This document shows positions 1 to 64,000 of a stretch of DNA of 64,000 nucleotides, piece after piece. The notes beneath the pieces are model-generated. The model was not told the origin of the DNA and did not search any database. It saw nothing but the letters and a program-made list of their open reading frames with translations. This DNA is from Oceanimonas sp. GK1. Lineage in GTDB: Bacteria; Pseudomonadota; Gammaproteobacteria; Enterobacterales; Aeromonadaceae. A program made the position numbers and the translations under genes. Where the stretch lies: contig NC_016745.1 in the NCBI RefSeq assembly GCF_000243075.1, forward strand, positions 1,753,001 through 1,817,000, read 5' to 3'. Numbering within the stretch: position 1 is the stretch's first letter; each line of letters opens with the position of its first letter.

Positions 1-1192
1 CCTTCATGTCGGGAGTGACGTCGGCCAGCAGGGTGGGCATAAAGAAGTTCTCGCCCGGTGCCTGGCTCTGGTCGCCGGCGATCAGCCGGGCGCCTTTGGC
101 GATGGCGTCGTCAACGATGTCCTGGGCCTTGATCACGGCCTGGCGGAAGATCAGCGGGCCCATGGTCACGCCGTCATCAAAGCCGTTGCCTACCTTGATG
201 GTGGCCATTTCGGCGGCGAAGGCGGTGAGGAAGGCCTCATACTTGTCGCGCGGCACAAAAATGCGGTTGGCGGCCAGGCAGTCCTGACCGGCGGTCTGGA
301 ACTTGGCATCCACGGCGGCCTTGGCGGCGGCGGTGATGTCCATGTCGGGCAGCACGATAAAGGGAGCGTTGCCGCCGAGCTCCATGGAGCATTTCTTGAC
401 GGTGGACGCGGCCTGCTCCAGCAGCAGTTTGCCGACCCGGGTGGAGCCGGTGAAGGACAGCGCCTTGACCTTGTCGGACTGGCACAGCACGCCGCACACC
501 TCGGCGCCGTCGCCGGGAATGACGTTATAGACCCCAGCCGGAAAACCGGCGCGCTCGGCCAGCTCCGCCAGCGCCAGCGCCGAAAACGGGGTTTCATTGG
601 CGGGCTTGACCAGCACGGTACAGCCGATGGCCAGGGCTGCCGCCGCCTTGCGGGTGATCATGGCATGGGGGAAGTTCCAGGGCGTGATCAGTGCTGCTAC
701 GCCGATAGGCTCGCGCAGGGTGGCCAGCTGGGCATTGGGAATATGGCTGGGAATGGTATCGCCATAGGCCCGGCGGGCCTCTTCGGCAAACCAGCGAATA
801 AAGGAAGCACCATAGTTCACTTCACCGCGGGCATCCTCCAGGGACTTGCCCTGCTCCAGTACCATCAGGGTGGCCAGATCTTCCTTGTGCTCCAGGATCA
901 GATCGTGCCAGCGCATCAGAATGGCGGCGCGTTCGTCGGCCATCAGCGCCCGCCAGGCGGGCATGGCCTGATCGGCGGCATCAATGGCCAGCCGGACTTG
1001 CTGTGGCTGCAGTTGGGTGCAGTGGCCAATCACGTCATTGGTGGCCGGATTCAGCACCGCCACGTCCTGAGTATCGGCGACCCATTTGCCGTTGACATAG
1101 GCCAGCTCGCGCACCAGACGGGGATCTTGCAGGTAAGGCATGATGGCTTCGGTGACCTTGCTGTCGAAGTTGTGCTGTAAGGAAAGACTCAT
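1..1192 (-). CDS. doeC: Aldehyde (aspartate-semialdehyde type) dehydrogenase, DoeC-like, 3' end outside window
   Basis: NAD(P)-dependent aldehyde dehydrogenase of the GabD/succinate-semialdehyde dehydrogenase superfamily. The ATG at 1190-1192 starts MSLSLQHNFD, and about 397 codons lie in the window; the C-terminus is cut off by the window edge. Visible family motifs are the ITPWNFPHAM cofactor-region motif, FTGSTRVGK, the general-base Glu in ELGGNAPF and the catalytic Cys at about residue 305 in AGQDCLAAN. Ectoine degradation (doe/eut) clusters of other bacteria carry such an enzyme (DoeC/Ssd) that oxidises aspartate semialdehyde made from diaminobutyrate. The doeA, doeB and doeX neighbours on the same strand support that role. 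From sequence alone it could also be a general GabD. Confidence 0.82.
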   Translation of the reverse strand, partial: MSLSLQHNFDSKVTEAIMPYLQDPRLVRELAYVNGKWVADTQDVAVLNPATNDVIGHCTQLQPQQVRLAIDAADQAMPAWRALMADERAAILMRWHDLILEHKEDLATLMVLEQGKSLEDARGEVNYGASFIRWFAEEARRAYGDTIPSHIPNAQLATLREPIGVAALITPWNFPHAMITRKAAAALAIGCTVLVKPANETPFSALALAELAERAGFPAGVYNVIPGDGAEVCGVLCQSDKVKALSFTGSTRVGKLLLEQAASTVKKCSMELGGNAPFIVLPDMDITAAAKAAVDAKFQTAGQDCLAANRIFVPRDKYEAFLTAFAAEMATIKVGNGFDDGVTMGPLIFRQAVIKAQDIVDDAIAKGARLIAGDQSQAPGENFFMPTLLADVTPDMK

Positions 1193-1387
1193 AAACACCA
1201 CCGGTTTGTTATAGGGGTACGGGTTGTTGCTATGAGGTCATTCTAGGAGGGGAGCGGGAAGAATACTTTTTGTTGCCCGGGGTCAAAAGGGGCAATTTTT
1301 CTGGAGTTTGAAGTAAAAAATGGTGTTTTTGCTGGGGTTTGAACAGGACCGGTAAGCGGGAGGGGAATGCGCCGGTCCGGTGCTGGC

Positions 1388-1867
1388 TCAGGCCAGCATG
1401 TTGGGCAGAAATTCCAGCTTAAAGGCTTGCTGCTTGATGGTTTTGGTGACGATATAGGTGAAATAGCGTTCAATGCCGAGGTCGGACACCAGCCAGCTGT
1501 CCATCAGGCGCTGGTAGTGATCGATGCCTTCGCTCATGACCCGAAGCATGTAATCCACACCGCCGCCGGTGGCGTAGCAGTCCACCACTTCGTCGCACTG
1601 CATCATGGCTTTTTCGAAACGCTGAAAGGCGTCGGCATTGTGCTGCTTGAGGGTCACTTCCACCATGACCGGGGTGCGTTTGAACAAGGCTTCGGTATTG
1701 ATGCGGGCGCCGTAACCCTGAATGATGCCGGCATCTTCCAGTCGCTTGACCCGCTCCCAGCAAGGACTGACCGACAGGTTGATGGCTTCGGCCAGGCCCG
1801 ATTTGGTGATTCGGCCCTGCTCATGCAGTATGTGCAGAATTTTGATGTCGTAGCGATCCAGACGCAT
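1388..1867 (-). CDS. doeX: Lrp/AsnC-family regulator of ectoine catabolism
   Basis: A 159-residue Lrp/AsnC-type transcription factor. It has an N-terminal winged helix (MRLDRYDIKILHILHEQGR, then a recognition-helix region NLSVSPCWERVKRLEDAG) and a C-terminal RAM/Lrp sensor domain with the YATGGGVDYML segment. I chose the ATG at 1865-1867, preceded by a weak AGGTAG, because upstream in-frame sequence has no family match and runs into doeB. DoeX/AsnC of Halomonas and Roseobacter-type ectoine clusters are Lrp proteins encoded next to doeA and doeB, so I infer that it controls this locus. The likely effector is an ectoine breakdown intermediate such as N-acetyl-diaminobutyrate or DABA. Confidence 0.82.
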   Translation of the reverse strand: MRLDRYDIKILHILHEQGRITKSGLAEAINLSVSPCWERVKRLEDAGIIQGYGARINTEALFKRTPVMVEVTLKQHNADAFQRFEKAMMQCDEVVDCYATGGGVDYMLRVMSEGIDHYQRLMDSWLVSDLGIERYFTYIVTKTIKQQAFKLEFLPNMLA

Positions 1868-1964
1868 TGTTACTACCTGTTTACGTTTTTGAAGACTTTC
1901 CGCAGTATACAAAGGGCTGCCGGTCGTCACTAGCAGCCCCTGCAGGATTAATTGTAAACTTTTT

Positions 1965-2966
1965 TTAACAAGCGACTTCAACCGCCAGGACGGCGAAGGT
2001 GTCACCAATGTCGATCAGTGCCGGATGGCGTCGACCGGCCAGGATGCCGTCGCGCCGGGCCCGGTATTCCGTCGGAGGCTGGCCGGTACGCTCCAGGGTG
2101 TGGATGGAGGCCACCAGATCCCCTTGCTTGACTTGGTCGCCCAGGGCCACGTGCATCTCCAGCAGTCCCTTGTGCTCGCTCATCATGTAGCAGGAGCCAT
2201 CGGGCATGTCCAGCAGGCGCGGCGGCGTGTCGGGCAACTGGTAGTCGCCCTGGGTGATGCCGGTGAAAAGCAGAAAGTTATGCAATCCCCGGTCGACCAT
2301 GGCAATGGTTTCCGGGGTGCTGGTGCCCCCGCCGCACAGTTCGGTGGTCACAAAGACCTTGCCCTGGGATTCCACCGCCGTGTCATACAAAGAGGCGGTG
2401 TCGAGTTCAAACATCACCACCGTATTGGGCGCGCCGAATAACTTGGCGCCCTTGATACAGGCCTCTTCCTGGGCCGCGTCCGGCAACCGGTGAGCGGCGG
2501 AAAACGGTATAAAGTCCAGGGTCTTGCCACCGGAGTGAATGTCCAGGGCATAGTCACACATCGGCACCAGGTAGCGGTTGAAGTAATCGGCAATGCGCTG
2601 GGTCATGGTGCCTGCCGGATCCCCCGGAAAGCTGCGGTTCATGTTGCCCTTGTCGATGGGAGAGGTGCGGCTGCCCTGCTGGACGGCCGGATAGTTCATG
2701 GCCGGCACTATGATCACCCGGCCCTGGATCTGCTCCGGCTCCAGACGGTTGGCCAGCTTGAGCAGGCCGGTAATGCCCTCGTATTCGTCGCCATGGTTGC
2801 CGCCGGTGAGCAGGGCGGTGGGACCGTCGCCGTTTTTGATCACGGTGATCGGAATCATGATGCAACCCCAGGCCGACTGATCGCTGGAGTAGGGCAGCTT
2901 CAGGAAACCGTGCTGTTTGCCGTTTTGCTCGAAATCGACAGTGGGAGTGATGGTCGTTGCCTGCAT
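1965..2966 (-). CDS. doeB: N-acetyl-L-2,4-diaminobutyrate deacetylase
   Basis: A 333-residue zinc hydrolase of the succinylglutamate desuccinylase/aspartoacylase (AstE/AspA, M14-like) family. Metal ligands are visible as H58 and E61 in GGNHGDEYEG and H144 in DIHSGG; a probable catalytic Glu lies in VTTELCGGG near residue 209. DoeB/EutE removes the acetyl group from N-acetyl-diaminobutyrate, the product of ectoine ring opening by DoeA, giving DABA and acetate. It starts 6 bp downstream of the doeA stop on the same strand, so the two are almost certainly co-transcribed, and DoeA-DoeB are known to work as a hydrolase-deacetylase pair. The assignment rests on family motifs and operon partner together. 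Confidence 0.9.
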   Translation of the reverse strand: MQATTITPTVDFEQNGKQHGFLKLPYSSDQSAWGCIMIPITVIKNGDGPTALLTGGNHGDEYEGITGLLKLANRLEPEQIQGRVIIVPAMNYPAVQQGSRTSPIDKGNMNRSFPGDPAGTMTQRIADYFNRYLVPMCDYALDIHSGGKTLDFIPFSAAHRLPDAAQEEACIKGAKLFGAPNTVVMFELDTASLYDTAVESQGKVFVTTELCGGGTSTPETIAMVDRGLHNFLLFTGITQGDYQLPDTPPRLLDMPDGSCYMMSEHKGLLEMHVALGDQVKQGDLVASIHTLERTGQPPTEYRARRDGILAGRRHPALIDIGDTFAVLAVEVAC

Positions 2967-2972
2967 GCGTCG

Positions 2973-4160
2973 TTACCTCTTCACAAAAAGTTGGCGCGGA
3001 TAGTTACACAGGGTTTCCACCCCGGTGTCGGTGATGACGATACTCTCGGTGGTCTCTATGCCCCAGTCATCCAACCACAACCCTGGCATAAAGTGGAAGG
3101 TCATGCCCGGCTCCAGTATGGTCTGATCGGTGTTACGCAGGCTCATGGTGCGCTCGCCCCAGTCCGGCGGATAGCTCAGACCGATGGGATAACCGCAGCG
3201 CGCGCCTTCCCGGTCGAAGCCATATTCGGCCAGAGTGGCATTGAGTGCGTTGGCGATATCGGCACAACGGTTGCCGGGCTTGGCCGCCGCCAGGCCGGCC
3301 TCGAGGCCGGCGTTCAGGGCCTCGGCGCCGCGCAGAAAGTCATCGGTGGGCTGGCCCAGGTAGATGGTGCGGGACAGCGGGCAATGGTAACGGCGGTGAC
3401 AGCCGGCGATCTCAAAGAAGGTCCCTTCATTGTTGTTGAACGGGCGCTCATCCCAGGTCAGGTGGGGCGCCGACGCATCCTTGCCGGAAGGCAGCATGGG
3501 CACAATGGCCGGGTAGTCGCCGAAGTGGCCGTCGTGGCCTTCCATCGCCACCCGGTATATTTCGGCCACCAGCCGGTTTTTGGGCAAGCCGGGCTCGATC
3601 ATCTCAAAGGCGGCCTGGTGCATGTTTTCCACAATACGGGCGGCAATGCGCATGTATTTCAGCTCGGTTTCCGACTTGACCGCCCGGCACCAGTTGACCA
3701 GGGAAGTGGCGTCCACCAGGTTCGCCTCCGGCAGGTTTTCCGTCAGCGCCAGATAGGCGGTGGGGCTGAAATAATAATTGTCCATTTCGATGCCGATGTT
3801 GCCCCGGGCCCAGTCCCTGGGTTTGAGGATCTGGTTGGCCAGGTATTCCATGGCGTGCAGCGGCGGGTTCATCACATAGTGGTCCGGATACCAGGTGATG
3901 TTTTCTTCCTGCAGATAGACGGTACGCTTGGCACCATGAGAGTCCATTTGCCGGCCATACCAGATGGGCTCGCCGGCCATGCCGACCACCACCACCTGGG
4001 GCGTGTAAAAGGACCAGCCGTCATAGCCGGTAAGCCAGGCGATATTGGACGGATCATGCACGATCAGGGTGTGCATTTCGTGCCTGTCCATGGCGGCGCG
4101 TACCTTGGCCAGGCGCTGCTGATATTCTTCGATGGCGAAATTGAGAATATGGTTATGCAT
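2973..4160 (-). CDS. doeA: Ectoine hydrolase (M24 peptidase fold), copy 1
   Basis: A 395-residue pita-bread (M24/creatinase-like) hydrolase that opens the ectoine ring to N-acetyl-diaminobutyrate. The start is the ATG at 4158-4160 (MHNHILNFAIEEYQQRLAKV). This aligns in register with the N-terminus of the second copy at 8104-9285, and the longer in-frame extension has no counterpart there. Characteristic segments are LTGYDGWSFYTPQ, YPDHYVMNPP and YPPDWGERTMSLR; many usual M24 metal ligands are altered, as is known for DoeA/EutD. First gene of the minus-strand doeA-doeB-doeX-doeC block, facing the TRAP transporter across a 901-bp gap. The gene order matches known ectoine catabolic clusters, so the call is firm. 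Confidence 0.92.
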   Translation of the reverse strand: MHNHILNFAIEEYQQRLAKVRAAMDRHEMHTLIVHDPSNIAWLTGYDGWSFYTPQVVVVGMAGEPIWYGRQMDSHGAKRTVYLQEENITWYPDHYVMNPPLHAMEYLANQILKPRDWARGNIGIEMDNYYFSPTAYLALTENLPEANLVDATSLVNWCRAVKSETELKYMRIAARIVENMHQAAFEMIEPGLPKNRLVAEIYRVAMEGHDGHFGDYPAIVPMLPSGKDASAPHLTWDERPFNNNEGTFFEIAGCHRRYHCPLSRTIYLGQPTDDFLRGAEALNAGLEAGLAAAKPGNRCADIANALNATLAEYGFDREGARCGYPIGLSYPPDWGERTMSLRNTDQTILEPGMTFHFMPGLWLDDWGIETTESIVITDTGVETLCNYPRQLFVKR

Positions 4161-5061
4161 TGGATACTTCTCATCAATGACAATCGGGACCACCAAACCC
4201 TGTCTGCCCCTGTGGACAAACAGTAAGTGGAGTTTTTTACGTTTACAGGAAAGTCGCGGTTGAGTCGGCAATATTGGCCGGCTCAACCGCACATCAGCGA
4301 TCGAGCGAGAACAGGCCTTGAATCCGGAGGAATGTTATTCTTGCCGGCGAAATGACAGAATGAAATAAGATTGAGCTTTGGCAGTATTCATCCATGGGGC
4401 TTCTCTCGCCAGGCGTTATGTCTAATCGACATGGTTAAAACCGTTCATCCATAACAATAACGATAAGATTACCATTCCCTTTTCCTTATTTCGTATTGTG
4501 GCGAGCACAATAGGTCGAAATGGTGAATGTTCAAAAGTTATTGTCCAGTTCTTTTTTCGGCGCCAGTACACACCAGCGTATTTAATGTTGTCAATTGTTT
4601 TTTTTGCCTTTGCTCATAAAACTTTGACGTCCGTCTTAAATACTGTCGTATCCGGGAAACAGGATGGCCGACATGCACCTGATTATGACGATAGCTGGTT
4701 CGTTTGTCTGCCCACCGGCAGGGCGCTCGGCACGATATCCGGGCCGTTCGGGCACTCGGTTAAAGGGGTGTTAAATTCCATAAAATCCAGTAATAACAAT
4801 CGATTAGGTGGATTTTTTGGTTGCCGGAGTTGCTCCTGCCAGTCACACATTTTCTGTTGTGGGGGGCAATAACAGAAGAAGTCGCAACATCCGGCCCCGT
4901 GACACGAAAAAAAATTTTCTCCGGCTGCGGTTAGAGTACCCAAGCACCCGAATCGCGACCTGTGAAAACAGTGCAAATTAGCAGTAACGAACAGAGGATG
5001 TCCGGAGCAACGGCCAACACCATCCTTTAATGTTAAATGAACCATCAGAGGGATTTCTGAT
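4161..5061. promoter_or_regulatory. Divergent control region between doeA and the ectoine TRAP operon
   Basis: A 901-bp gap between two divergently transcribed operons, with no convincing gene. It is clearly AT-richer than the flanking doe genes, especially 4430-4670, and contains several T- and A-tracts. A small inverted repeat ATTGTG-N5-CACAAT lies at 4495-4511, a possible regulator site. The teaA ribosome-binding region is GAGGGATTTCTGAT just before 5062. Promoters for both directions must lie here; I cannot place -10/-35 boxes with confidence. A spacer this long suggests multiple regulators (DoeX plus osmotic or carbon control), which is inference. Confidence 0.55.
4495..4511. promoter_or_regulatory. 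Inverted repeat in the doeA/teaA control region
   Basis: ATTGTG-GCGAG-CACAAT, a perfect 6-bp inverted repeat with a 5-base spacer, about 335 bp upstream of doeA and 550 bp upstream of teaA, within the AT-rich part of the spacer. Possible operator; no specific regulator can be named. Confidence 0.35.
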
Positions 5062-6081
5062 ATGAGTAATACACCATGGAATCTGGCTGCCAAGCTTTCT
5101 GCTGTGGCCCTGGCTTTTTGTTCTGTACAAGTGAATGCTGCTACCTGGCGTTATGCGATAGAAGAAAGTATGACTGAGGTACAGGGCGTATATGCAACCA
5201 AGTTCAAGGAAGTCATCGAAGCCAACTCCAGTCATAAAGTAAATATTTATCCCTTTGGTACCCTGGGGGAGTCCGTCGATGTTATGGAGCAGGCTCAGGC
5301 GGGTATATTGCAATTTGTTGATCAGTCCCCCGGTTTTACCGGCAGCCTGATCCCCGAAGCTCAGGTTTTCCTGATGCCTTATGTGCTGCCCGAAAAGCAA
5401 AGCGAAATTAATTATTTCTTTAAAAACTCCAAGGTGATTAACGAGGACTTTCCCAAGCTTTACGCAGAGAAAGATCTGGAACTGTTGAGTATGTTTCCGG
5501 AAGGCCGGGTGCATATCACTACCCAGCAGCCATTTGAATCTCCCGAAGATCTGGACGGCGTCAAGGTGCGGGTGATGACCTCGCCTTTGCTGGTTGAAAC
5601 CTACAAGTCGTTTGGTGCCGTGCCCACGCCGCTACCCTGGGGGGAAGTATTTGGTGCGCTGCAAACCAAGATGATTCAGGGGCAGGAAAACCCCATGTTC
5701 TATATCGAATCCACCAAGATGTATGAAGTCTCCGAGGTGATCACCGATATTGGTCATAACATCTTCACGACCGCAGTCATGGCCAATAAACATTTCTACG
5801 ACAGCTTGTCGGCGGAAGATCAGGCGTTGATTCAGCAAGCGATCAGCGAAGCCACGGATTACATTCTTGAGTATCAGCAGGGGCTGGAAGAAGAGTCCAT
5901 TGCCAAGGTCAAAGCGGCCAAGCCGAGTATCACACTGGTTTCCCTCGACGAGGACAAGCGGGTGCGTTTCCGTGAAGCCTCAGCGCCGGTAAAAGATAAG
6001 TTCGTTGCCATGACCGGCGAATCGGGCAAAGCCATCCTTGAACAGATGGAAGTGGATCTGAAAGCAGCAATCGGCAAGTAA
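5062..6081 (+). CDS. teaA: TRAP transporter substrate-binding protein, ectoine/hydroxyectoine type (TeaA/UehA-like)
   Basis: A 339-residue periplasmic DctP-family receptor with a signal peptide ending near VQVNAATW. The mature N-terminus TWRYAIEES, the segment LQFVDQSPGFTGSLIPEAQ, and PTPLPWGEVFGALQT followed by GQENPMFYIES match, as I recall it, the Halomonas elongata TeaA sequence. They include the aromatic and charged positions known to bind ectoine (mature N-terminal Glu, the Trp in PLPWGE, the Phe and Asn in ENPMF). First gene of a TRAP operon divergent from doeABXC. Unlike doe it is noticeably AT-rich. A perfect hairpin follows its stop. No UspA-type teaD gene is seen after the operon. 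Confidence 0.88.
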   Translation: MSNTPWNLAAKLSAVALAFCSVQVNAATWRYAIEESMTEVQGVYATKFKEVIEANSSHKVNIYPFGTLGESVDVMEQAQAGILQFVDQSPGFTGSLIPEAQVFLMPYVLPEKQSEINYFFKNSKVINEDFPKLYAEKDLELLSMFPEGRVHITTQQPFESPEDLDGVKVRVMTSPLLVETYKSFGAVPTPLPWGEVFGALQTKMIQGQENPMFYIESTKMYEVSEVITDIGHNIFTTAVMANKHFYDSLSAEDQALIQQAISEATDYILEYQQGLEEESIAKVKAAKPSITLVSLDEDKRVRFREASAPVKDKFVAMTGESGKAILEQMEVDLKAAIGK

Positions 6082-6091
6082 GCTCCTTTTT

Positions 6092-6115
6092 GTGGTGCAG
6101 GCGTGCCTGCACCAC
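6092..6115 (+). promoter_or_regulatory. Intercistronic hairpin after teaA
   Basis: A perfect 10-bp inverted repeat, GTGGTGCAGG / CCTGCACCAC with a 4-base CGTG loop, between the binding-protein stop and teaB. No T-run follows, so it is unlikely to be a full terminator. More likely it protects the 3' end of the teaA message so that the binding protein is made in excess over the permease, a common arrangement in uptake operons. Confidence 0.6.
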
Positions 6116-6145
6116 AGTGGTACTACAAAACTCAAGGACCTGCTG

Positions 6146-6709
6146 ATGAAAACCTCGTCCCCCAGCCGACTAAAGTCGGGTTACCATCACTTTATTGCGG
6201 CTATTAATAAAGTGGAAGGCGCCATACTGATGATCAGTGTGCTGCTCATGGCGTTCAATAACATTGCCAATGTTGTCGGGCGTGTTTTTTTCAATCACAG
6301 TTTGTTTTTTGCGGAAGAAGTAAACAGCATTCTGATTATTCTGGTGACATTTGCTGGAACCAGTTTTGCGGCCCGTCACGGAAGCCATATTCGCATGACG
6401 GCGATATTTGACGCCCTGCCTAAAAAGTATCAGAAATTGCTGATGATTATTATTTCCTTTGTTACCGCGCTCTGTATCTTTGTGATCGGCTACTTCTCAA
6501 TCAAATATATATTGTGGATAGCGCCGCGTGGACAAGTGCTGCCCGCCTTGCAAATACCGGTATACAGTATTTATGTATGGGCACCGATCAGTTTGTTTAT
6601 CACCGGCATGGAATATTTTGTCGCCGGAATAAAGAACCTGTTTAATACCGAGATTTTCCTGGCCAGTGAAATTACCACCCAGCAACATGAAACTGTGGCA
6701 GATATTTAG
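6146..6709 (+). CDS. teaB: TRAP transporter small membrane subunit (DctQ/TeaB-like)
   Basis: A 187-residue DctQ-family membrane protein with four hydrophobic segments (roughly residues 25-48, 58-78, 98-122 and 138-165). It has the typical FAEEVNSILIILVTFAGTSF and AARHGSHIRMTAIFD stretches. The start is the ATG at 6146, 7 nt after an AAGGA ribosome site; in-frame sequence upstream overlaps the hairpin after teaA. DctQ subunits pair with the large DctM subunit to form the Na+-driven permease. It sits between the binding protein and teaC in the standard P-Q-M order and shares their lower GC. Substrate assignment comes only from the TeaA-like receptor next door. Confidence 0.88.
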   Translation: MKTSSPSRLKSGYHHFIAAINKVEGAILMISVLLMAFNNIANVVGRVFFNHSLFFAEEVNSILIILVTFAGTSFAARHGSHIRMTAIFDALPKKYQKLLMIIISFVTALCIFVIGYFSIKYILWIAPRGQVLPALQIPVYSIYVWAPISLFITGMEYFVAGIKNLFNTEIFLASEITTQQHETVADI

Positions 6710-6718
6710 GGGATAAAA

Positions 6719-8011
6719 ATGGACATGACCTCATTAATGCTGGTAGCCATGGTCTTGCTGCTGTTGCTCGGGTTTCCGATGGTGATCCCCATGCTGGCGG
6801 CCACCCTTATCGGCTTTTACGTACAATTCAACGGATTTGACAGCTCTCACTTCATGATCCAGCAGATGTTTGCCGGCATTCGGCCAGCCTCGCTGATCGC
6901 CGTGCCCATGTTCATTCTGGCGGCGGACATCATGACCAAGGGGCGTTCTGCGAACAAGCTGATTGAAATGGTGATGACCTATATCGGCCACTATAAAGGA
7001 GGGCTAGCAGTCAGCACGGCCGCGGCCTGCACCATGTTTGGTGCCGTGTCCGGCTCAACCCAGGCCACGGTGGTGGCGGTCGGCTCACCGCTCCATCCAA
7101 AGCTTATCCAGAATGGTTACAAGGATTCGTTCTCTCTCTCCCTGATCATCAGTGCCAGTGGCATCGCCCTGCTCATTCCACCGAGTATCGGTATGATTAT
7201 TTATGGTGGTATTTCACAGACCTCCATTTCAGAGTTGTTTATTGCGGGTATCGTGCCTGGCTTGCTGATCCTGATTTTCTTTTCTGCTTATTCCGTGTTC
7301 TTCGCCGTTAAACACCAGGTACCGACGGTCAGCAAGGCCACATGGGAAGAAAAGGTCAAGGCAACCCGGGCAGCCATCTGGCCACTTGGTTTTCCCATTA
7401 TTGTGGTGATTGGTATTTATGGCGGTCTGTTCAGCCCGACCGAGGCCGCATCGGTTTGTGTGCTCTATGCCCTGTTGCTGGAGGTTGTCGTATTCCGTGA
7501 GTTAACGTTCAAGGACGTGCTCGGCATTGCCAAGTCCACCGGTCTGATTACGGCGGTGGTGTTTATTCTGGTGGCGGCGGGCAGTGCCTTTTCATGGGTG
7601 ATTTCATTTGCACAGATCCCGCAGGCCATTATGGCCGGGCTGGGGCTGAATGAAGCATCTGAAGTCGGCTTGCTGCTGGCAATTTCCATTGCCTTCTTTG
7701 TTGGCTGCATGTTTGTCGATTCCATTGTGGTTATTTTGATCCTGGTGCCGATTTTTCTGCCCGAAATTGAACGGCTGGAACTGGATAAAGTACTGATTGG
7801 CGTCATCATTACCCTGCAGGTTGCCATTGGCGCGGTCACGCCACCATTCGGTTGCAATATCTTTACCGCCGTGGCGGTATTCCGCCGGCGTTATATGGAT
7901 GTGGTTAAGGGATCTCTGCCGTTTGTGATTATGCTGGTCACGGTTGCCGTGTTGCTGATACTGATGCCGCAGATTGCCCTGTTTTTGCGTGACCTGGCTT
8001 TCGCCAAATAA
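6719..8011 (+). CDS. teaC: TRAP transporter large permease (DctM/TeaC-like)
   Basis: A 430-residue DctM-family membrane protein with about 12 hydrophobic segments and the family's GAVSGSTQATVVAVGSPLHP and LLIPPSIGMIIYG motifs. It starts 9 bp after teaB behind an AGGGGA site. It carries substrate across the inner membrane using the sodium gradient, with TeaA delivering ligand. In H. elongata, TeaABC is the ectoine/hydroxyectoine uptake system; the receptor sequence and catabolic neighbours suggest the same substrates. It is followed by a 13-bp perfect hairpin and then a second ectoine-hydrolase gene in the same direction, so uptake and breakdown appear to be one transcriptional unit. Confidence 0.88.
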   Translation: MDMTSLMLVAMVLLLLLGFPMVIPMLAATLIGFYVQFNGFDSSHFMIQQMFAGIRPASLIAVPMFILAADIMTKGRSANKLIEMVMTYIGHYKGGLAVSTAAACTMFGAVSGSTQATVVAVGSPLHPKLIQNGYKDSFSLSLIISASGIALLIPPSIGMIIYGGISQTSISELFIAGIVPGLLILIFFSAYSVFFAVKHQVPTVSKATWEEKVKATRAAIWPLGFPIIVVIGIYGGLFSPTEAASVCVLYALLLEVVVFRELTFKDVLGIAKSTGLITAVVFILVAAGSAFSWVISFAQIPQAIMAGLGLNEASEVGLLLAISIAFFVGCMFVDSIVVILILVPIFLPEIERLELDKVLIGVIITLQVAIGAVTPPFGCNIFTAVAVFRRRYMDVVKGSLPFVIMLVTVAVLLILMPQIALFLRDLAFAK

Positions 8012-8036
8012 GCCATCCATCAATCTTTACTAAAGC

Positions 8037-8066
8037 GACACACCGGCAAGTGTTTGCCGGTGTGTC
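8037..8066 (+). promoter_or_regulatory. 13-bp perfect hairpin between teaC and the second doeA-like gene
   Basis: GACACACCGGCAA and its exact complement TTGCCGGTGTGTC flank a 4-base loop. No T-tract follows, and the next gene starts only 38 bp on. It is therefore a good candidate for partial attenuation or mRNA end protection. A GTG inside the loop is in frame with the next gene but would be a poor start, which helped me choose the downstream GTG. Confidence 0.6.
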
Positions 8067-8103
8067 CGCCCGTGTCAGTGACCCTGAGTTGGAGTTTATC
8101 TCT

Positions 8104-9285
8104 GTGAAGTATCAACCGCTATTCAGTCTTGATGAATATCAACAACGTTTGTACCAGACCCGGCAACGCATGCTGGAGCAGGGCATTGATGTGCTGATTG
8201 TCAGTGAACCTGCCAATCTGTATTACCTGACGGGCTATGATGCCTGGTCATTTTATACTCCCCAGTATGCGCTGGTAAGTCAGGACTGGGATAAGCCGCT
8301 GTGTGTGGTGCGCGGTCAGGATGTGAATGGTGCCAGGCTGACCAGTTATCTCGGGGATGAGCATATTATCGGTTATTCCGATCACTATATTCAGAATCCG
8401 GTCGCCCATTGCATGGCGTTTATCGCCGAGCTGCTGAGGGAGCGGGGCAAGGCAAGCAGCCGGATCGGCTATGAGGGCGACAGTTTCTTCTTCAGCGGCC
8501 GCAGCCTGCTGCAGTTGCAGCACCATCTGCCCAACGCCACCCTGGTGGATGCCGATGCCCTGGTGAACTGGGTGCGCAGCGTCAAGTCCGATGCCGAAAT
8601 CGGTTATATGCGCCAGGCCGCCCGTTTGACCGAGCTGACCATGGCCAGGGCCATTGAGAAGATCAAACCCGGTGTCCGGCTGGCAGACGTGGCGGCGGAG
8701 GTGTATGCCAGCTCGGTAGCCGGGCTGGAAGAGTATGCGGGAGAGTATGCGGCCATCGCTCCGCTGATCCCGGCCGGCGCCGGCACCTCCTGCCCCCATG
8801 TGACCTGGCGGGATGAGGTGTACAAGACGGGGGACTGCTCCACCCTGGAGATATCCGGCGTCAAGGCCCGTTACCACGCACCCCAGAGCCGTACGGTGTT
8901 TCTCGGCCAGCCCAACCCCAGGGCCTATGACACGGTGCAAATCGTGCTTGAGGGCATTGAGGCCGTGCTCGAGACCGCCAGGGAAGGGGTCTATGCTCAC
9001 CAGGTTCATGCCGCCTGGGACGCGGTGATCTCCCGGCACGGCATCGTCAAGGACTCCCGCTGCGGTTACAGCATTGGTATCGGCTATCCGCCCGACTGGG
9101 GCGAGCGCACCATCAGTTTCCGGCCCATCGACAACACCCTGCTGACCGAAAACGTCACCATGCACTTTATGCCCGGGGTCTGGTTCGATGACTGGGGAGT
9201 GGCCATCACCGAGTCTATCCGTATCACCAAAACCGGGGCCGAATGCCTGTGCAACACCCCGCGTGAGCTGTTTATCATTGACTGA
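8104..9285 (+). CDS. Second DoeA-like (ectoine/hydroxyectoine) hydrolase
   Basis: A 393-residue M24-fold hydrolase paralogous to the doeA copy at 2973-4160, sharing LFSLDEYQQRL, LTGYDAWSFYTPQ, YSDHYIQNP, GYPPDWGERTISF and FMPGVWFDDWG. I place the start at the GTG at 8104, 9 nt after GGAG, because it aligns with copy 1. An upstream in-frame GTG falls in a hairpin loop. The first few hundred bases are AT-rich like the TRAP genes; the rest rises to the surrounding GC. It lies directly downstream of the ectoine-type TRAP genes and upstream of an aldolase, a dehydrogenase and an amidohydrolase. I infer that it acts on a related ring such as 5-hydroxyectoine; redundancy with copy 1 is the alternative. 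Confidence 0.82.
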   Translation: MKYQPLFSLDEYQQRLYQTRQRMLEQGIDVLIVSEPANLYYLTGYDAWSFYTPQYALVSQDWDKPLCVVRGQDVNGARLTSYLGDEHIIGYSDHYIQNPVAHCMAFIAELLRERGKASSRIGYEGDSFFFSGRSLLQLQHHLPNATLVDADALVNWVRSVKSDAEIGYMRQAARLTELTMARAIEKIKPGVRLADVAAEVYASSVAGLEEYAGEYAAIAPLIPAGAGTSCPHVTWRDEVYKTGDCSTLEISGVKARYHAPQSRTVFLGQPNPRAYDTVQIVLEGIEAVLETAREGVYAHQVHAAWDAVISRHGIVKDSRCGYSIGIGYPPDWGERTISFRPIDNTLLTENVTMHFMPGVWFDDWGVAITESIRITKTGAECLCNTPRELFIID

Positions 9286-9291
9286 ATGGCG

Positions 9292-9315
9292 GGCACCGGC
9301 TTTCCGGCCGGTGCC
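9292..9315 (+). promoter_or_regulatory. Hairpin between the second doeA-like gene and the aldolase gene
   Basis: Perfect 9-bp arms GGCACCGGC / GCCGGTGCC with a 6-base loop, 15 bp before the next start codon. It is the third perfect hairpin at a junction in this operon. Position and lack of a T-run suggest control of message stability or translation, not termination. Confidence 0.5.
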
Positions 9316-9329
9316 TTACAGGAGAGGTT

Positions 9330-10376
9330 ATGACCACATCGCCGATGTTTGCCAGCGACAACGCCGCCGGAGTGCATCCCGCGGTTCTGGCGGCGCTGGC
9401 CGAGGCCAACCGGGGCCACGCCCTGGGCTACGGGGCCGATGACTATACCGCCCGGGCCAATCAGGCCTTCAAGCGACTCTTTGGCGAGCAGGCCGAAAGC
9501 TTTCTGGTGTTTAACGGCACCGGCGCCAATGTGATCGCGCTCAAGGGGCTGCTGCGCTCTTACGAGGCGGTGTTTTGCTCCGCCGAGTCCCACTTGTGGA
9601 TAGATGAAGCCGGCGCCCCCGAGCAGTTCCTCGGTGCCAAGCTGATCACCCTGCCGGCAGACAACGGCAAAATCCGCCTCGACGACATGCTGCCCCGGCT
9701 GGGGGACATCGGTTTTCAGCACCGCAGCCAGCCCAGGGTCATTTCCATTGCCCAGTGCACCGAGCGCGGCTCCGTCTATCGCCGGGACGAACTCCAGGCG
9801 ATCTGTGACTTTGCCCGCCGGCACGGCTTTTATGTGCATATCGACGGTGCCCGTATTCACAATGCGGTGGCGGCACTGGGCGGTGATTGCAAGCGGCTGT
9901 TTACCGACATCGGGGTGGACGTGGTGTCCTTTGGCGGCACCAAGAACGGCCTGATGATGGGGGAGGCGGTGGTGGTGCTCAACCCCGAGCTGCAGGCGAA
10001 CTACGCGGTGATCCGCAAGCATGGCATGCAGCTGGCGTCCAAAATGCGCTTTCTTGCCGCCCAGTTTCTGGCCTATTTCGACCAGGATCTCTGGCTGCAC
10101 AATGCCGCCCACGCCAACCGCATGGCGGCCTGCCTGGCCGAGCAATTGCACACCGTGCCCGGCGCCCGTCTGATGGTACCGGCAGAAACCAACATGCTGT
10201 TTGTGGAGATCCCCAATGCGTGGATAGCGCCATTGCAGCAACAGGCCTATTTCCATGTGTGGCGGGCCGACAGCCGGCCTGGGTTCTCCGAAGTCCGGCT
10301 GGTGATGTCCTTTGATGTTACCCAGGCCGACATCGAGGCCTTTATCGGAACAATGCGGCGGCTGGCCACCGGCTGA
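9330..10376 (+). CDS. Threonine-aldolase-family (beta-hydroxy-alpha-amino acid) lyase
   Basis: A 348-residue PLP enzyme of the low-specificity L-threonine aldolase/beta-eliminating lyase family. The PLP lysine is K205 in SFGGTKNGLM and the pyridine-contacting Asp is D172 in HIDGAR; the N-terminus MFASDNAAGVHP is the usual ASDN start of the family. GGAGAGG lies 2-8 nt before the ATG. These enzymes cleave beta-hydroxy-alpha-amino acids into glycine and an aldehyde. Here it sits between an ectoine-ring hydrolase and an aldehyde dehydrogenase. Hydroxyectoine, once ring-opened, is a beta-hydroxy-alpha-amino acid, so cleavage to glycine plus (N-acetyl)aminoacetaldehyde is a natural hypothesis. Plain threonine or allo-threonine cleavage is the default alternative. 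Confidence 0.85.
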   Translation: MTTSPMFASDNAAGVHPAVLAALAEANRGHALGYGADDYTARANQAFKRLFGEQAESFLVFNGTGANVIALKGLLRSYEAVFCSAESHLWIDEAGAPEQFLGAKLITLPADNGKIRLDDMLPRLGDIGFQHRSQPRVISIAQCTERGSVYRRDELQAICDFARRHGFYVHIDGARIHNAVAALGGDCKRLFTDIGVDVVSFGGTKNGLMMGEAVVVLNPELQANYAVIRKHGMQLASKMRFLAAQFLAYFDQDLWLHNAAHANRMAACLAEQLHTVPGARLMVPAETNMLFVEIPNAWIAPLQQQAYFHVWRADSRPGFSEVRLVMSFDVTQADIEAFIGTMRRLATG

Positions 10377-10479
10377 GACAAACCACGACGCGGTGCGCCC
10401 ATGTATCAGGCAACGGATATGCCGGTGACGAGGGTCACTGACATGGCAAGTGCGGATACCTCATTCAAGGAGAACAATG

Positions 10480-11913
10480 ATGGCGATGGTTAGACTGAAC
10501 AACCCCTTTACCGGTGACCGGGTATTTGAGCAGGAATCCGCCAGCTATGGCGAGGTGGCGGGCAAGCTTACTCGGGCCCGATCTGCCTACCGGCGCTGGT
10601 CCAAGGTGCCGGTCGCGACGCGGGCGCGTCTGCTGCGAGAGGCGCTGGCGGTGTTTGAGGCGGCCCGGGACGAGATCAGTGACGCCATTGCCCGTGAAAT
10701 GGGCAAACCCAAAACGGCGGCGGCCGACGAGCTGAGCTACATGATCGAGCGGGCGCAATACATGTGCCGTTTTGCCGAGGACGGGGCGCTAGCGGATCTG
10801 GATCTCTCGGCCTATCACGATGCCGACTTCCAGGGACGTATCCGCTATCGGGGCAAGGGAGTGGTGTACATCATCAGCCCCTGGAATTATCCGTTGTTTA
10901 CCGCCATCAACGGCGTGATTTGTGCGTTGTTGAGCGGCAATACCGTGATGCTCAAACACACCACCACGCCTTCGGCAGGCCGGCTGTTTGAGCGGGCGTT
11001 TCACCACCTCGGCGAGTACCGGGATCTGCTGTTCAATATCACCGTCGACTACGAGGTGTCCGCCGCCATTATCGAGCGGGGCGACATCAACCATGTGGTG
11101 TTTACCGGCTCGGTCCAGGGCGGGCGGGTGATCCAGCAGAGCATTGCCCGGCGGGCGATGAACGAATGGTTGGAATCGCCCTTTATCGACGTCTCCCTGG
11201 AGCTTGGCAGCAACGATGCCTGCTATGTCGCCGAAGACGCCGATCTGGAGCAGGCCCTGTTGTGGGCGGTCAAGATAGGCCGGCTGCACAATTCCGGCCA
11301 GTCCTGCTGTGCCGTCAAGCGGGTCTATGTGCATGAGTCCTTATACGAGGATTTCATTGCCGGCGCCCGGCGCATCATGGCTGAGGAGGTCAATGGTGAT
11401 CCGCTGAAGGCGGGCACCACCCTGGGGCCGCTGTTCGGCGGCACGCCCGCCATCGAGGGGTTGCTGGCGCTGGTGGATGATGCCCTGACCAAGGGCGCCA
11501 GGCTGGAAATAGGGGGATGCCATGAAACCATTGACGGCTGCGACTTTATTCAGCCGACGCTGGTAAGCGGCGTGGATCACGGCATGCGCATCATGAAAGA
11601 GGAAACCTTTGGACCGGTCCTGCCGGTGATGAAGGTTAGCCGCGACGAAGAGGCGTTCGGGCTGGTGGGGGATACCCGCTTCGGGTTGACCGCCTCCATT
11701 TTTACCCGTTCCCGGGCCCGGGCCGATGCCTTTATGAGCGCCCTCGACTTTGGCACCCTGTTTGTGAACCGCTGCAACGTCGTGGATGCCCGGCTGGCCT
11801 GGACCGGCCTGCGCCACTCCGGTAACGGCTCGCTGGCGCTGTCGCCGGAAGGACTGCGGGCCTTCAGCAACAAGTGTTCACTCAATATCAACGGTGCCGG
11901 ACTGGAGGAATAA
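10480..11913 (+). CDS. NAD(P)-dependent aldehyde dehydrogenase
   Basis: A 477-residue ALDH-superfamily protein. It shows the IISPWNYPLF cofactor segment, VFTGSVQGGR, the general base E241 in SLELGSND and the catalytic C276 in NSGQSCCAV. There are adjacent start codons at 10477 and 10480; the second has better spacing (5 nt) to AAGGAGA. It is about 100 bp after the aldolase and 2 bp before the amidohydrolase. It is closest in feel to succinate-semialdehyde/glycolaldehyde-type dehydrogenases, but I cannot name a substrate from sequence. In the proposed pathway it would oxidise the aldolase's aldehyde product (aminoacetaldehyde or its N-acetyl form) to glycine or N-acetylglycine. This differs from the doeC-like enzyme at the left edge. 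Confidence 0.83.
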   Translation: MAMVRLNNPFTGDRVFEQESASYGEVAGKLTRARSAYRRWSKVPVATRARLLREALAVFEAARDEISDAIAREMGKPKTAAADELSYMIERAQYMCRFAEDGALADLDLSAYHDADFQGRIRYRGKGVVYIISPWNYPLFTAINGVICALLSGNTVMLKHTTTPSAGRLFERAFHHLGEYRDLLFNITVDYEVSAAIIERGDINHVVFTGSVQGGRVIQQSIARRAMNEWLESPFIDVSLELGSNDACYVAEDADLEQALLWAVKIGRLHNSGQSCCAVKRVYVHESLYEDFIAGARRIMAEEVNGDPLKAGTTLGPLFGGTPAIEGLLALVDDALTKGARLEIGGCHETIDGCDFIQPTLVSGVDHGMRIMKEETFGPVLPVMKVSRDEEAFGLVGDTRFGLTASIFTRSRARADAFMSALDFGTLFVNRCNVVDARLAWTGLRHSGNGSLALSPEGLRAFSNKCSLNINGAGLEE

Positions 11914-11915
11914 GC

Positions 11916-13223
11916 ATGGCCTATTACGACCGGCTGAACGAGCAGGCCCGGGCGGTGCTGGATTATGTCAGCACTTTCCGGCACGACTTTCATCGTCATC
12001 CCGAGCTGTCCTGGTGTGAATTCCGCACCACCGCCCTGTTGTGCCGGGAGCTGGCGCGTCTGGGTTATCAGCTTCGCTGGGGGCGCCCGTTGTGGGGCCC
12101 CCTTCAGCCCCATAATCTGCCGCCCCGGGAGCAGTTGCAGGCGGCCTTTGCCGCCGCCCGGGCGGAGTTGGGGGAAGACGATCCCTACCTGGCCGAGATG
12201 GAAGGGGGCTATACCGGGCTGGTGGCCGAGCTGATCTGCGATGAGGACGGCCCTCACCAAGGGTTTCGCTTCGACATGGATGCGCTGCCCGTCCACGAAA
12301 GCGGCGGCTGTGATCACCCGCCCAGCGCGGCGGGGTTTGCCTCGGCGGTGGCAGGACGGATGCATGCCTGTGGCCACGATGGCCACATGGCCATTGGCCT
12401 CGGGCTGGCCCGGCTGCTGGCGGAGCACCGGCACCAGCTCAGGGGCCGGTTCACGCTGTTTTTTCAGCCGGCGGAAGAAGTGGCCGGCGGCGGTGTGCAC
12501 TTTGCCCGTTTGCCCCAGCTGCAGGGGGTGGAGCGGTTTTACTCGGTGCATCTCGGGATTGTCGACAAGCCGGTGCTGGTGTGTGACGCCCGCTGGATTG
12601 CGGGCAGCGTGTTTGATGTGCGTTTGGGCGGACGCCCGGCCCATGCGGGCAATAACCCGCAGTACGGGCGTAATGCCCTGTTGGCGGCCTGCCAGGCCGT
12701 CACCGGTCTGTATGGCATTGCCCGGCACGGTGAGGGAGCGTCCAGGGTCAATGTGGGCAGCATGCACGCCGACAATCCCAGCAACATCATTTGTGACGAA
12801 GCGCGTTTTCGCTTTGAGGTGCGCGGGGCGAGCAACGCCATTCGTGACTTCATGGTCACCAGAGCCAAAGAGGTGATCGAAGGGGCGGCGGCCATGCAGC
12901 AGGTGGAGGTGGAGATGGTGCCGGTCACGCGCTTTGAAAACCACCCCAACCACCCGCAGCTGGCGGCCTGGATCAGGGAGCAGGCACAGGCCTTCGGGCT
13001 GAACGACGCCGAGATCCAGGACAGTTATCTGGTGCCGGCCAGTGAAGATGCGACCTTTATGACCCGGGTGGTCAATGAGCAGGGAGGGCAGGGCTGTCAC
13101 CTGGTGTTCGGTTGCCCGGTGGCGGGCGGGCACCATAACAGCCGCTTCGACATACCGGATTCCCTGCTGGCCTGGGGCAGCAGTTTTTATTTCCAGCTGG
13201 CGCGCCAAGCACAGCAAGGCTGA
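11916..13223 (+). CDS. M20-family amidohydrolase, AbgA-like
   Basis: A 435-residue M20D-type metallo-amidohydrolase resembling AbgA, the A subunit of aminobenzoyl-glutamate hydrolase. It has FRHDFHRHPELSWCEFRT, metal-site residues in MHACGHDGH (C152, H154), the catalytic pair E187-E188 in FQPAEEVAGG, and AGGHHNSRFD near the end. It starts 2 bp after the dehydrogenase stop behind GGAGGA. No AbgB or AbgT partner is present. M20D enzymes cleave amide bonds of N-acyl amino acids. As the last gene of the TRAP/hydrolase operon it could deacetylate N-acetylglycine or an N-acetylated hydroxy-diaminobutyrate. That substrate is inference. Confidence 0.83.
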   Translation: MAYYDRLNEQARAVLDYVSTFRHDFHRHPELSWCEFRTTALLCRELARLGYQLRWGRPLWGPLQPHNLPPREQLQAAFAAARAELGEDDPYLAEMEGGYTGLVAELICDEDGPHQGFRFDMDALPVHESGGCDHPPSAAGFASAVAGRMHACGHDGHMAIGLGLARLLAEHRHQLRGRFTLFFQPAEEVAGGGVHFARLPQLQGVERFYSVHLGIVDKPVLVCDARWIAGSVFDVRLGGRPAHAGNNPQYGRNALLAACQAVTGLYGIARHGEGASRVNVGSMHADNPSNIICDEARFRFEVRGASNAIRDFMVTRAKEVIEGAAAMQQVEVEMVPVTRFENHPNHPQLAAWIREQAQAFGLNDAEIQDSYLVPASEDATFMTRVVNEQGGQGCHLVFGCPVAGGHHNSRFDIPDSLLAWGSSFYFQLARQAQQG

Positions 13224-13258
13224 CCGGGGCTTCCCGGGCGCGGCCAGGAGCAGAACAA

Positions 13259-13287
13259 CAAAAACGGGCCATTCGGCCCGTTTTTCA
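13259..13287. terminator. Bidirectional rho-independent terminator
   Basis: AAAACGGGCC, a 4-base ATTC loop and GGCCCGTTTT, with A-tract on one side and T-tract on the other. It closes the plus-strand TRAP-to-amidohydrolase operon and also lies just past the stop of the minus-strand nhaC gene, so it can serve both. Confidence 0.9.
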
Positions 13288-13302
13288 GTTTGGCGATGGG
13301 AG

Positions 13303-14775
13303 TTATTTTGCCGGCACCGGCGTGGCCAGTTCGGCGGCTTCTCGTTGCCATTGCGCCTTTTCCTCGGCGGAGGCCTTGGGCGAGAACCAGCCCAGGTGGG
13401 CATAGGCCATGCCGATCAGCGGCGACAACCAGCAGGCAAAGGCCAGCGGAATGTACAGCAGGTTTTCGGTGTTGCCCTCGGCGATGCCGAGCCCCAGGGC
13501 GGTGATCACCACGGCGCCGCCGGCGTTCCAGGGAATGAGCGGCGAGATCAGGGTGCCGCCTTCCTCACAGGCCCGGGACAGGTTGAGCGGCGAGTAGCCC
13601 TTGGCCTTGTAGGCGGGGGCGTACATGCGACCGGGCAGGGCAATGGACAGGTAAGGGTCGCCGGCCACCACGTTGGTCATGGCCGAGGTGGCAATGGCGG
13701 AAGACTGCATGGCGCCAAAGCTGTTGGCCCGGGTAAGGATCTTCTCCATGATCACCTCCAGGCAGCCGGTGCGTTCCAGCACGCCGCCAAAGGCCAGGGC
13801 CACCAGCATCAGGGTAATGACCCAGGTCATGCTCTGAATGCCGCCCCGGTTGAGCAGGGCATCGATTTCGCGCACGCCGGTGTCTATCTGGTAGCCGCTG
13901 AACATGAACTCGAACGCCTGTTGCAGGCCCACACCCTGAGTCAGCATGGCGGTGGCCAGGCCCAGCAGGGCGCCGGCAAACAGGGTGGGCAGGGCTGGCA
14001 TTTTCTTCAGGGCCAGACCAATGGTCACCACCAGTGGCAGCAGCAGCGTCCAGGACAGCGCAAAGTTGTTATCCAGGCCGTTGATGATGGTGTCGATGCG
14101 GGCAAAGTCCACCGCCTGATCACCAATCAGACCAAAGCCCGCCACCAGGTAAATGACCAGGGCAATGAGCATGGCGGGAATGGTGGTGGGCAGCATGTTG
14201 CGAATGTGGTCGAATAGATCTACCCCGGTGACGGCGGGGGCCAGGTTGGTGGTGTCCGACAGCGGTGACATCTTGTCACCGAAGAAGGCGCCCGACACCA
14301 CGGCGCCGGCGGTCCAGTACATGGGAATGTCAAAACCGTTGCCAATGCCCATCAGCGCCAGGCCCACGGTGCCGGTGGTGCCCCAGGAGGTACCAAGCGA
14401 CACCGACACCACGGCGCAGATCAGCACGCAGGCGGCCAGGAACAGCTCCGGGGAAATCAGGCTGAGCCCGATCTTGATGAGGTAGGGCACGGTGCCGCTG
14501 GCAATCCAGATGCCGACGATCATGCCCACGATGATCAATATGCCCACCGACTGCAGGCCCAGACGGACCACGTGCAGGATGCCGTCTTCCATGTCGTGCC
14601 AGCGGTAGCCGCGCAGCCAGCCGATCAGGGCGGTCATGGCCACGCCCATGGCCAGCGGCACATGGGGGGTGAAATTGCCGAAGTAAAACAGCTGTACGCC
14701 CAGCACCACAAAGGTGAGGGCAATGGGTAGACAGGCCAGCCAGAAGCCGGGTTTTTGCGGGGCTTGTGTTGTCAT
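13303..14775 (-). CDS. nhaC: Na+/H+ antiporter, NhaC family
   Basis: A 490-residue polytopic membrane protein of the NhaC family with about 11-12 hydrophobic segments. Family stretches include GTSWGTTGTVGLALMGIG, SGAFFGDKMSPLSDTTNLAP and the C-terminal SPLIPWNAGG. The start is the ATG at 14773-14775, 5 nt after AAGGAGA; in-frame sequence upstream lacks a signal. It exchanges cytoplasmic Na+ for H+. This may restore the sodium gradient spent by the TRAP importer and fits a halotolerant host. It stands alone, convergent with the ectoine-type operon across a shared terminator. Ion specificity cannot be fixed from sequence; some NhaC-family members exchange other substrates. Confidence 0.88.
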   Translation of the reverse strand: MTTQAPQKPGFWLACLPIALTFVVLGVQLFYFGNFTPHVPLAMGVAMTALIGWLRGYRWHDMEDGILHVVRLGLQSVGILIIVGMIVGIWIASGTVPYLIKIGLSLISPELFLAACVLICAVVSVSLGTSWGTTGTVGLALMGIGNGFDIPMYWTAGAVVSGAFFGDKMSPLSDTTNLAPAVTGVDLFDHIRNMLPTTIPAMLIALVIYLVAGFGLIGDQAVDFARIDTIINGLDNNFALSWTLLLPLVVTIGLALKKMPALPTLFAGALLGLATAMLTQGVGLQQAFEFMFSGYQIDTGVREIDALLNRGGIQSMTWVITLMLVALAFGGVLERTGCLEVIMEKILTRANSFGAMQSSAIATSAMTNVVAGDPYLSIALPGRMYAPAYKAKGYSPLNLSRACEEGGTLISPLIPWNAGGAVVITALGLGIAEGNTENLLYIPLAFACWLSPLIGMAYAHLGWFSPKASAEEKAQWQREAAELATPVPAK

Positions 14776-14900
14776 GGTTCTCTCCTTGAGCCACCGCCGG
14801 CCCGGCGAGATGCCGGGCGGCATGAATGTAACAGGCTCAGGCTAAGGGGAGAATGTAAGGCGCTGTTGTGCCAATTGTAAAAAGTTGTAAAAAGTTTGTA

Positions 14901-17162
14901 TCAGCGCGTGTTTTCCAGTGTGCGGCACAGCCCGGCCAGATCACGCTGGGCCTGCTCCGCCGCCCGGGTCAGGGCGGCGAGCAGGGCCGGCAGTTGCAAG
15001 CGCTGGTGTTCGGCGGCCCGCTCCAGCTCGCCCAGCACCTCGGCCAGCCGGGACTGATCCAGCATGCCGGCGGTGCCCCCCAGACGGTGGGCCAGCCGGG
15101 CCAGCTCGAGGTGATCATCGTCGTCGTCCGCCGCCCGCTGCAACTCCGCCACCTTGACGGGCAGCTCACTGGCAAAGCGTTTGGCCATGGCCAGCAGCCG
15201 GCCGCGGCCCAGCACCCGCAGGTGCTCCTGCAGCAACGGCTGGGCCAGCTCGGGTTGCAGGCGAATGCCCATGGCCTGGGCCAGGGCCTGGGTCAGCCGG
15301 GGCCATTGCACCGGTTTGGCCACCACGGCTTTCAGGCCGGCGTCCAGGTAGCGGCGAATGTCTTCGGGGGTGACACTGGCGGTAATGGCGATAATGGGGG
15401 TGTCCTGGTTCAGACCGGTCACCTGCTCGCGCAGCAGACGGCTGGTTTCCAGGCCGTCCATGCCCGGCAGGTGCATGTCCATCAAGATCACGTCAAAGGC
15501 CTGCTGGCGCGCCATCTCCAGTGCCCGCTCGCCGCTCTCGGCCTGGCTCACCAGGTGGTGGTGCTGCTCCAGCAGGGCGGTGAGAATGCCCCGGTTGATG
15601 GCCACGTCTTCCACCAGCAGCAGGCTGAGGCTGGGCAGGGCGGCCAGCTCGGTCTGGGGTGTTTTGGCGGGGGTGGCTACCGGCGTGAGCGGCAGGGTAA
15701 AGACAAAGCGGCTGCCTTGCCCGGGGCGGCTTTCCAGGCTGAGGGTGCCGCCCATGGCCTCGATCAGCCGGCGGGAAATGGCCAGTCCCAGCCCGGTGCC
15801 GCCATACCGCCGGCTGATGCTTTCGTCGGCCTGGGTAAAGCGGTCAAAGATGCGCCCCTGCTGCTCGGCGGCAATGCCGATGCCGTTGTCTTCCACCACA
15901 AACTGCCAGCCCTGGCCGACCGGGCGCACCGCCAGCCGCACCTGGCCGCCGTCGTCGGTGAACTTGATGGCGTTCGACAGCAGGTTGATCAGCACCTGGC
16001 GCACCCGGCCGGCGTGGCCCGAGAGCCAGGGCAGGGTATCGGGCGCGTTCAGGCGCAGCCGTATCTGCTTGGCACCGGCATAGCCCTGCATCATGGCAAT
16101 GGTGCTTTCCAGCAGTTCACTGAGGGCAAAGGGGGCCGGCTCTTCCGGCAGCGGTCCCTGCTCCAGGGCGGCGTAGTCGAGCACGTCGTTGAGCAGCATC
16201 AGCAGGTGGTCCGCCGAGTGTTGCAGAATGTCGAACAGGCCCTTTTCGGCGCGGTTTTCCAGTGCTGGCTTGAGCAGGGTCAGGGTGCCCAGAATGCCGT
16301 TCATGGGGGTGCGCAGCTCGTGGGTCATGTTGGCAATAAAGCGGGACTTGGCGCTGTCGGCGGCTTCCGCTTCCTCCTTGGCCTGGCGCAGATGCTGGGT
16401 GCGCTTGTCGACCAGCGCCTCCAGCTTGGCCTTGTCGTGCTGCAGTTCGTTCTGGCGGCGCTCCACCGACAGGCGCATGGTGTTGATGGCGCCCACCAGG
16501 GTGTCGAGCTCATCGGGCTGCTCGCCGGCGGTGCGGGCCAGGCTGAGGGGGGCGTTGTCGGGCCGGCCCTCGCCGATTTGCTCCACGTAATGGGCCATGC
16601 GCTCCAAGTGACGGGTGACCCGGCGCTGAAACACCAGTATCAGGCTCAGGGCAATCACCAGCACGGTGAGCGACTGGCCCAGCAAAATGGTACGGGCATG
16701 GGCCATCAGCTGGTGGCGAATGCTTTGCCGGCTGAAGGCCACCTCCAGCCGGCCCACGGTTTGCGGCCCCAGGGCGGGGCTTGGGTAGACGAGCTCAAAG
16801 CCGTGGCGGTTGACGCCGTCGCGCTCTGGTCCCCGGCTGAGGGTGAGGGGTTGCTCCAGGCCGTCGCCGGTGACCGTGAGGCTCGCCATATGGGGCAGGT
16901 CGAGCATGCTTTTCAGCTGCAGCCGGGCCTGGGGCAGGTTCAGATCCCACAGGCTCTGGGACAGCCCGTCCAGATAGCTCTGCTCAATCAGAGCCAGCCG
17001 CTCGTCCATCTCCCGGTTGATCTTGTGGTGATCCAGCCACAGCTGCACGGCGGTGGACAGCAGGGTGAAGCACAGGCTGACGCCGATGATCAGCAAAAAC
17101 AGGCGAAAGCTCAAAGGATGCCGCCGCCGGTAGCGGGGCAGCAGGGTCAGCAGGGCATTCAT
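14901..17162 (-). CDS. Hybrid sensor histidine kinase (HisKA-HATPase-REC-Hpt)
   Basis: A 753-residue membrane hybrid kinase. A TM helix lies at about 20-42, followed by a periplasmic sensor region of about 115 residues including [16 protein letters not shown], a second TM at about 158-178, a HAMP-like linker and a coiled coil. The HisKA domain has H281 in [12 protein letters not shown]. The ATPase has [15 protein letters not shown] and [11 protein letters not shown], the REC domain [14 protein letters not shown], and a C-terminal Hpt domain has its His in [10 protein letters not shown]. This is TorS/BvgS-like phosphorelay architecture. It begins directly after the stop of a periplasmic binding-protein gene, and a response regulator precedes that, so the three form one signalling operon. 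The ligand is unknown. Confidence 0.88.
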
Positions 17163-17906
17163 TCAGGGGGCGTCCAGGTAATGGCGTTCAAAATAGGGCG
17201 TGATCTGTTCAATGTAATGGTCGTCGGCGAGCTCCTGCAGCCGTGCCGACAGTGCCGGCAGCAGCGGCTCCAGCCGGGATCCCCTGGGCAGGGCCAGGTG
17301 GTAGTGCTCCAGGGTCAGCAGCTCGGGCAGCGGCAGCACCTTGGCGGTCAGGCCGAGTTTTTGTGTCTGCAGCTTGCCGGTAGCAAGGCCGATGGGCATG
17401 TAGTCGATGCGCCCGAGGGCCAGCTTGTGAAAGTTCTGCTCGCCGGTAGAGACCCGCTCCACCTGGGGATGGCGGGCGGCGAGCCGGTCGAAGTCGTCGC
17501 CGAAACTGTCGCCAAACAGCAGCCCCAGGGTCTTGTCGGTCAGGTTCCAGGGCAGCCGGCTGCCGTTGCCGAAATGGGTAAACAGCACCACCGGGTCGGC
17601 CACCACGGGGGTGGCGCTGAACACAAAGTCCTGCTCCCGGCCTTTGGTTTTATAGGCGGCCACAATCAGGTCCACCTTGCCCTGGCGGGCCGCCAGCTGG
17701 CAGCGCTCCCAGTTGCCAAACACCCGCATGTCAACCCGGTAGCCATGTTCCGCCAGCAGCTTGCGCGCCAGGTGCGGCGCAATGCCGGTGAGTTCGCCAT
17801 TTTGTTCCCAGGACAGCGGCGGATACACCGGATGGCCGCAGGCGGTCAGGGTGGGGGGCTCGGCCTGGGCCGCCGGGGGCCAGGCCCACAGCAGCAGCAA
17901 CACCAT
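17163..17906 (-). CDS. Periplasmic solute-binding protein (SBP_bac_3-like), probable co-sensor
   Basis: A 247-residue exported protein of the family-3 extracellular solute-binding fold, with signal peptide MVLLLLWAWPPAAQA and mature start near EPPTLTACG. Typical features are YPPLSWEQNGELTGIAPHLA near the N-terminus and DLIVAAYKTKGREQDFVFS. The chosen ATG at 17904-17906 shares its bases with the upstream regulator's TGA; a GTG 9 nt upstream is a possible alternative. No ABC permease is nearby. Instead it is sandwiched between a response regulator and a hybrid kinase, so I infer that it presents a ligand to the kinase. Amino acids or derived osmolytes are plausible given the family and neighbourhood. 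Confidence 0.8.
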   Translation of the reverse strand: MVLLLLWAWPPAAQAEPPTLTACGHPVYPPLSWEQNGELTGIAPHLARKLLAEHGYRVDMRVFGNWERCQLAARQGKVDLIVAAYKTKGREQDFVFSATPVVADPVVLFTHFGNGSRLPWNLTDKTLGLLFGDSFGDDFDRLAARHPQVERVSTGEQNFHKLALGRIDYMPIGLATGKLQTQKLGLTAKVLPLPELLTLEHYHLALPRGSRLEPLLPALSARLQELADDHYIEQITPYFERHYLDAP

Positions 17907-18622
17907 CAGGAACACGGCACCGCCCTTGGGGTAAAGACGTAGCCGGCGCCATGCACGGTAAGAATGATGCGCGGGCTGGCCGGATCGTCCCCCAGCTTGC
18001 GCCGCAACCGGCCCACCAGCACGTCCACGGTGCGATCGTTGGGGGCCCATTCCCGGTTTTTGATGCGATCCAGTATCTGATCCCGGGACAGGGTCTGGCC
18101 GGCGTGATTCATAAAGACGCACAGCAGCTGGTATTCGCCGTGGGTCAGGGGCGTGGTGTCGTTGCCGTCGTTCAGCAGCAGGCGGCGGTCGAGGTCGACA
18201 CGCCAGTCGTCAAACCGGCGCAGGTTGGCCGTGGTGTGTGCTTCCCGGGGCGCGGCGGCGCGTACCCGGCGGGCCAGGTTTTTGGCCCGGGCCAGCAATT
18301 CGCGGGGGTTAAAGGGCTTGGACACGTATTCATCGGCGCCGCACTCCAGGCCGATGATGCGCTCGATATCATCCTGGCGGCTGGTCACCAGTATGATGCC
18401 GGTATCGCTGTTGGCGCGGATTTCCCGGGTCAGGGTCAGGCCGTCCTTGCCCGGCAGGCGAATGTCGAGCAACACCAGGTCCACCTGGTGGTCGTGCATG
18501 AGTTGCTCGCCGTCCTCGGCACTGGCCGCGCAGTACACCTCATATTGCTCCTGGCGAAAGTAGTCGGCCAGGCAGTCTCTGGTGATGTCGTCGTCTTCCA
18601 CTATCAGAATGCTGATATCCAT
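17906..18622 (-). CDS. OmpR-family response regulator (TorR-like)
   Basis: A 238-residue two-component regulator. The receiver domain has acidic pocket VEDDD and phospho-acceptor D53 in VLLDIRLPGKDG. The C-terminal winged helix has NDRTVDVLVGRLRRKLG and VHGAGYVFTP. Starting at the ATG at 18620-18622 gives MDISILIVEDD, the expected receiver N-terminus; an ATG about 57 nt upstream (in MAVIDNPG) is possible. The gene overlaps the periplasmic binding-protein gene by one base (ATGA) and forms an operon with it and the hybrid kinase. The full-length sequence feels TorR-like, but no torCAD (TMAO reductase) genes are here, so its targets are unknown. Confidence 0.86.
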   Translation of the reverse strand: MDISILIVEDDDITRDCLADYFRQEQYEVYCAASAEDGEQLMHDHQVDLVLLDIRLPGKDGLTLTREIRANSDTGIILVTSRQDDIERIIGLECGADEYVSKPFNPRELLARAKNLARRVRAAAPREAHTTANLRRFDDWRVDLDRRLLLNDGNDTTPLTHGEYQLLCVFMNHAGQTLSRDQILDRIKNREWAPNDRTVDVLVGRLRRKLGDDPASPRIILTVHGAGYVFTPRAVPCS

Positions 18623-18698
18623 ATCATGCCCGTGTTGTTGATGGCGCCATGCCCGGCCAGGGTTATCTATCACCGCCATTGAGCCCTTGTCAACGGAC

Positions 18699-19754
18699 TC
18701 AGTCGGCGGCGGAGCGGCGCAACTGCCTGGCCTGGCTGGGGGAAACCCCGAAAAAGTCCTTGAAGCAGTGGCTGAAGTGGGTGGAGCTGGCAAAGCCGCA
18801 GGCCACGGCAATGTTGGCGATGCTGTCGTCGCTTTGCAGCAGCAGCCGGCGGGCCTGGGTGATGCGCAGCTCCAGATAATAGCGCGACGGCGTGGCCTGC
18901 AGGTGGGTCTGAAACAGCCGTTCCACCCGCCGCCGTGACAGCCCCACGTAACCGGCCAGCTCCTCAATGCCGAGGGGCTCCTCGATATTGCTGTTCATCA
19001 GCCGCAGCAGATCCCTGAGCGGGCCGGGCAGGGCCGGGTCGTTTTCCGCCAGGGTCAGCCGGGTCTCGCTGCTGTCGGCCAGGCGGTCGCTGCTCAGGAT
19101 CTCGCGAATGGCCCGCACCGTGTCGGGGCCGTGCAGCCGTTCAACCATCATCAGCATCATCTCCAGGGCGCTGCTGGGGCCGGCACTGGTCAGGGTGCGG
19201 GCATCCACCACCATGGCCTGATTGGAAACGTCCACTGCGGGAAAGTGCTCCCGGGCAAAGCTGTGGTTGTCGGGATGAATGGCACAGCACAGCCCGTCCA
19301 GCGCGCCGGCGTAGGCCAGGGCCACGGCGCCGTTCCACAGCCCGCCCAGCACTTTTTCCCGCCGGGCCGCCAGCCTGAGCTTGCGGGAGAGCTCGGGATG
19401 CTCGGCCAGGCTGCAGCGAAAACCGCCGCACACCACCACCACGTCGAGGGCCTCGGTGCCGTCCAGGGGCAGGGCGTTCAGGGTCTGGGTGGCGGAAATA
19501 TCGATGGCCAGGTCGCTGCGCACCGTGGTGCTGTCGAGGCCGTAACTGGTAATGGTGAACAGCGGCGTGGACTGCACCAGGTTGGCGGTGACCAGGGCGT
19601 CGACGGCGGCGGTGAAGGCCATCATCGAAAAATGGGGCAGCAGCACAAAACCGACCCGCACCGGCGTATTGCCGGCCGGGCGGGCGGGCAGAAAGGCACT
19701 GTTGGTGTCACGCAGCCGGTGGCTGAAGTGACGTTTTTCATTGACTTGAGACAT
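18699..19754 (-). CDS. GlxA-family AraC-type regulator (GbdR/SouR-like)
   Basis: A 351-residue transcription factor with an N-terminal DJ-1/PfpI (class I glutamine amidotransferase-like) sensor domain (RVGFVLLPHFSMMAFTAAVD and VVCGGF) and a C-terminal AraC double helix-turn-helix (LAGYVGLSRRRVERLFQ; ACGFASSTHFSHCFKDFFG). The ATG at 19752-19754 is chosen because upstream in-frame sequence shows no family similarity. Proteins of this architecture (GbdR, SouR) sense dimethylglycine, betaine or sarcosine and activate glycine-betaine/sarcosine catabolism. It faces glyA-soxBDAG-purU across a 318-bp divergent spacer, so I infer that it activates that operon. The exact ligand cannot be read from sequence. 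Confidence 0.85.
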   Translation of the reverse strand: MSQVNEKRHFSHRLRDTNSAFLPARPAGNTPVRVGFVLLPHFSMMAFTAAVDALVTANLVQSTPLFTITSYGLDSTTVRSDLAIDISATQTLNALPLDGTEALDVVVVCGGFRCSLAEHPELSRKLRLAARREKVLGGLWNGAVALAYAGALDGLCCAIHPDNHSFAREHFPAVDVSNQAMVVDARTLTSAGPSSALEMMLMMVERLHGPDTVRAIREILSSDRLADSSETRLTLAENDPALPGPLRDLLRLMNSNIEEPLGIEELAGYVGLSRRRVERLFQTHLQATPSRYYLELRITQARRLLLQSDDSIANIAVACGFASSTHFSHCFKDFFGVSPSQARQLRRSAAD

Positions 19755-20072
19755 GGTGTTGCATGATTGGGGCGCCGTGGCTGGCGACGTCGCCGTGGTG
19801 AAACTGCGTTGACCGGAGTGTACCCCGCCGGCGTGGCCTTTGCACCCTTTGCACCCCCGCCGCCGGCGGTGGGCAGGGTGGCGCCAGATCACGAATGTTG
19901 CCGGAATGTGATTTTTTGTCGCAAATACGCAGCATTCGGCCGCAACCAGTCATCTGCGGGGATACCGGCGGCAGTAGTATGCCATCAACGCATCATCGGC
20001 AGACCGGGCAACGGCGCCGAACAAATGAAAACACACCGGGCCTGGGCCCGGTGCGAACAAGGAGGTCACGAC
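19755..20072. promoter_or_regulatory. Divergent promoter region with glyA leader hairpin
   Basis: A 318-bp spacer between the GlxA-type regulator and glyA. A GC-rich inverted repeat CACCGGGCC / GGCCCGGTG (20034-20053, 2-base spacer) sits 7 bp before the GGAGG ribosome site of glyA. It would lie in the mRNA leader. I looked for the paired aptamer features of a glycine riboswitch and did not see them. Operators for the regulator are expected but not identifiable by eye. Confidence 0.45.
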
Positions 20073-21326
20073 ATGTTCAGCAAGCATACCCGCATTCAGG
20101 ATATCGACCCGGCCCTGTGGTCGGCCATGGAAGAAGAGGCCTGCCGCCAGGAGCAGCACATCGAACTGATTGCCTCGGAAAACTACACCAGCCCGGCGGT
20201 GATGGAAGCCCAAGGCTCGGTGCTGACCAACAAGTATGCGGAAGGCTACCCGGGCAAGCGCTATTACGGCGGTTGCGAAGCGGTAGACAAGGTAGAGCAG
20301 CTGGCCATTGATCGGGCCAAGGAACTGTTTGGTGCCGACTACGCCAACGTGCAGCCCCATTCCGGCTCCCAGGCCAACGCCGCCGTCTACATGGCGCTGT
20401 GCGCCCCCGGCGACACCGTGCTGGGCATGAGCCTGGCCCACGGCGGTCACCTGACCCACGGTGCCAAGGTCAGCTTCTCCGGCAAAATCTACAACGCCGT
20501 GCAGTACGGCCTGAATGACACCACCGGCGAGGTGGACTACGAGCAGGTCGAGCAGCTGGCATTGGAGCACAAGCCGAAAATGATCGTGGCCGGTTTCTCC
20601 GCCTACTCCCAGATCATGGACTGGGCGCGGTTCCGTGAAATTGCCGACAAGGTGGGAGCCTATCTGTTTGTGGACATGGCCCACGTGGCCGGCCTGGTGG
20701 CCGCCGGTGTTTACCCCAACCCGGTGCCCTTTGCGGACGTGGTGACCACCACCACCCACAAGACCCTGCGCGGCCCCCGGGGCGGCCTGATTTTGGCCAA
20801 GGCCAACCCGGAGCTGGAAAAGAAACTCAACGCTGCCGTGTTCCCCGGTGGCCAGGGCGGCCCGCTGATGCACGCCATTGCCGGCAAGGCGGTGGCCTTT
20901 GCCGAGGCACTCACGCCCGAGTTTCGCGATTACCAGCAGGCGGTGGTGGAAAACGCCCAGGCCATGGTGGACGTGTTCCAGAAGCGCGGTTTTGACGTGG
21001 TGTCGAACGGTACCCAAAACCACCTGTTCCTGCTCGACCTCTCTGCCCGGGGCATCACCGGCAAGGACGCGGATCGGGTGCTGGGTGAGGCCAATATTAC
21101 CGTCAACAAGAACGCGGTCCCCAATGACCCGCAGCCGCCCTTTGTGACCTCGGGCCTGCGCATCGGCACCCCGGCAGTCACCAGCCGCGGCTTCAAGGCC
21201 GAGCACTGCCGCCAGCTGGCAGGCTGGATCTGCGACATTCTGGAGCACATGGACGACCCGGACGTGATCATTTCGGTCAAGGATCAGGTGGCCAGCCTGT
21301 GCAGCTATTTCCCGGTGTATCGCTAA
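20073..21326 (+). CDS. glyA: Serine hydroxymethyltransferase
   Basis: A 417-residue PLP enzyme interconverting glycine plus 5,10-methylene-THF with serine plus THF. Diagnostic segments are [20 protein letters not shown], the [12 protein letters not shown] signature, [11 protein letters not shown], and the PLP lysine in [16 protein letters not shown]. The start is the ATG at 20073, 8 nt after GGAGG; upstream in-frame sequence is leader. First gene of a glyA-soxBDAG-purU block. Here it probably acts with sarcosine oxidase, which yields glycine and methylene-THF, the two substrates for serine. It is likely a catabolic paralogue of the housekeeping GlyA, as in pseudomonads; that is inference from context. 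Confidence 0.95.
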
Positions 21327-21374
21327 GCGGTTTCACCCACTCAGGACACGGATTTCAATCAACAGGTGACCCTC

Positions 21375-22628
21375 ATGCAAAAATATTCAGGATTCGGGCT
21401 GCTCAAGCATGCCCTGACTCACCACGAGAACTGGCAGAAAGTGTGGCGCAGTCCCACGCCCAAGCACGAAGGCTACGATGTGATCATCGTGGGCGGCGGC
21501 GGCCACGGCCTGGCCACCGCCTACTACCTGGCCAAGGAGCACGGCATCACCAATGTGGCGGTGATCGAAAAGGGCTACCTGGGCGGCGGCAACACCGCCC
21601 GTAACACCACCATCGTCCGCTCCAACTACCTGTGGGACGAGGCCGCCTGGCTGTATGAGCACTCCATGAAACTGTGGGAGGGCCTGGCCCAGGATCTGAA
21701 CTACAACCTGATGTTCAGCCAGCGCGGCGTGCTCAACTTGGGGCACACCCTGCAGGACATGCGCGACATCGAGCGCCGGGTGAACGCCAACCGCCTGAAC
21801 GGCATCGACGGCGAAGTGCTCAACGCCAAGCAGGTGCAGGAGCTGGTGCCCATTCTGGACTGCTCCAAGAATGCCCGTTACCCGGTGCTGGGCGCCTCCT
21901 GGCAGCCTCGCGGCGGCACCGCCCGCCACGACGCCGTGGCCTGGGGCTTTGCCCGCGCCGCCGACGCCATGGGCGTGCACCTGATCCAGCAGACCGAAGT
22001 GACCGGCATTCGCCGGGAGAACGGCGCCGTCACCGGGGTGGAGACCACCCGCGGCTTTATCAAGGCGCCCAAGGTGGCCTGCGTGACCGCCGGCAACTCC
22101 GGCGTCATGGCCAACATGGTGGGCATGAAGCTGCCGCTGGAATCCCACCCGCTGCAGGCCATGGTGTCCGAGCCGGTGAAACCCATTCTCGACACCGTGG
22201 TGATGTCCAACCACGTACACGGCTATGTGTCCCAGTCCGACAAGGGCGACCTGGTGATCGGCGCCGGTATCGACAGCTACCTGGGCTACGGCCAGCGCGG
22301 CTCCTTCCCGGTGGTGGAGCACACCCTGGCGGCCATCGTGGAAATGTTCCCGATCTTCAGCCGGGTGCGCCTGAACCGCACCTGGGGCGGCATTGTGGAC
22401 ACCTGCCCGGATGCCTGTCCGATTATTTCCAAGACCCACATCAAGGGCCTGTATTTCAACTGTGGCTGGGGTACCGGCGGCTTCAAGGCCACCCCGGGCT
22501 CGGGCAACGTGTTCGCCCACACCATTGCCAAGGACGAGCCGCACCCGCTGGCCAAACCCTTTAACGTTGACCGTTTTGTCAGCGGCCACCTGATCGACGA
22601 GCACGGCGCAGCCGGCGTTGCCCACTAA
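21375..22628 (+). CDS. soxB: Sarcosine oxidase beta subunit
   Basis: A 417-residue FAD-dependent subunit of heterotetrameric sarcosine oxidase. The N-terminus [20 protein letters not shown] is typical of SoxB. The dinucleotide-binding motif [18 protein letters not shown] and the [19 protein letters not shown] segment with its flavin-linking region follow. The C-terminus has the [12 protein letters not shown] motif. The start at 21375 is preferred over a GTG nine bases earlier because it matches the conserved N-terminus. This subunit oxidises sarcosine to glycine, passing the methyl group to THF. It is followed after 12 bp by soxD. Confidence 0.95.
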
Positions 22629-22640
22629 AGGAGAGAGACA

Positions 22641-22928
22641 ATGCTGCACATTTATTGTCCGCACTGCGGCGAACACCGGGAAGAAGAGGAATTTCACTAC
22701 GGCGGCGAGGCGCACATTGCCCGCCCCGCGGATCCCAACGCGCTGAGCGATGAACAATGGGCCCAGTACCTGTTCATGCGCAAGAACCCCCGTGGTCTGC
22801 ATCAGGAGATGTGGTACCACGCCGCCGGTTGCCGCAAGTTCTTTAACGCCACCCGGCATACCGTGACCTATGAAATCAAGGAAACCTACAAGGTGGGCGA
22901 ACAGCCGCAGCAAGGAGGCCAGTCATGA
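22641..22928 (+). CDS. soxD: Sarcosine oxidase delta subunit
   Basis: A 95-residue zinc-binding subunit. CPHCGEHREEEEFHYGGEAH at the N-terminus provides the CxxC-x2-H ligands, and a further Cys lies in HHAAGCRKFF-like sequence (HAAGCRKFFNATR). A strong AAGGAGAG ribosome site precedes the ATG. The stop overlaps the soxA start (ATGA), implying translational coupling. SoxD is structural, helping to assemble the heterotetramer; it has no catalytic centre of its own. Confidence 0.94.
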   Translation: MLHIYCPHCGEHREEEEFHYGGEAHIARPADPNALSDEQWAQYLFMRKNPRGLHQEMWYHAAGCRKFFNATRHTVTYEIKETYKVGEQPQQGGQS

Positions 22929-25900
22929 GCCAGCAGAACCGCATTCAGGGCAAGGGCCGGGTAGACGCCGGCAAGCCGCTCAGCTTTATTTTCAACGGCA
23001 AGCGCTATCAGGGCCTGGCCGGTGACACCATCGCCTCGGCCCTGCTGGCCAACGGCGTGGACGTGGTGGGGCGTTCGTTCAAGTACTCCCGCCCGCGTGG
23101 CATCATGGCCGCCGGCGCCGACGAGCCCAACTGCATTCTGCAGGTAGGCTCGTCCGAGGCCACCATGATCCCCAACGTGCGCGGCACCCAGGCCGAGCTG
23201 TACGACGGCCTGACCGCCGCCAGCACCAACGGCTGGCCGAACGTCGACAAGGACATCATGGGTGTGATGGGCAAGCTCGGCGGCAGCATGATGCCTCCCG
23301 GCTTCTACTACAAAACCTTTATGTATCCCCAGTCCATGTGGCCCAAGTACGAGCACCTGATCCGCAAGGCCGCGGGCCTTGGCCGGGTGCCCAACGAGCG
23401 GGATCCGGACACCTACGACAAGCTCAACCATCACTGCGACGTGCTGGTGGTGGGCGGCGGTGCCGCCGGCCTGACCGCGGCCCTGGCCGCCGGTCGCCGT
23501 GGCGCCCGGGTCATTCTGGTGGACGAGCAGAACGAGTTCGGCGGCCACCTGCTGCACAGCACTCAAGCCATCAACGGCCAGGCGCCCGCCCGCTGGGTGG
23601 AAGCGGCGGTCAAGGAGCTGGAAAACCTGCCCGACGTGACCCTGCTGCCGCGCAGCACCGCCGCCGGTTATTACGATCAGAACTTCGTGTCCGTGATGGA
23701 GCGCCGTACCGATCACCTGGGTGAGCGCATTACCGGCAAGAGCCGTCAGCGCCTGCACCGCATTCGTGCCGGCCGCGTGATCCTGGCCACCGGCGCCCAG
23801 GAGCGTCCGCTGGTGTTTGCCAACAACGATCTGCCGGGCTGCTTTGTGGCCAGCGCCCTGTCTACCTACGTCAACCGCTACGGTGTGGCGCCGGGCGAGC
23901 GCCTGGTGCTGATGACCTGTAACGATTACGGCTACCAGGCCGCCCTCGACTGGCTGGAAGCGGGACGCGAGGTGGTGGCGGTGATCGACAGCCGCGCCAA
24001 CCCCAGCGGCGATCGCTACCAGCAGCTCAAGGCCCGGGGTGTCAAGGTTTACACCGGCCATGGCCTGATTGAAGCCACCGGCAAGAAGCGGGTGAACGGG
24101 GCCAAAGTGGCGCCCATCACCAGTGACGGCAGCCGGGTGACCGGTGACGCGGTGCAGCTTAACTGTGATGTGATTGCCACCTCCGGCGGCTGGAGCCCGG
24201 TGGTGCACCTGTCGGCCCACACCGGCTCCCGTCCGGTCTGGAACGCCGATGTCATCGGTTTCGTGCCCGGCGACACCGTGCAGAAACAACTGCTGGCCGG
24301 CGGCGTGCAGGGCACCTATGCGCTCTCCGCCGTGCTGAACGAAGGCCTCAAGGCCGGTCGTGAAGCCGCCGAAGCCACCGGTTACGGCGAACTGGCCGCC
24401 CGGGTGACGGACGCCGACGTCAACACCACGGATCCTCGGGAAGATCAGGCTCAGGCGCTGTTCCTGGTGCCCCACAGCCGGGCCGTGAGCCGTGCGCCCA
24501 AGCAGTTTGTGGATTATCAGAACGACGTGACCGCGGCCGGCATCGAGCTGGCGGTACGGGAAGGCTTTGAGTCCATAGAACACATCAAGCGCTACACCGC
24601 CATGGGCTTTGGTACCGATCAGGGCAAGCTTGGCAACATCAACGGCATGGCCATTGCCGCCAATGCCATGGGCAAGAGCATTCCGGAAACCGGGACCACC
24701 ATTTTCCGTCCCAACTACACCCCGATCACCATGGGTGCCTTTGCCGGCCGTGACGCAGGCCACCTGTTCGATCCGGCCCGCTTCAGCGCCATGCATGCCT
24801 GGCACGTGAAGCACGGCGCCGAGTTCGAGGACGTGGGCCAGTGGAAGCGTCCCTGGTACTTCCCCAAGGCGGGAGAAGACATGCACCAGGCGGTGAACCG
24901 CGAATGTGTGGCCACCCGGACCAGCGTGGGCATTCTCGATGCCTCCACCCTGGGCAAGATCGACATTCAGGGCAAGGACGCGCGGGAATTCCTGCAGCGC
25001 ATCTACACCAACGCCTGGGCCAAGCTCAATCCCGGCTTCTGCCGCTACGGCCTGATGTGTAAAGAAGACGGCATGGTGTTCGACGATGGGGTGACCTCCT
25101 GCATCAGCGATGAGCACTTCATCATGACCACCACCACCGGCGGCGCCGCGGGCGTGCTGCAGTGGCTGGAGCTGTGGCACCAGACCGAATGGCCGGAGCT
25201 GGAAGTGTATTTCACCTCCGTGACCGACCACTGGGCCACCATGACCGTGTCCGGCCCCAACAGCCGCAAGGTGCTGGAAAAGGTGTGTGAAGACGTGGAT
25301 CTGAGCCGTGACGCCTTCCCCTTCATGACCTGGAAGGACGCCACCATTGCCGGGGTGAAAGGCCGCATCTTCCGCATCTCCTTCACCGGCGAGCTGAGCT
25401 TTGAGGTGAACGTGCAGGCCAACTACGGCATGCAGGTGTGGGAAGCGCTGATGGAGGCGGGGGCCGAGTTCAACATTACCCCCTACGGCACCGAAACCAT
25501 GCACGTGCTGCGGGCCGAAAAGGGCTTCATCATCGTGGGCCAGGACACCGACGGTTCGGTCACGCCGCAGGACTTGAACATGGACTGGTGTGTGGGCAAG
25601 AACAAGCCGTTCCCCTTTATCGGCCAGCGCTCCTGGTCGCGCTCCGACACTGCCCGCAGCGATCGCAAGCAGCTGGTGGGGCTGAAGTGCAAGGATGCCA
25701 AGACGGTGATCCCGGAAGGCGCTCAGATAGTGCTGGATCCCAAGCACCCGGTGCCGGTCCCCATGGTGGGCCATGTGTCCTCCAGTTATTACAGCGCCAA
25801 CCTGGGCCACAACATCGCCATGGGCGTGGTCAAGGATGGTCTGAACCGAATGGGCGAAACCGTGTACTGCCCGCTGGCCGATGGCCGGGTGCTGGAAGCC

Positions 25901-25954
25901 GAAATCACCAGCCCGATTTTCTATGATCCCAAAGGAGAGCGTCAGCATGTCTAA
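22925..25954 (+). CDS. soxA: Sarcosine oxidase alpha subunit
   Basis: A 1009-residue subunit with an N-terminal 2Fe-2S-ferredoxin-like/NAD domain (PLSFIFNGKRYQGLAGDTIA), a dinucleotide-binding motif VLVVGGGAAGLTAALAAG near residue 173 and a C-terminal aminomethyltransferase (GcvT-like) folate domain from about residue 610 (ASTLGKIDIQGKDA; GELSFEVNV; GTETMHVLRAEKGF). The C-terminal half binds THF and captures the methyl as 5,10-methylene-THF. Its length matches the family. It overlaps soxD by 4 bases and soxG by 8, so the sox genes are translationally coupled. Confidence 0.96.
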   Translation: MSQQNRIQGKGRVDAGKPLSFIFNGKRYQGLAGDTIASALLANGVDVVGRSFKYSRPRGIMAAGADEPNCILQVGSSEATMIPNVRGTQAELYDGLTAASTNGWPNVDKDIMGVMGKLGGSMMPPGFYYKTFMYPQSMWPKYEHLIRKAAGLGRVPNERDPDTYDKLNHHCDVLVVGGGAAGLTAALAAGRRGARVILVDEQNEFGGHLLHSTQAINGQAPARWVEAAVKELENLPDVTLLPRSTAAGYYDQNFVSVMERRTDHLGERITGKSRQRLHRIRAGRVILATGAQERPLVFANNDLPGCFVASALSTYVNRYGVAPGERLVLMTCNDYGYQAALDWLEAGREVVAVIDSRANPSGDRYQQLKARGVKVYTGHGLIEATGKKRVNGAKVAPITSDGSRVTGDAVQLNCDVIATSGGWSPVVHLSAHTGSRPVWNADVIGFVPGDTVQKQLLAGGVQGTYALSAVLNEGLKAGREAAEATGYGELAARVTDADVNTTDPREDQAQALFLVPHSRAVSRAPKQFVDYQNDVTAAGIELAVREGFESIEHIKRYTAMGFGTDQGKLGNINGMAIAANAMGKSIPETGTTIFRPNYTPITMGAFAGRDAGHLFDPARFSAMHAWHVKHGAEFEDVGQWKRPWYFPKAGEDMHQAVNRECVATRTSVGILDASTLGKIDIQGKDAREFLQRIYTNAWAKLNPGFCRYGLMCKEDGMVFDDGVTSCISDEHFIMTTTTGGAAGVLQWLELWHQTEWPELEVYFTSVTDHWATMTVSGPNSRKVLEKVCEDVDLSRDAFPFMTWKDATIAGVKGRIFRISFTGELSFEVNVQANYGMQVWEALMEAGAEFNITPYGTETMHVLRAEKGFIIVGQDTDGSVTPQDLNMDWCVGKNKPFPFIGQRSWSRSDTARSDRKQLVGLKCKDAKTVIPEGAQIVLDPKHPVPVPMVGHVSSSYYSANLGHNIAMGVVKDGLNRMGETVYCPLADGRVLEAEITSPIFYDPKGERQHV

Positions 25955-26576
25955 CAACACCGCCAAAGTGACCGAGGTACAACGCCAGGTGCGGGTGGAA
26001 TCCCCGCTCTATCACGCCCATCTGGAGACGCTGGCCAAACAGGATCAGCAGGGCGAAGTGGTACTGCGCGAAAAGGCGCTGATGGGCCACCTGGTGCTGC
26101 GCGGCAATGCCGGCAACGATCTGTTCGCCAAAACCGTGGAAAAGGTGCTGGGGGTGGCGCTGCCCACCCAGCCCTGCAGCTCGGCAGAGAGCAGCAAGGC
26201 GCTGGTGCAGTGGCTGTCGCCGGACGAGTGGCTGATCATCACCGAGGGAGGTCAGGAAGGCCCGTTGCAGCAGGCGCTGCGCGAGCAACTGTCCGGCCAC
26301 TACGCCATCACCGACGTGAGCGGCGGCCAGACCATCATTGAGTTGTCCGGCCCCAAGGCAGAAATGGTGATTCGCAAGTCGTGCCCCTACGACGTGCACC
26401 CGTCCAGCTTGCCCACCGGCAAGTGTGTGGGCACGGTGTTCGCCAAGAGCTCGGCTCTGCTGCGCCGCACCGGTGCCGAGAGCTTTGAGCTGGTTATCCG
26501 CCGCAGCTTCGCCGACTACCTGTGGATGTGGCTGCAGGATGCCAGCCGGGAATACGGCCTGGTGATCGGCAAGTAA
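25947..26576 (+). CDS. soxG: Sarcosine oxidase gamma subunit
   Basis: A 209-residue subunit with a truncated GcvT-like fold, containing LSPDEWLIIT, SGGQTIIELSGPKAE and LRRTGAESFELVIRRSFADY. The start is the ATG at 25947, behind AAAGGAGAG and overlapping the end of soxA; longer in-frame sequence belongs to soxA's reading region. It completes the soxBDAG order found in glycine-betaine/sarcosine catabolic operons. No betaine or dimethylglycine demethylase genes (gbcAB, dgcAB) are seen in this window, so sarcosine must come from elsewhere. Confidence 0.94.
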   Translation: MSNNTAKVTEVQRQVRVESPLYHAHLETLAKQDQQGEVVLREKALMGHLVLRGNAGNDLFAKTVEKVLGVALPTQPCSSAESSKALVQWLSPDEWLIITEGGQEGPLQQALREQLSGHYAITDVSGGQTIIELSGPKAEMVIRKSCPYDVHPSSLPTGKCVGTVFAKSSALLRRTGAESFELVIRRSFADYLWMWLQDASREYGLVIGK

Positions 26577-26602
26577 CGCCGGTTTTTCATCCGGGTAAGA
26601 AC

Positions 26603-26628
26603 GTCACCCCCGCGCAGGCGGGGGTCCA
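26603..26628. repeat. Short GC-rich dispersed-type palindrome
   Basis: ACCCCCGC-GCAG-GCGGGGGT with flanks GTC and CCAT, in the soxG-purU spacer. The sequence resembles the widespread intergenic element built on CCCGCGNAGGCGGG found in many proteobacteria. It may form a hairpin in the operon mRNA. I see only this copy in the window. Confidence 0.5.
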
Positions 26629-26665
26629 TATAGCAAGGAACACGCATCGCCAAGGGAGGCACAGC

Positions 26666-27532
26666 ATGAACCAGCACGATACCCTGATCCTCACCGCCAG
26701 CTGTGAAAGCCGGCTGGGCACCGTGGATGCGGTGACCGGCTACCTGTTTCAGCAGGGCTGTTACGTGGCCGACATGCAGACCTTTGACGACGCCCGCGCC
26801 GGCCGCTTTTTCATTCGGGTGGAATTTCGCAAGCCCGAGCAGGGCGAGTTCGACGAGGCGGCGTTTCGCGACGGCTTTGCGCCCCGGGCCGAGAAATTCG
26901 GCATGGAGTGGGAGCTGACCGAGCGTAGCCGCCGGCCCAATGTGGTGATCCTGGTGTCGAAGTTCGATCACTGCCTGAACGATCTGCTGTACCGCTACCG
27001 CACCGGCCAGCTGGCCATCGAGATCCCGGCCATCATCTCCAATCACCCGGATCTGCAGCGGCTGGCCGACTGGCACCATATTCCCTATTACCACCTGCCG
27101 GTTACGCCCGATTCCAAGGCACAGCAGGAGGAGCAACTGTGGAAAATCGTGCAGGAGTCCGATGCGGATCTGGTGGTGCTGGCGCGCTACATGCAAGTGC
27201 TGAGCCCGGCGCTGTGCGACAAAATGGCCGGCCGTGCCATCAACATTCACCATTCCCTGCTGCCCGGTTTCAAGGGCGCCCAGCCTTACCACCAGGCGTA
27301 TGCCAAGGGGGTAAAGCTGGTGGGGGCCACAGCCCATTACATCAACAATGAGCTGGATGAAGGTCCCATCATTACCCAGGGGGTGCAGGCGGTGGATCAC
27401 AGTCATTACCCGGAAGATCTGGTGGCCAAGGGCCGCGACATCGAGTGCGTAACCCTGGCCCGGGCCATTCAGTATCACATTGAAAAGCGGGTGTTCATGT
27501 ACCAGGGCAAGACGGTGGTACTGGGCAGCTGA
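26666..27532 (+). CDS. purU: Formyltetrahydrofolate deformylase
   Basis: A 288-residue enzyme hydrolysing 10-formyl-THF to formate and THF. An N-terminal ACT domain (ILTASCESRLGTVDAVTGYL) is followed by a formyltransferase-fold catalytic domain with NVVILVSKFDHCLNDLLYR, INIHHSLLPGFKGAQPYHQA and DEGPIITQ, including the catalytic Asn-His-Asp set. The start at 26666 follows AAGGGAGG. PurU commonly ends soxBDAG operons, where it disposes of excess one-carbon units made by sarcosine oxidation and regenerates THF. The gap to soxG is 89 bp and includes a palindrome, so co-transcription is likely. Confidence 0.95.
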   Translation: MNQHDTLILTASCESRLGTVDAVTGYLFQQGCYVADMQTFDDARAGRFFIRVEFRKPEQGEFDEAAFRDGFAPRAEKFGMEWELTERSRRPNVVILVSKFDHCLNDLLYRYRTGQLAIEIPAIISNHPDLQRLADWHHIPYYHLPVTPDSKAQQEEQLWKIVQESDADLVVLARYMQVLSPALCDKMAGRAINIHHSLLPGFKGAQPYHQAYAKGVKLVGATAHYINNELDEGPIITQGVQAVDHSHYPEDLVAKGRDIECVTLARAIQYHIEKRVFMYQGKTVVLGS

Positions 27533-27585
27533 ACACTCATTAAACCATCGAATGCAGGAGCATTCGGCATGAACAAGGAGACATC

Positions 27586-27930
27586 ATGTCTAGCAAGATC
27601 AAGGCGTTACGCGATGCACAGCCAGAAGTATTACTGGATGCCACCAAGTGGGAAAAACTGTCTGGCGACCCGCATACCGTGAACCTGAACGCTTACAAGT
27701 CAGAAGACGGCAGCAAGCTGATGGGAACCTGGATCTGTACTCCCGGCAAGTGGGCGGTGAACTACGACAAGTGGGAATATTGCGATTTCCGCGAAGGTTA
27801 CTGCATTCTCACTCCCGAAGGCGGCGAGCCCATTCACCTGAAAGCGGGCGACATCTTTGTGGTGGAGCCGGGCTTTCAGGGCACCTGGGAAGTGGTGGAA
27901 ACCGTACGTAAGTACTTTGTATTTGCCTGA
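27586..27930 (+). CDS. Cupin-domain protein (COG3450/EutQ-like)
   Basis: A 114-residue single cupin barrel of the DUF861 type, with TWICTPGKWAVNYDKWEYCDFREG and the second cupin strand pair GGEPIHLKAGDIFVVEPGF. AAGGAG precedes the ATG. Small cupins of this group often accompany amino-acid and betaine catabolic genes, but their reactions are mostly unknown. It lies 53 bp after purU in the same direction and is followed by a terminator, so it is probably the last gene of the glyA-sox-purU operon. A small inverted repeat (CGAATGC/GCATTCG) lies in the purU-cupin spacer. I do not assign a reaction. Confidence 0.8.
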   Translation: MSSKIKALRDAQPEVLLDATKWEKLSGDPHTVNLNAYKSEDGSKLMGTWICTPGKWAVNYDKWEYCDFREGYCILTPEGGEPIHLKAGDIFVVEPGFQGTWEVVETVRKYFVFA

Positions 27931-27957
27931 TCGGGCCACTGTTCCGGTCCTGTTTTT

Positions 27958-27984
27958 CGGCCTGCCTGGTGCAGGCCGTTTTTT
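27958..27984 (+). terminator. Rho-independent terminator after the cupin gene
   Basis: CGGCCTGC, loop CTGGT, GCAGGCCG, then TTTTTT. It closes the glyA-soxBDAG-purU-cupin block just before the convergent gene ending at 27990. Confidence 0.9.
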
Positions 27985-27989
27985 GTTCC

Positions 27990-28775
27990 TTAGTCCACTC
28001 TCACACACCGCATTTCCGGGGCCTGATATCCCCACTGAATGGTGGCTTCCCCCTGGTGCTCCCAGAAACTTTCATTGCGGCCCTCATAGCGGCTGCCGCT
28101 GGCGGCCGGTTGAGCATACATCAATGACACGCGGTCGCCGTATTCGGCGATCAGGGTAGCGGGCTCGGTATCAAAAAAGGTGACCACCACCTCGTTGGCG
28201 GGGTTGCCGTTGCAGGTAAAGCGGAACGGACCGCGCTCGGGCACCAGCCGGTAGCGGGCCTGTAACTCGGCGGTGCGCAGCTCATATTGCTCCCGCACGC
28301 AGGCCTGTTTGTCTTCGCTTTTCCAGCACTCATTGCGGCCCTTGATCCAGCCCCGTTGCTCGGCCCTGAGCATGGGCGGCTGCTCGCTGGCGGCCCTGGC
28401 CAGTGCCTGCCGATAGACGCCGGCCAGTTGCCGGTCCCGGGCCGCCAGGCCGGGGTCGTTGCAGATCAGCGCCTCAATACTGCCGGGACGAACGTTCTCG
28501 CAGGAAAAGGACGGCCCCTGCCTGACCAGCCCATCAATATATTCACACCAGGCTTGAGTATTGCGCTCCGGCACCCCGGCATCACCACGAATCCCTAAGC
28601 GGAATTCCACCACCGACTGCCATTCCTCGGAGCCGGTGTCGGGGCCGTGCCCCTGGCCGTCACCGGTATTCACCTGTTGTTCAACCCATTGTGCCCACTC
28701 GGGGGAACACAGCGGGGCCGGTTGTGCCACAGCGGGCAGGGCGGCCAATATCAGCAGTAATAATCCGTGTTTCAT
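27990..28775 (-). CDS. Exported LprI/MliC-like two-domain protein (possible lysozyme-inhibitor type)
   Basis: A 261-residue secreted protein with signal peptide MKHGLLLLILAALPAVAQ. The middle carries the LprI (DUF1311) pattern: FSCENVRPGSIEALICNDPG, LAARDRQLAGVYRQAL and RGWIKGRNECW. The C-terminus resembles an MliC domain: FRFTCNGNPANEVVVTFF and AEYGDRVSLMYAQPAASGSRYEG, which is the region that blocks lysozyme in MliC/PliC proteins. About 90 residues before the LprI part match nothing I know. An ATG 15 nt upstream is an alternative start. It stands alone between two operons. A role in resisting host or competitor lysozyme is inference. Confidence 0.75.
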   Translation of the reverse strand: MKHGLLLLILAALPAVAQPAPLCSPEWAQWVEQQVNTGDGQGHGPDTGSEEWQSVVEFRLGIRGDAGVPERNTQAWCEYIDGLVRQGPSFSCENVRPGSIEALICNDPGLAARDRQLAGVYRQALARAASEQPPMLRAEQRGWIKGRNECWKSEDKQACVREQYELRTAELQARYRLVPERGPFRFTCNGNPANEVVVTFFDTEPATLIAEYGDRVSLMYAQPAASGSRYEGRNESFWEHQGEATIQWGYQAPEMRCVRVD

Positions 28776-28823
28776 TATTAATACCCTCATTTGGTGGAGT
28801 GCAGAGTCACGTGCGCTCAAGCA

Positions 28824-30374
28824 CTATTTCTTGGGCCGGCCAATGCCGTACTCCCGCAGCTTGTTGGCCACGGCGGTGTGGGAGATGCCGAGGCGCCTGG
28901 CCAGCAGCCGGCTCGACGGATATTCCGGATAGAGTCGCGCCAGCAGCAGCCGCTCAAAGCCCTTGACCGCCTCTTCCAGCGAGCCGTCGCACAGGGCCTC
29001 CAGCCCCGGCAGGCCGCTTTGCTCCGGCAGTGACAGCGCGTCCACATCCAGCTCGTCCCCTTCCAGCAGGCTGATGGCCCGGTACAGGCTGTTGCCGAGC
29101 TGGCGGACGTTACCGGGCCAGGCATAGTGCTGCAGGTAGTCGGCCAGCCTGGCCGACAGCCGGGGCTGGGGCCGCTCCAGCTCGGCGGCATAGCGGGTGC
29201 ACAGGTGCCGGGCCAGGGGCAGAATGTCCTTTTGCCGCTCCCGCAGGGACGGTACCCGCAGGTTGAGCACATTGAGCCGGTAGAACAAGTCCTGGCGAAA
29301 CTGACCCTGTTGCACCAGGGCGGCCAGATCCTGCTGGCTGGTGCAGATGACGCGAATGTCCAGCTTCACTTCCTGCTCGTCCCCCAGCCGGCGGAACACG
29401 CCGTCCTGCAATACCCGCAGCAGTTTGCGCTGCAGCAAGGGGGACAACTCGCCGATTTCGTCCAGCACCAGGGTGCCGCCGTTGGCCTGCTCCAGCACCC
29501 CGCGCTTGCCCTGGGCATTGTTGCCAAAGGCGCCGGGGGCATAGCCGAACAGCTCGTTTTCGGCGGCATCATCGGGAATGGCGGCACAGTTGAGCAGCAT
29601 AAAGGGCCCTTCGCCGCGCAGGCTGGCCTTGTGACAGGCCCGGGCCAGTTGCTCCTTGCCGGTGCCGGTTTCCCCCTCAATCAGCAGGGGCGCATCCAGC
29701 ACCGCCAGCCGGCGGGCCTCACTCAGCAGGGCCGTCATGGCCGGGCTGTGGGCGATGAAGTCGTCGAAGTGACGGGACTCCTGATGGCGCATGGCCTTGA
29801 AATGCTGGCCGATGCGCCAGGCCGACTTGAACACCACCACGGCGCCGGCCAGGCTTTGCTCCCCGGACTCGTCGGTCACCCAGATGGGCAGAAGATCGGC
29901 CAGCCAGGGCTCCCCCTCGACAGTCACCCGCTCGCTCAGGGGGCGGGGGGCGGCCTGCTCCAGCCAGCGGCTGACGTGCACCCCTTTCAGCCGGGGACCC
30001 AGGGGCTGCTGCAGCAAGTGTGACTGGGGCTGATCGAACAGGGCGCAGGCGGCGTCGTTGGCCAGGGTGATGCGGCCTTTCACATCCACCGCCACCACGG
30101 CGTCGGGCAGCACCTTGAGCAGGGCGACGATGGCGTTGTGCTCCTGCTCCGAGGGCAGGCAGGGGGTGGTCTGCACGTCGAGCACCCCGGGCAGGCGGCG
30201 AATGGCCGGCATCAGGTGTTGCAGCTCGGCAAAATCGAGGGCGGGAAAGTGAAGGTAGATGATGCCGCTGGTGTCGATCTCGATACCGCGCAGGTCGATG
30301 CGGTGCTCCACCAGAATGTTGAGCAGCTCCCGGGTCAGGCCCAGACGGTCTTCACAGTTTACTTTCAGGCGCAT
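28824..30374 (-). CDS. tyrR: Aromatic amino acid regulator TyrR
   Basis: A 516-residue regulator with an N-terminal ACT domain (MRLKVNCEDRLGLTRELLNI), a PAS domain (VLPDAVVAVDVKGRITLAN), an AAA+ domain with Walker A EGETGTGKEQLARA and Walker B LVLDEIGEL, and a C-terminal Fis-type HTH (RLLARRLGISHTAVANKLREYG). The loop usually occupied by GAFTGA reads GAFGNN, as expected for TyrR, which works at sigma-70 promoters. The length matches E. coli TyrR. A near-consensus TyrR box lies just upstream, suggesting autoregulation. It would control aromatic amino-acid synthesis and uptake in response to Tyr, Phe or Trp; a DAHP synthase gene lies 20 kb away. Confidence 0.93.
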   Translation of the reverse strand: MRLKVNCEDRLGLTRELLNILVEHRIDLRGIEIDTSGIIYLHFPALDFAELQHLMPAIRRLPGVLDVQTTPCLPSEQEHNAIVALLKVLPDAVVAVDVKGRITLANDAACALFDQPQSHLLQQPLGPRLKGVHVSRWLEQAAPRPLSERVTVEGEPWLADLLPIWVTDESGEQSLAGAVVVFKSAWRIGQHFKAMRHQESRHFDDFIAHSPAMTALLSEARRLAVLDAPLLIEGETGTGKEQLARACHKASLRGEGPFMLLNCAAIPDDAAENELFGYAPGAFGNNAQGKRGVLEQANGGTLVLDEIGELSPLLQRKLLRVLQDGVFRRLGDEQEVKLDIRVICTSQQDLAALVQQGQFRQDLFYRLNVLNLRVPSLRERQKDILPLARHLCTRYAAELERPQPRLSARLADYLQHYAWPGNVRQLGNSLYRAISLLEGDELDVDALSLPEQSGLPGLEALCDGSLEEAVKGFERLLLARLYPEYPSSRLLARRLGISHTAVANKLREYGIGRPKK

Positions 30375-30400
30375 GGTGTGGCTCGGCAGGGTCGTATGGG

Positions 30401-30418
30401 TGTAAATAATATCTTACA
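30401..30418. promoter_or_regulatory. Candidate TyrR box
   Basis: TGTAAATAATATCTTACA matches the known TyrR box TGTAAA-N6-TTTACA at 11 of 12 defined positions. It lies 27 bp upstream of the tyrR start codon and so would overlap or adjoin its promoter; autoregulation of tyrR is known in enterics. It could also touch the divergent thioesterase promoter. Confidence 0.75.
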
Positions 30419-30583
30419 CTTGGCGGGAGAGGCGAATGAAGTCGGCACAAAAACGTGACAAATTCGGTTTTTGTCCGCTTTGGCGGTTTACCTCGGCCTC
30501 CGGCTCGTCCATGCTTGCCCGCCTGCGCCGGCAGTGGGGCGCAAGTGTCGATAAAGCAGTCAGTATTTTTTTCAGGTGAAGCA

Positions 30584-31141
30584 ATGAGCGAAGCGGTTTT
30601 CAGTACGGTCAAGTCGTCCCAGGTGATCCTCAAGGAGTTGATGGTGCCTTCCTACGCCAATTTTGGCGGCAAGGTACACGGAGGCATTATTTTGTCGTTG
30701 ATGGACAAGATTGCCTACACCTGTGCCGCCAGCCACGCCAAGGGCTATTGCGTCACCGCCTCGGTCGACTCGGTGGACTTTCTCAATCCGGTGGAAGTGG
30801 GCGAACTGCTTACCCTTTACGCTTCGGTCAATTACGTGGGCAAAAGCTCGATGGAAGTGGGCATCAAGGTGGTGTCGGAAGACTTCAGACAGGGCATCGT
30901 CAAGCACACCAATACCTCCTACTTCACCATGGTGGCGCTGGATGAAAAGACCCGCAAGCCCGTGGCCGTGCCCGGCCTGGTGCTGGAAGACGAAGAGGAA
31001 ATTCGCCGTTTCGTGATGGGCAAGCTGCGCAAGAAGCTGCGCCGGGCCCACCAGCAGGAGGTGACCGATCTGCGCCAGTCCCTGAGCCTGGATCAGGAAA
31101 TGGCTGAGCTGGAAGGGGAGAACTGCCAGCTGGCGCTGTAA
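30584..31141 (+). CDS. Acyl-CoA thioesterase, hotdog fold (YciA-like)
   Basis: A 185-residue hotdog-fold thioesterase with the N-terminal VPSYANFGGKVHGGIILSLMD region containing the catalytic Asp, then VTASVDSVDFLNPVEVGELL and a C-terminal charged tail (RKKLRRAHQQ). The start is the ATG at 30584. Its substrate is an acyl-CoA; chain preference cannot be read. It diverges from tyrR across about 209 bp, and its stop is followed one base later by the GTG of a MocR-type regulator, so these two form an operon. Confidence 0.83.
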   Translation: MSEAVFSTVKSSQVILKELMVPSYANFGGKVHGGIILSLMDKIAYTCAASHAKGYCVTASVDSVDFLNPVEVGELLTLYASVNYVGKSSMEVGIKVVSEDFRQGIVKHTNTSYFTMVALDEKTRKPVAVPGLVLEDEEEIRRFVMGKLRKKLRRAHQQEVTDLRQSLSLDQEMAELEGENCQLAL

Positions 31142-31142
31142 T

Positions 31143-32549
31143 GTGAGCAGTAAATACCGCCGTCTGGCCGGTCAGCTGCAAGCGCAGATTGAGGCCGGTG
31201 TCTGGCAGCCCGGCGACCGGCTGCCGTCCCTGCGGGACACCGCCAGGCAGTCCGGCTTTAGCCTGATGACGGTGCTCAGCGCCTACCAGTTGCTGGAAAG
31301 CCAGGGCTGGATACTGGCCCGGCCCCAGTCCGGCTACCGGGTGGCGCCTTATCAGCACAGCCCGGCCAACGCCGCCCGCCCGGCCCTTCATGCCGCCGAA
31401 GCGGTCGATATCAACGCCTTTATTTTCAATGTGCTGCAGGCGGGCCAGCGGCCCGGCTGCGTGGCCTTTGGCTCCGCTTTTCCCCATCCGTCGTTGTTTC
31501 CCCGGGAACAGTTGGCGCGTTCCCTGAGCCGGGTGGCCCGGCACCTGGATCCGGCCCGGCAGCTGGTGCTGCCGCCGGGGTGCGCCGAGCTGCGCCGGGC
31601 CCTGGCCCGCCGTTACGCGGCGCGGGGCATGGCGGTCTCGCCGGAAGACATCGTGATCACTTCCGGTGCGCTGGAAGCGCTCAACCTCAGCCTGCAAGCG
31701 CTGACCCGCCCGGGAGACTGGGTGGTGGTGGAGGCGCCGGCCTTTTACGGGGCCCTGCAGGCGATTGAGCGGCTGCAGCTCAAGGCGCTGGCGGTGCCGG
31801 TGGATCCGGTACAGGGCCTGAACCTGGATGCCCTGGCCGATGCCCTGGGCCGTTATCCGGTGAAGGCCTGCTGGCTGATGAGCCACTGCCAGAATCCGCT
31901 CGGGGTCAGCCTGCCGACCGCCGCTCGCGGCCGCCTGCTGGCGCTGTTGCACGCGCACCGGGTGCCGCTGATTGAAGACGATGTCTATGGCGAGCTGCAC
32001 GACGAGGAGCCGGCGTTGCCGCTGCGGGCGCTGGACGAAGGCGTGCTGCACTGTTCGTCCTTTTCCAAAACCCTGGCCACCGGCCTGCGTATCGGCTGGG
32101 TGGCGGCGGGGGCCCGGGCGCCCGAGATCCAGCGGCTGCAACTGATGAGCACCCTGTCCACCAGCGCGCCCATGCAGCTGGCGCTGGCCGATTACCTGGC
32201 CTCCCACCATTACGACCGGCACCTGCATACCCTGCGGCGGCAGCTGGCCCAGCGCAAGCGCCGGTTTTACCAGGCCCTGTGCCGCCTGCTGCCGGCCGGG
32301 GTGCGCGTGCATCCCAGCCGGGGCGGCTACTTTTTGTGGCTGAGCCTGCCCGCCGGGCTGGATGCCACCATCCTTTACCACCGCGCCCTGGCCGAAGACA
32401 TCACCCTGGCCCCCGGGCGCATGTTTGCCGCCGGGGATCAGTTCCGGCACTGTTTTCGGCTCAATGTGTCGCTGCCCTGGAACTCCCGCAACGAGGCGGC
32501 GGTGGTGCGGCTGGCGGCCCTGATCGGTGAGCTGATGGCCGGCCACTGA
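31143..32549 (+). CDS. MocR-family PLP-binding GntR regulator
   Basis: A 468-residue chimera: an N-terminal GntR winged helix (QLQAQIEAGVWQPGDRLPSLRDTA...) joined by a linker to an aminotransferase class I/II fold. The PLP lysine lies in SSFSKTLATGLRIGW, with SHCQNPLGVSLP and LIEDDVYGEL as further cofactor-pocket segments. The GTG start at 31143 begins one base after the thioesterase stop. MocR proteins sense amines or PLP derivatives and usually bind paired direct repeats. A pair of such repeats lies right after this gene, in front of ccoG. Targets and effector are not deducible; PtsJ/PdxR-type and EnuR-type members both exist. Confidence 0.86.
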   Translation: MSSKYRRLAGQLQAQIEAGVWQPGDRLPSLRDTARQSGFSLMTVLSAYQLLESQGWILARPQSGYRVAPYQHSPANAARPALHAAEAVDINAFIFNVLQAGQRPGCVAFGSAFPHPSLFPREQLARSLSRVARHLDPARQLVLPPGCAELRRALARRYAARGMAVSPEDIVITSGALEALNLSLQALTRPGDWVVVEAPAFYGALQAIERLQLKALAVPVDPVQGLNLDALADALGRYPVKACWLMSHCQNPLGVSLPTAARGRLLALLHAHRVPLIEDDVYGELHDEEPALPLRALDEGVLHCSSFSKTLATGLRIGWVAAGARAPEIQRLQLMSTLSTSAPMQLALADYLASHHYDRHLHTLRRQLAQRKRRFYQALCRLLPAGVRVHPSRGGYFLWLSLPAGLDATILYHRALAEDITLAPGRMFAAGDQFRHCFRLNVSLPWNSRNEAAVVRLAALIGELMAGH

Positions 32550-32555
32550 CTCGCC

Positions 32556-32603
32556 ACTGTTATGGTTTTGGTTCGCCCTTCCTTCAAACTGTTATGGTTT
32601 TTG
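32556..32603 (+). promoter_or_regulatory. Paired direct repeats, candidate MocR operator
   Basis: ACTGTTATGGTTTTG at 32556-32570 and ACTGTTATGGTTTTTG at 32588-32603 start exactly 32 bp apart, about three helical turns. They lie between the MocR gene and ccoG. Paired direct repeats with helical spacing are typical of MocR targets, hence the proposal; the regulated gene would be ccoG or a site acting back on the MocR region. Confidence 0.5.
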
Positions 32604-32700
32604 CGGCCTTGACTGTTTATGTAGATGAGGAAAGGGCCGTGCTCTACTGCGTACCCTGCCGGCCTGTTGCCGGTGGTGAACCACAACGCAAGTGAGCCTT

Positions 32701-34089
32701 ATGAACGACACTTCCTCCCGCATCGACGTCAAGGTGTGTACCGACGCTGTCCGGCCCCGGGATCAGGGGCATATTTATGTGCGGGCCCAGCAGGGCCGTT
32801 GGCAGCGGTTGCGCCGCCGGCTGGGCTGGAGCCTGATGCTGCTGTTTTTGGCCGGGCCCTGGCTGAGCTGGAACGGCCGGCAGGCGATACTGCTGGACTG
32901 GGCCCAGCAGCGCTTTCACCTGTTCGGCGTGACCATCTGGCCTCAGGATCTGACCCTGCTGGCGCTGCTGCTGACGGTGGCCGCCTTTGGGCTGTTTTTT
33001 ATGACCACCTGGCTGGGACGGGTCTGGTGCGGGTTTCTGTGCCCGCAAACGGTATGGACCTTCTGGTATCTCTGGGTGGAGGAAAAACTGGAGGGCAGCG
33101 CCAATCAGCGCCGCCACCGGGATCGGCAACCGGCCAACCTCAATACCCGCTTGCGCAAGGGCGGCAAACACCTGATCTGGCTGCTGATCGCCCTGCTGAG
33201 CGGTTTCACCTTCGTGGCCTATTTCACCCCGGCCGCCGAGCTGGCACAAGGGCTGTTCACCCTGTCGGCGGCGCCCTGGCCGGCATTCTGGGTGGGGCTG
33301 TTCACCCTGTGCACCTATCTTAACGCCGGCTGGATGCGCACCCTGATGTGCACCCACATGTGTCCCTATTCCCGCTTTCAGTCGGCCATGTTCGACGCCA
33401 ACACCCTGAGTGCGGCCTATGATGCGGCCCGGGGCGAGCAGCGCGGCCCCCGCTCGCGCAACCGCGATCACCGGGCCTCCGGGCTGGGTGACTGTATTGA
33501 TTGCGGGCTGTGCGTGCAGGTGTGTCCGGCCGGCATCGATATTCGTGACGGCCTGCAGTACGAGTGCATCAACTGCGGGGCCTGCATCGACGCCTGCGAT
33601 CAGACCATGGCGGGCATGGGCTATGCGTCGGGCCTGGTGCGCTACGCCAGCGAGAACGGCCTGGCCGGCCGTGGACCGGGGCGGGCCCGGCTGCGGGTCT
33701 GGGGCTATGGCGCCATGACGGTGGCGGCACTGGCCCTGCTGGTGCTGGCCGTGGCCGGCCGCTCGACACTGGCGCTGGAAGTGGCGCGGGATCGCCAGCA
33801 GCTGTACCGGGAAACCCTGGACGGGGGTGTAGAGAATACCTTTACCCTCAAGCTCGCCAACAAGAGCCAGCAGCCGCAGCAGGTGACCTTACGGGTGGAA
33901 GGGCTGGCACAGGCCGGCTGGCACGGACCCCGGCAGTTGAGCCTGGTCCCGGGCGAGGTGACGGAAGTACCGATCAGCCTGTCGCTGAATGAGGTTGCCG
34001 CCCGGGGTCCCTCGGCCAGGTCCATCGTCTTTGTAGCGAGCGGAGAACATGATCACATTCGCACCGAGAGCCGTTTTTTGACCCCCTGA
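32701..34089 (+). CDS. ccoG: Cytochrome cbb3 oxidase assembly ferredoxin CcoG (FixG/RdxA)
   Basis: A 462-residue membrane iron-sulfur protein with about five TM segments. CGFLCPQTVWTFWY and CTHMCPYSRFQ are the quinone/NapH-like motifs. Two ferredoxin-type clusters follow, CIDCGLCVQVCPAGIDI and CINCGACIDACDQTM, and a C-terminal immunoglobulin-like periplasmic domain starts after a TM near residue 340. CcoG reduces copper(II) for cbb3 oxidase assembly. No cco structural genes are nearby. The start at 32701 is chosen over an upstream GTG. It converges with the next gene, with only 5 bp between the stops. Confidence 0.93.
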   Translation: MNDTSSRIDVKVCTDAVRPRDQGHIYVRAQQGRWQRLRRRLGWSLMLLFLAGPWLSWNGRQAILLDWAQQRFHLFGVTIWPQDLTLLALLLTVAAFGLFFMTTWLGRVWCGFLCPQTVWTFWYLWVEEKLEGSANQRRHRDRQPANLNTRLRKGGKHLIWLLIALLSGFTFVAYFTPAAELAQGLFTLSAAPWPAFWVGLFTLCTYLNAGWMRTLMCTHMCPYSRFQSAMFDANTLSAAYDAARGEQRGPRSRNRDHRASGLGDCIDCGLCVQVCPAGIDIRDGLQYECINCGACIDACDQTMAGMGYASGLVRYASENGLAGRGPGRARLRVWGYGAMTVAALALLVLAVAGRSTLALEVARDRQQLYRETLDGGVENTFTLKLANKSQQPQQVTLRVEGLAQAGWHGPRQLSLVPGEVTEVPISLSLNEVAARGPSARSIVFVASGEHDHIRTESRFLTP

Positions 34090-34094
34090 GTGGC

Positions 34095-37000
34095 TCAGAC
34101 GCTCTTCAGTATGGGACGAGTGGGCCTGGCCGGCGGCGTCAGTGCACGCTCCAGCTCGTCGGCCAGTCGCCGGTGCAGGGCCCGCAGTTCAGCCAGGCCC
34201 TGGCGCGCCGCTTGCCCCTGGCCGTCGCACTGCCATTGCTGCAACTGTGCCGCCTGCTCGTGCAGTTGCTGATGCAGCCCGGCCAGGGGGGCCAGGCGCC
34301 GCTGTTCCGGGGCGGCGCAATGACGGTACCAGATGCCAAAGCGACAGTGTTCGGCTTCAAGGGCGGGCCAGGGGCTGTCCGGCTGGTGCAACGCCCGGTC
34401 AATGCTATCGATCCAGGCCCGGTGCTCGATGGAGGCATACAGCAGGGGCAGCAGCGCCGGATCGACCCGGGGCAGGCCGGCCCAATGGGAGGCGGGTTTC
34501 CAGCCGGCCACCCAGCCGGGCAGTTCGGCGGCAGGCATGGGACGGGCAATGCCGTAGCCCTGTGCCAGCTCGCAGCCGATACGCAGCAGCATGTTGCCGT
34601 GCTCCACGGTTTCCACTCCTTCGGCGATCACGGTGCGGCCAAAGGCCCGGGCCAGGCTGAGCACCCCATCGAGAATGGTGAGGTCTTCCGGGTCTTCCAG
34701 AATATCGCGCACAAAGCTCTGATCGACCTTGACGATGCCGGCGGGCAATTGCTTGAGGTAGGTGAGGGAGGAATAACCGGTGCCGAAGTCGTCCAGCGAG
34801 ATGCCCAGGCCCAGCTTGCGGCACTGGCACAGGCGTTCGGAAATCTGCGCCAGATCCCCTAGGGCGCTGGTTTCCAGTATTTCCAGCTCCAGCCAGGCCG
34901 GGTCGATGTCCGGGTAATGTCCCAGCAGTTGCGTCAGTTGCGCCACAAACGCCTCCTGGCGCAGCTGGCGGGCACTCAGGTTGACGCTAACCACCAGTTT
35001 CAGGCCCTGGGCCTGCCATTCCCTGATTTGCTGCAGGGCGGCGTCGATCACCCAGTTGCCGAGCTCAATGGCGAGGGCGTGCTCTTCAATGGCGGGCAGA
35101 AAGTGGGATGGCGGCAGCAGGCCTTGTTGCGGATGCTGCCAGCGGATCAGGGCCTCGGCACCGATCACCTGGCCGGTGCGCATATTGACCTTGGGTTGGT
35201 AGTAGAGCACGAACTCGCCGTTGTGCAGGGCATGACGAATGTGCTCCAGGCTTTCGTGGTGGGTGCGCACCGAGCGATCCCGCTCGGTGTCGAACAGGTG
35301 GTAACGGTTCTTGCCGGCCAGTTTGGCCTGGTACATGGACTGATCGGCCTGGCGCAGCAACTGATCCGGATCCAGCTCCTCGGCCTGGGGATAAAAGGTC
35401 ACCCCCAGGCTGGCACTGACCTGCAGCCGAAGTCCGTCCAGGTTGACCGGACGGGCGGCGGCCTGCAGCAGGCGATCCAGCAGGGGCGTGCAATGATGGG
35501 GATCGGCCAGATCCAGCAAAATCGCCACAAACTCGTCGCCGCCCACCCGCGCCAGGGTATCGCCTTCGCGGATCACCTCCTTCATGCGTCCGGCCACCGC
35601 CACCAGCAGCTTGTCGCCGGCGGCATGACCGTGGGTGTCGTTGATGGCCTTGAAGCCGTCGAGATCGAGATAAACCACCGCCACCGCCTGCTGGTGCCGG
35701 CGGGCCTGGGCCATGGCCTGGCGCAGCCGGTCCGACAGCAGCACCCGGTTGTGCAGCCGGGTCAGCGGGTCAAAATGGGCCAGTTGCCGCAGCTGTTGTT
35801 CGCTGTCCTTGAGCAGGGTGATGTCGGTGCGAATGCCCAGCAGGCCAACAATTTCCCGGTGTTCGGGATCGTCAAAAATGGGGGTTTTCACGTCCAGGAA
35901 CACGGTGCGGCGGCCATCCTTGCCGATGATCTCCACTTCTTCCGAGCAGGGCTCCCCGGCGAGCACGCGGTTGTCGGACTCGCGCAAGACCTGGGCGGTT
36001 TCCCGGGCGAAGAACTGCTCGTCCATACAGCCCTTGAGGGTGATGCTGTTGCAGCCAAACTGCTCCAGGGCCGCCCGGTTGGCATAGATATAGCGAAAAC
36101 GGGTGTCCTTCATGTAGATAAAGGACGAGACCTGATCCAGGGCGGCGCGAAAGTGGCGGGACTGACTGTGGGCCGCCTTCAGCGCCTGCTCGGCCTGTTT
36201 GCGCCCGGTGATGTCGGTGATAACCCCAAACCAGCTGGTGGCGCCATCCGTTTCCCGCCGGGGCAGGGCGTCGCCCAGCAGCCAGCGTGGCTGATTGTCG
36301 GGGCCGTTGACCCGAAATTCGTGATGCCAGGGGTTAAGGGTGCTGGCGGAGTTGAGGATGGCCTCGGCGACTTCATCCACATCGTCCGGGTGAATGGCGT
36401 CGAACATGGCGGCGGCATTGTCCCGGGCCTGTTCCGGGGGCAGGCCAAAGAGCTGGCGAATGCCGTCGCTGGCATAGGGAAAGGTGCCCCGGCCGTTGGT
36501 CTCGAGGCGGTACTCAAACAGCATGCCGGAGACGCGGCTGGCGATGCGGTTGAGCCGCGACTGCAACCGGCTGTAGCGGTGTTCACGCAGGCTCAGCTCG
36601 CCACTCAGCTGCTCCGCCAGTGCCTCTGCCCGGGCCCGCGACGCCAGGGCCGAGCGCAGCAGCAGGAACAACAGCACACTGAGGATCAGGCCGCTGATCA
36701 GCACCAGCAGGGCGGGCCGGTGATCGATGACGGCGGCGGGGTTGGCATGATCGCTCACCAGCAGCCACTGGCGGCCGTTCACATCGATAACGCGCTGCTG
36801 CAAAAAGGGCGTGGCCAGCCCCTGGCCGTCACCATGGTGGTACAGCAGGGCGTTGGCGGAAGGGGTATTGCCGTCATAGAGGCGCAGCGTCGTCCAGGGC
36901 GCCTGCCGGTGCATCTCTTCTGCCACCATGTCCTTGACCAGCTCACCACTACGCAGCGAACCAAATACCCAGCCCAGCAGACGGCTCTGGCGGTACACCG

Positions 37001-37604
37001 GCGCAAACATCATGACGGTGGCGCCCGAATCGGCGGGGGCGGATAAGCCGGCCTTGGCCGACAGGCTGGTTTTGCCGGTCTGCTCGGCCCGCGTCATGGC
37101 GGCACCGAGCGCCGGCTTGGTCAGCAGATCCAGGCCTAAGCTGAGGTGGCCGGTGCCACTGAGGTGTTCGGTATAAAGCACATAACCGTAAGCCTCGCGC
37201 TCGCCGGGAGGCGAGATGATGGGCGCCCTGATGTGGTGTTGCTCGAGCCAGGCGCCGTGGTCATGGCGCTCCTGTTCGCGCACAAAGCGGGCAAAGCCCA
37301 GGGTTTCCATGCCGTCCAGGGCCGGGTTTGGTTGCAGTCGTTCGGCAAACCGGCGCCAGTCCTGTTCGGTGACCAGGTCGGAGGCATTGAACAGGGCGGC
37401 GCCGCTGTCCAGCACCACATCGTAGCCGCTCAGGCGCTCCCGGACGCGCAGGGCAATGCGGTCTGCCCGGTCGGCAAACTCGGTCATGGCCCGGTTTTCT
37501 TCGTTCTTGGCCAGGGTCAGGGCCGCCAGTGGCGTCAGCACCAGACCGCCGATGAGTACCAGCCAGGAAAGAAGAGTAAGCCTTGACGCGCTGATGGATG
37601 ACAT
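34095..37604 (-). CDS. CHASE-PAS-PAS-GGDEF-EAL-CZB cyclic-di-GMP protein
   Basis: A 1169-residue membrane sensor. It has an N-terminal TM, a CHASE-type periplasmic domain (VTEQDWRRFAERL...GYVLYTEHLSG), a second TM near residue 300 and two PAS regions. The GGDEF domain has an intact site in RVGGDEFVAILL, and the EAL domain is intact (IGAEALIRWQHP, DDFGTGYSSLTYL, KVDQSFVRDI). The last 130 residues look like a CZB zinc-binding domain: EHRAW, HCRFGIWY and GLHQQLHEQ give the His-Cys-His-His zinc set. It may therefore make or break c-di-GMP under zinc or redox control. A C-terminal CZB after EAL is uncommon. The start is the ATG at 37602-37604. Net activity is unknown. Confidence 0.87.
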   Translation of the reverse strand: MSSISASRLTLLSWLVLIGGLVLTPLAALTLAKNEENRAMTEFADRADRIALRVRERLSGYDVVLDSGAALFNASDLVTEQDWRRFAERLQPNPALDGMETLGFARFVREQERHDHGAWLEQHHIRAPIISPPGEREAYGYVLYTEHLSGTGHLSLGLDLLTKPALGAAMTRAEQTGKTSLSAKAGLSAPADSGATVMMFAPVYRQSRLLGWVFGSLRSGELVKDMVAEEMHRQAPWTTLRLYDGNTPSANALLYHHGDGQGLATPFLQQRVIDVNGRQWLLVSDHANPAAVIDHRPALLVLISGLILSVLLFLLLRSALASRARAEALAEQLSGELSLREHRYSRLQSRLNRIASRVSGMLFEYRLETNGRGTFPYASDGIRQLFGLPPEQARDNAAAMFDAIHPDDVDEVAEAILNSASTLNPWHHEFRVNGPDNQPRWLLGDALPRRETDGATSWFGVITDITGRKQAEQALKAAHSQSRHFRAALDQVSSFIYMKDTRFRYIYANRAALEQFGCNSITLKGCMDEQFFARETAQVLRESDNRVLAGEPCSEEVEIIGKDGRRTVFLDVKTPIFDDPEHREIVGLLGIRTDITLLKDSEQQLRQLAHFDPLTRLHNRVLLSDRLRQAMAQARRHQQAVAVVYLDLDGFKAINDTHGHAAGDKLLVAVAGRMKEVIREGDTLARVGGDEFVAILLDLADPHHCTPLLDRLLQAAARPVNLDGLRLQVSASLGVTFYPQAEELDPDQLLRQADQSMYQAKLAGKNRYHLFDTERDRSVRTHHESLEHIRHALHNGEFVLYYQPKVNMRTGQVIGAEALIRWQHPQQGLLPPSHFLPAIEEHALAIELGNWVIDAALQQIREWQAQGLKLVVSVNLSARQLRQEAFVAQLTQLLGHYPDIDPAWLELEILETSALGDLAQISERLCQCRKLGLGISLDDFGTGYSSLTYLKQLPAGIVKVDQSFVRDILEDPEDLTILDGVLSLARAFGRTVIAEGVETVEHGNMLLRIGCELAQGYGIARPMPAAELPGWVAGWKPASHWAGLPRVDPALLPLLYASIEHRAWIDSIDRALHQPDSPWPALEAEHCRFGIWYRHCAAPEQRRLAPLAGLHQQLHEQAAQLQQWQCDGQGQAARQGLAELRALHRRLADELERALTPPARPTRPILKSV

Positions 37605-37690
37605 GGCCCCTGCTCGTTGTTTTTATGATGGTTTTCAACAAGATTAGCAAGGGCAGCGAAAAGCGGGGACTCAACAGGATATAATTTTCA

Positions 37691-37723
37691 CCCGGAGAAG
37701 CCTGGCTGGCAGGCGTCCCCGGG
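37691..37723 (-). terminator. Imperfect terminator-like hairpin after tas
   Basis: CCCGG/CCGGG outer arms and GCCTG/CAGGC inner arms with symmetric 4-base internal loops, followed on the minus strand by an A/T-rich AAAATTATA stretch. Weak but plausible end of the tas transcript. Confidence 0.4.
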
Positions 37724-37743
37724 CGCACGGTTAACGGCGTGGA

Positions 37744-38799
37744 TCAGGGCGCCGGGTTGGCATATTGCCGGTGGATGTCGGCAATGCCCTGTTTCAGGTC
37801 ATCGGTCAGCACCACCTGGACGCTGTCGATGTTTTCCTTCAGCTGCGCCAGGCTGGTGGCGCCGATGAGGTTGCTGGTGACGAAGGGGCGGCTGTTGACG
37901 AAGGCCAGGGCCAGCTGGGTGGGAGTGAGCCCGTGCGCGTGAGCCAGGGCCACGTAGGCGCTGGTGGCGGCCCGGGAGGCGGCCCCGCTGTAGCGCTGAA
38001 AGCGGTCGTAAAGGGTCAGCCGGGCGCCGGCGGGTCGGGCCCCGTTTTCGTACTTGCCGGTGAGCATGCCAAAGGCCAGGGGTGAATAAGCCAGCAGGCC
38101 GACCCGCTCGCGCAGGGAAAACTCCGACAGACCGATTTCATAGGTGCGGTTCAGCAGGTTGTAGGGGTTCTGAATGCCCTGAATGCGCGGATAGCCATGG
38201 CGCTCCGCTTCCCGCAGGAACTGGTGTACCCCCCAGGGGGTTTCGTTGGAAAGACCGATATGGCGGATTTTGCCGGCCTTGACCAGCTCGTCGAGCACGG
38301 CCAGGGTCTCGGCAATGGGCACGGTGTCGGCCTCGGTGTCGTCGAGTTGCTCAAAGCCAAGCTGACCGAACATGTTGGTCTGGCGGTCGGGCCAGTGCAG
38401 CTGGTAGAAGTCAACGTAGTCGGTCTGCAGCCGGCGCAGGCTGTCATCCAGCGCCCGGACGATGTTGGCCCGGTCCAGCATGGGCTTGCCGTCGCGAAAG
38501 TAGGACGGGCGCTTGGGATCGTGGGCCCGGCCCACTACCTTGGTGGCCAGGATCACCTGATCGCGGTTGCCCCGGGCCGCCAGCCAGTTGCCAATCATGG
38601 TTTCGGTGGCGCCCTGAGTGTGTTCCCGGGGCGGAATGGGATAAAGCTCGGCGGTATCAATCAGGTTGATGCCCCGATCCAGGGCCAGATCGAGCTGGGC
38701 GTGGGCATCCCGTTCATCGTTCTGCTCACCCCAGGTCATGGTGCCGAGGCCAATGAGGCTGACGTCGATGTCGGTGTTGCCCAGTTTTCGGTATTGCAT
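37744..38799 (-). CDS. tas: NADP(H)-dependent aldo/keto reductase, Tas-like
   Basis: A 351-residue aldo/keto reductase of the Tas subgroup. MQYRKLGNTDIDVSLIGLGTMTWG is the N-terminus. The catalytic tetrad Asp-Tyr-Lys-His is seen in LIDTAELYP, ILATKVVG and DFYQLHWPD, and the Tas-typical PPREHTQGATE insert is present. The start is the ATG at 38797-38799. The E. coli homologue is of almost the same length; its physiological substrate is not settled. It stands alone, with heptanucleotide repeats upstream. Confidence 0.9.
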   Translation of the reverse strand: MQYRKLGNTDIDVSLIGLGTMTWGEQNDERDAHAQLDLALDRGINLIDTAELYPIPPREHTQGATETMIGNWLAARGNRDQVILATKVVGRAHDPKRPSYFRDGKPMLDRANIVRALDDSLRRLQTDYVDFYQLHWPDRQTNMFGQLGFEQLDDTEADTVPIAETLAVLDELVKAGKIRHIGLSNETPWGVHQFLREAERHGYPRIQGIQNPYNLLNRTYEIGLSEFSLRERVGLLAYSPLAFGMLTGKYENGARPAGARLTLYDRFQRYSGAASRAATSAYVALAHAHGLTPTQLALAFVNSRPFVTSNLIGATSLAQLKENIDSVQVVLTDDLKQGIADIHRQYANPAP

Positions 38800-38870
38800 G
38801 GCGCTCCCCGCAGGTTGGTTCTGTTTTTGGCCACAGCATACCAGCAACCTGTGCGGATGATCACGGTGTG

Positions 38871-38900
38871 GTAAGGGACGTGAGGGGTAAGGAGTGAGGA
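38871..38900 (+). repeat. Heptanucleotide tandem repeat, locus 1
   Basis: Units GTAAGGG, (AC), GTGAGGG, GTAAGGA, GTGAGGA. Part of a family of 7-bp repeats found at several intergenic sites here (see 48497, 49785, 53343, 61043). It lies between tas and phoX; no coding potential. Confidence 0.7.
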
Positions 38901-38902
38901 GA

Positions 38903-38923
38903 ATCGCCCCGAGCAGGGGCGAT
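38903..38923. terminator. Small hairpin downstream of phoX
   Basis: ATCGCCCC, a 5-base loop, GGGGCGAT. It follows the phoX stop on the minus strand but lacks a clear T-run. Possible weak or rho-assisted terminator. Confidence 0.4.
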
Positions 38924-38944
38924 GTATTAAGAATACGGGAGTTA

Positions 38945-40852
38945 TCAGGCCCCGATAATGCCGCCGTCTTCCCGGGTGATCATCATCACGCTGGAGCGGG
39001 GGGTACTGTTGCCACCGAACGGGAAGTGGGAGCCAGCCAGATCTTCGCCCGGGTGCTGAATGCCCACGAACAGGGTTTTCTGATCCGGGGTAAAGGCCAG
39101 CCCCGTCACTTCACAGGCGATGGGGCCGGTGAGGAAGCGCTTGATCTCGCCGGTAGCGGGATCGGCGCACAGCATCTGGTTGTTGCCCTGGCCGGCGAAA
39201 TCGCCGCTGTTGGAGTAGTTGCCGTCGGTCTGGATCCACAGCCGGCCGGCCTGGTCAAAGCCGATGCCGTCGGGGCTGTTGAACATGTTGTCGGCGGTGA
39301 TGTTGGCGGAGCCGGCATAGAGGCCCTCTGCGTGTACGGTCGGGTTGCCGGCCAGCACGAACAGATCCCAGTCAAAACCGGCGGCGGTGTGGCGGCCGCC
39401 GGCAGGGCGCCAGCGTACTATCTGGCCGTAGTGGTTTTCGGCACGGGGATTGGGGCCGCCCACCGGCTGGTTATCGTTGCCTCCCCGGTTCTTGTTGTTG
39501 GTGAGGGTGCAGAACACCACCGGCTCGCTGGAGTGAGCAGCCACCCATTCGGGCCGGTCCATGGTGGTGGCACCCACCTGGGTGGCGGCCAGACGGGCGT
39601 GAACAAGAATGTCGGCCTGGCTGGCAAAGCCGTTGTCGGCGGTGAGGCCGTTCTTGCCGTGGGTCAGCTCCAGCCACTCGCCCTGACCCTTGAGCTCACC
39701 GTCCTTGCCTGCGTGGAATTTGGCCACGTACAGGTTGCCGTCGTCCAGCAGATCCCGGTTGGCGGACGGGTCATTCGGGTTGTACTTGCCCTTGCTCACA
39801 AAGCGATACAGGTGCTCGCCGCGCTCGTCGTCGCCCAGGTACACCACCACATGGCCGCTGTCGTCTATCACCAGTTCGGCGTTTTCGTGCTTGAAGCGGC
39901 CCAGGGCGGTACGCTTCACCGGCATGGCGTCAGGATCCCTGGGATCAATTTCCACCACCCAGCCAAACCGGTTGGGCTCGTTGGGGTGCTCGGCCAGATC
40001 AAAGCGCGAGTCGTGCCGGTGCCACTGCCAGCCGGCGTCTTCCCGGCCAATGCCGTAGCGGGCCATGGCGGGGGTGATCTCGGCCTGCTGCCGGCTGCCA
40101 AAGTAACCGTTGAAGTTTTCTTCACAGGTGAGGTAGGTGCCCCAGGGGGTCATGCCGTTGGCGCAGTTATTGAAGGTGCCGAGCGCCTGCTCGCCGTGCG
40201 GGTCGGCGGCGGTTTTCAGCAAGGCATGGCCCCTGGCCGGGCCGCTGATGGCCATGGGGGTATGGGCGTGAATGCGGCGGTTGTATTTACCGTCCTTCAC
40301 CAGGCGCCAATGGCCGTTTTCCTTGTTCAGCGTCAGGATGGACACGCCGTGGGCGGCCTGGGCGCATTTAACGTCATCGGCGGTCATGGCCTTGCCCTGG
40401 TGGGGAAACATCAGCTCGTAGTTACAGTATTCGTTGTTCACCGCCAGAATGGCGGTGTGGTCGTCGATGGCAAAGAAGCTCATGCCGTCGTTGTTGTCGC
40501 CAAACTGGCCGGTCTGGGCCTCGGCGCTGTTGCCGGACTCATTAAATTCGGGCACGCTGGTGAACAGGGCGTCGCCCCAGGATACCAGCCGCTCTACCTG
40601 GTAGCCGGTGGGCACGATAATGGTGTCCTGAGTGCTGGCGGGTACGGCGTCAAACCCCAGCAGCGCACTGCCCCGCGTGGCGGCCGCCACGGCCCGGGAA
40701 AGGGGGGAGGCGGTAAAAAAGGCGGCGGCGCCGAGGGCAGCAGCACCACCGAGAAAACGGCGGCGGCTCAGGCTTTTTTCCACCAGCCGGGTAAATTCGG
40801 GCACCTGGTGGCGGGGATGGTTCAGCTCGTCCTGACGTTCAAAGCGACTCAT
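38945..40852 (-). CDS. phoX: PhoX-family alkaline phosphatase (DUF839), Tat-exported
   Basis: A 635-residue periplasmic phosphatase of the PhoX family. The Tat signal is SRRRFLGGAAALGAAAFF (residues about 29-46). Family segments include ALNNEYCNYE-like NNEYCNYELMF, CANGMTPWGTYLTCEENFNGYF, HARLAATQVGATTMDRPEW and the C-terminal SPDGIGFDQAGRLWIQTDG. PhoX enzymes use calcium/iron sites to remove phosphate from organic esters during phosphate starvation. A three-repeat Pho box sits 63-91 bp upstream of the start, supporting PhoB control. It is monocistronic. Confidence 0.92.
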   Translation of the reverse strand: MSRFERQDELNHPRHQVPEFTRLVEKSLSRRRFLGGAAALGAAAFFTASPLSRAVAAATRGSALLGFDAVPASTQDTIIVPTGYQVERLVSWGDALFTSVPEFNESGNSAEAQTGQFGDNNDGMSFFAIDDHTAILAVNNEYCNYELMFPHQGKAMTADDVKCAQAAHGVSILTLNKENGHWRLVKDGKYNRRIHAHTPMAISGPARGHALLKTAADPHGEQALGTFNNCANGMTPWGTYLTCEENFNGYFGSRQQAEITPAMARYGIGREDAGWQWHRHDSRFDLAEHPNEPNRFGWVVEIDPRDPDAMPVKRTALGRFKHENAELVIDDSGHVVVYLGDDERGEHLYRFVSKGKYNPNDPSANRDLLDDGNLYVAKFHAGKDGELKGQGEWLELTHGKNGLTADNGFASQADILVHARLAATQVGATTMDRPEWVAAHSSEPVVFCTLTNNKNRGGNDNQPVGGPNPRAENHYGQIVRWRPAGGRHTAAGFDWDLFVLAGNPTVHAEGLYAGSANITADNMFNSPDGIGFDQAGRLWIQTDGNYSNSGDFAGQGNNQMLCADPATGEIKRFLTGPIACEVTGLAFTPDQKTLFVGIQHPGEDLAGSHFPFGGNSTPRSSVMMITREDGGIIGA

Positions 40853-40914
40853 GGTTAATTATCCTTTGCTCACAGCATGTTGGAGATGTTGCAGGGGTAT
40901 GCTGAGGGCAGAGG

Positions 40915-40943
40915 ATGACGGTGTGATAACAACAAGATGACAG
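40915..40943 (-). promoter_or_regulatory. Pho box (PhoB-binding site) upstream of phoX
   Basis: Read on the minus strand: CTGTCAT, CTTG, TTGTTAT, CACA, CCGTCAT. These are three 7-bp repeats spaced by exactly 4 bp, the architecture of PhoB sites (consensus CTGTCAT-N4-repeat). It lies 63-91 bp before the phoX ATG. Confidence 0.85.
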
Positions 40944-40952
40944 GGAAAAGAC

Positions 40953-41297
40953 ATGAATACCCGGACCGCCGACGTGCTGGCGAAAAGCATTATTTCCATT
41001 CAGGCGGCGCTGATCCCGGTGCTGCTGCTGGCCGGCGCCTGGCTGACCCAGCAAGGGGCGGCAGCGCAAGGCGACGCCCTGGGCGGCCCCTGGCTGTGGC
41101 CGGTGCTGTTGCTGATGTGTGTGGCCTGGTTCTGGCTGTGCCGCCGGGCCTGGCTGGGGTATTTATCGAGTGAGGGCATGGGCCGGCAGTGGCCCTTCTG
41201 GGTGCTGGTGGCGGTGCAGTTGCCGTCCTTTCCGTTGGGCACCCTGATGGGCGCCGGGCTGATCTACCTGAAACTGCGGTACCATCCCCGTCAGTAA
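40953..41297 (+). CDS. Small inner-membrane protein, unknown function
   Basis: A 114-residue protein with three hydrophobic segments (about 14-32, 47-65 and 80-103) and short polar loops; C-terminal RYHPRQ. AGGGA lies before the ATG at 40953. I recognise no family. The start codon is 10 bp from the Pho box on the other strand, so its own promoter must overlap the phoX control region, and shared regulation is possible. A strong terminator follows. GC content and codon use are like the neighbours. Confidence 0.75.
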   Translation: MNTRTADVLAKSIISIQAALIPVLLLAGAWLTQQGAAAQGDALGGPWLWPVLLLMCVAWFWLCRRAWLGYLSSEGMGRQWPFWVLVAVQLPSFPLGTLMGAGLIYLKLRYHPRQ

Positions 41298-41333
41298 CAC
41301 CAAAAAGGCAGCCTGCCGGCTGCCTTTTTGGTG
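41298..41333. terminator. Strong bidirectional terminator
   Basis: A perfect 16-bp stem, CACCAAAAAGGCAGCC / GGCTGCCTTTTTGGTG with loop TGCC. Symmetric A/T tracts let it terminate both the small membrane gene and the convergent glycine-zipper gene ending at 41346. Confidence 0.92.
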
Positions 41334-41345
41334 ATTGCGCAATAC

Positions 41346-41789
41346 TCAGTCATCCCAGTCGTGGCGATGCTTGCGGTGGCGTTTTTTCTTGCCGTGGTAA
41401 TGGTGATGATGCACTTCCTGGCGGTGGCCGTCACCGGAGCGGGCGCCCAGGGCCGAGCCGGCGGCGCCGCCCACACCGGCGCCGATCAGCTGACCGCTGT
41501 CGCCGCCCATGTTTTTGCCCAGCGCCGCGCCCCCCAGGGCTCCTACGGCGCCGCCCAGGGCGGCTTCGTTCTTGTTGCCACGGTTGGCGGTGGCGGCACC
41601 GCCGGCGGCGGCGCCCAGGGCAGCTCCCACCAGGGCGCCGGTATCGCCTCCCATCTGTTTGCCCAGCAGGGCACCGGCGGTGCCGCCGGCGCCGCCTCCG
41701 ATAATGGTGTTGAGGGTTTCACCGGCAGAAGCCGTGTTAATGCCGAACAGCATCGGCAGCAGCAGGGTGGCAAGGCTCTTTTTAAACAT
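41346..41789 (-). CDS. Exported glycine-zipper protein with His/Lys-rich tail
   Basis: A 147-residue protein with signal peptide MFKKSLATLLLPMLFG...ASA. The mature part is made of glycine-zipper repeats (GGGAGGTAGALLGKQMGGD; ALGAAAGGAA; GGAVGALGGAALGKNMGGD; GAGVGGAAGSALGA) that can form packed membrane hairpins. The end is VHHHHYHGKKKRHRKHRHDWDD-type, a dense His/Lys/Arg cluster that might bind metal or nucleic acid. It resembles Rick_17kDa/YMGG-type outer-membrane glycine-zipper proteins. No lipobox is present. The start is the ATG at 41787-41789. Function unknown. Confidence 0.75.
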   Translation of the reverse strand: MFKKSLATLLLPMLFGINTASAGETLNTIIGGGAGGTAGALLGKQMGGDTGALVGAALGAAAGGAATANRGNKNEAALGGAVGALGGAALGKNMGGDSGQLIGAGVGGAAGSALGARSGDGHRQEVHHHHYHGKKKRHRKHRHDWDD

Positions 41790-41981
41790 GGCGGTATCAC
41801 TCGGCAATTGAACTTGCCGGGAACGATAGCGCCTTTTTTCAGGATGGGAAGAGGGGCACCGTCAGGGGAAGAGGGCACCATTTGAGTTTTTATGGTTGCT
41901 AAGTTTTTGTTTTATATTGGGTATTTTTTGTTTTCCCGGCTGAGGGGCGACCAAAGCTGACCGACAGCTCCTGACCCATGC

Positions 41982-43088
41982 TCAGGGATTGGCGACCCAC
42001 ACCAGGGTCCGCAGGCCACCCTGGCCGTAGCGGGCCAGTCTGTCAAAGCGCTCCCGGGCGATGGGCAGGTACTGCTTGTCGACCGGACTTTCTCCCGCCG
42101 CTTCGTCGATATCCGGGTCGTGAATATAAACGAATTCCTTGTCCATGGCGCAGACCAGCACCCAGTGGGGGGCCTTGCGCCCGTCCAGGTGGTAGGTGCT
42201 GATCAGCACCAAAGGCAGCCGGCCCGCGCTCAGGCCCTGCTCCAGCTGCGCCAGGGTGAAATGCTCATGGCGGGGACGAATGCCCGCCTGGGCCAGGTTG
42301 GCCAGAAACTGCCGGTGTACCCGCTCCAGCACCTGTTTTTTGTCCGGGCTGCGCACACTGCTGACAAACAAGGGGCCGTCCTGGTTGAGTACCAGCTCCA
42401 CTCCAAAGCCGCGACGGTGGGCCGCCAGTGCCAGGCCGTGGGGGCCGCAGCCGCCGTGACCCTGGGTCATGAAAATGGTGGTGGCCTCGCGCCACAGTTG
42501 CAGCTCCAGATCCGGCTCGGGGGCATGGTGGGGATCCAGGCCGCTCAGGGCCATCATCAGTGAGGCCGGGCCGCAGGTGAACTCGGTGGTCTGGCGGTAA
42601 TAGGGCACGGTGCGGGCGCCGGCCAGGGGATGGTAGTGATGAATGCGCTTCTGGTAGCGCAGGGCGCTTTCATGATCTTCGTAATAATCGTGGTAGATAC
42701 CGAACTGGCGATAGCCGAGGCGCTGATAGAGATTTTGTGCGGCGATGTTGTCGGTGCGCACTTCCAGGCGCATAAACACGGCGCGGCGTTGTTGTGCCGC
42801 GGTTTCGGCGCCTTCCAGCAGGGTCCGGCCCAGCCCCAGGCCTCGGGCCTCGGGGGATACCGCGATGGAGTAGATACGCGCCAGCTGGGTATTGCGCCGA
42901 AACAGCACCAGCACATAACCCAGCAGCCGGTCGTTCAGCTCGGCCACCAGCAGCACATCCTGGGAATGCTCGATAAAGCGCAGGAAACTGCGCCGGCTGA
43001 TGCGATCCTGGCTGAAACAGTGCGCTTCCAGGGTCAGCAGGGCATCAAGATCGGAGCGCAGGGCGGCGCGAACAACAGGCGCGGACAT
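41982..43088 (-). CDS. GNAT acetyltransferase fused to C39-like peptidase
   Basis: A 368-residue fusion. Residues about 1-150 are a RimI-like GNAT domain with IYSIAVSPEARGLGLGRTLLEG (acetyl-CoA loop) and LYQRLGYRQFGIYHDYY. Residues about 160-368 are a papain-like peptidase C39 domain with the catalytic Cys in TTEFTCGPASLMMAL and the His in KAPHWVLVCAMD, then HDPDIDEAAG. It is divergent from an RLAN/ATP-grasp ligase gene, 140 bp apart. This pair has been predicted from comparative genomics to make and process peptide-like modifications. Substrates are unknown. The start is the ATG at 43086-43088. Confidence 0.83.
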   Translation of the reverse strand: MSAPVVRAALRSDLDALLTLEAHCFSQDRISRRSFLRFIEHSQDVLLVAELNDRLLGYVLVLFRRNTQLARIYSIAVSPEARGLGLGRTLLEGAETAAQQRRAVFMRLEVRTDNIAAQNLYQRLGYRQFGIYHDYYEDHESALRYQKRIHHYHPLAGARTVPYYRQTTEFTCGPASLMMALSGLDPHHAPEPDLELQLWREATTIFMTQGHGGCGPHGLALAAHRRGFGVELVLNQDGPLFVSSVRSPDKKQVLERVHRQFLANLAQAGIRPRHEHFTLAQLEQGLSAGRLPLVLISTYHLDGRKAPHWVLVCAMDKEFVYIHDPDIDEAAGESPVDKQYLPIARERFDRLARYGQGGLRTLVWVANP

Positions 43089-43228
43089 AGGGCACCCGAA
43101 AACAGGGGGAAGATGCTTCAACATACGATAATTTGGGGGGCTCAGCGAGAAAATTTCGCTGCACCGGGCGGCCTTTGGGCCTACATTAGGAAACCACGAC
43201 AACCCCTTTGACAGCAACGGACGGTTTC

Positions 43229-44734
43229 ATGACACAACTGGTTCTGGTGGTGGATGAACTCAGCGCCTGGGCGCCCTACTTTCCCAGCGAAAACCTGGTG
43301 GACTTTCACACCTACCTGGCCCAGCCGCCGGTGAAAAACGCGCCGCGCACCCGGGTGATCAACCTGTGCCGTACCGAGAGGTACCTGTCCAACGGTTACT
43401 ACTGCTCGTTGCTGGCGGAAGCCCGGGGCCAGAAGGTGATCCCGTCGGTGTCGACCCTCAACAACCTGCGCAACAAGGGGCTGTTCGCCTTTGGTTTTGA
43501 TGGGGTGTCCGAGGCGCTTGATGCCTGGCACGGCGCCAGCGAGGCGGGGGCCAAACTAAAACTGAAAAGCTGCTTCGGCCAGTGTGCCGTGCCTGGGCTT
43601 GAAAGCCTGTGCCGGGAGCTGTTTGAGCGGCTGCCTTGTCCCATTCTGGAGCTGACCTTCAAGCGCCGCAGCCGCTGGGAGCTGACCGGCCTGGCGACCC
43701 TGTCACCCCGGGAGCTGGCGGGGGAGGAGGAAGATCAGTTTGCCGACGCCCTGGACAAGTACTCCCGCATCATCTGGCGCCAGCCCCGCTCGGCCAAGCG
43801 CTACCGTTACGATCTGGCCATGCTGGTTAATCCGGAGGAAGCGCTGCCACCCTCGGACGCGGCGGCGCTGAAGCGTTTTGTTCGCGCCGGCGAGCGGGCC
43901 GGGGTCAACGTGGAGATGATCACCCGTAAGGATTACCAGCGGCTGGCGGAATACGATGGCCTCTTTATTCGTGAGACCACCGCCATCGATCACCATACCT
44001 TTCGTTTTGCCCAGAAGGCGGAGCACGAAGGCCTGGTGGTGATTGACTCGCCCAGCTCCATTTTGCGCTGTGCCAACAAGGTGTTTCTGGCCGAGAGCTT
44101 TGCCCGCAACGGCGTGCCGGCCCCGAAAACCCTGATGGTCAACCCCAAGCAGAAAGACGCCGCCGACTGGCTGGAGCGCGAGCTGGGGTACCCCTTGGTG
44201 CTGAAAATTCCGGACGGGGCCTTTTCCCGGGGAGTGTACCGGGCGGCGGACCGGGCCGCTCTGGTGGACACCCTGGCCAGGTTGCGCAACGCCTCGGCAT
44301 TGGTGCTGGCCCAGGAGTATTTTTTCACCGAGTTCGACTGGCGCATCGGCGTGCTCAACCACCAGCCGATTTTTGCCTGCAAGTATTTCATGGTGAAAGG
44401 CCACTGGCAGATCTACCGCCACAACGACGGCAAGGAAGCGGACTCCGGCGGTTTTGTGACCCTGCCCACCCATGAGGCGCCGCCGGCGGTGATTAACGCC
44501 GCGCTCAAGGCGGTGAAGCCCATCGGCGACGGCCTCTACGGCGTGGACATCAAGGAAGGCAAGGGCCGGGTGGCGGTGATTGAGGTGAACGATAACCCCA
44601 ACATCGATCACGGCGTGGAGGACGTGTTCCTCAAGGATCGGCTCTACGACATGGTGATCGAGGACTTCGTGCGCCGGTTTGAACAGGACCGGCAGGCCGT
44701 CGTCGCCAAAAAGGGCCGGCGCGACGGCCGCTGA
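43229..44734 (+). CDS. RimK-like ATP-grasp ligase with N-terminal RLAN domain
   Basis: A 501-residue amino-acid ligase type protein. The N-terminal 150 residues form the RLAN region (LVLVVDELSAWAPYFPSENL; RTRVINLCRTERYLSNGYYC). The C-terminal half is a RimK-like ATP-grasp with GYPLVLKIPDGAFSRGVYR (ATP-binding Lys), LAQEYFFTEFDWRIGVL and the metal-binding end VIEVNDNPNIDHGVED. The start is the ATG at 43229; a TTG seven codons upstream is less likely. These enzymes join amino acids to a peptide or protein end. The divergent GNAT-C39 gene is its usual partner. The target is unknown. Confidence 0.86.
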   Translation: MTQLVLVVDELSAWAPYFPSENLVDFHTYLAQPPVKNAPRTRVINLCRTERYLSNGYYCSLLAEARGQKVIPSVSTLNNLRNKGLFAFGFDGVSEALDAWHGASEAGAKLKLKSCFGQCAVPGLESLCRELFERLPCPILELTFKRRSRWELTGLATLSPRELAGEEEDQFADALDKYSRIIWRQPRSAKRYRYDLAMLVNPEEALPPSDAAALKRFVRAGERAGVNVEMITRKDYQRLAEYDGLFIRETTAIDHHTFRFAQKAEHEGLVVIDSPSSILRCANKVFLAESFARNGVPAPKTLMVNPKQKDAADWLERELGYPLVLKIPDGAFSRGVYRAADRAALVDTLARLRNASALVLAQEYFFTEFDWRIGVLNHQPIFACKYFMVKGHWQIYRHNDGKEADSGGFVTLPTHEAPPAVINAALKAVKPIGDGLYGVDIKEGKGRVAVIEVNDNPNIDHGVEDVFLKDRLYDMVIEDFVRRFEQDRQAVVAKKGRRDGR

Positions 44735-44737
44735 GGG

Positions 44738-45208
44738 TCAGAGGCAGTCGGTCTCGCCGCGCCTGAGCGGATCGGGTTTGGCCTGGCCGCTGGCGCAAAA
44801 GCCGAGTGAAGCCGAGTTCAGGCAGTAGCGCAGGCCGGTGGGCGGCGGGCCGTCGGGAAAGACGTGGCCGAGGTGGCTGTCGCAGCGGGCGCAGCGGATT
44901 TCCACCCGGCGCATGCCGTGGCTCATATCTGCCAGCTCGCGAATGTGATCCGGGTGATAGGGCGCGTAAAAGCTGGGCCAGCCGGAGCCCGACTCAAACT
45001 TGCAGGCGGAGGAAAACAGCGGCAGGGCGCACAGCCGGCAGACGTAGCTGCCTTCCTCGTGATTGTCGAGCAGGCCGCCACAAAAGGGCGCCTCCGTGCC
45101 CTGGCTCAGCAGAATGCGGCGCTCTTCCGGGCTGAGCTCTGCGGCCAGGGCCTGCCGCTGGGCCTCGTCCGGCGGCGTGAGATCATAAGGGCTGGGAGTC
45201 TGGGCCAT
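44738..45208 (-). CDS. msrB: Methionine-R-sulfoxide reductase B
   Basis: A 156-residue MsrB. The two zinc-binding CxxC pairs are CRLC and CARC. FESGSGWPSFYAP and DSHLGHVFPDGPPPTGLRYC precede the catalytic Cys in RYCLNSASL. It reduces the R-epimer of methionine sulfoxide. It starts 2 bp after msrA, so msrA-msrB form an operon for repair of oxidised methionine. It converges with the ATP-grasp gene (3 bp between stops). Confidence 0.95.
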   Translation of the reverse strand: MAQTPSPYDLTPPDEAQRQALAAELSPEERRILLSQGTEAPFCGGLLDNHEEGSYVCRLCALPLFSSACKFESGSGWPSFYAPYHPDHIRELADMSHGMRRVEIRCARCDSHLGHVFPDGPPPTGLRYCLNSASLGFCASGQAKPDPLRRGETDCL

Positions 45209-45210
45209 GT

Positions 45211-45825
45211 TCAGATGTCCTTTTTCAACCGGTGTTTGTAGTAATGGTGCACCTTGGCCACCTTGGGCTGGGCCACGGCGGCGATATAGGGCTGGTCGGG
45301 ATGGCGTGCGGCGTAGTCCTGGTGATGGTCCTCGGCGGGGTAAAAGGCCTCCAGCGGCTCCAGGGTGGTAACGATGGGCCGATGAAAGGCGCCGGCCTGC
45401 TCCAGCCGTTCGATATACTCCTGCACCAGGGTGCGTTCCTGCTCATCCTGCCAGAACACCGCCGAGCGGTACTGGGTGCCGGTGTCGTTGCCCTGGCGGT
45501 TGAGCTGGGTGGGATCGTGGGCGATGCCGAAAAACACCTTCAGCAGTGTGGCCGGGCCGATGCGGGCACTGTCGTAGGTGATGCGAATGGCTTCGGCATG
45601 GCGGGTGGTGCCGGTACACACCGCCGGGTAGTTGGCGCTGTCGGCGTCGCCGCCGGCATAGCCCGAGACGACCTCCAGCACGCCGTCCAGCTGCCGGTAC
45701 ACCGCCTCGGTGCACCAGAAGCAGCCACCGGCCAATACCAGTGTGCGCTCGCCCGTATGGCGAAAGGCGCTGTCGTCGATATCGGGAAAGTCGTTGGGCA
45801 ACAGGCCCAGAACCTCGTCGGTCAT
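45211..45825 (-). CDS. msrA: Methionine-S-sulfoxide reductase A
   Basis: A 204-residue MsrA with the active site GGCFWCTEAVYRQLDGV, SGYAGGDADSANYPAVCTG, and the conserved NRQGNDTGTQYRSAVFW and AEDHHQDY. The start is the ATG at 45823-45825, behind a GAGGAG site; longer in-frame sequence overlaps the divergent permease and lacks similarity. It repairs the S-epimer of methionine sulfoxide with the adjacent MsrB. No export signal, so cytoplasmic. Confidence 0.95.
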   Translation of the reverse strand: MTDEVLGLLPNDFPDIDDSAFRHTGERTLVLAGGCFWCTEAVYRQLDGVLEVVSGYAGGDADSANYPAVCTGTTRHAEAIRITYDSARIGPATLLKVFFGIAHDPTQLNRQGNDTGTQYRSAVFWQDEQERTLVQEYIERLEQAGAFHRPIVTTLEPLEAFYPAEDHHQDYAARHPDQPYIAAVAQPKVAKVHHYYKHRLKKDI

Positions 45826-45949
45826 GGGGTTCTCCTCCTCATAGTGTCGGCCTACGTTACCATAGCCAAAGGTCGGGGCAAGGCTCACTGTTGCCTTGCG
45901 GCACATCCTGTTAATCTTGGCACCTTTGTTGTCGTTAACCTGGAAAACA

Positions 45950-46729
45950 ATGGAACTGGATTTGCTGACCCTGGGGTTGCTGGCGCTGGCAGCCCTGCTG
46001 GCGGGCTTTATTGACGCCATTGCCGGCGGCGGCGGGCTGATTACGGTGCCGGCGCTGCTGGCGACCGGCATGCCCCCCACCATGGCGCTGGCCACCAACA
46101 AGCTGCAAAGCTGCTTCGGCTCCTTTTCGGCGTCCTTTTACTACCTGCGCCGGGGGCTTATTGACTGGCGCACCATGAAATGGGCGGTGGCCTGCACCTT
46201 TGTCGGCAGCATGCTCGGCACCCTGTTGGTACAGCGTATTGACGCCGCTGTGCTGGAAAAGGTGCTTCCCTTTCTGCTGGCGGCCTTTGCGCTGTATTTT
46301 CTGTTTTCCCCCAGGGTGGGGGATGAAGACAGAAACCGGCGGCTGGGGGTGATCCCCTTTGCCCTGGTGGTGGGGACCGGCGTGGGCTTTTACGACGGCT
46401 TTTTCGGCCCCGGCACCGGCTCCTTTTTTGCCTTGGGTTTTATCGCCCTGGCCGGCTACAACATGGCCAAGGCCACGGCCCATACCAAGCTGCTGAACTT
46501 TACCTCCAATATCGCCTCGCTGCTGTTTTTTATTCTGGGTGGGCAGGTGGTGTGGATTGCCGGTCTGGCCATGGCCGGCGGCCAGTTTCTGGGGGCCAGG
46601 CTCGGCTCCAACATGGTGGTTACCAAGGGCACCCGCATTATTCGACCCATGCTGGTGACGGTGTCGCTGGTGATGTCGGCCCGGCTGTTGTGGCAACAGT
46701 ACCCGCAACTGTTCAGCTGGATAGGCTGA
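45950..46729 (+). CDS. TSUP/TauE-SafE family permease (YfcA-like)
   Basis: A 259-residue membrane protein with about eight hydrophobic segments and TSUP motifs GFIDAIAGGGGLITVPALL, ATNKLQSCFGSFSASF and GFYDGFFGPGTGSFFALGF. The ATG at 45950 begins MELDLLTLG; upstream in-frame codons are promoter region. TSUP proteins move sulfur or carbon anions such as sulfite and sulfoacetate; the YfcA branch has no assigned substrate. Its stop is one base before the btuC start, so it is probably co-transcribed with btuCD. Confidence 0.85.
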   Translation: MELDLLTLGLLALAALLAGFIDAIAGGGGLITVPALLATGMPPTMALATNKLQSCFGSFSASFYYLRRGLIDWRTMKWAVACTFVGSMLGTLLVQRIDAAVLEKVLPFLLAAFALYFLFSPRVGDEDRNRRLGVIPFALVVGTGVGFYDGFFGPGTGSFFALGFIALAGYNMAKATAHTKLLNFTSNIASLLFFILGGQVVWIAGLAMAGGQFLGARLGSNMVVTKGTRIIRPMLVTVSLVMSARLLWQQYPQLFSWIG

Positions 46730-46730
46730 G

Positions 46731-47756
46731 ATGAGTCTTCACCCGCTGGGGCTGAGCGGCTTGCTTGGCGCCCAGCAGCGGCGCTATCACCGCTGGTTGC
46801 TGGGCCTGGGCCTGGTGCTGATCGCCTCGGTGCTGCTCAGCCTGCAATCGGGTGCGGTGGGCGTGGGGCTGGAGGCGCTGTGGCGGCCGGTGTCGGCGCT
46901 GGAGCAGCAGGTGTTCTGGCAACTGCGGCTGCCGCGCACCCTGCTGGCGGTGCTGGTGGGGGCCAGCCTGGCGCTGTGCGGCGCCGTGCTGCAGGTGTTG
47001 CTGCACAACCCCCTGGCCGAGCCGGGGCTGATTGGCATTTCCAGCGGCGCCAGCCTGGCGGCGGTACTGACCCTGTCGCTGGCGGGCTGGCTGGGTTGGA
47101 ATCTGCCCCACTGGGGCGTGTCGCTGGCGGCTTTTGTCGGCGCCCTGGTGGTGACGGCGCTGTTGATGCTGCTGGCCCGGCGCCGGCTGGGGCAGGGGGC
47201 CTTGCTGCTGTTTGGGGTGGCGGTGGGCATTTTTGCCAACGCCATGCTGACCTGGCTGCTGTATCTGGCCGACGACGCTTCGCTGCGTACCTTTCTGTTC
47301 TGGATGATGGGCAGCCTGGGCTACGGCCAGCGGCTGTCCTGGGGCTGGTGGATTCCGGCAATCCTTGCGCTGCTGTGGCTGGTACGCCAGGGCGGGCGGC
47401 TGGACCTGCTGGCGCTGGGCGAACAGCAGGCAAGGCTGCTGGGCCTGAATGCCCACCGCTTGCGCCCCAAACTGGTGTTGGCGGTGTGCCTGCTTACCGC
47501 CTTCAGCGTGGCCATGGCCGGGGTGATCGGCTTTGTGGGGCTGGTGGTGCCGCATTTGCTGCGGCTGCTGGCCGGCGGGCGCCAGCGCTTTCTGCTGCCG
47601 GCGTCGGCCCTGGCCGGCGCCGCCCTGCTGGTGCTGGCGGATGTGGTGGCGCGGCAAACCCTGGTGAGCGGTGAGTTACCCATTGGCGCCGTGACCGCCA
47701 CCCTGGGGGCACCGGTGTTTGTGTGGTTACTGGTGAAACGCCATGCTGACGCTTGA
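46731..47756 (+). CDS. btuC: Vitamin B12 ABC transporter permease
   Basis: A 341-residue FecCD-family permease with about ten TM helices. RLPRTLLAVLVGASLALCGAVLQVLLHNPLAEPGLIGISSGASLAA is the usual conserved N-terminal stretch (about residues 66-111), and VIGFVGLVVPHLLRLL and GELPIGAVTATLGAPVFVWLL close it. The BtuC subgroup is favoured over siderophore permeases by overall resemblance and by the BtuD-like partner. No btuF or btuB lies in the window and no cobalamin riboswitch is visible upstream. It overlaps btuD by 14 bp. Confidence 0.85.
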   Translation: MSLHPLGLSGLLGAQQRRYHRWLLGLGLVLIASVLLSLQSGAVGVGLEALWRPVSALEQQVFWQLRLPRTLLAVLVGASLALCGAVLQVLLHNPLAEPGLIGISSGASLAAVLTLSLAGWLGWNLPHWGVSLAAFVGALVVTALLMLLARRRLGQGALLLFGVAVGIFANAMLTWLLYLADDASLRTFLFWMMGSLGYGQRLSWGWWIPAILALLWLVRQGGRLDLLALGEQQARLLGLNAHRLRPKLVLAVCLLTAFSVAMAGVIGFVGLVVPHLLRLLAGGRQRFLLPASALAGAALLVLADVVARQTLVSGELPIGAVTATLGAPVFVWLLVKRHADA

Positions 47757-48486
47757 GGCGCTTGAGGTAGCTGACCGGGTCGGGCCGGTCAGCGGCACTC
47801 TTGACCCCGGCCGCCTGACCCTGCTGGTGGGTCCCAACGGTAGCGGCAAGTCGAGCCTGCTGCTGGCGGCGGCCGGGCTGCTGGACGCCAACGGCCAGAT
47901 ATCTTTGTCCGGCAAGGACATGGGGGCTCTGGATCTGGCGGAGCTGGCGCGGCTTAGGGCCATGCTGGTGCAGCATTCGGTGCTGCCGGCCGGATTAAAA
48001 GGCTATGAGCTGCTGGCCCTGGGCGTGCACGGCGAGGTGAGCGAAACCGCCTGTGAGGAAATGGCGCACTTAAGCGGTTACCTCAAGCTCGACGCCCTCT
48101 ATGCCCGGTCGCTGTCAGCGCTGTCCGGCGGTGAGCAGCAGCGGTTATTGATTGCCAAAACCCTGCTGCAGGTGTCGCCCCGGTTGAATCCCGAGGCGTG
48201 TCTGTTGTTGCTGGACGAGCCGCTGGCGGGACTTGACTGGCAGCATCAATTGGCGACCCTGCGGCTGCTGCGCCATTATGCCGCGCAGGGCCTGACGGTG
48301 GTGGCCTCCATTCACGACATTAACCTGGCCGCTCAGTTCGGCGACGACATCTGGTGCCTGCACCGGGGTAGGCTGGTGGCTCACGGCGGCCCCGAGGTGC
48401 TAACCCCCGAGCTGGTGGCCGAGGTGTTTGAGGTGAAGGTTAGGCTGCTGGAGCAGGACGGCCAGCGGTTGTTGTTGCCGGAATAA
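47743..48486 (+). CDS. btuD: Vitamin B12 ABC transporter ATP-binding protein
   Basis: A 247-residue ABC ATPase with Walker A LLVGPNGSGKSSLL, signature LSALSGGEQQRLLIAK, Walker B CLLLLDEPLAGLDW and the H-loop VVASIHDINLAA. It is close to BtuD in length and in the N-terminal VGPVSGTL arrangement. It overlaps btuC, giving translational coupling. Its stop lies 10 bp before a heptanucleotide repeat array interrupted by the IS3 element. Confidence 0.87.
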   Translation: MLTLEALEVADRVGPVSGTLDPGRLTLLVGPNGSGKSSLLLAAAGLLDANGQISLSGKDMGALDLAELARLRAMLVQHSVLPAGLKGYELLALGVHGEVSETACEEMAHLSGYLKLDALYARSLSALSGGEQQRLLIAKTLLQVSPRLNPEACLLLLDEPLAGLDWQHQLATLRLLRHYAAQGLTVVASIHDINLAAQFGDDIWCLHRGRLVAHGGPEVLTPELVAEVFEVKVRLLEQDGQRLLLPE

Positions 48487-48496
48487 ATGTTTGAAA

Positions 48497-48517
48497 GTGA
48501 GGGGTAAGGGGTGAGGA
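48497..48517 (+). repeat. Heptanucleotide tandem repeat, locus 2 (left of IS3)
   Basis: Units GTGAGGG, GTAAGGG, GTGAGGA. Without the IS, this array would face the inverted array at 49785-49819 across only a few bases. The first copy of the IS target duplication overlaps its right end. Confidence 0.75.
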
Positions 48518-48550
48518 GATGGAGTGGCCCCGATAAAGTAGACACTTAAG

Positions 48551-49360
48551 TTAAGCGGCAGCTGCGTAGGCATTGGGAGTTATTCCTCCCAGCGCCATGT
48601 GGCGCCGCACTTTCGGGTAATACTCGTCCGTATAATACCGGACTTCATCTGCCATTTCGTCTCTTCCGAGCATTCCTAATGGATGTGTCCATTCCTTCTT
48701 GAGCAGCGCGAAGAAGCTTTCCGAACAGGCGTTATCCCAGCAGTTACCTCGCCGAGACATGCTGATGGTGATTCCCCGTGTAGTGAGCCATCTCATCACC
48801 TCTTCGCTGCGATACTGACTCCCCTGGTCAGAGTGGAACAACAACTGTGTCCCATCTGGCCGCTGATGTTGCCATGCCTGCTCAAGGGCCTCCAGCACCA
48901 GCTGGGCGCTATTGATGGCACCCATGGCTCGGCTCACCACGCGACGTGTACCCAGGTCCAGGACTACTGCGATGTAGAGCCAGCCTTCGTGGCACCGGAT
49001 TTGAGTAATATCTGATACCCAGACTCGATTTGCCGCACCAACCGAGAAGCGGCGATTCAGCAAGTTCGGTAGCACAGGCAAGAATGATGTCGGCTTTTGA
49101 TACCCTGCTTTAAGAGCCGTGCATGAATGGTAACCAGCGTCTCTCAGCAAGCGCTGAACCTGGTTCTTGCCGCAGCAGAACCCGGCATCCCGTGCTTCCA
49201 GCCACAGCTTGCGATAACCCGGCACATTCTTCTGTTGCCTGGCTCGCTCGAGCAGGAAGGTTTTCAGAGTTTGTCGCTTGATGACACGTTCTCCCGGAGC
49301 ATGCTGACGTGCTCGCCAACGATAATATCCCGCTCGTGACACATTGAGTACTTCACACAT
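48551..49360 (-). CDS. IS3-family transposase OrfB (DDE integrase domain)
   Basis: A 269-residue catalytic part from an internal ATG. It has an HTH_21-type region (VPGYRKLWLEARDAGF) and an rve integrase core with D in WVSDITQIR, D in LLFHSDQGSQY and E in NACSESFFALLKKE, giving the DDE triad. The same frame stays open upstream to the slippery heptamer in orfA (49444-49450). It is therefore normally made as an OrfAB fusion by -1 frameshifting; the junction would read KKGARVLRQAQQ. Not interrupted. Confidence 0.93.
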   Translation of the reverse strand: MCEVLNVSRAGYYRWRARQHAPGERVIKRQTLKTFLLERARQQKNVPGYRKLWLEARDAGFCCGKNQVQRLLRDAGYHSCTALKAGYQKPTSFLPVLPNLLNRRFSVGAANRVWVSDITQIRCHEGWLYIAVVLDLGTRRVVSRAMGAINSAQLVLEALEQAWQHQRPDGTQLLFHSDQGSQYRSEEVMRWLTTRGITISMSRRGNCWDNACSESFFALLKKEWTHPLGMLGRDEMADEVRYYTDEYYPKVRRHMALGGITPNAYAAAA

Positions 49361-49410
49361 TATCGAGACCCGCCAGCGTTGACTTCGGTGAGCCTCGATA
49401 AAGGCAAACC

Positions 49411-49728
49411 TTACTTGCTGTGCTTGGCGAAGTACTCTTGCGCCTTTTTTAGGATTTCGTTCTCCAGCTCTTTTCGTTCAAGCAGCTTCTTCAGTCGAGC
49501 ATTTTCACGCTCCAGATCCTGCAAACTTTTTTCTGGTCCGATGTTTTCAACTGCTTTGTCAGATGATTTCTTGGTCATGATCCACTCTCTGCGCCAGCGA
49601 CTCAATTGGTTAGGATGGATCCCGAGTCTGCCAGCAAGCTGAGCTTGTGTCTCTGTGGTGGATAGCGAGGCCTCGACGGCCTCACGTTTGAATGCATCGC
49701 TAAAGTGACGGTGGGGTTTGTACTTCAT
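49411..49728 (-). CDS. IS3-family transposase OrfA
   Basis: A 105-residue HTH_Tnp_1 protein: FSDAFKREAVEASL, then LAGRLGIHPNQLSRWRRE as recognition helix region, then a leucine-zipper coiled coil (LERENARLKKLLERKELE). The A-AAA-AAG slippery sequence (49444-49450, minus strand) lies in the codons for LKK. It binds the IS ends and regulates transposition; the fusion with OrfB is the transposase. Confidence 0.93.
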   Translation of the reverse strand: MKYKPHRHFSDAFKREAVEASLSTTETQAQLAGRLGIHPNQLSRWRREWIMTKKSSDKAVENIGPEKSLQDLERENARLKKLLERKELENEILKKAQEYFAKHSK

Positions 49729-49784
49729 AACACCTTCTCATTAAATGAAGGTGTCTACTTTTTTCGGGCCAGTCCAAGATGGTC

Positions 49785-49819
49785 ACTTCACTCTTCACCC
49801 CTCACACCTAACCCCTCAC
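49785..49819 (-). repeat. Heptanucleotide tandem repeat, locus 3 (right of IS3)
   Basis: Five contiguous units on the minus strand: GTGAGGG, GTTAGGT, GTGAGGG, GTGAAGA, GTGAAGT. The first units encode the last residues and the TAG stop of the DAHP synthase. Inverted relative to locus 2. Confidence 0.78.
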
Positions 49820-50851
49820 CGCTTGATAAAGCCGTGCTAATACTTGCTCGCTGTCATTCCAGCCCAGGCAGGCGTCGGTGATGCTTTGACCGAATACCGG
49901 CGCCTTGCCGCCTACCACCTCCTGACGGCCGGGCTCGATAAAGCTCTCGATCATCACCCCGGCAATAAAACGGCTGCCAGCCTCAAGCTGGCGGCAAATA
50001 TCATCGGCCACATCCAGTTGGCGTTGGTACTGTTTTCGGCTGTTGCCATGGCTCAGATCCACCACCATGTGAGTGGGCAGGCCGGCGGCCTTCAGACCCT
50101 CCGCGGCGCTGGCAATGCTGTGCTCGTCGTAATTGGGCTCGCTGCCGCCACGCAAAATCACATGGCCATAAGGATTGCCGTCGGTCTGGTAGATGCTCAT
50201 CTTTCCGTCTTTATCCGGCGAGCAGAAAATATGGCCGTGGGCGGCGGCGCGCACCGCGTCCAGGGCAATCTGAATATTGCCGTCGGTGCCGTTTTTAAAG
50301 CCCACCGGGCACGACAGCGCCGAGGCCATTTCCCGGTGGATCTGGCTTTCGGTGGTGCGCGCGCCGATGGCGCCCCAGCTGATCAGATCGGCAATATACT
50401 GGCCGGTCACCATATCCAGGAATTCGGTGGCGGTGGGCAGGCCCAGGGTGTTGATGTCGCCCAACAGTTTGCGGGCCAGGGCCAGGCCGGTGTTCACATC
50501 AAAGCTGCCGTCCAGGTGCGGGTCGTTGATGAGCCCCTTCCAGCCCACTATGGTGCGGGGCTTTTCAAAATAGGTGCGCATTACGATGCACAGTTTGTCG
50601 GCGTAGCGGGCCTTAAGCGTCACCAGCCGTTCGGCGTAGGCCAGGGCGGCGGCCGGGTCGTGAATGGAGCAGGGGCCGATGATCACCAGCAGTTTGTGGC
50701 TATGGCCGGTGAGAATGGCCTCAATCTCGGCCCGGGCCTTGAGCACGGTGGCCGACATGGCCTCGGTGAGCGGGTAGCGCTCGGCCAGCTGGTGCGGGGT
50801 GATCAGGGTCGCCAGTGGGCGGCTTCTCAGTTCGTCGGTGGGGAAGGGCAT
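49808..50851 (-). CDS. aroH: DAHP synthase, Trp-sensitive type
   Basis: A 347-residue class I 3-deoxy-D-arabino-heptulosonate-7-phosphate synthase, first step of the shikimate pathway. It contains LLVIIGPCSIHDPAAALAYA, MRTYFEKPRTIVGWKGLIND, ADLISWGAIGARTTESQIH, SALSCPVGFKNGTDGN and DLSHGNSRKQ. The segments and the N-terminus PTDELRSRPLATLITP resemble AroH more than AroF or AroG. The ATG at 50849-50851 matches E. coli AroH; an ATG seven codons upstream is possible. No Trp-rich leader peptide is visible, so feedback inhibition or TrpR control would be the regulation. The stop lies in repeat locus 3. Confidence 0.9.
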   Translation of the reverse strand: MPFPTDELRSRPLATLITPHQLAERYPLTEAMSATVLKARAEIEAILTGHSHKLLVIIGPCSIHDPAAALAYAERLVTLKARYADKLCIVMRTYFEKPRTIVGWKGLINDPHLDGSFDVNTGLALARKLLGDINTLGLPTATEFLDMVTGQYIADLISWGAIGARTTESQIHREMASALSCPVGFKNGTDGNIQIALDAVRAAAHGHIFCSPDKDGKMSIYQTDGNPYGHVILRGGSEPNYDEHSIASAAEGLKAAGLPTHMVVDLSHGNSRKQYQRQLDVADDICRQLEAGSRFIAGVMIESFIEPGRQEVVGGKAPVFGQSITDACLGWNDSEQVLARLYQAVRG

Positions 50852-50906
50852 GGTATGGCCTGCTTGAATCATGACGTGCGGCAGCACAATGCCCTTAACA
50901 TAACCA

Positions 50907-50935
50907 AAAGCCGTGGCAGGGAAAACCACGGCTTT
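50907..50935 (-). terminator. Terminator between the VOC gene and aroH
   Basis: AAAGCCGTGG, a 9-base loop, CCACGGCTTT, followed by TTGG on the minus strand. It ends the glyoxalase-fold gene and separates it from aroH. Confidence 0.7.
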
Positions 50936-50967
50936 GGAATTTTATGCGGTCAACGTATTTTCAGGGC

Positions 50968-51369
50968 TTAACTGAAACGCTGGCCGGAGATGGCCGGATG
51001 GTAGATGGGCTGGATCACATTGCCTGCGGGATCGGTAATGTGAAAGCTGCGGGCGCCGTCCCGGTGATCGTGGGGCTGGTCCAGCAGGGTCACGCCCTTG
51101 GCCTTGAAGTACTGGTACCATTGCTCCAGCTCTTCCTTGGTGTCGACGATAAAGCCAAAGTGATCCATGCGCTGGACGCCGCTGGCGGGCTCGTCGGCGC
51201 GGCCCAGCGACAGGTTGTCGTTGCCGCAGGTGAGGTACACCAAGTTGTCGCTGGCACGGTTGAGGATCTCCATGCCCATGATCTCGGTGTAGAACTGGAC
51301 GCATTCCTCCAGGTTGGGCATGGTAAAGGCGATGTGGCGCATGCCGTTAAAACGACCGGGTCTGTCCAT
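50968..51369 (-). CDS. VOC/glyoxalase-fold protein
   Basis: A 133-residue vicinal-oxygen-chelate domain protein. MRHIAFTMPNLEECVQFYTE, GMEILNRAS, MDHFGFIVDTKEELEQW and SFHITDPAGNVIQPIYHP show the paired beta-alpha-beta-beta-beta modules; possible metal ligands are the His near residue 12, His 70 and the final Glu/Gln region. It resembles lactoylglutathione lyase-like and extradiol dioxygenase-like proteins, but the pattern is too general for a reaction. It is divergent from the small monooxygenase-like gene at 51443, which suggests a shared detoxification or quinone-related task; that is speculation. Confidence 0.82.
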   Translation of the reverse strand: MDRPGRFNGMRHIAFTMPNLEECVQFYTEIMGMEILNRASDNLVYLTCGNDNLSLGRADEPASGVQRMDHFGFIVDTKEELEQWYQYFKAKGVTLLDQPHDHRDGARSFHITDPAGNVIQPIYHPAISGQRFS

Positions 51370-51442
51370 TCTGGGCTCCTTGGAAGTTACCTGAATATTT
51401 GTGTACTATTTGTTGAATTTAAATAAACAAATGGAGTTTACA

Positions 51443-51745
51443 ATGTATTCAATTATTGTCAAAACCAAGCTCAAGCCCGGCACCACCCAGGCCTTCCTCG
51501 ACGCCATGCTGCCCAACGCCGAGGCTTCCGTGCGCGACGAGCCCGGCTGCCACACCTTTGACGTGCTGCAGGACCGCGCCGATCCCGAACTGTTCTGGCT
51601 CTATGAAATCTACCAGGACGAAGCCGCCCTGGCCGCCCACAAGGAAACCCCGCACTACCAGGCCAGCCGCGCCGTGGTGAATGAGCTGATTGCCGAGCAG
51701 TCGGTGATCCGGGCCGACGTGCTGGCGGTCAATCCGACCCGTTAA
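51443..51745 (+). CDS. Antibiotic-biosynthesis-monooxygenase (ABM/YgiN) domain protein
   Basis: A 100-residue ferredoxin-like fold ABM protein: MYSIIVKTKLKPGTTQAF, EPGCHTFDVLQDRADPELFWLYEIY and ETPHYQA with the conserved His. The start is the ATG at 51443, 6 nt after GGAG. Such proteins (YgiN-like) are quinol or small-aromatic monooxygenases or their structural relatives. It is divergent from the VOC gene and convergent with the luciferase-like gene, 3 bp between stops. Confidence 0.85.
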   Translation: MYSIIVKTKLKPGTTQAFLDAMLPNAEASVRDEPGCHTFDVLQDRADPELFWLYEIYQDEAALAAHKETPHYQASRAVVNELIAEQSVIRADVLAVNPTR

Positions 51746-51748
51746 CTC

Positions 51749-52744
51749 TCAGCCCACCAGGTCCGCCAGCAACGATAGGCTGTGGTGGCGGGCGCCCTGA
51801 TCGTAGATATCGGATACCACCATCAGCTCGTCGGCGCCGGTCTGGGCCAGCAGCGTTTCCAACTGCCGGGCTGCCCGGTCCGGACCGCCGATGACGGCGG
51901 CGCCGAGGAAGCCCTCCACCCCGCGCTGCTCGTGGGGCAGCCAGCGCTGGTCCAGGTCGGTGACCGGCGGCTGCAACAGGCGGCCTTCGCCGCGCAGCAG
52001 CGACAGTACCTTCTGGCGCGCCGTGCTGGCCAGGAACTCGGCCTCCCGGTCGCTGTCGGCGACGATGGCCGGCACGCCCAGCATCAGGTAGGGCTCGGCC
52101 AGCACCTCCGAGGGCCGGAACCGGTCTTTATAGATGGCCACCGCCTCATGCAGCATGCGCGGCGCGAAGTGGGAGGCGAAGGCGTAGGGCAGGCCGAGCT
52201 GCGCCGCCAGCTGGGCGCTGAACAGGCTGGAGCCGAGCAGCCAGATGGGCACATTGGTGCCGGCGCCGGGGATGGCCATCAGCTTCTGGCCATGATGTGC
52301 CGGCCCCAGCAGCTGCCGCAACTGCTGTACCTGCTCGGGAAAGTCCTCGCCGTCTTCCGGCCGGCGGCGCAGGGCGCGCATGGTGTCGGGATCCGTGCCC
52401 GGGGCCCGACCCAGGCCCAGGTCGATGCGGCCGGGATAGAGGGTGGCCAGGGTACCGAACTGCTCGGCCACCACCAGGGGCGGGTGGTTGGGCAGCATGA
52501 TGCCGCCGGAGCCGACCCGAATGCGGGAGGTATGGCCGGCGATATGGCCCACCAGCACGGCGGTGGCGGAGCTGGCGATGCCGTCCAGGTTGTGGTGTTC
52601 TGCCAGCCAGAAACGCTCAAAGCCGAGGTCTTCTACATGGCGGGCCAGAGCGACCGAGTTGGCAATAGCATCGGCGGTGTCAAAGCCGGTACGAATATGT
52701 ACCAGATCCAGGATGGACAGTTTGAGCTTGGATAATAGGCGCAT
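51749..52744 (-). CDS. Luciferase-like flavin monooxygenase (YhbW-like)
   Basis: A 331-residue FMN-dependent LLM-family protein. [12 protein letters not shown] opens it, followed by [56 protein letters not shown] and [27 protein letters not shown]. These are typical of the MsnO8/YhbW subgroup. The substrate is unknown. The start at 52744 is preferred to an ATG nine codons earlier because family N-termini begin just before LSILDL. It is divergent from the deacylase gene at 52857. Confidence 0.86.
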
Positions 52745-52856
52745 AAATGATAATGGTATCGATTGAAACAATAGCCCGATAACAGCATATTTGGCCGGTA
52801 TCCGCTATCCAAAGAAGGTATATCTTATGTCGATGGCCGACATACGGAGAGGAAGC

Positions 52857-53342
52857 ATGGACATCATGGCCCGGCTGGCGGACTGGCACATTACGCCGCC
52901 GCTGATTGAGCACCCGCCGCTGCACAGCTGCGACGATGCTGATCGCCTGCTGGTAGACAGGCCCGGCACTCGGCTGAAAAACCTGTTTCTGCGGGACAAT
53001 TATGGCCGTAAGCACGCGCTCTTGCTGACCCCGCCGAATAAGCAGGTGGATCTCAAGGCGCTGTCACGCCAGCAGGGCTGGTCGCGGCTGGGGTTTGCCT
53101 CGGCCGAGCGGCTGGACCGTTATCTGGGCGTGGCCCCGGGCCATGTGTCTGTGCTGGCGCTGGTGAACGATGCGCAGCAGCAGGTAGAGCTGTGGCTGGA
53201 TGAAGATCTGCAAGACGGTGACAACTTTCACTGTCATCCGCTGCGCAACACCGCCACCGTGCTGCTGAGCCGGGCCGATTTGCAGCGCTTTACCGAACAA
53301 ACCGGCCATACGCCGGTCTGGCTGCCGGTGCCTTCTTTTTAA
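52857..53342 (+). CDS. Prolyl-tRNA editing protein (YbaK/PrdX-like)
   Basis: A 161-residue trans-editing deacylase of the YbaK/ProX (INS-like) family. KNLFLRDNYGRKHALLLTPPNK includes the conserved Lys and the substrate pocket. RLGFASAERLDRYLGVAPGHVSVLALVND has the GxxPGxVSP-like signature, and FHCHPLRNTATVLLSRADL closes it. It likely hydrolyses Ala-tRNA-Pro or a similar mischarged tRNA. GGAGAGGAA precedes the chosen ATG. A G-rich heptamer repeat begins right after the stop. Confidence 0.88.
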   Translation: MDIMARLADWHITPPLIEHPPLHSCDDADRLLVDRPGTRLKNLFLRDNYGRKHALLLTPPNKQVDLKALSRQQGWSRLGFASAERLDRYLGVAPGHVSVLALVNDAQQQVELWLDEDLQDGDNFHCHPLRNTATVLLSRADLQRFTEQTGHTPVWLPVPSF

Positions 53343-53773
53343 GGGATTGGGGACTGGGGAATAGGGACTGGTGGTGTTGTCTGTAGGCCCCAATTTATTG
53401 GGGCAAACCGTGCATCATGTGGCACTGCTGCCCGGTTTGCAACCGCGTTAAAACCGGGCCTACAGGTGGCTTGAAACAGCCAACGCCGGCGTTGCTAGAA
53501 GCAGCAGTGGGGATTGCCGGAGCCGACCATAAAATGCCATGGCCGAAAAGTTGCTCCTGCATATTCGGCATTCCCGCCATCCATGGCGGTCAGATGCATT
53601 TTCGAGCGTACATGGGGCGAGCTTGCTCGCCGTGACGAACCAGTAAAGTCTGACCGAACATCCAGTGAATGTTCGCAGCAGGCTTTACTGGTGAGTGGCA
53701 TTCACCGAAGCGTGTCGGCGTAGTGCAACCCCACTGATGCTTCGTTACGCACGGCTTCCGGTTCCCGCCTGGT
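53343..53773. repeat. Repeat- and hairpin-rich 431-bp spacer
   Basis: No credible gene. It contains, in order: four 7-bp units (GGGATTG, GGGACTG, GGGAATA, GGGACTG; 53343-53370); a nested hairpin with outer arms CTGTAGGCCC/GGGCCTACAG (53381-53390, 53456-53465) and inner arms GCCCCAAT/ATTGGGGC and GCAAACCG/CGGTTTGC; palindrome CAACGCCGGCGTTG (53481-53494); CCGCCAT/ATGGCGG; GGCGAG/CTCGCC (53616-53631); and ACCAGTAAAG/CTTTACTGGT (53639-53692) enclosing CGAACAT/ATGTTCG. It looks like a cluster of REP-type elements or structured non-coding RNA between the deacylase gene and ttrA's 3' end. Confidence 0.65.
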
Positions 53774-56700
53774 TTAAATCGCTTCTATTTTCGCCGGCAG
53801 TCCCTGTCTTACTGAGGCACCGCTGGTCCAGTCGAGCCAGACGTTGGCCACTTCCTTGCGGGTGGGATCCATCAGCCCCAGGGCGTTCTGGTTGACCCCG
53901 GCACCCAGCCGTGGATTGACCGGCGTGGCCTCGCCGTCAATCACATGGGCCCGGGCACCCAGCTCGGTGTGGCCATAGCCGTGCTCAATGGCCACGGCCC
54001 CCTCCATAATGCCATCGCGCACCAGCGCAATGCCCTCCACACTGCCGCCCGGGGTGGTCACCCGCACCGCCTGACCGTGCTCAATACCGGCGCGCTCGGC
54101 ATCCTTGCGATGAAGGCTGATGGGGTTTTCCGGATGGATCATGCGTAGCCGCTCGGCCCCGATGCTCGACGAGCTCATCAGATGGGACTTGTAGGAGGTC
54201 ACCAGCAGCGGCCACTCGGCTTCGGAATAATGCTCCCGCATCGGGCTGCCGTCGGCAAAGCGCGGCTCATACAGGGCGGCACAGCCCGACAGCCGCTCGC
54301 CGGTCATGGAATGAATGCTGGTGCCGATGGTGGGGTTCCAGATGCACAAACTGTTTTTGGTGCGCTTGTTCATCAGCTCGCCCTGCCAGCCCGATTCAAA
54401 GGGCGCAAAACGGCCGCCCCGGCTGCACACAAAGCCCACCTTGCGTCGCTCCTCCGGGGCCAGGGTGCTGTCTATCAGCGGCATTAACCGGGCGGCGTTG
54501 GTCAGCACCAGATCGTCGGCGCTGGCATCGGGCACCGGCGTGCCGGCAAAGGCCAGATTGGCGGCAGCGCGCAGGTAAAAATCGGCGCTGGTATGCAGGC
54601 CGTGAAGCTCACCTTGATGATCGCGTATGGCATTATCACTATAACCCGGCAGCCCCATGGTTTTGGCCAGATTAATGATAAAGGCTTCCAGCCCCAGAAC
54701 ATCGCCGTTGGCCAGTTTCGGGGTGGCCGGGGTCACCACCGGCCAGCGCGCCGTGGTGGTGGCCTGAGGCACACCGCTCCAGGGTTTGGTAAAGCCGTAG
54801 CTCTCATAGGTGAGGGTATCGGGCACGATATAATCTGCCAGCGCCGTGGTCTCGTTAATAAAACCGTCCACGGCAATAAACAGCGGCAGGTTGGCCGGGT
54901 CTTTCAGCTTTTCACCTAAAAACGCCTGACCGCCGCCGATGCCATAGAGCGGGTTGGTCATATGGCTGATCCAGGCCTTGAGTTTGTAGGGGTAGCCTGC
55001 AAACGCCGCCGCCAGATGCTCGGTGAGCAGGGGCGAGGAAAATGAAAACCAGGGTGCTCTGGACGGATAAGGCGCTTCACCGGCGGCCAGCTTGCGCCGG
55101 TATTCGCTGCTTTTTTCATAAGCAAAGCGGTTGTGGGACAGGAACACCCCTTTGGGGGCCACCATGCCGTCAAACTCGGCCAGGTTGTAGCGGGGGCCGT
55201 TTTCCACCGCCGCCACACCGCCGGCCCCCAAGGCCAGCCCGCCTTTGGCATTGACATTACCCAGCAGGGTATTCAGGGTCATCACCGCCATGGCAGTGTA
55301 AAAGGCGTTGCCGCTCATCATGCCGCCGTGGGCATCAATCACGGCTTTGGGGCCATGGCGTTTCAGCTCCTGGCCCAGCCCTTCAATAATATTCACCGGC
55401 ACGCCGCAGCGGGCACTGTAGTCTTCAATGGAATGGGCAAAGGCGGATTCTTTCAGGCACTGCAGTGCCGATTTCACCCGCACCGGCTCGCCATTAATCT
55501 GTATTTCACGATCTACCCAGAGCGCGGCAGGGCGGCCGCTGGAGTGAGCCATCAGCTCACCGCTGTCGGCATTTACAACCAGCAAAGTCTCGGCGTCGCC
55601 CATATTCAGATCGGCGGCGGTCAGAAAGCGGCCGGCCTGAGGATGGGGAGCCTGCAACACCAGATGGGTGGCATTGCTGTGGCTGGGCTGACCGGCTCTG
55701 GCCTGGGCTTCGGGGCCGGGCTGAGCCAGATAGGTGGCGTTAATGCCGTCGTTTTCCATCAGCCAGCGCATCAGCGCCAGGGCCAGGGCGTCGTCGGTGG
55801 CGGGCTTGATGGGCACCCAGCGGCCCCGGCCATCGTTCAGCCGGCTGATACTGTTGGGCAGGGTAGGGGCCACCACCACATAATCGAGGCCGCCGTCGCT
55901 GCGGGCGGCGGCCAGCTGCCGGCCCTGGCGTTTAAAGGGGTTGCCGGCCTGGGCCGGCGAGGTGCCGATGCACAGCACAAAGTCGGTGTGATCCCAGTCG
56001 GGTTTGCCGTGAGCGAATTTTTGCAGATCGTTGAACACGGCCCCGGCCCCGGCGCGATAGCCAAAGCCGCAATAGCCGCCGTGGTGGCCAAAGTTGCGGG
56101 TGCCAAAGCTGTTAAAAGCAAAGCGCTTGAGAAAGCTGTCCCGGCCTTCGTCGCCGGCGTTGGTCACCAGCAGCTGGTTGGCTCTGGGGCCAAACTCGGG
56201 ATTATCCGCATCCACCGGCGTGTCGAGATCGCGAATGGCGTTGAGACCGTCCACATGGCCTTCACCAAAGAGATCGCCGCCCTGAGTCACTTCCTGCAGC
56301 AGCTGCTCAAAGGGAATGGTCTGCCATTTGCTTTCGCCGCGTTTGCCGGCCCGCTTCAGAATTTGGGTGACCCGGTAGGGGCTTTGCAACTGTTCGGCCA
56401 GCGCCGCTCCCCGGGCGCAGGCGGTGGAGCGCTGCTCGATACCCGCTTCTCCGGCAAGGCCGGTATAGACTTCACGCACCGGGGTTTCCTGAGCCGGCGG
56501 TCTGGAGTTGGACAGCGGGTGGTAAGGGTTGCCGGCAATGCGCAGCACCTTGTTATTGGCGGTATCGACCCGGGCCCGCAGTCCGCACTGGGTCCAGCAG
56601 CCAAAGCACTGCACCGGGCTCACCACCTGATTTTCTGCCATCACCAGTTCGCCGGCGGCGTCAATCATGAATTCCGGGGCCAGGGCGTTGCCGGCAATAC

Positions 56701-56842
56701 GGTCATTGGTGGGCACACCGCTGGTGCCGTTGACCAGGCCTTTTACGGCCTTGCTCACCGGGGTGGCATAGCCCAGGGCAAAGGCACCGGTGCCACCGGC
56801 CATCATGCCAGCCTGTAACAGGGCGCGTCGTTTTTTATCCAT
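53774..56842 (-). CDS. ttrA: Tetrathionate reductase catalytic subunit
   Basis: A 1022-residue molybdopterin (bis-MGD) oxidoreductase. The Tat-type signal KKRRALLQAGMMAGG is at the N-terminus, then the Fe-S motif QCFGCWTQCGLR with a later Cys in STACARG. The GHHGGYCGFGYRAGAG segment likely holds the Mo-ligating Cys. DYIVPDTLTYE and the C-terminal molydopterin-binding domain follow, ending in VWLDWTSGASVRQGLP. It reduces tetrathionate to thiosulfate in the periplasm. The start at 56842 overlaps ttrC by 8 bp. Gene order ttrB-ttrC-ttrA plus divergent ttrSR is that of Salmonella. The only unusual thing is the long repeat-rich 3' spacer. Confidence 0.93.
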   Translation of the reverse strand: MDKKRRALLQAGMMAGGTGAFALGYATPVSKAVKGLVNGTSGVPTNDRIAGNALAPEFMIDAAGELVMAENQVVSPVQCFGCWTQCGLRARVDTANNKVLRIAGNPYHPLSNSRPPAQETPVREVYTGLAGEAGIEQRSTACARGAALAEQLQSPYRVTQILKRAGKRGESKWQTIPFEQLLQEVTQGGDLFGEGHVDGLNAIRDLDTPVDADNPEFGPRANQLLVTNAGDEGRDSFLKRFAFNSFGTRNFGHHGGYCGFGYRAGAGAVFNDLQKFAHGKPDWDHTDFVLCIGTSPAQAGNPFKRQGRQLAAARSDGGLDYVVVAPTLPNSISRLNDGRGRWVPIKPATDDALALALMRWLMENDGINATYLAQPGPEAQARAGQPSHSNATHLVLQAPHPQAGRFLTAADLNMGDAETLLVVNADSGELMAHSSGRPAALWVDREIQINGEPVRVKSALQCLKESAFAHSIEDYSARCGVPVNIIEGLGQELKRHGPKAVIDAHGGMMSGNAFYTAMAVMTLNTLLGNVNAKGGLALGAGGVAAVENGPRYNLAEFDGMVAPKGVFLSHNRFAYEKSSEYRRKLAAGEAPYPSRAPWFSFSSPLLTEHLAAAFAGYPYKLKAWISHMTNPLYGIGGGQAFLGEKLKDPANLPLFIAVDGFINETTALADYIVPDTLTYESYGFTKPWSGVPQATTTARWPVVTPATPKLANGDVLGLEAFIINLAKTMGLPGYSDNAIRDHQGELHGLHTSADFYLRAAANLAFAGTPVPDASADDLVLTNAARLMPLIDSTLAPEERRKVGFVCSRGGRFAPFESGWQGELMNKRTKNSLCIWNPTIGTSIHSMTGERLSGCAALYEPRFADGSPMREHYSEAEWPLLVTSYKSHLMSSSSIGAERLRMIHPENPISLHRKDAERAGIEHGQAVRVTTPGGSVEGIALVRDGIMEGAVAIEHGYGHTELGARAHVIDGEATPVNPRLGAGVNQNALGLMDPTRKEVANVWLDWTSGASVRQGLPAKIEAI

Positions 56843-57890
56843 GGCGGACTCCTGAATTATCCAGCAGGGCCCATACCGCGCCGGCCAGCGCCAGCCACAG
56901 GCCCAGAGTGCCGGCCACAATCACGCCGGCGGAAGAAAGCAGTTGAGGATCGAGGTGATACAAACCGGCCCCGTATTTGGGCACTGTCTGCACGTTCATC
57001 AGCACCACCCAGCGAAAGCCCCAGGCGCACAGCATGGCCAGGCCCGCGGGCAGCAGATCAAAGGAAGAAAGCGGACTGTGCAGGCGAAGCGTGGCAAGCC
57101 ACCAGAGCACCATGCCGCCGGCCACCGACAGCAGCATCAGATGCCGCCAGAACGGAAAATGGGCAAACAGCCGCTGCGCTTCTCGCCAGGAATCACCCTG
57201 TTGCCACTGTCCGGTGATGGCCCACAGCAATACGGTTACGGTCAGCGCCACCAGCACGGCGATCAGAGTCCGGCGCAGCAGGGCGGCGTTTTGCTGGCGC
57301 GGGAACAGGCATTCCAGCAGCATCAGCAGGCCGGTGAGGGCGAGCTGGGCGGTCAGCAGCAGGTTGACTGGCAGCCAGGCGGTATGCCACAGCGCCCGGG
57401 AACGTACCACCATGATCTCCATGCCGGTATAGAGCAGAATGCCCAGTGCCGACAGTGCGCACAGCCAGGCCAGTGCGGTCAGCACTCGTCCTTGTGGCCA
57501 GAGCGGCAGGTTCAGCCAGCGGTTGATCCAGAGCTGTTTAAACTCGAGATGCGTGCGCAGCAGGCTGAAGGTGACCACCAGTGACAGGGTCACAAAAACC
57601 GGCAAAATCAGCGCACCCAGCCACATCCAGGAGCTGGGAGTCAGTTGCGTGTAAAAGTGCCAGAAGCGGGCGGGCTGGTGCAGATCCGCCAGCAGTGCCA
57701 TGGGCCCCACCAGCGCGCTGATGCCCAGCACCAGTGCCAGCCGGTCGCGCCAGGGATGCCAGGCGCTGCTGGCGTTCATGGCCAGCGGCAGCAGCAGGGC
57801 GGCACAGGCGGCAATGCCAATAAAAAAGAAGTACTGCACGGCCCAGGGCAGCCAGGGCGCTTCGGCATGGGTGGTTAACAATTCAATCAT
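56835..57890 (-). CDS. ttrC: Tetrathionate reductase membrane subunit (NrfD family)
   Basis: A 351-residue integral membrane protein with nine or so TM segments, NrfD/PsrC family: MIELLTTHAEAPWLPWAVQYFF, ALLADLHQPARFWHFYTQLTPSSWMW, LECLFPRQQN and a C-terminal FRWVVLMNVQTVPKYGAGLY. It oxidises quinol and passes electrons to TtrB. The ATG at 57888-57890 is chosen; in-frame sequence upstream overlaps ttrB. It lies 16 bp after ttrB and overlaps ttrA. Confidence 0.92.
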   Translation of the reverse strand: MIELLTTHAEAPWLPWAVQYFFFIGIAACAALLLPLAMNASSAWHPWRDRLALVLGISALVGPMALLADLHQPARFWHFYTQLTPSSWMWLGALILPVFVTLSLVVTFSLLRTHLEFKQLWINRWLNLPLWPQGRVLTALAWLCALSALGILLYTGMEIMVVRSRALWHTAWLPVNLLLTAQLALTGLLMLLECLFPRQQNAALLRRTLIAVLVALTVTVLLWAITGQWQQGDSWREAQRLFAHFPFWRHLMLLSVAGGMVLWWLATLRLHSPLSSFDLLPAGLAMLCAWGFRWVVLMNVQTVPKYGAGLYHLDPQLLSSAGVIVAGTLGLWLALAGAVWALLDNSGVRHG

Positions 57891-57906
57891 GGTGAGCCCC
57901 TTATGG

Positions 57907-58623
57907 TCAGGCGTGAGATGGGGACCAGAGCCCCGGCTGACCGTCGATGCGTTCCAGAAACTCGTCGCCGAGGCCGATGTAATACACCTGCGGGCTGGTG
58001 CCCTGCTCGGGCTTGAGCACCTTGATGTCAACGGCGTGCTCGGCCATCAGCCGGCGGGCCTGGCTGTGAGGGTTGTTCAGGTCGCCAATCACCCGGGCAC
58101 CGCCCACGCAGGACTCCACACAGGCGGGCAGCAGGCCCACTTCCAGCCGGTGCACGCAAAAGGTGCATTTGTCGGCGGTCTGGGTATCGTGGTTGATAAA
58201 GCGGGCGTCGTAGGGGCAGGCCTGCACGCAGTAGGCGCAGCCCACGCACTGCTGGTTGTCCAGCACCACGATGCCGTCGTCGCGCTGATAGGTGGCCTGC
58301 GTGGGGCACACCGGAATGCAGGGCGGATTGGCGCAGTGATTGCAGAGCCTGGGCAGCATCACCTGAGTGGGGGTATCGCGGTTTTCGACCTGTACCTCGT
58401 ATTGCTGTACCGTGGTACGAAACTGGCCCACCGGCGGCAGATTTTCCATACTGCAACTGACGGTACAGGCCTGGCAGCCAATGCATTGGCGCAGGTCAAT
58501 GACCATGCCATAGCGCTTGTTGCCGGCGGCCGGGGTGGCGTCCACCTGGGCAATCGGGATCAGACTGGCACCGGCGGTCAGGCCGGTTAGATTTTTAAGA
58601 AACTGTCGTTTGCTGGCGTCCAT
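57907..58623 (-). CDS. ttrB: Tetrathionate reductase iron-sulfur subunit
   Basis: A 238-residue electron-transfer subunit with four [4Fe-4S] clusters. Cys clusters are CIGCQACTVSC, CNHCANPPCIPVCP, CVGCAYCVQACPYDAR and CTFCVHRLEVGLLPACVESC. The N-terminus MDASKRQFLKNLTGLTAGAS is a Tat-like signal with Lys-Arg in place of the twin arginines, as I recall for Salmonella TtrB. It links TtrC to TtrA. It heads the minus-strand ttrBCA operon and diverges from ttrS; the shared promoter region holds two palindromes. Confidence 0.95.
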   Translation of the reverse strand: MDASKRQFLKNLTGLTAGASLIPIAQVDATPAAGNKRYGMVIDLRQCIGCQACTVSCSMENLPPVGQFRTTVQQYEVQVENRDTPTQVMLPRLCNHCANPPCIPVCPTQATYQRDDGIVVLDNQQCVGCAYCVQACPYDARFINHDTQTADKCTFCVHRLEVGLLPACVESCVGGARVIGDLNNPHSQARRLMAEHAVDIKVLKPEQGTSPQVYYIGLGDEFLERIDGQPGLWSPSHA

Positions 58624-58681
58624 TTCGGGCTCCTCAAACCGGGAATACCGCCATTGTCACGATGGGCTGCAAGCGACTTTA

Positions 58682-58742
58682 TTGTGGTTTTCCACAAGAA
58701 CCCCATGGGCTTGATCCAGGACAAGTTATATTTGATATCAAA
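58682..58742. promoter_or_regulatory. Palindromes in the ttrB/ttrS divergent region
   Basis: TTGTGG-TTTT-CCACAA at 58682-58697 and the perfect 12-bp palindrome TTTGATATCAAA at 58731-58742. Both lie between ttrB and the likely ttrS start. They are candidate sites for TtrR or a global anaerobic regulator. The second resembles FNR half-sites but lacks the 4-bp spacer of an FNR box, so I do not call it FNR. Confidence 0.5.
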
Positions 58743-58785
58743 CTATGTAATCACTGGCATAAGGCTGTTTTTTCGGCGCTGTCTG

Positions 58786-60462
58786 GTGCGATGGGCGGGC
58801 TGGGGCATGTTGCTGCCGGTGCTCGCCCAGGCGGCGGATTACCAGATCGGCTTTCTGGCCTACCGGGGCGAAGCCCGGGCCCGCACCGAATGGCAGCCGG
58901 TACTGGATGACTTGAACCGGGCGCTGCCGGCACACCGTTTCGACGGGGTCTTTCTGACCCAGCAGCAGCTGAATCAGCAACTGGCCGAGGGCCGGCTCGA
59001 TTTTGTGGTGACCAACCCGGCCCATTATGTGCTGAGCCGCCACCAGGGGCTGAACTGGCTGGCATCCTGGCTGGATCCGCGTTTTGGCTCGGCCCGGGAA
59101 AGCGTGGCGGGCACCCTGCTGGTGCGGGCCGACAGTGGCCTGACAGCCAGCCATCAATTGTCCGGACGTCGGGTGGGGGCGGTGCACGAACAGGCCTTTG
59201 GCGGTTATTTGCTGGTGGCGGAGCAGTTGCGTCGCCGTGGGGTGGCGCTGGCCAGTGTCGATTTGCAGTTTCGCGGTTATCCGGTGGACGCGCTGATTTA
59301 CCTGCTGCGCGACGGCGCCCTGGACGCGGCCATGGTGCCCGCCTGTACCCTGGAGCAAATGACCGAGGAAGGGCTGGTGAACCCGGCCGACTTCAGGGCG
59401 TTGCTGGTGCAGGCCGACACCCCTTGTGTCCGCTCCACCCCCCTGTATCCGGGCTGGAGCTTTGCCGCCGTCGACAGCCGGGACGAGACCCTGCTGCGGG
59501 ACATCACCCAGGCCCTGCTGGCCATGAAGCAACAAGACCGGCCGCTGTGGGGCGCGCCCATTCGGCTGGATGAGGTGGAACAACTGCTGCGCAACTGGCA
59601 GCCGGACGCCGGCGAGGCGCCCACCTGGCAGATGTTGCGCCGGGTACTGCTGGGCTACTGGCAGTGGCTGGCGGGGCTGATGCTGGTATTGCTGGTGATT
59701 GCCTTGCACCATGTGCGAGTAACCCGCCTGCTGCTCAGGCGCACCGATGAGCGGGACCGCCTGCATGGCCTTATTCAGAGCCGGGAGCAGGAGCTGGCCC
59801 GGGCCCGTCAGGCCACCCTGCTGGGAGAAATGGCCACGGGGCTGGCCCATGAGTTGAACCAGCCGCTCTCGGCCATTCAGGCCTATGCCCAGGCCGGTGA
59901 GCTGATGACCAGTGAGCAGAGCAGCCGCGAAGTGTTCAATCATATCGTCGGCGAAACCGAGCGGGGGGCCGACATTATTCGCCGTTTTCGCCAGTGGGCC
60001 AGCCAGCCGCTGCCGGGGCCCGAGGCCTTTGCGCCCCAGGCGTTGTGCCGGGAGCTGGCCGAGCGGCTCACCCCCCGGGCCAATGCCGCCGGTGTGCGGC
60101 TGGACGTGCGTACGGACCAGGGCACGCTGTTGAGTGTACAGCCGGCGGTGGAGCAGATATTGTCCAACCTGTTGGGCAACAGCCTGGATGCCTTTGAGCG
60201 CCGACAGCGGGGCGGGCACGTGCTGCTCTGTGCCGTGCAGGAGGAGGACGGCTGGCGACTGACGGTGGAAGACGATGCCGGCGGCGTGTCGCCGGTGGTG
60301 ATCGAGGCACTGGGCCATACCCTGCCCGCCAGCCGCATTCACGGCATGGGCATTGGTCTGCTGGTGAGCTACCGGCTGGCGCGTCGACTGGGTGGAAAGC
60401 TGACCCTGGCCAATGTGGACGAGGGGACTCGGTCTGAATTGTTTTTGCCTAAGGAGCACTAA
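58786..60462 (+). CDS. ttrS: Tetrathionate-sensing histidine kinase
   Basis: About 558 residues. An exported N-terminal segment (GWGMLLPVLAQA) leads to a periplasmic PhnD-like binding domain (IGFLAYRGEARARTEWQP; VVTNPAHYVLSR; VGAVHEQAFGGYLL; YPVDALIYLLRDGALDAAMVPACTLE), then a TM near residues 295-315. The kinase has His in GLAHELNQPLSAIQAYA and an ATPase with NLLGNSLDAF and GMGIGLLVSYRL. The start is uncertain: in-frame ATGs at 58654 and 58705 lie in the palindromic control region and lack good ribosome sites. I prefer the GTG at 58786, with the ATG at 58807 next. It overlaps ttrR by one base. Confidence 0.85.
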   Translation: MRWAGWGMLLPVLAQAADYQIGFLAYRGEARARTEWQPVLDDLNRALPAHRFDGVFLTQQQLNQQLAEGRLDFVVTNPAHYVLSRHQGLNWLASWLDPRFGSARESVAGTLLVRADSGLTASHQLSGRRVGAVHEQAFGGYLLVAEQLRRRGVALASVDLQFRGYPVDALIYLLRDGALDAAMVPACTLEQMTEEGLVNPADFRALLVQADTPCVRSTPLYPGWSFAAVDSRDETLLRDITQALLAMKQQDRPLWGAPIRLDEVEQLLRNWQPDAGEAPTWQMLRRVLLGYWQWLAGLMLVLLVIALHHVRVTRLLLRRTDERDRLHGLIQSREQELARARQATLLGEMATGLAHELNQPLSAIQAYAQAGELMTSEQSSREVFNHIVGETERGADIIRRFRQWASQPLPGPEAFAPQALCRELAERLTPRANAAGVRLDVRTDQGTLLSVQPAVEQILSNLLGNSLDAFERRQRGGHVLLCAVQEEDGWRLTVEDDAGGVSPVVIEALGHTLPASRIHGMGIGLLVSYRLARRLGGKLTLANVDEGTRSELFLPKEH

Positions 60463-61046
60463 TGCACATTTACCTGCTGGACGACGATCCCCAGGTGCTG
60501 GCCGCCAACGGCTTTTTGCTCAAGGCCATGGGCTTTGAGAGCACCGGCTGGTCGGAGCCGACCCGGTTTCTGGAGGAGTTCGACGGCAATGCCGAAGCGG
60601 TGCTGTTGCTGGATCTGGCCATGCCGGAGATGGATGGGCTGGAGGTGCTGGCACAACTGAACCGCCGCCAGAGCCCGGTGGCGGTGGTGTTGCTCACCGG
60701 CCATGGCGATGTGCCCCAGGCGGTGGAAGCCATGAAGCTGGGGGCGGTGGACTTTCTGGAAAAACCGGTGGACGCCCGCCGGCTGGCGGAGGTGCTGGCC
60801 CGGGCCAAGGAGCAGGCCCGGGAGCTGGACGCCCGGTCACAGGCCCGGCAACGGGTTGCCCGTCTGTCGGCCCGGGAGCATGAGGTGGTGAGCCTGGTGG
60901 CCCAGGGGCTGACCAACAAGGCCATTGCCGAAAGCCTGTGCGTGGCGGTGCGCACCGTGGAGGTGCACCGGGCCTCGGCCATGACCAAGCTGGAAGCGGC
61001 CAACATGGCCGAGCTGCTGCACTGCTGGCAGCGGTATCAGGGGTAA
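60462..61046 (+). CDS. ttrR: Tetrathionate response regulator
   Basis: A 194-residue FixJ-type regulator: receiver with D51 in LLLDLAMPEMDGL and KPVD, and a LuxR-type HTH with LSAREHEVVSLVAQGLTNKAIAESLCVAVRTVEVHR. Its ATG shares a base with the ttrS stop. Phosphorylated by TtrS, it should activate ttrBCA. Its own stop codon falls in the first unit of a heptanucleotide repeat array. Confidence 0.93.
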   Translation: MHIYLLDDDPQVLAANGFLLKAMGFESTGWSEPTRFLEEFDGNAEAVLLLDLAMPEMDGLEVLAQLNRRQSPVAVVLLTGHGDVPQAVEAMKLGAVDFLEKPVDARRLAEVLARAKEQARELDARSQARQRVARLSAREHEVVSLVAQGLTNKAIAESLCVAVRTVEVHRASAMTKLEAANMAELLHCWQRYQG

Positions 61047-61134
61047 AGACGTAAGGCGTGAGACGTAAAAAGTAAGACGTGAGACAGTAAATCGTTTTTC
61101 TTCTCTCCTCTACGTCTCTACGTCTCTACGTCTT
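61043..61134. repeat. Facing heptanucleotide/octanucleotide repeat arrays, locus 5
   Basis: Left array on the plus strand (61043-61085): GTAAAGAC, GTAAGGC, GTGAGAC, GTAAAAA, GTAAGAC, GTGAGAC. Right array on the minus strand (about 61109-61134): three copies of an octamer GACGTAGA. They face each other between the convergent genes ttrR and ruvX and together can form a long imperfect hairpin. The ttrR and ruvX stops both lie inside the repeats, and the last codons of RuvX (RRRDVET) come from it. Confidence 0.75.
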
Positions 61135-61538
61135 TCCATCCAGGACTCAAGAATAAGCTGGGCCGAGACCGCATCCACCGCGTCCTTGCCCAGGGCCTTG
61201 TAGCCGCCGGCCTCAAACAACCGGGCCCGGGCGTCGGTGGTGGTCAGGCGTTCGTCCTGCAGCTCCACCGCCAGGCCGAAGCGGCCATGCAGCCGGTTGG
61301 CGAATTTGCGCGCCCGGCGGCTGATGTCCTGCTCGGTGCCGTCCATGTTCAGCGGCAGGCCCACCACCAGCAACGCCGGCTGCCATTCCTTCAGCAGTTT
61401 TTCAATCTGCTCCCAGTTGGGCACGCCGTCGTTGGCCTTCAGCGCCAGCAGCGGGCGGGCGCTGGCGGTCAGCTCCTGGCCTACCGCCACTCCAATGCTT
61501 TTCAGGCCGTAGTCAAAGCCCAGCAGAGTCCGGCTCAT
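61110..61538 (-). CDS. ruvX: Holliday-junction resolvase-like/pre-16S rRNA nuclease RuvX (YqgF)
   Basis: A 142-residue RNase H-fold protein: [17 protein letters not shown] with catalytic Asp, [33 protein letters not shown] and [16 protein letters not shown]. In E. coli YqgF processes the 5' end of 16S rRNA. The start overlaps the yqgE stop by 4 bp. The last residues RRRDVET are encoded by the repeat array and look like an addition compared with a usual end near ESW. Confidence 0.92.
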
Positions 61539-62089
61539 GCGTGACCTACCTGGGACGACAGCTGGCGTGAGTCAATGCCGAGGCGGCCAATGGCCTGGTG
61601 CCAGCGCTGGCCAATGGGCGTGTCGAAAATCAGGCTGCTGTCGGCGGGCACCGTCAGCCAGCTGTTTTCCACCAGCTCCTGCTCCAGCTGGCCCGGGGTC
61701 CAGCCCGCGTAGCCCAGCGCCACCAGGTACTTTTCCGGCGCTTCGTCGGTGCCCAGGCTTTCCAGCACGTCCCGGGAGGTGGTGATCATCAGCTCGTCGG
61801 ACAGCCGCCGGCTGGAGCCAAAGCCGTCCACCGGGGTATGCAGCACAAAGCCCCGGTCGGCGGACACCGGGCCGCCCTGCAGCACCGGCTGATCCAGCTC
61901 GGGCACGTCCTCGGGCTCCAGCTCCAGCTGGTGCAGCAGCTCGTGCAGCTGCATGTCGACCGGAATGTTGATCACCAGCCCCATGGCGCCTTCCTCGTTA
62001 TGCTCGCAGATGTAGGTCACGGAGCCGGCAAAGAAGGGATCCTTGAGGCTGGGCATGGCGATGAGAAAGTGATGTTCCAGTGAATCCAT
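61535..62089 (-). CDS. yqgE: UPF0301 protein YqgE (AlgH)
   Basis: A 184-residue protein of the YqgE/AlgH family with [36 protein letters not shown] as N-terminal signature (residues 6-41), [18 protein letters not shown], and [18 protein letters not shown]. Function is unresolved in the family. It is encoded between gshB and ruvX, the typical gammaproteobacterial order, 57 bp after gshB and coupled to ruvX. Confidence 0.95.
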
Positions 62090-62146
62090 GGTGTCTCGTT
62101 ATGAGTATCATGCCCCGGCACGGCCGGGGTGCAGTGAGTGTTACTG

Positions 62147-63094
62147 TCAGGATAGCCGTTTTTCAATGGCGTCCATCAGCATGCCGGTAATGTTGACCGG
62201 GAAGGCGGCCTCGATTTCCCGCACACAGGTGGGGCTGGTCACGTTCACTTCGGTGAGCTTGTCGCCGATGATGTCGAGGCCGACAAAGATAAGCCCCTTG
62301 CTCTTCAGCACCGGCCCCAGCGCCTCGGCAATGCGGCGGTCGCTGTCACTCAGGGGGCGGGCCTCGCCCCGGCCGCCGGCGGCCAGGTTGCCCCGGGTTT
62401 CGCCGCCCTGAGGAATGCGCGCCAGGCAGTAGGGCACCGGCTCGCCGTCCACCACCAGTACCCGCTTGTCGCCGTCCTTGATGGCGGGCAGGTAGGTCTG
62501 CACCATGCAGTAGCGGCTGCCGTGCTCGGTGAGGGTTTCGATGATCACCCCCAGGTTGGGATCGTCTTCCTTCACCCGGAAAATGGAGGCGCCGCCCATG
62601 CCATCCAGGGGCTTCATGATGATGTCCTTGTGCTCGGCGTGAAAGGCGCGAATGTCGGCGGCCTTGCGGGTCACCAGGGTACTGGGGGTGTGGGAGGCAA
62701 ACCAGGCGGTGTAGAGCTTTTCGTTGGCGTCGCGCAGGCTCTGGGGCTTGTTGACGATCAGCACCCCTTCGCCCTCGGCCCGCTCCAGCAGGTAGGTGGC
62801 GTAGATGAATTCGGTGTCAAAGGGCGGATCCTTGCGCATCAGGATCACATCCAGGCTGTGCAGCGGTTTGAGTTCGGGCTCGCCCAGGCTGAACCACTGG
62901 CTGGCATCTTCCTTCACCGACAACCGGGCCATGTCGCCAAAGGCTTCGCCGTCGCGCAGGCTGAGATCGCTCATCTCCATGTACCACAGCTCGTAGCCCC
63001 GGCGCTGGGCTTCCAGCAGCATGGCGAAGCTGGTGTCTTTTTTGATGTTGATGGACTGAATGGGGTCCATCACGATTCCCAGTTTAATGGTCAT
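62147..63094 (-). CDS. gshB: Glutathione synthetase
   Basis: A 315-residue ATP-grasp enzyme joining gamma-glutamylcysteine and glycine. [21 protein letters not shown] is the N-terminus. [34 protein letters not shown] (glycine-rich loop), [26 protein letters not shown] and the end [14 protein letters not shown] are all canonical. The start overlaps the rsmE stop by 4 bp. Confidence 0.97.
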
Positions 63095-63822
63095 GCGAGA
63101 TCTCCAAATCGGCATTGCAGGGCGGTAATGGCGGTGAGCGCCGCGGTTTCGGTGCGCAGTACGCGCGGTCCGAGCAGTATATCAATAAAGCCGTGCTGGC
63201 GGGCGGCGATGATTTCTTCGTCCGACAGCCCCCCTTCGGGGCCGATCAGCAGGCGCACGCCAGCCTCGGGGGCGGGCAGGGTGTTGACGCTGTGTTCGGC
63301 GCGGGGGTGTAGGTTGAGCTTGAGCTCATCGGTGTCTTCCGCCAGCCACTGGGCCAGGGCCATGGCCGGGCGTATCTCGGGAATGCGGTTGCGGCCGCAC
63401 TGCTCGCAGGCGGCGATGGCGATTTTCTGCCACTGCTGCAGTTTCTTCTCCAGCCGTTCGCCGGTGAGCTTGACGCCGCAACGGCTGGAAAACAGCGGAG
63501 TAATGACGTTGACGCCGAGCTCCACCGACTTCTGAATGGTGAACTCCATCTTTTCGCCCCGGCTCACCACCTGGCCCAGGTGAAAGTGCAGGGGTGATTC
63601 CACCTCGTCGGCGCTGAAGGCACCGATGCGCACCCGCACCGTCTTCTTGCCGGCCTCGATGATGTCGGCGGCGTACTGGCCGCCTTCACCGTTGAACAGT
63701 ACCAGCGGCTGGCCGGCCTGCATGCGCAGCACCCGACCCACGTGGTTGGCGCCATCCTCAGACAGGCTCAGCTCCTGGCCGGTGGCAAGCTGGCCCGGCT
63801 CATGGATTCGGGGTATACGCAT
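63091..63822 (-). CDS. rsmE: 16S rRNA m3U1498 methyltransferase
   Basis: A 243-residue SPOUT-class methyltransferase: [32 protein letters not shown] (PUA-like), [46 protein letters not shown] and [16 protein letters not shown] forming the knot. It starts inside the 3' end of endA (23-bp overlap). Confidence 0.96.
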
Positions 63823-64000
63823 AGTTTTTGCATTGCTCCTGAACAAAGGGGTTGTGATTGCCCTGAATGCGGCTGATGCGGTTGTCCCGCTCGCACTCCC
63901 AGGGACTGGCCGGGTATTGCCGGTTCCAGGCCTCAAACAGTTTTTGCTGCTGGCGGGCAATTTTCAGCCGGTACTGCTGCTGCATATACAGATAGGTGCG
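63800..64000 (-). CDS. endA: Endonuclease I, C-terminal part (5' end outside window)
   Basis: The last 66 codons of End[38 protein letters not shown] and [13 protein letters not shown], the conserved C-terminal end of periplasmic endonuclease I. An internal ATG exists, but the reading frame stays open to the window edge. It is the first gene of the endA-rsmE-gshB-yqgE-ruvX string. Confidence 0.9.

Follow-up and report, generated by a model that had tools for sequence, protein, structure and literature searches.

Positions 5062–13223 of the window (the whole analysed stretch of 64,000 nucleotides from Oceanimonas sp. GK1) are occupied by a uehPQM TRAP operon followed by doeA2, a threonine-aldolase-family lyase gene (LTA), an aldehyde dehydrogenase gene (ALDH) and an amidohydrolase gene (M20), all on the plus strand and ending in a single terminator (Table 1). 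The open reading frames and the inverted repeat at 13260–13285 agree with the gene order, strands and lone terminator described in the first-pass annotation of this DNA. Visual inspection of conservation and of motifs resembling Shine-Dalgarno sites gave GTG 8104 (doeA2), ATG 10477 (ALDH) and ATG 11916 (M20) as the likely start codons. GTG 8050, the start listed for doeA2, falls within the conserved hairpin at 8041–8062.

Table 1. Features of the ectoine-related locus (positions within the window).
Feature	Position	Strand	Remarks
ssd/doeC-type aldehyde dehydrogenase, standard ectoine route	1..1192	-	truncated at the left edge of the window, continues in the genome; adjoins eutDE in relatives too
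asnC/doeX-type Lrp/AsnC regulator	1388..2008	-	PF01037 and PF13412 above cut-off
eutE/doeB, N-acetyl-diaminobutyrate deacetylase	1965..2966	-	TIGR02994, 479.7 bits (cut-off 402.7)
eutD/doeA, standard ectoine hydrolase	2973..4292	-	TIGR02993, 616.8 bits (cut-off 613)
uehP, ectoine-type TRAP binding protein	5062..6081	+	3fxb, 425 bits; 2vpn, 375 bits
uehQ, TRAP small permease	6092..6709	+	PF04290
uehM, TRAP large permease	6719..8011	+	PF06808 and TIGR00786 above cut-off
Short hairpin CACCGGCAA..TTGCCGGTG in the uehM/doeA2 gap	8041..8062	+	stem kept in four genomes; without T run
doeA2, divergent ectoine-hydrolase-like M24 enzyme, module gene 1	8104..9285 (listed ORF from 8050)	+	TIGR02993, 476.5 bits, below cut-off
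Threonine-aldolase-family PLP lyase (LTA), module gene 2	9330..10376	+	PF01212, 169 bits; solved LTAs
Aldehyde dehydrogenase (ALDH), module gene 3	10477..11913 (listed ORF from 10450)	+	PF00171, 325.6 bits
AbgA-like M20 amidohydrolase, module gene 4	11916..13223 (listed ORF from 11874)	+	TIGR01891, 247.5 bits, above cut-off
Stretch that G101 and G335 lack as a unit	8011..13250		blastn; junction letters
Terminator-like perfect inverted repeat, A run and T run on flanks	13260..13285		closes the four-gene block

Protein families encoded at the locus

The best matches of UehP among solved structures were 3fxb (425 bits), 3gyy (379 bits) and 2vpn (375 bits), with the next structure at 183 bits. We take 3fxb to be UehA of R. 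pomeroyi, and 3gyy and 2vpn to be TeaA of H. elongata; judged by homology, UehPQM is an ectoine/hydroxyectoine-type TRAP importer. DoeA2 scored 476.5 bits against the EutD/DoeA model TIGR02993, short of the equivalog cut-off of 613, compared with 616.8 bits for the first copy (2973–4292). It aligned to 6twj/6twk with 355 bits. In the motif around Glu255 of 6twk, presumably the catalytic residue, 'STLEISGVKARYHAP' is aligned with 'FFEIAGVYKRYHAP', so that the aligned glutamate is kept; E267 is invariant in alignment A3, and the YPPDWGERT stretch is also retained. In a tree of 76 DoeA rows, which leaves aside the EutD rows of loci L176 and L177, DoeA2 forms a lineage of its own, on a long branch apart from the 45-row EutD clade. 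Therefore, DoeA2 is not a recent duplicate of the first DoeA, and its placement near the root is unsure because its branch meets another long branch, as the program warned.

The LTA matched PF01212 with 169.1 bits (cut-off 27), and its matches among solved structures are L-threonine/phenylserine-type aldolases (5vye, 7yvr, 9l9g, 7w0i and 1v72; 221–245 bits). Residues H88, D172, R175 and K205, which we take to be the PLP lysine and the active-site His, Asp and Arg, are identical in the four module copies and in 27 other LTAs, and likewise when compared with 5vye. The genome contains eight PF01212 matches, of which the module LTA is the sole LTA-type gene, SHMT and GcvP being among the other seven. 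The LTA reached no curated equivalog cut-off: its best NCBIfam match, GntG (NF041359), gave 80.9 bits, far below the cut-off of 230, and PRK10534 (NF007825, low-specificity L-threonine aldolase) gave 65.1 bits against 312. GntG, described in the available part of the guanitoxin biosynthesis literature as a retro-aldol enzyme, provides a precedent for LTA-like cleavage of a basic beta-hydroxy amino acid. W90, I91 and R146 are specific to the module LTAs and are leads only, the 27 comparison sequences belonging mostly to another LTA subgroup.

The ALDH matched PF00171 with 325.6 bits and reached no NCBIfam equivalog cut-off among the matches listed (25 of 40 families); its substrate cannot be deduced from the sequence. 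M20 scored 247.5 bits against TIGR01891 (cut-off 153.75) and 158 bits against the DoeB2 deacetylase model NF038260, below the cut-off of 550, and its best solved match was the aminobenzoyl-glutamate utilization protein 3io1 (290 bits). The ectoine-type TRAP transporter, the second DoeA-like hydrolase (below its equivalog cut-off), the threonine-aldolase-family lyase, the ALDH and the AbgA-like amidohydrolase named in the first-pass annotation were all recovered at the family level, and the four enzyme families suit the chemistry suggested there, namely ring opening, retro-aldol cleavage, aldehyde oxidation and deacylation.

A four-gene module in one genus

In two genomes, G101 and G335, both flanks are collinear with the window, and blastn showed that exactly the four-gene block (∼8011–13250) is absent; the junction letters place a terminator resembling the 13260–13285 repeat directly 3' of uehM. 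Given this clean empty site, doeA2, LTA, ALDH and M20 behave as one module, and the earlier proposal that the set belongs together holds in the sense of an evolutionary unit attached to an ectoine-type importer. The module lies directly 3' of uehM in every case where the junction is on one contig. Its four genes are under purifying selection, with dN/dS values of 0.085–0.193 between the window and Z. denitrificans/Z. taiwanensis.

The complete module is present in four of the 75 genomes of the family, all from the genus of Zobellella denitrificans, Z. taiwanensis and Z. iuensis. Searches for DoeA-family matches were positive for 66 of 398 genomes in the phylum, 20 of 369 in the class, 13 of 196 in an archaeal phylum and 5 of 296 in the phylum that includes Nocardia. 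Outside the genus, 64 DoeA regions were inspected, none of which contained the module LTA; these comprised 19 from the phylum search, 18 (from 17 genomes) from the class search, two more from the phylum, 14 archaeal and five actinobacterial regions and six from 343 plasmid records. The searches were centred on groups other than Bacillota, and DoeA matches beyond the inspected regions could still carry it. A contig scan with the ALDH retrieved three Zobellella loci and 11 further ALDHs (32–39% identity) without DoeA on the same stretch, but, as it relied on two exact seven-residue ALDH patterns, it detects close relatives only and does not prove a wider absence. The wide co-occurrence across genomes that had been put forward as a check was thus not borne out, and with the module seen in one genus only, perhaps no more than a single founding event lies behind its linkage.

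The standard ectoine route and related gene clusters

The first-pass annotation had reported no eutB/eutC-like gene in the window and had cast the new set as an alternative to eutABC. The former is literally true but is an artefact of the window edge, which cuts the standard cluster: eutBCA lie 1.9–4.8 kb past the left edge. EutB is above both curated cut-offs (NF005680, 475.5 bits against 413; TIGR02991, 414.5 bits against 413.35). EutC scored 403.9 bits against TIGR02992 (cut-off 471.65) and 465.5 bits against the cyclodeaminase model NF006141 (cut-off 408), and EutA 196.2 bits against TIGR02990 (cut-off 318); the cluster position of both fits. Furthermore, eutB is present in all four module genomes, compared with four of the 16 family genomes that have DoeA but lack the module. 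Replacement of missing eutBC by the module was therefore rejected, and the module is an added branch beside eutDE-ssd-atf-eutBCA.

The locus resembles standard ectoine clusters in its importer type, EutD, EutE, AsnC, ssd, atf and eutBCA, all of which lie beside the module, but differs from them, as far as they are described in the available parts of the sources, in having the LTA-ALDH-M20 set and a second hydrolase. In Z. denitrificans and Z. iuensis, the interval separating eutD from uehP encodes the regulator EnuR, which is absent at this position in the window; the EhuR model NF052286 recognizes the protein of Z. iuensis.

Bacillota clusters, in the accessible portion of their description, comprise pucR-eutBCD-atf, abgB-thrA-adh and eutD (PMC13188858), and like the module they include a conserved block, close to eutD, in which an amidohydrolase is paired with an aldehyde dehydrogenase. 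We considered abgB-thrA-adh as the same module, which at first suggested wide co-occurrence, and discarded this identification, since the middle gene is annotated as a homoserine dehydrogenase and not as a threonine aldolase in the one record inspected, a Priestia megaterium plasmid. That plasmid stretch, unlike the module, contains no LTA, and its M20 is distant from that of the window (25% identity, 89 bits). In haloarchaea, 12 of the 13 genomes with DoeA have an AbgA-type M20 no more than 10 kb away from it (0.29 expected). However, LTA was found in none of the 14 haloarchaeal DoeA regions and EutB-like dehydratase matches occur in seven of them, and in just one of the 12 genomes (G1157) is the M20 near DoeA also the protein that best matches M20 of the window, which argues against simple orthology.

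The beta-hydroxyaspartate cycle (BhcB, BhcC, BhcD) shares with the scheme proposed below a dehydratase, a reductase and an aldolase around one beta-hydroxy amino acid, but the module would act as a breakdown step, and BhcC is of the D-threonine-aldolase type, with a fold unlike that of the module LTA. EutB matched BhcB with 195 bits and EutC matched BhcD with 162 bits, both below cut-off.

A putative retro-aldol branch for hydroxyectoine

Taken together, the empty site, the conservation of the four genes, the importer type, the recurrent M20 near DoeA in haloarchaea and these homologies point to an accessory module for the catabolism of hydroxyectoine that was inserted into, or retained at, the end of the ectoine importer operon, a reading to which we assign a probability of roughly 0.55. 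Hydroxyectoine would be imported by UehPQM and its ring opened by DoeA2; the LTA would then split the beta-hydroxy-alpha-amino acid so formed in a PLP-dependent retro-aldol reaction that releases glycine, the ALDH would oxidize the two-carbon aldehyde and M20 would take off the acetyl group, with the net conversion hydroxyectoine + 3 H2O + NAD(P)+ → 2 glycine + acetate + NAD(P)H. The beta-hydroxyl that the aldolase requires is present in hydroxyectoine and absent from ectoine. We take (4S,5S)-hydroxyectoine to yield (2S,3S)-3-hydroxy-diaminobutyrate, which has the L-allo-threonine configuration accepted by low-specificity L-threonine aldolases.

Two orders of these steps may be envisaged. In the first, DoeA2 would form the gamma-N-acetyl isomer, leaving the alpha-amine free for the LTA, which would yield glycine and N-acetylaminoacetaldehyde; the latter would be converted by the ALDH to N-acetylglycine, and this by M20 to glycine and acetate. 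In the second, the alpha-N-acetyl isomer would be deacetylated by M20 before the LTA acts, and the ALDH would receive free aminoacetaldehyde, a reactive compound. The steps of the first order match the gene order of the module exactly, and we slightly prefer it, although we know of no hydrolase that opens the ring gamma-selectively. Since EutE is already encoded in the genome, the presence of another deacetylase hints that its acetylated substrate is not the same. According to the part of the source available, DoeA of H. elongata produces alpha- and gamma-acetyl-diaminobutyrate in a 2:1 ratio and the gamma form is no substrate of DoeB, so that a user of this form would make sense. We regard as tentative, and on balance doubtful, the more specific proposal of a new route via the gamma-acetyl isomer, with a gamma-selective DoeA2, an N-gamma-acetyl-3-hydroxy-diaminobutyrate aldolase, an N-acetylaminoacetaldehyde dehydrogenase and an N-acetylglycine deacylase.

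The module might instead degrade another imported solute, such as a different cyclic amidine or an N-acyl beta-hydroxy amino acid, for which DoeA2 has become specialized. TRAP binding proteins can accept several ligands, the long branch and sub-threshold EutD score of DoeA2 would fit a changed specificity, and EutD is itself reported, in work cited in the portion of PMC8739950 available, to open hydroxyectoine too, so that a second hydrolase could have another substrate. Against this stand the ectoine/hydroxyectoine type of the importer and the retention in DoeA2 of YPPDWGERT and of the residue aligned to Glu255 of 6twk. To our knowledge, no other solute offers such a fit, and we consider this explanation unlikely.

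Somewhat less probable still is a loose grouping in which the LTA simply converts threonine or allo-threonine to glycine and acetaldehyde, as low-specificity threonine aldolases ordinarily do, the ALDH acts on acetaldehyde, M20 is a general aminoacylase and DoeA2 merely aids ectoine use. The nearest solved relatives of the LTA are indeed plain L-threonine aldolases, no second LTA-type gene is found among the PF01212 matches of the genome, and ALDH and M20 belong to broad families; yet all four, which are under purifying selection, come and go together within an ectoine importer operon, and M20 recurs beside DoeA in haloarchaea. With eutABC present in all four module genomes, there is no a priori need for a further route from hydroxyectoine, and the retention of eutB there, together with the DoeB-resistant gamma-acetyl-diaminobutyrate described above, would suit a support role, in which DoeA2 and M20 salvage this dead end of ectoine breakdown while LTA and ALDH handle side products escaping EutB/EutC. 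As this leaves a dedicated LTA and ALDH in one module unexplained, and the hydroxy intermediate would normally go to EutBC, we hold it to be the least probable of the three.

The claim that the retro-aldol route is undescribed agrees with our literature search, in which no description was found and 'hydroxyectoine' and 'threonine aldolase' were co-mentioned only in unrelated places. In the parts of the sources available, the activities of EutABC are described as unknown or unproven, so that the way in which bacteria get rid of, or get around, the hydroxyl of hydroxyectoine has yet to be settled. A retro-aldol bypass, if correct, would be a second, simpler answer, directing the carbon and nitrogen of hydroxyectoine, a salt-stress protectant and common marine osmolyte, to glycine and not to aspartate. 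Should it proceed via the gamma-acetyl isomer, the acetyl would function as a protecting group that only the final reaction removes, EutABC deoxygenation would be dispensed with, and the isomer left over by the known route would find a use. Genomes that differ in having the module but are collinear elsewhere lend themselves to a comparison of growth. As ectD was not found in the genome, hydroxyectoine would be scavenged, and since gcvP and glyA are both present, the glycine formed would be usable.

Layout of the locus and integrity of the module

The left edge of the window (contig C1, 1753001-1817000, of a 3.53-Mb genome) cuts into a standard ectoine-degradation cluster, with the start of eutB 1.9 kb and the end of eutA 4.8 kb past that edge. 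The first-pass annotation had described an ectoine-type TRAP importer followed on one strand by a second DoeA-like hydrolase (doeA2), a threonine-aldolase-family lyase (LTA), an aldehyde dehydrogenase (ALDH) and an amidohydrolase (M20), ended by one terminator, and this layout was confirmed. The binding protein UehP is of the ectoine type, scoring 425 bits with 3fxb and 375-379 bits with 2vpn/3gyy, the next chain reaching 183 bits.

Features of the locus and related loci (window coordinates unless a locus is named)
Feature	Position	Strand	Remark
ssd	1-1192, continuing past left edge	-	Standard ectoine-degradation cluster
asnC	1388-2008	-	Standard ectoine-degradation cluster
eutE	1965-2966	-	Standard ectoine-degradation cluster
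eutD	2973-4292	-	Standard ectoine-degradation cluster
atf, eutB, eutC, eutA	Outside window, beyond left edge	-	Rest of standard cluster
uehP, uehQ, uehM, doeA2, LTA, ALDH, M20		+	Gene order; run ends at inverted repeat
Inverted repeat	13260-13285
Hairpin	8041-8062		Between uehM and doeA2
AraC-type regulator with DJ-1/PfpI domain, glyA, soxB, sarcosine-oxidase-alpha-like gene	18699-25954		Downstream
Third DoeA/EutD-like gene	G000:C1:988798-989961 (locus L074, 9789-10976)	-	Same genome
EnuR/EhuR-type regulator	L043 15219-16619		In the uehP-eutD gap of Z. iuensis and Z. denitrificans
eutB, two pieces	L179 18052-19022		G761, without module

In two genomes of the same genus without the module (G101 and G335), the alignment to the window reaches 8006-8010, where uehM stops, and resumes at 13251-13260 for ~8 kb; its main pieces are 77-88% identical in DNA sequence. 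Since both flanks are kept and only 46-74 bases, including a similar inverted repeat, separate them, the four genes occur, or are missing, as a single unit; doeA2-LTA-ALDH-M20 is thus a module. A third module-less genome, G761, matches the window as far as uehM and not past it, and in Z. denitrificans the module is followed by a different right flank. In an unrooted tree of eutD, eutE, ssd, atf and eutB, G101 groups with G335, Z. denitrificans, Z. iuensis and Z. taiwanensis form a group that includes the module-less G388, and the window's genome lies between the two, which requires more than one gain or loss.

The hairpin between uehM and doeA2 is GC-rich and lacks a T run; in four genomes its stem is kept and its loop varies, and it may adjust how strongly the module is expressed compared with the importer. 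The EnuR/EhuR-type regulator (571.6 bits with NF052286 for the Z. iuensis copy) is absent from the window's uehP-eutD gap (4293-5061) and had no match on the stretches searched in G101 and G335. The downstream genes constitute a glycine betaine/sarcosine-to-glycine region close to the putatively glycine-forming module.

Module proteins and their distribution

DoeA2 shares 43-45% identity with the EutD copies encoded in the same genomes, falls below the EutD cut-off and forms a lineage (100/97) separate from the 45-row EutD clade (100/100); its counterpart of Glu255 in 6twk is also a glutamate, and the surrounding residues are retained as well. The nearest solved structures to LTA are low-specificity threonine aldolases, and His88, Asp172, Arg175 and Lys205 are retained in all module copies. 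ALDH lies far from every named type: its top NCBIfam score is 263 bits, against a succinic semialdehyde dehydrogenase model whose cut-off is 521, and plasmid-borne relatives are at most 37% identical. M20 is AbgA-like, as initially proposed, with 42% identity to a copy from an E. coli record. When the window was compared with Z. denitrificans or Z. taiwanensis, dN/dS was 0.085-0.193 for the four genes versus 0.05-0.09 for the importer genes; the former are kept, though somewhat less tightly. Within the Z. denitrificans-Z. taiwanensis pair it was 0.025-0.168, on very few changes. The third DoeA/EutD-like gene is sister to the EutD of the genus (583.9 bits with TIGR02993, cut-off 613), with copies also in G335, G326, G101 and G759; no other eut, ueh or module match was found on the surrounding 20-kb stretch.

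A DoeA-family protein (E <= 1e-60) is encoded in 20 of the 75 family genomes, and DoeA2, at 89-100% identity, in four of these: the window's genome, Z. iuensis (G344), Z. denitrificans (G758) and Z. taiwanensis (G766). The expected co-occurrence across genomes held within this set, all four carrying the whole module, but did not extend further, LTA being absent from 64/64 DoeA regions opened outside the genus. It was likewise absent from the eight module-less DoeA regions opened within the genus. Among 394 genomes sampled from the order, two had LTA matches above 80% identity; the next best (43%, in G255) has an unrelated neighbourhood. As far as seen in the genomes and regions searched, the distribution is therefore narrow. 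As a gene set, the four genes are genuine, discrete and new.

Relation to hydroxyectoine use

LTA-family aldolases require a free alpha-amine and a beta-hydroxyl; after ring opening the latter is present in hydroxyectoine and not in ectoine. N-acyl amino acids are the substrates for which the M20 family is known. Judged from sequence, the module is probably a retro-aldol branch of hydroxyectoine use. If the ring were opened so that the acetyl group stays on the gamma-nitrogen (order A), LTA would act at once, and N-acetylaminoacetaldehyde would give N-acetylglycine and then glycine; the steps would then match the gene order, M20 receiving an N-acyl amino acid. Opening the other way would leave the acetyl group on the alpha-nitrogen, to be removed before LTA could act (order B). 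The mass balance closes (C6H10N2O3 + 3 H2O + NAD+ -> two glycines + acetate + NADH), and GcvP and SHMT in the genome cover downstream glycine use. Excerpts of PMC5924519 and PMC3187862 report that H. elongata DoeA yields both isomers (alpha:gamma 2:1), the gamma form being no substrate for DoeB. A point for order B comes from the haloarchaea, where 12/13 DoeA genomes, each with two to five AbgA-like M20 genes, carry one within 10 kb of DoeA (0.29 genomes expected by chance, relatedness ignored). In only 1/12 genomes, however, does the linked gene match the window's M20 best, which counts against a simple reading of this linkage. An EutB-like gene occurs in half of the haloarchaeal DoeA regions.

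The lack of eutBC in the window had been taken as a hint that the module might stand in for the known route. This does not hold: eutBCA lie just past the left edge, and eutB is present in 4/4 module genomes versus 4/16 DoeA genomes lacking the module (one-sided Fisher test, p = 0.014, not accounting for relatedness), so that the module accompanies genes for hydroxyectoine use instead of replacing them. Overall, eutB was found at 83-100% identity in 8/75 family genomes, the 36-37% matches in seven others being other dehydratases. In G761, one of the four module-less eutB genomes, the gene consists of two overlapping pieces in different frames and may therefore be broken. The synthesis gene ectD occurs in 1/75 family genomes, and was not found in the window's own.

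According to the part of PMC8739950 available, EutABC is required for hydroxyectoine use in R. pomeroyi, its activities being unknown; in an older proposal (PMC5924519, excerpt), EutA inverts the hydroxyl, EutB removes water and EutC reduces the product to ectoine. A 2026 survey (PMC13188858), whose text does not contain the word 'aldolase', leaves amidohydrolase, 'thrA' and aldehyde dehydrogenase genes of Gram-positive clusters unexplained in the part available; in the one record opened, 'thrA' is annotated as a homoserine dehydrogenase. The suggestion that the route is undescribed agrees with our literature search, which found no published description, most subscription papers lying outside its scope.

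Predicted ectoine-use genes on a Klebsiella plasmid

DoeA2 matches at E <= 1e-60 were also present in 28 Klebsiella plasmid records. The one opened (L116; Klebsiella pneumoniae, CP110754.1, 24910-42106), an IncFIB plasmid from a blood isolate, carries a predicted cluster for ectoine use with ehuABCD, doeA, doeB and eutB/eutC-like genes.
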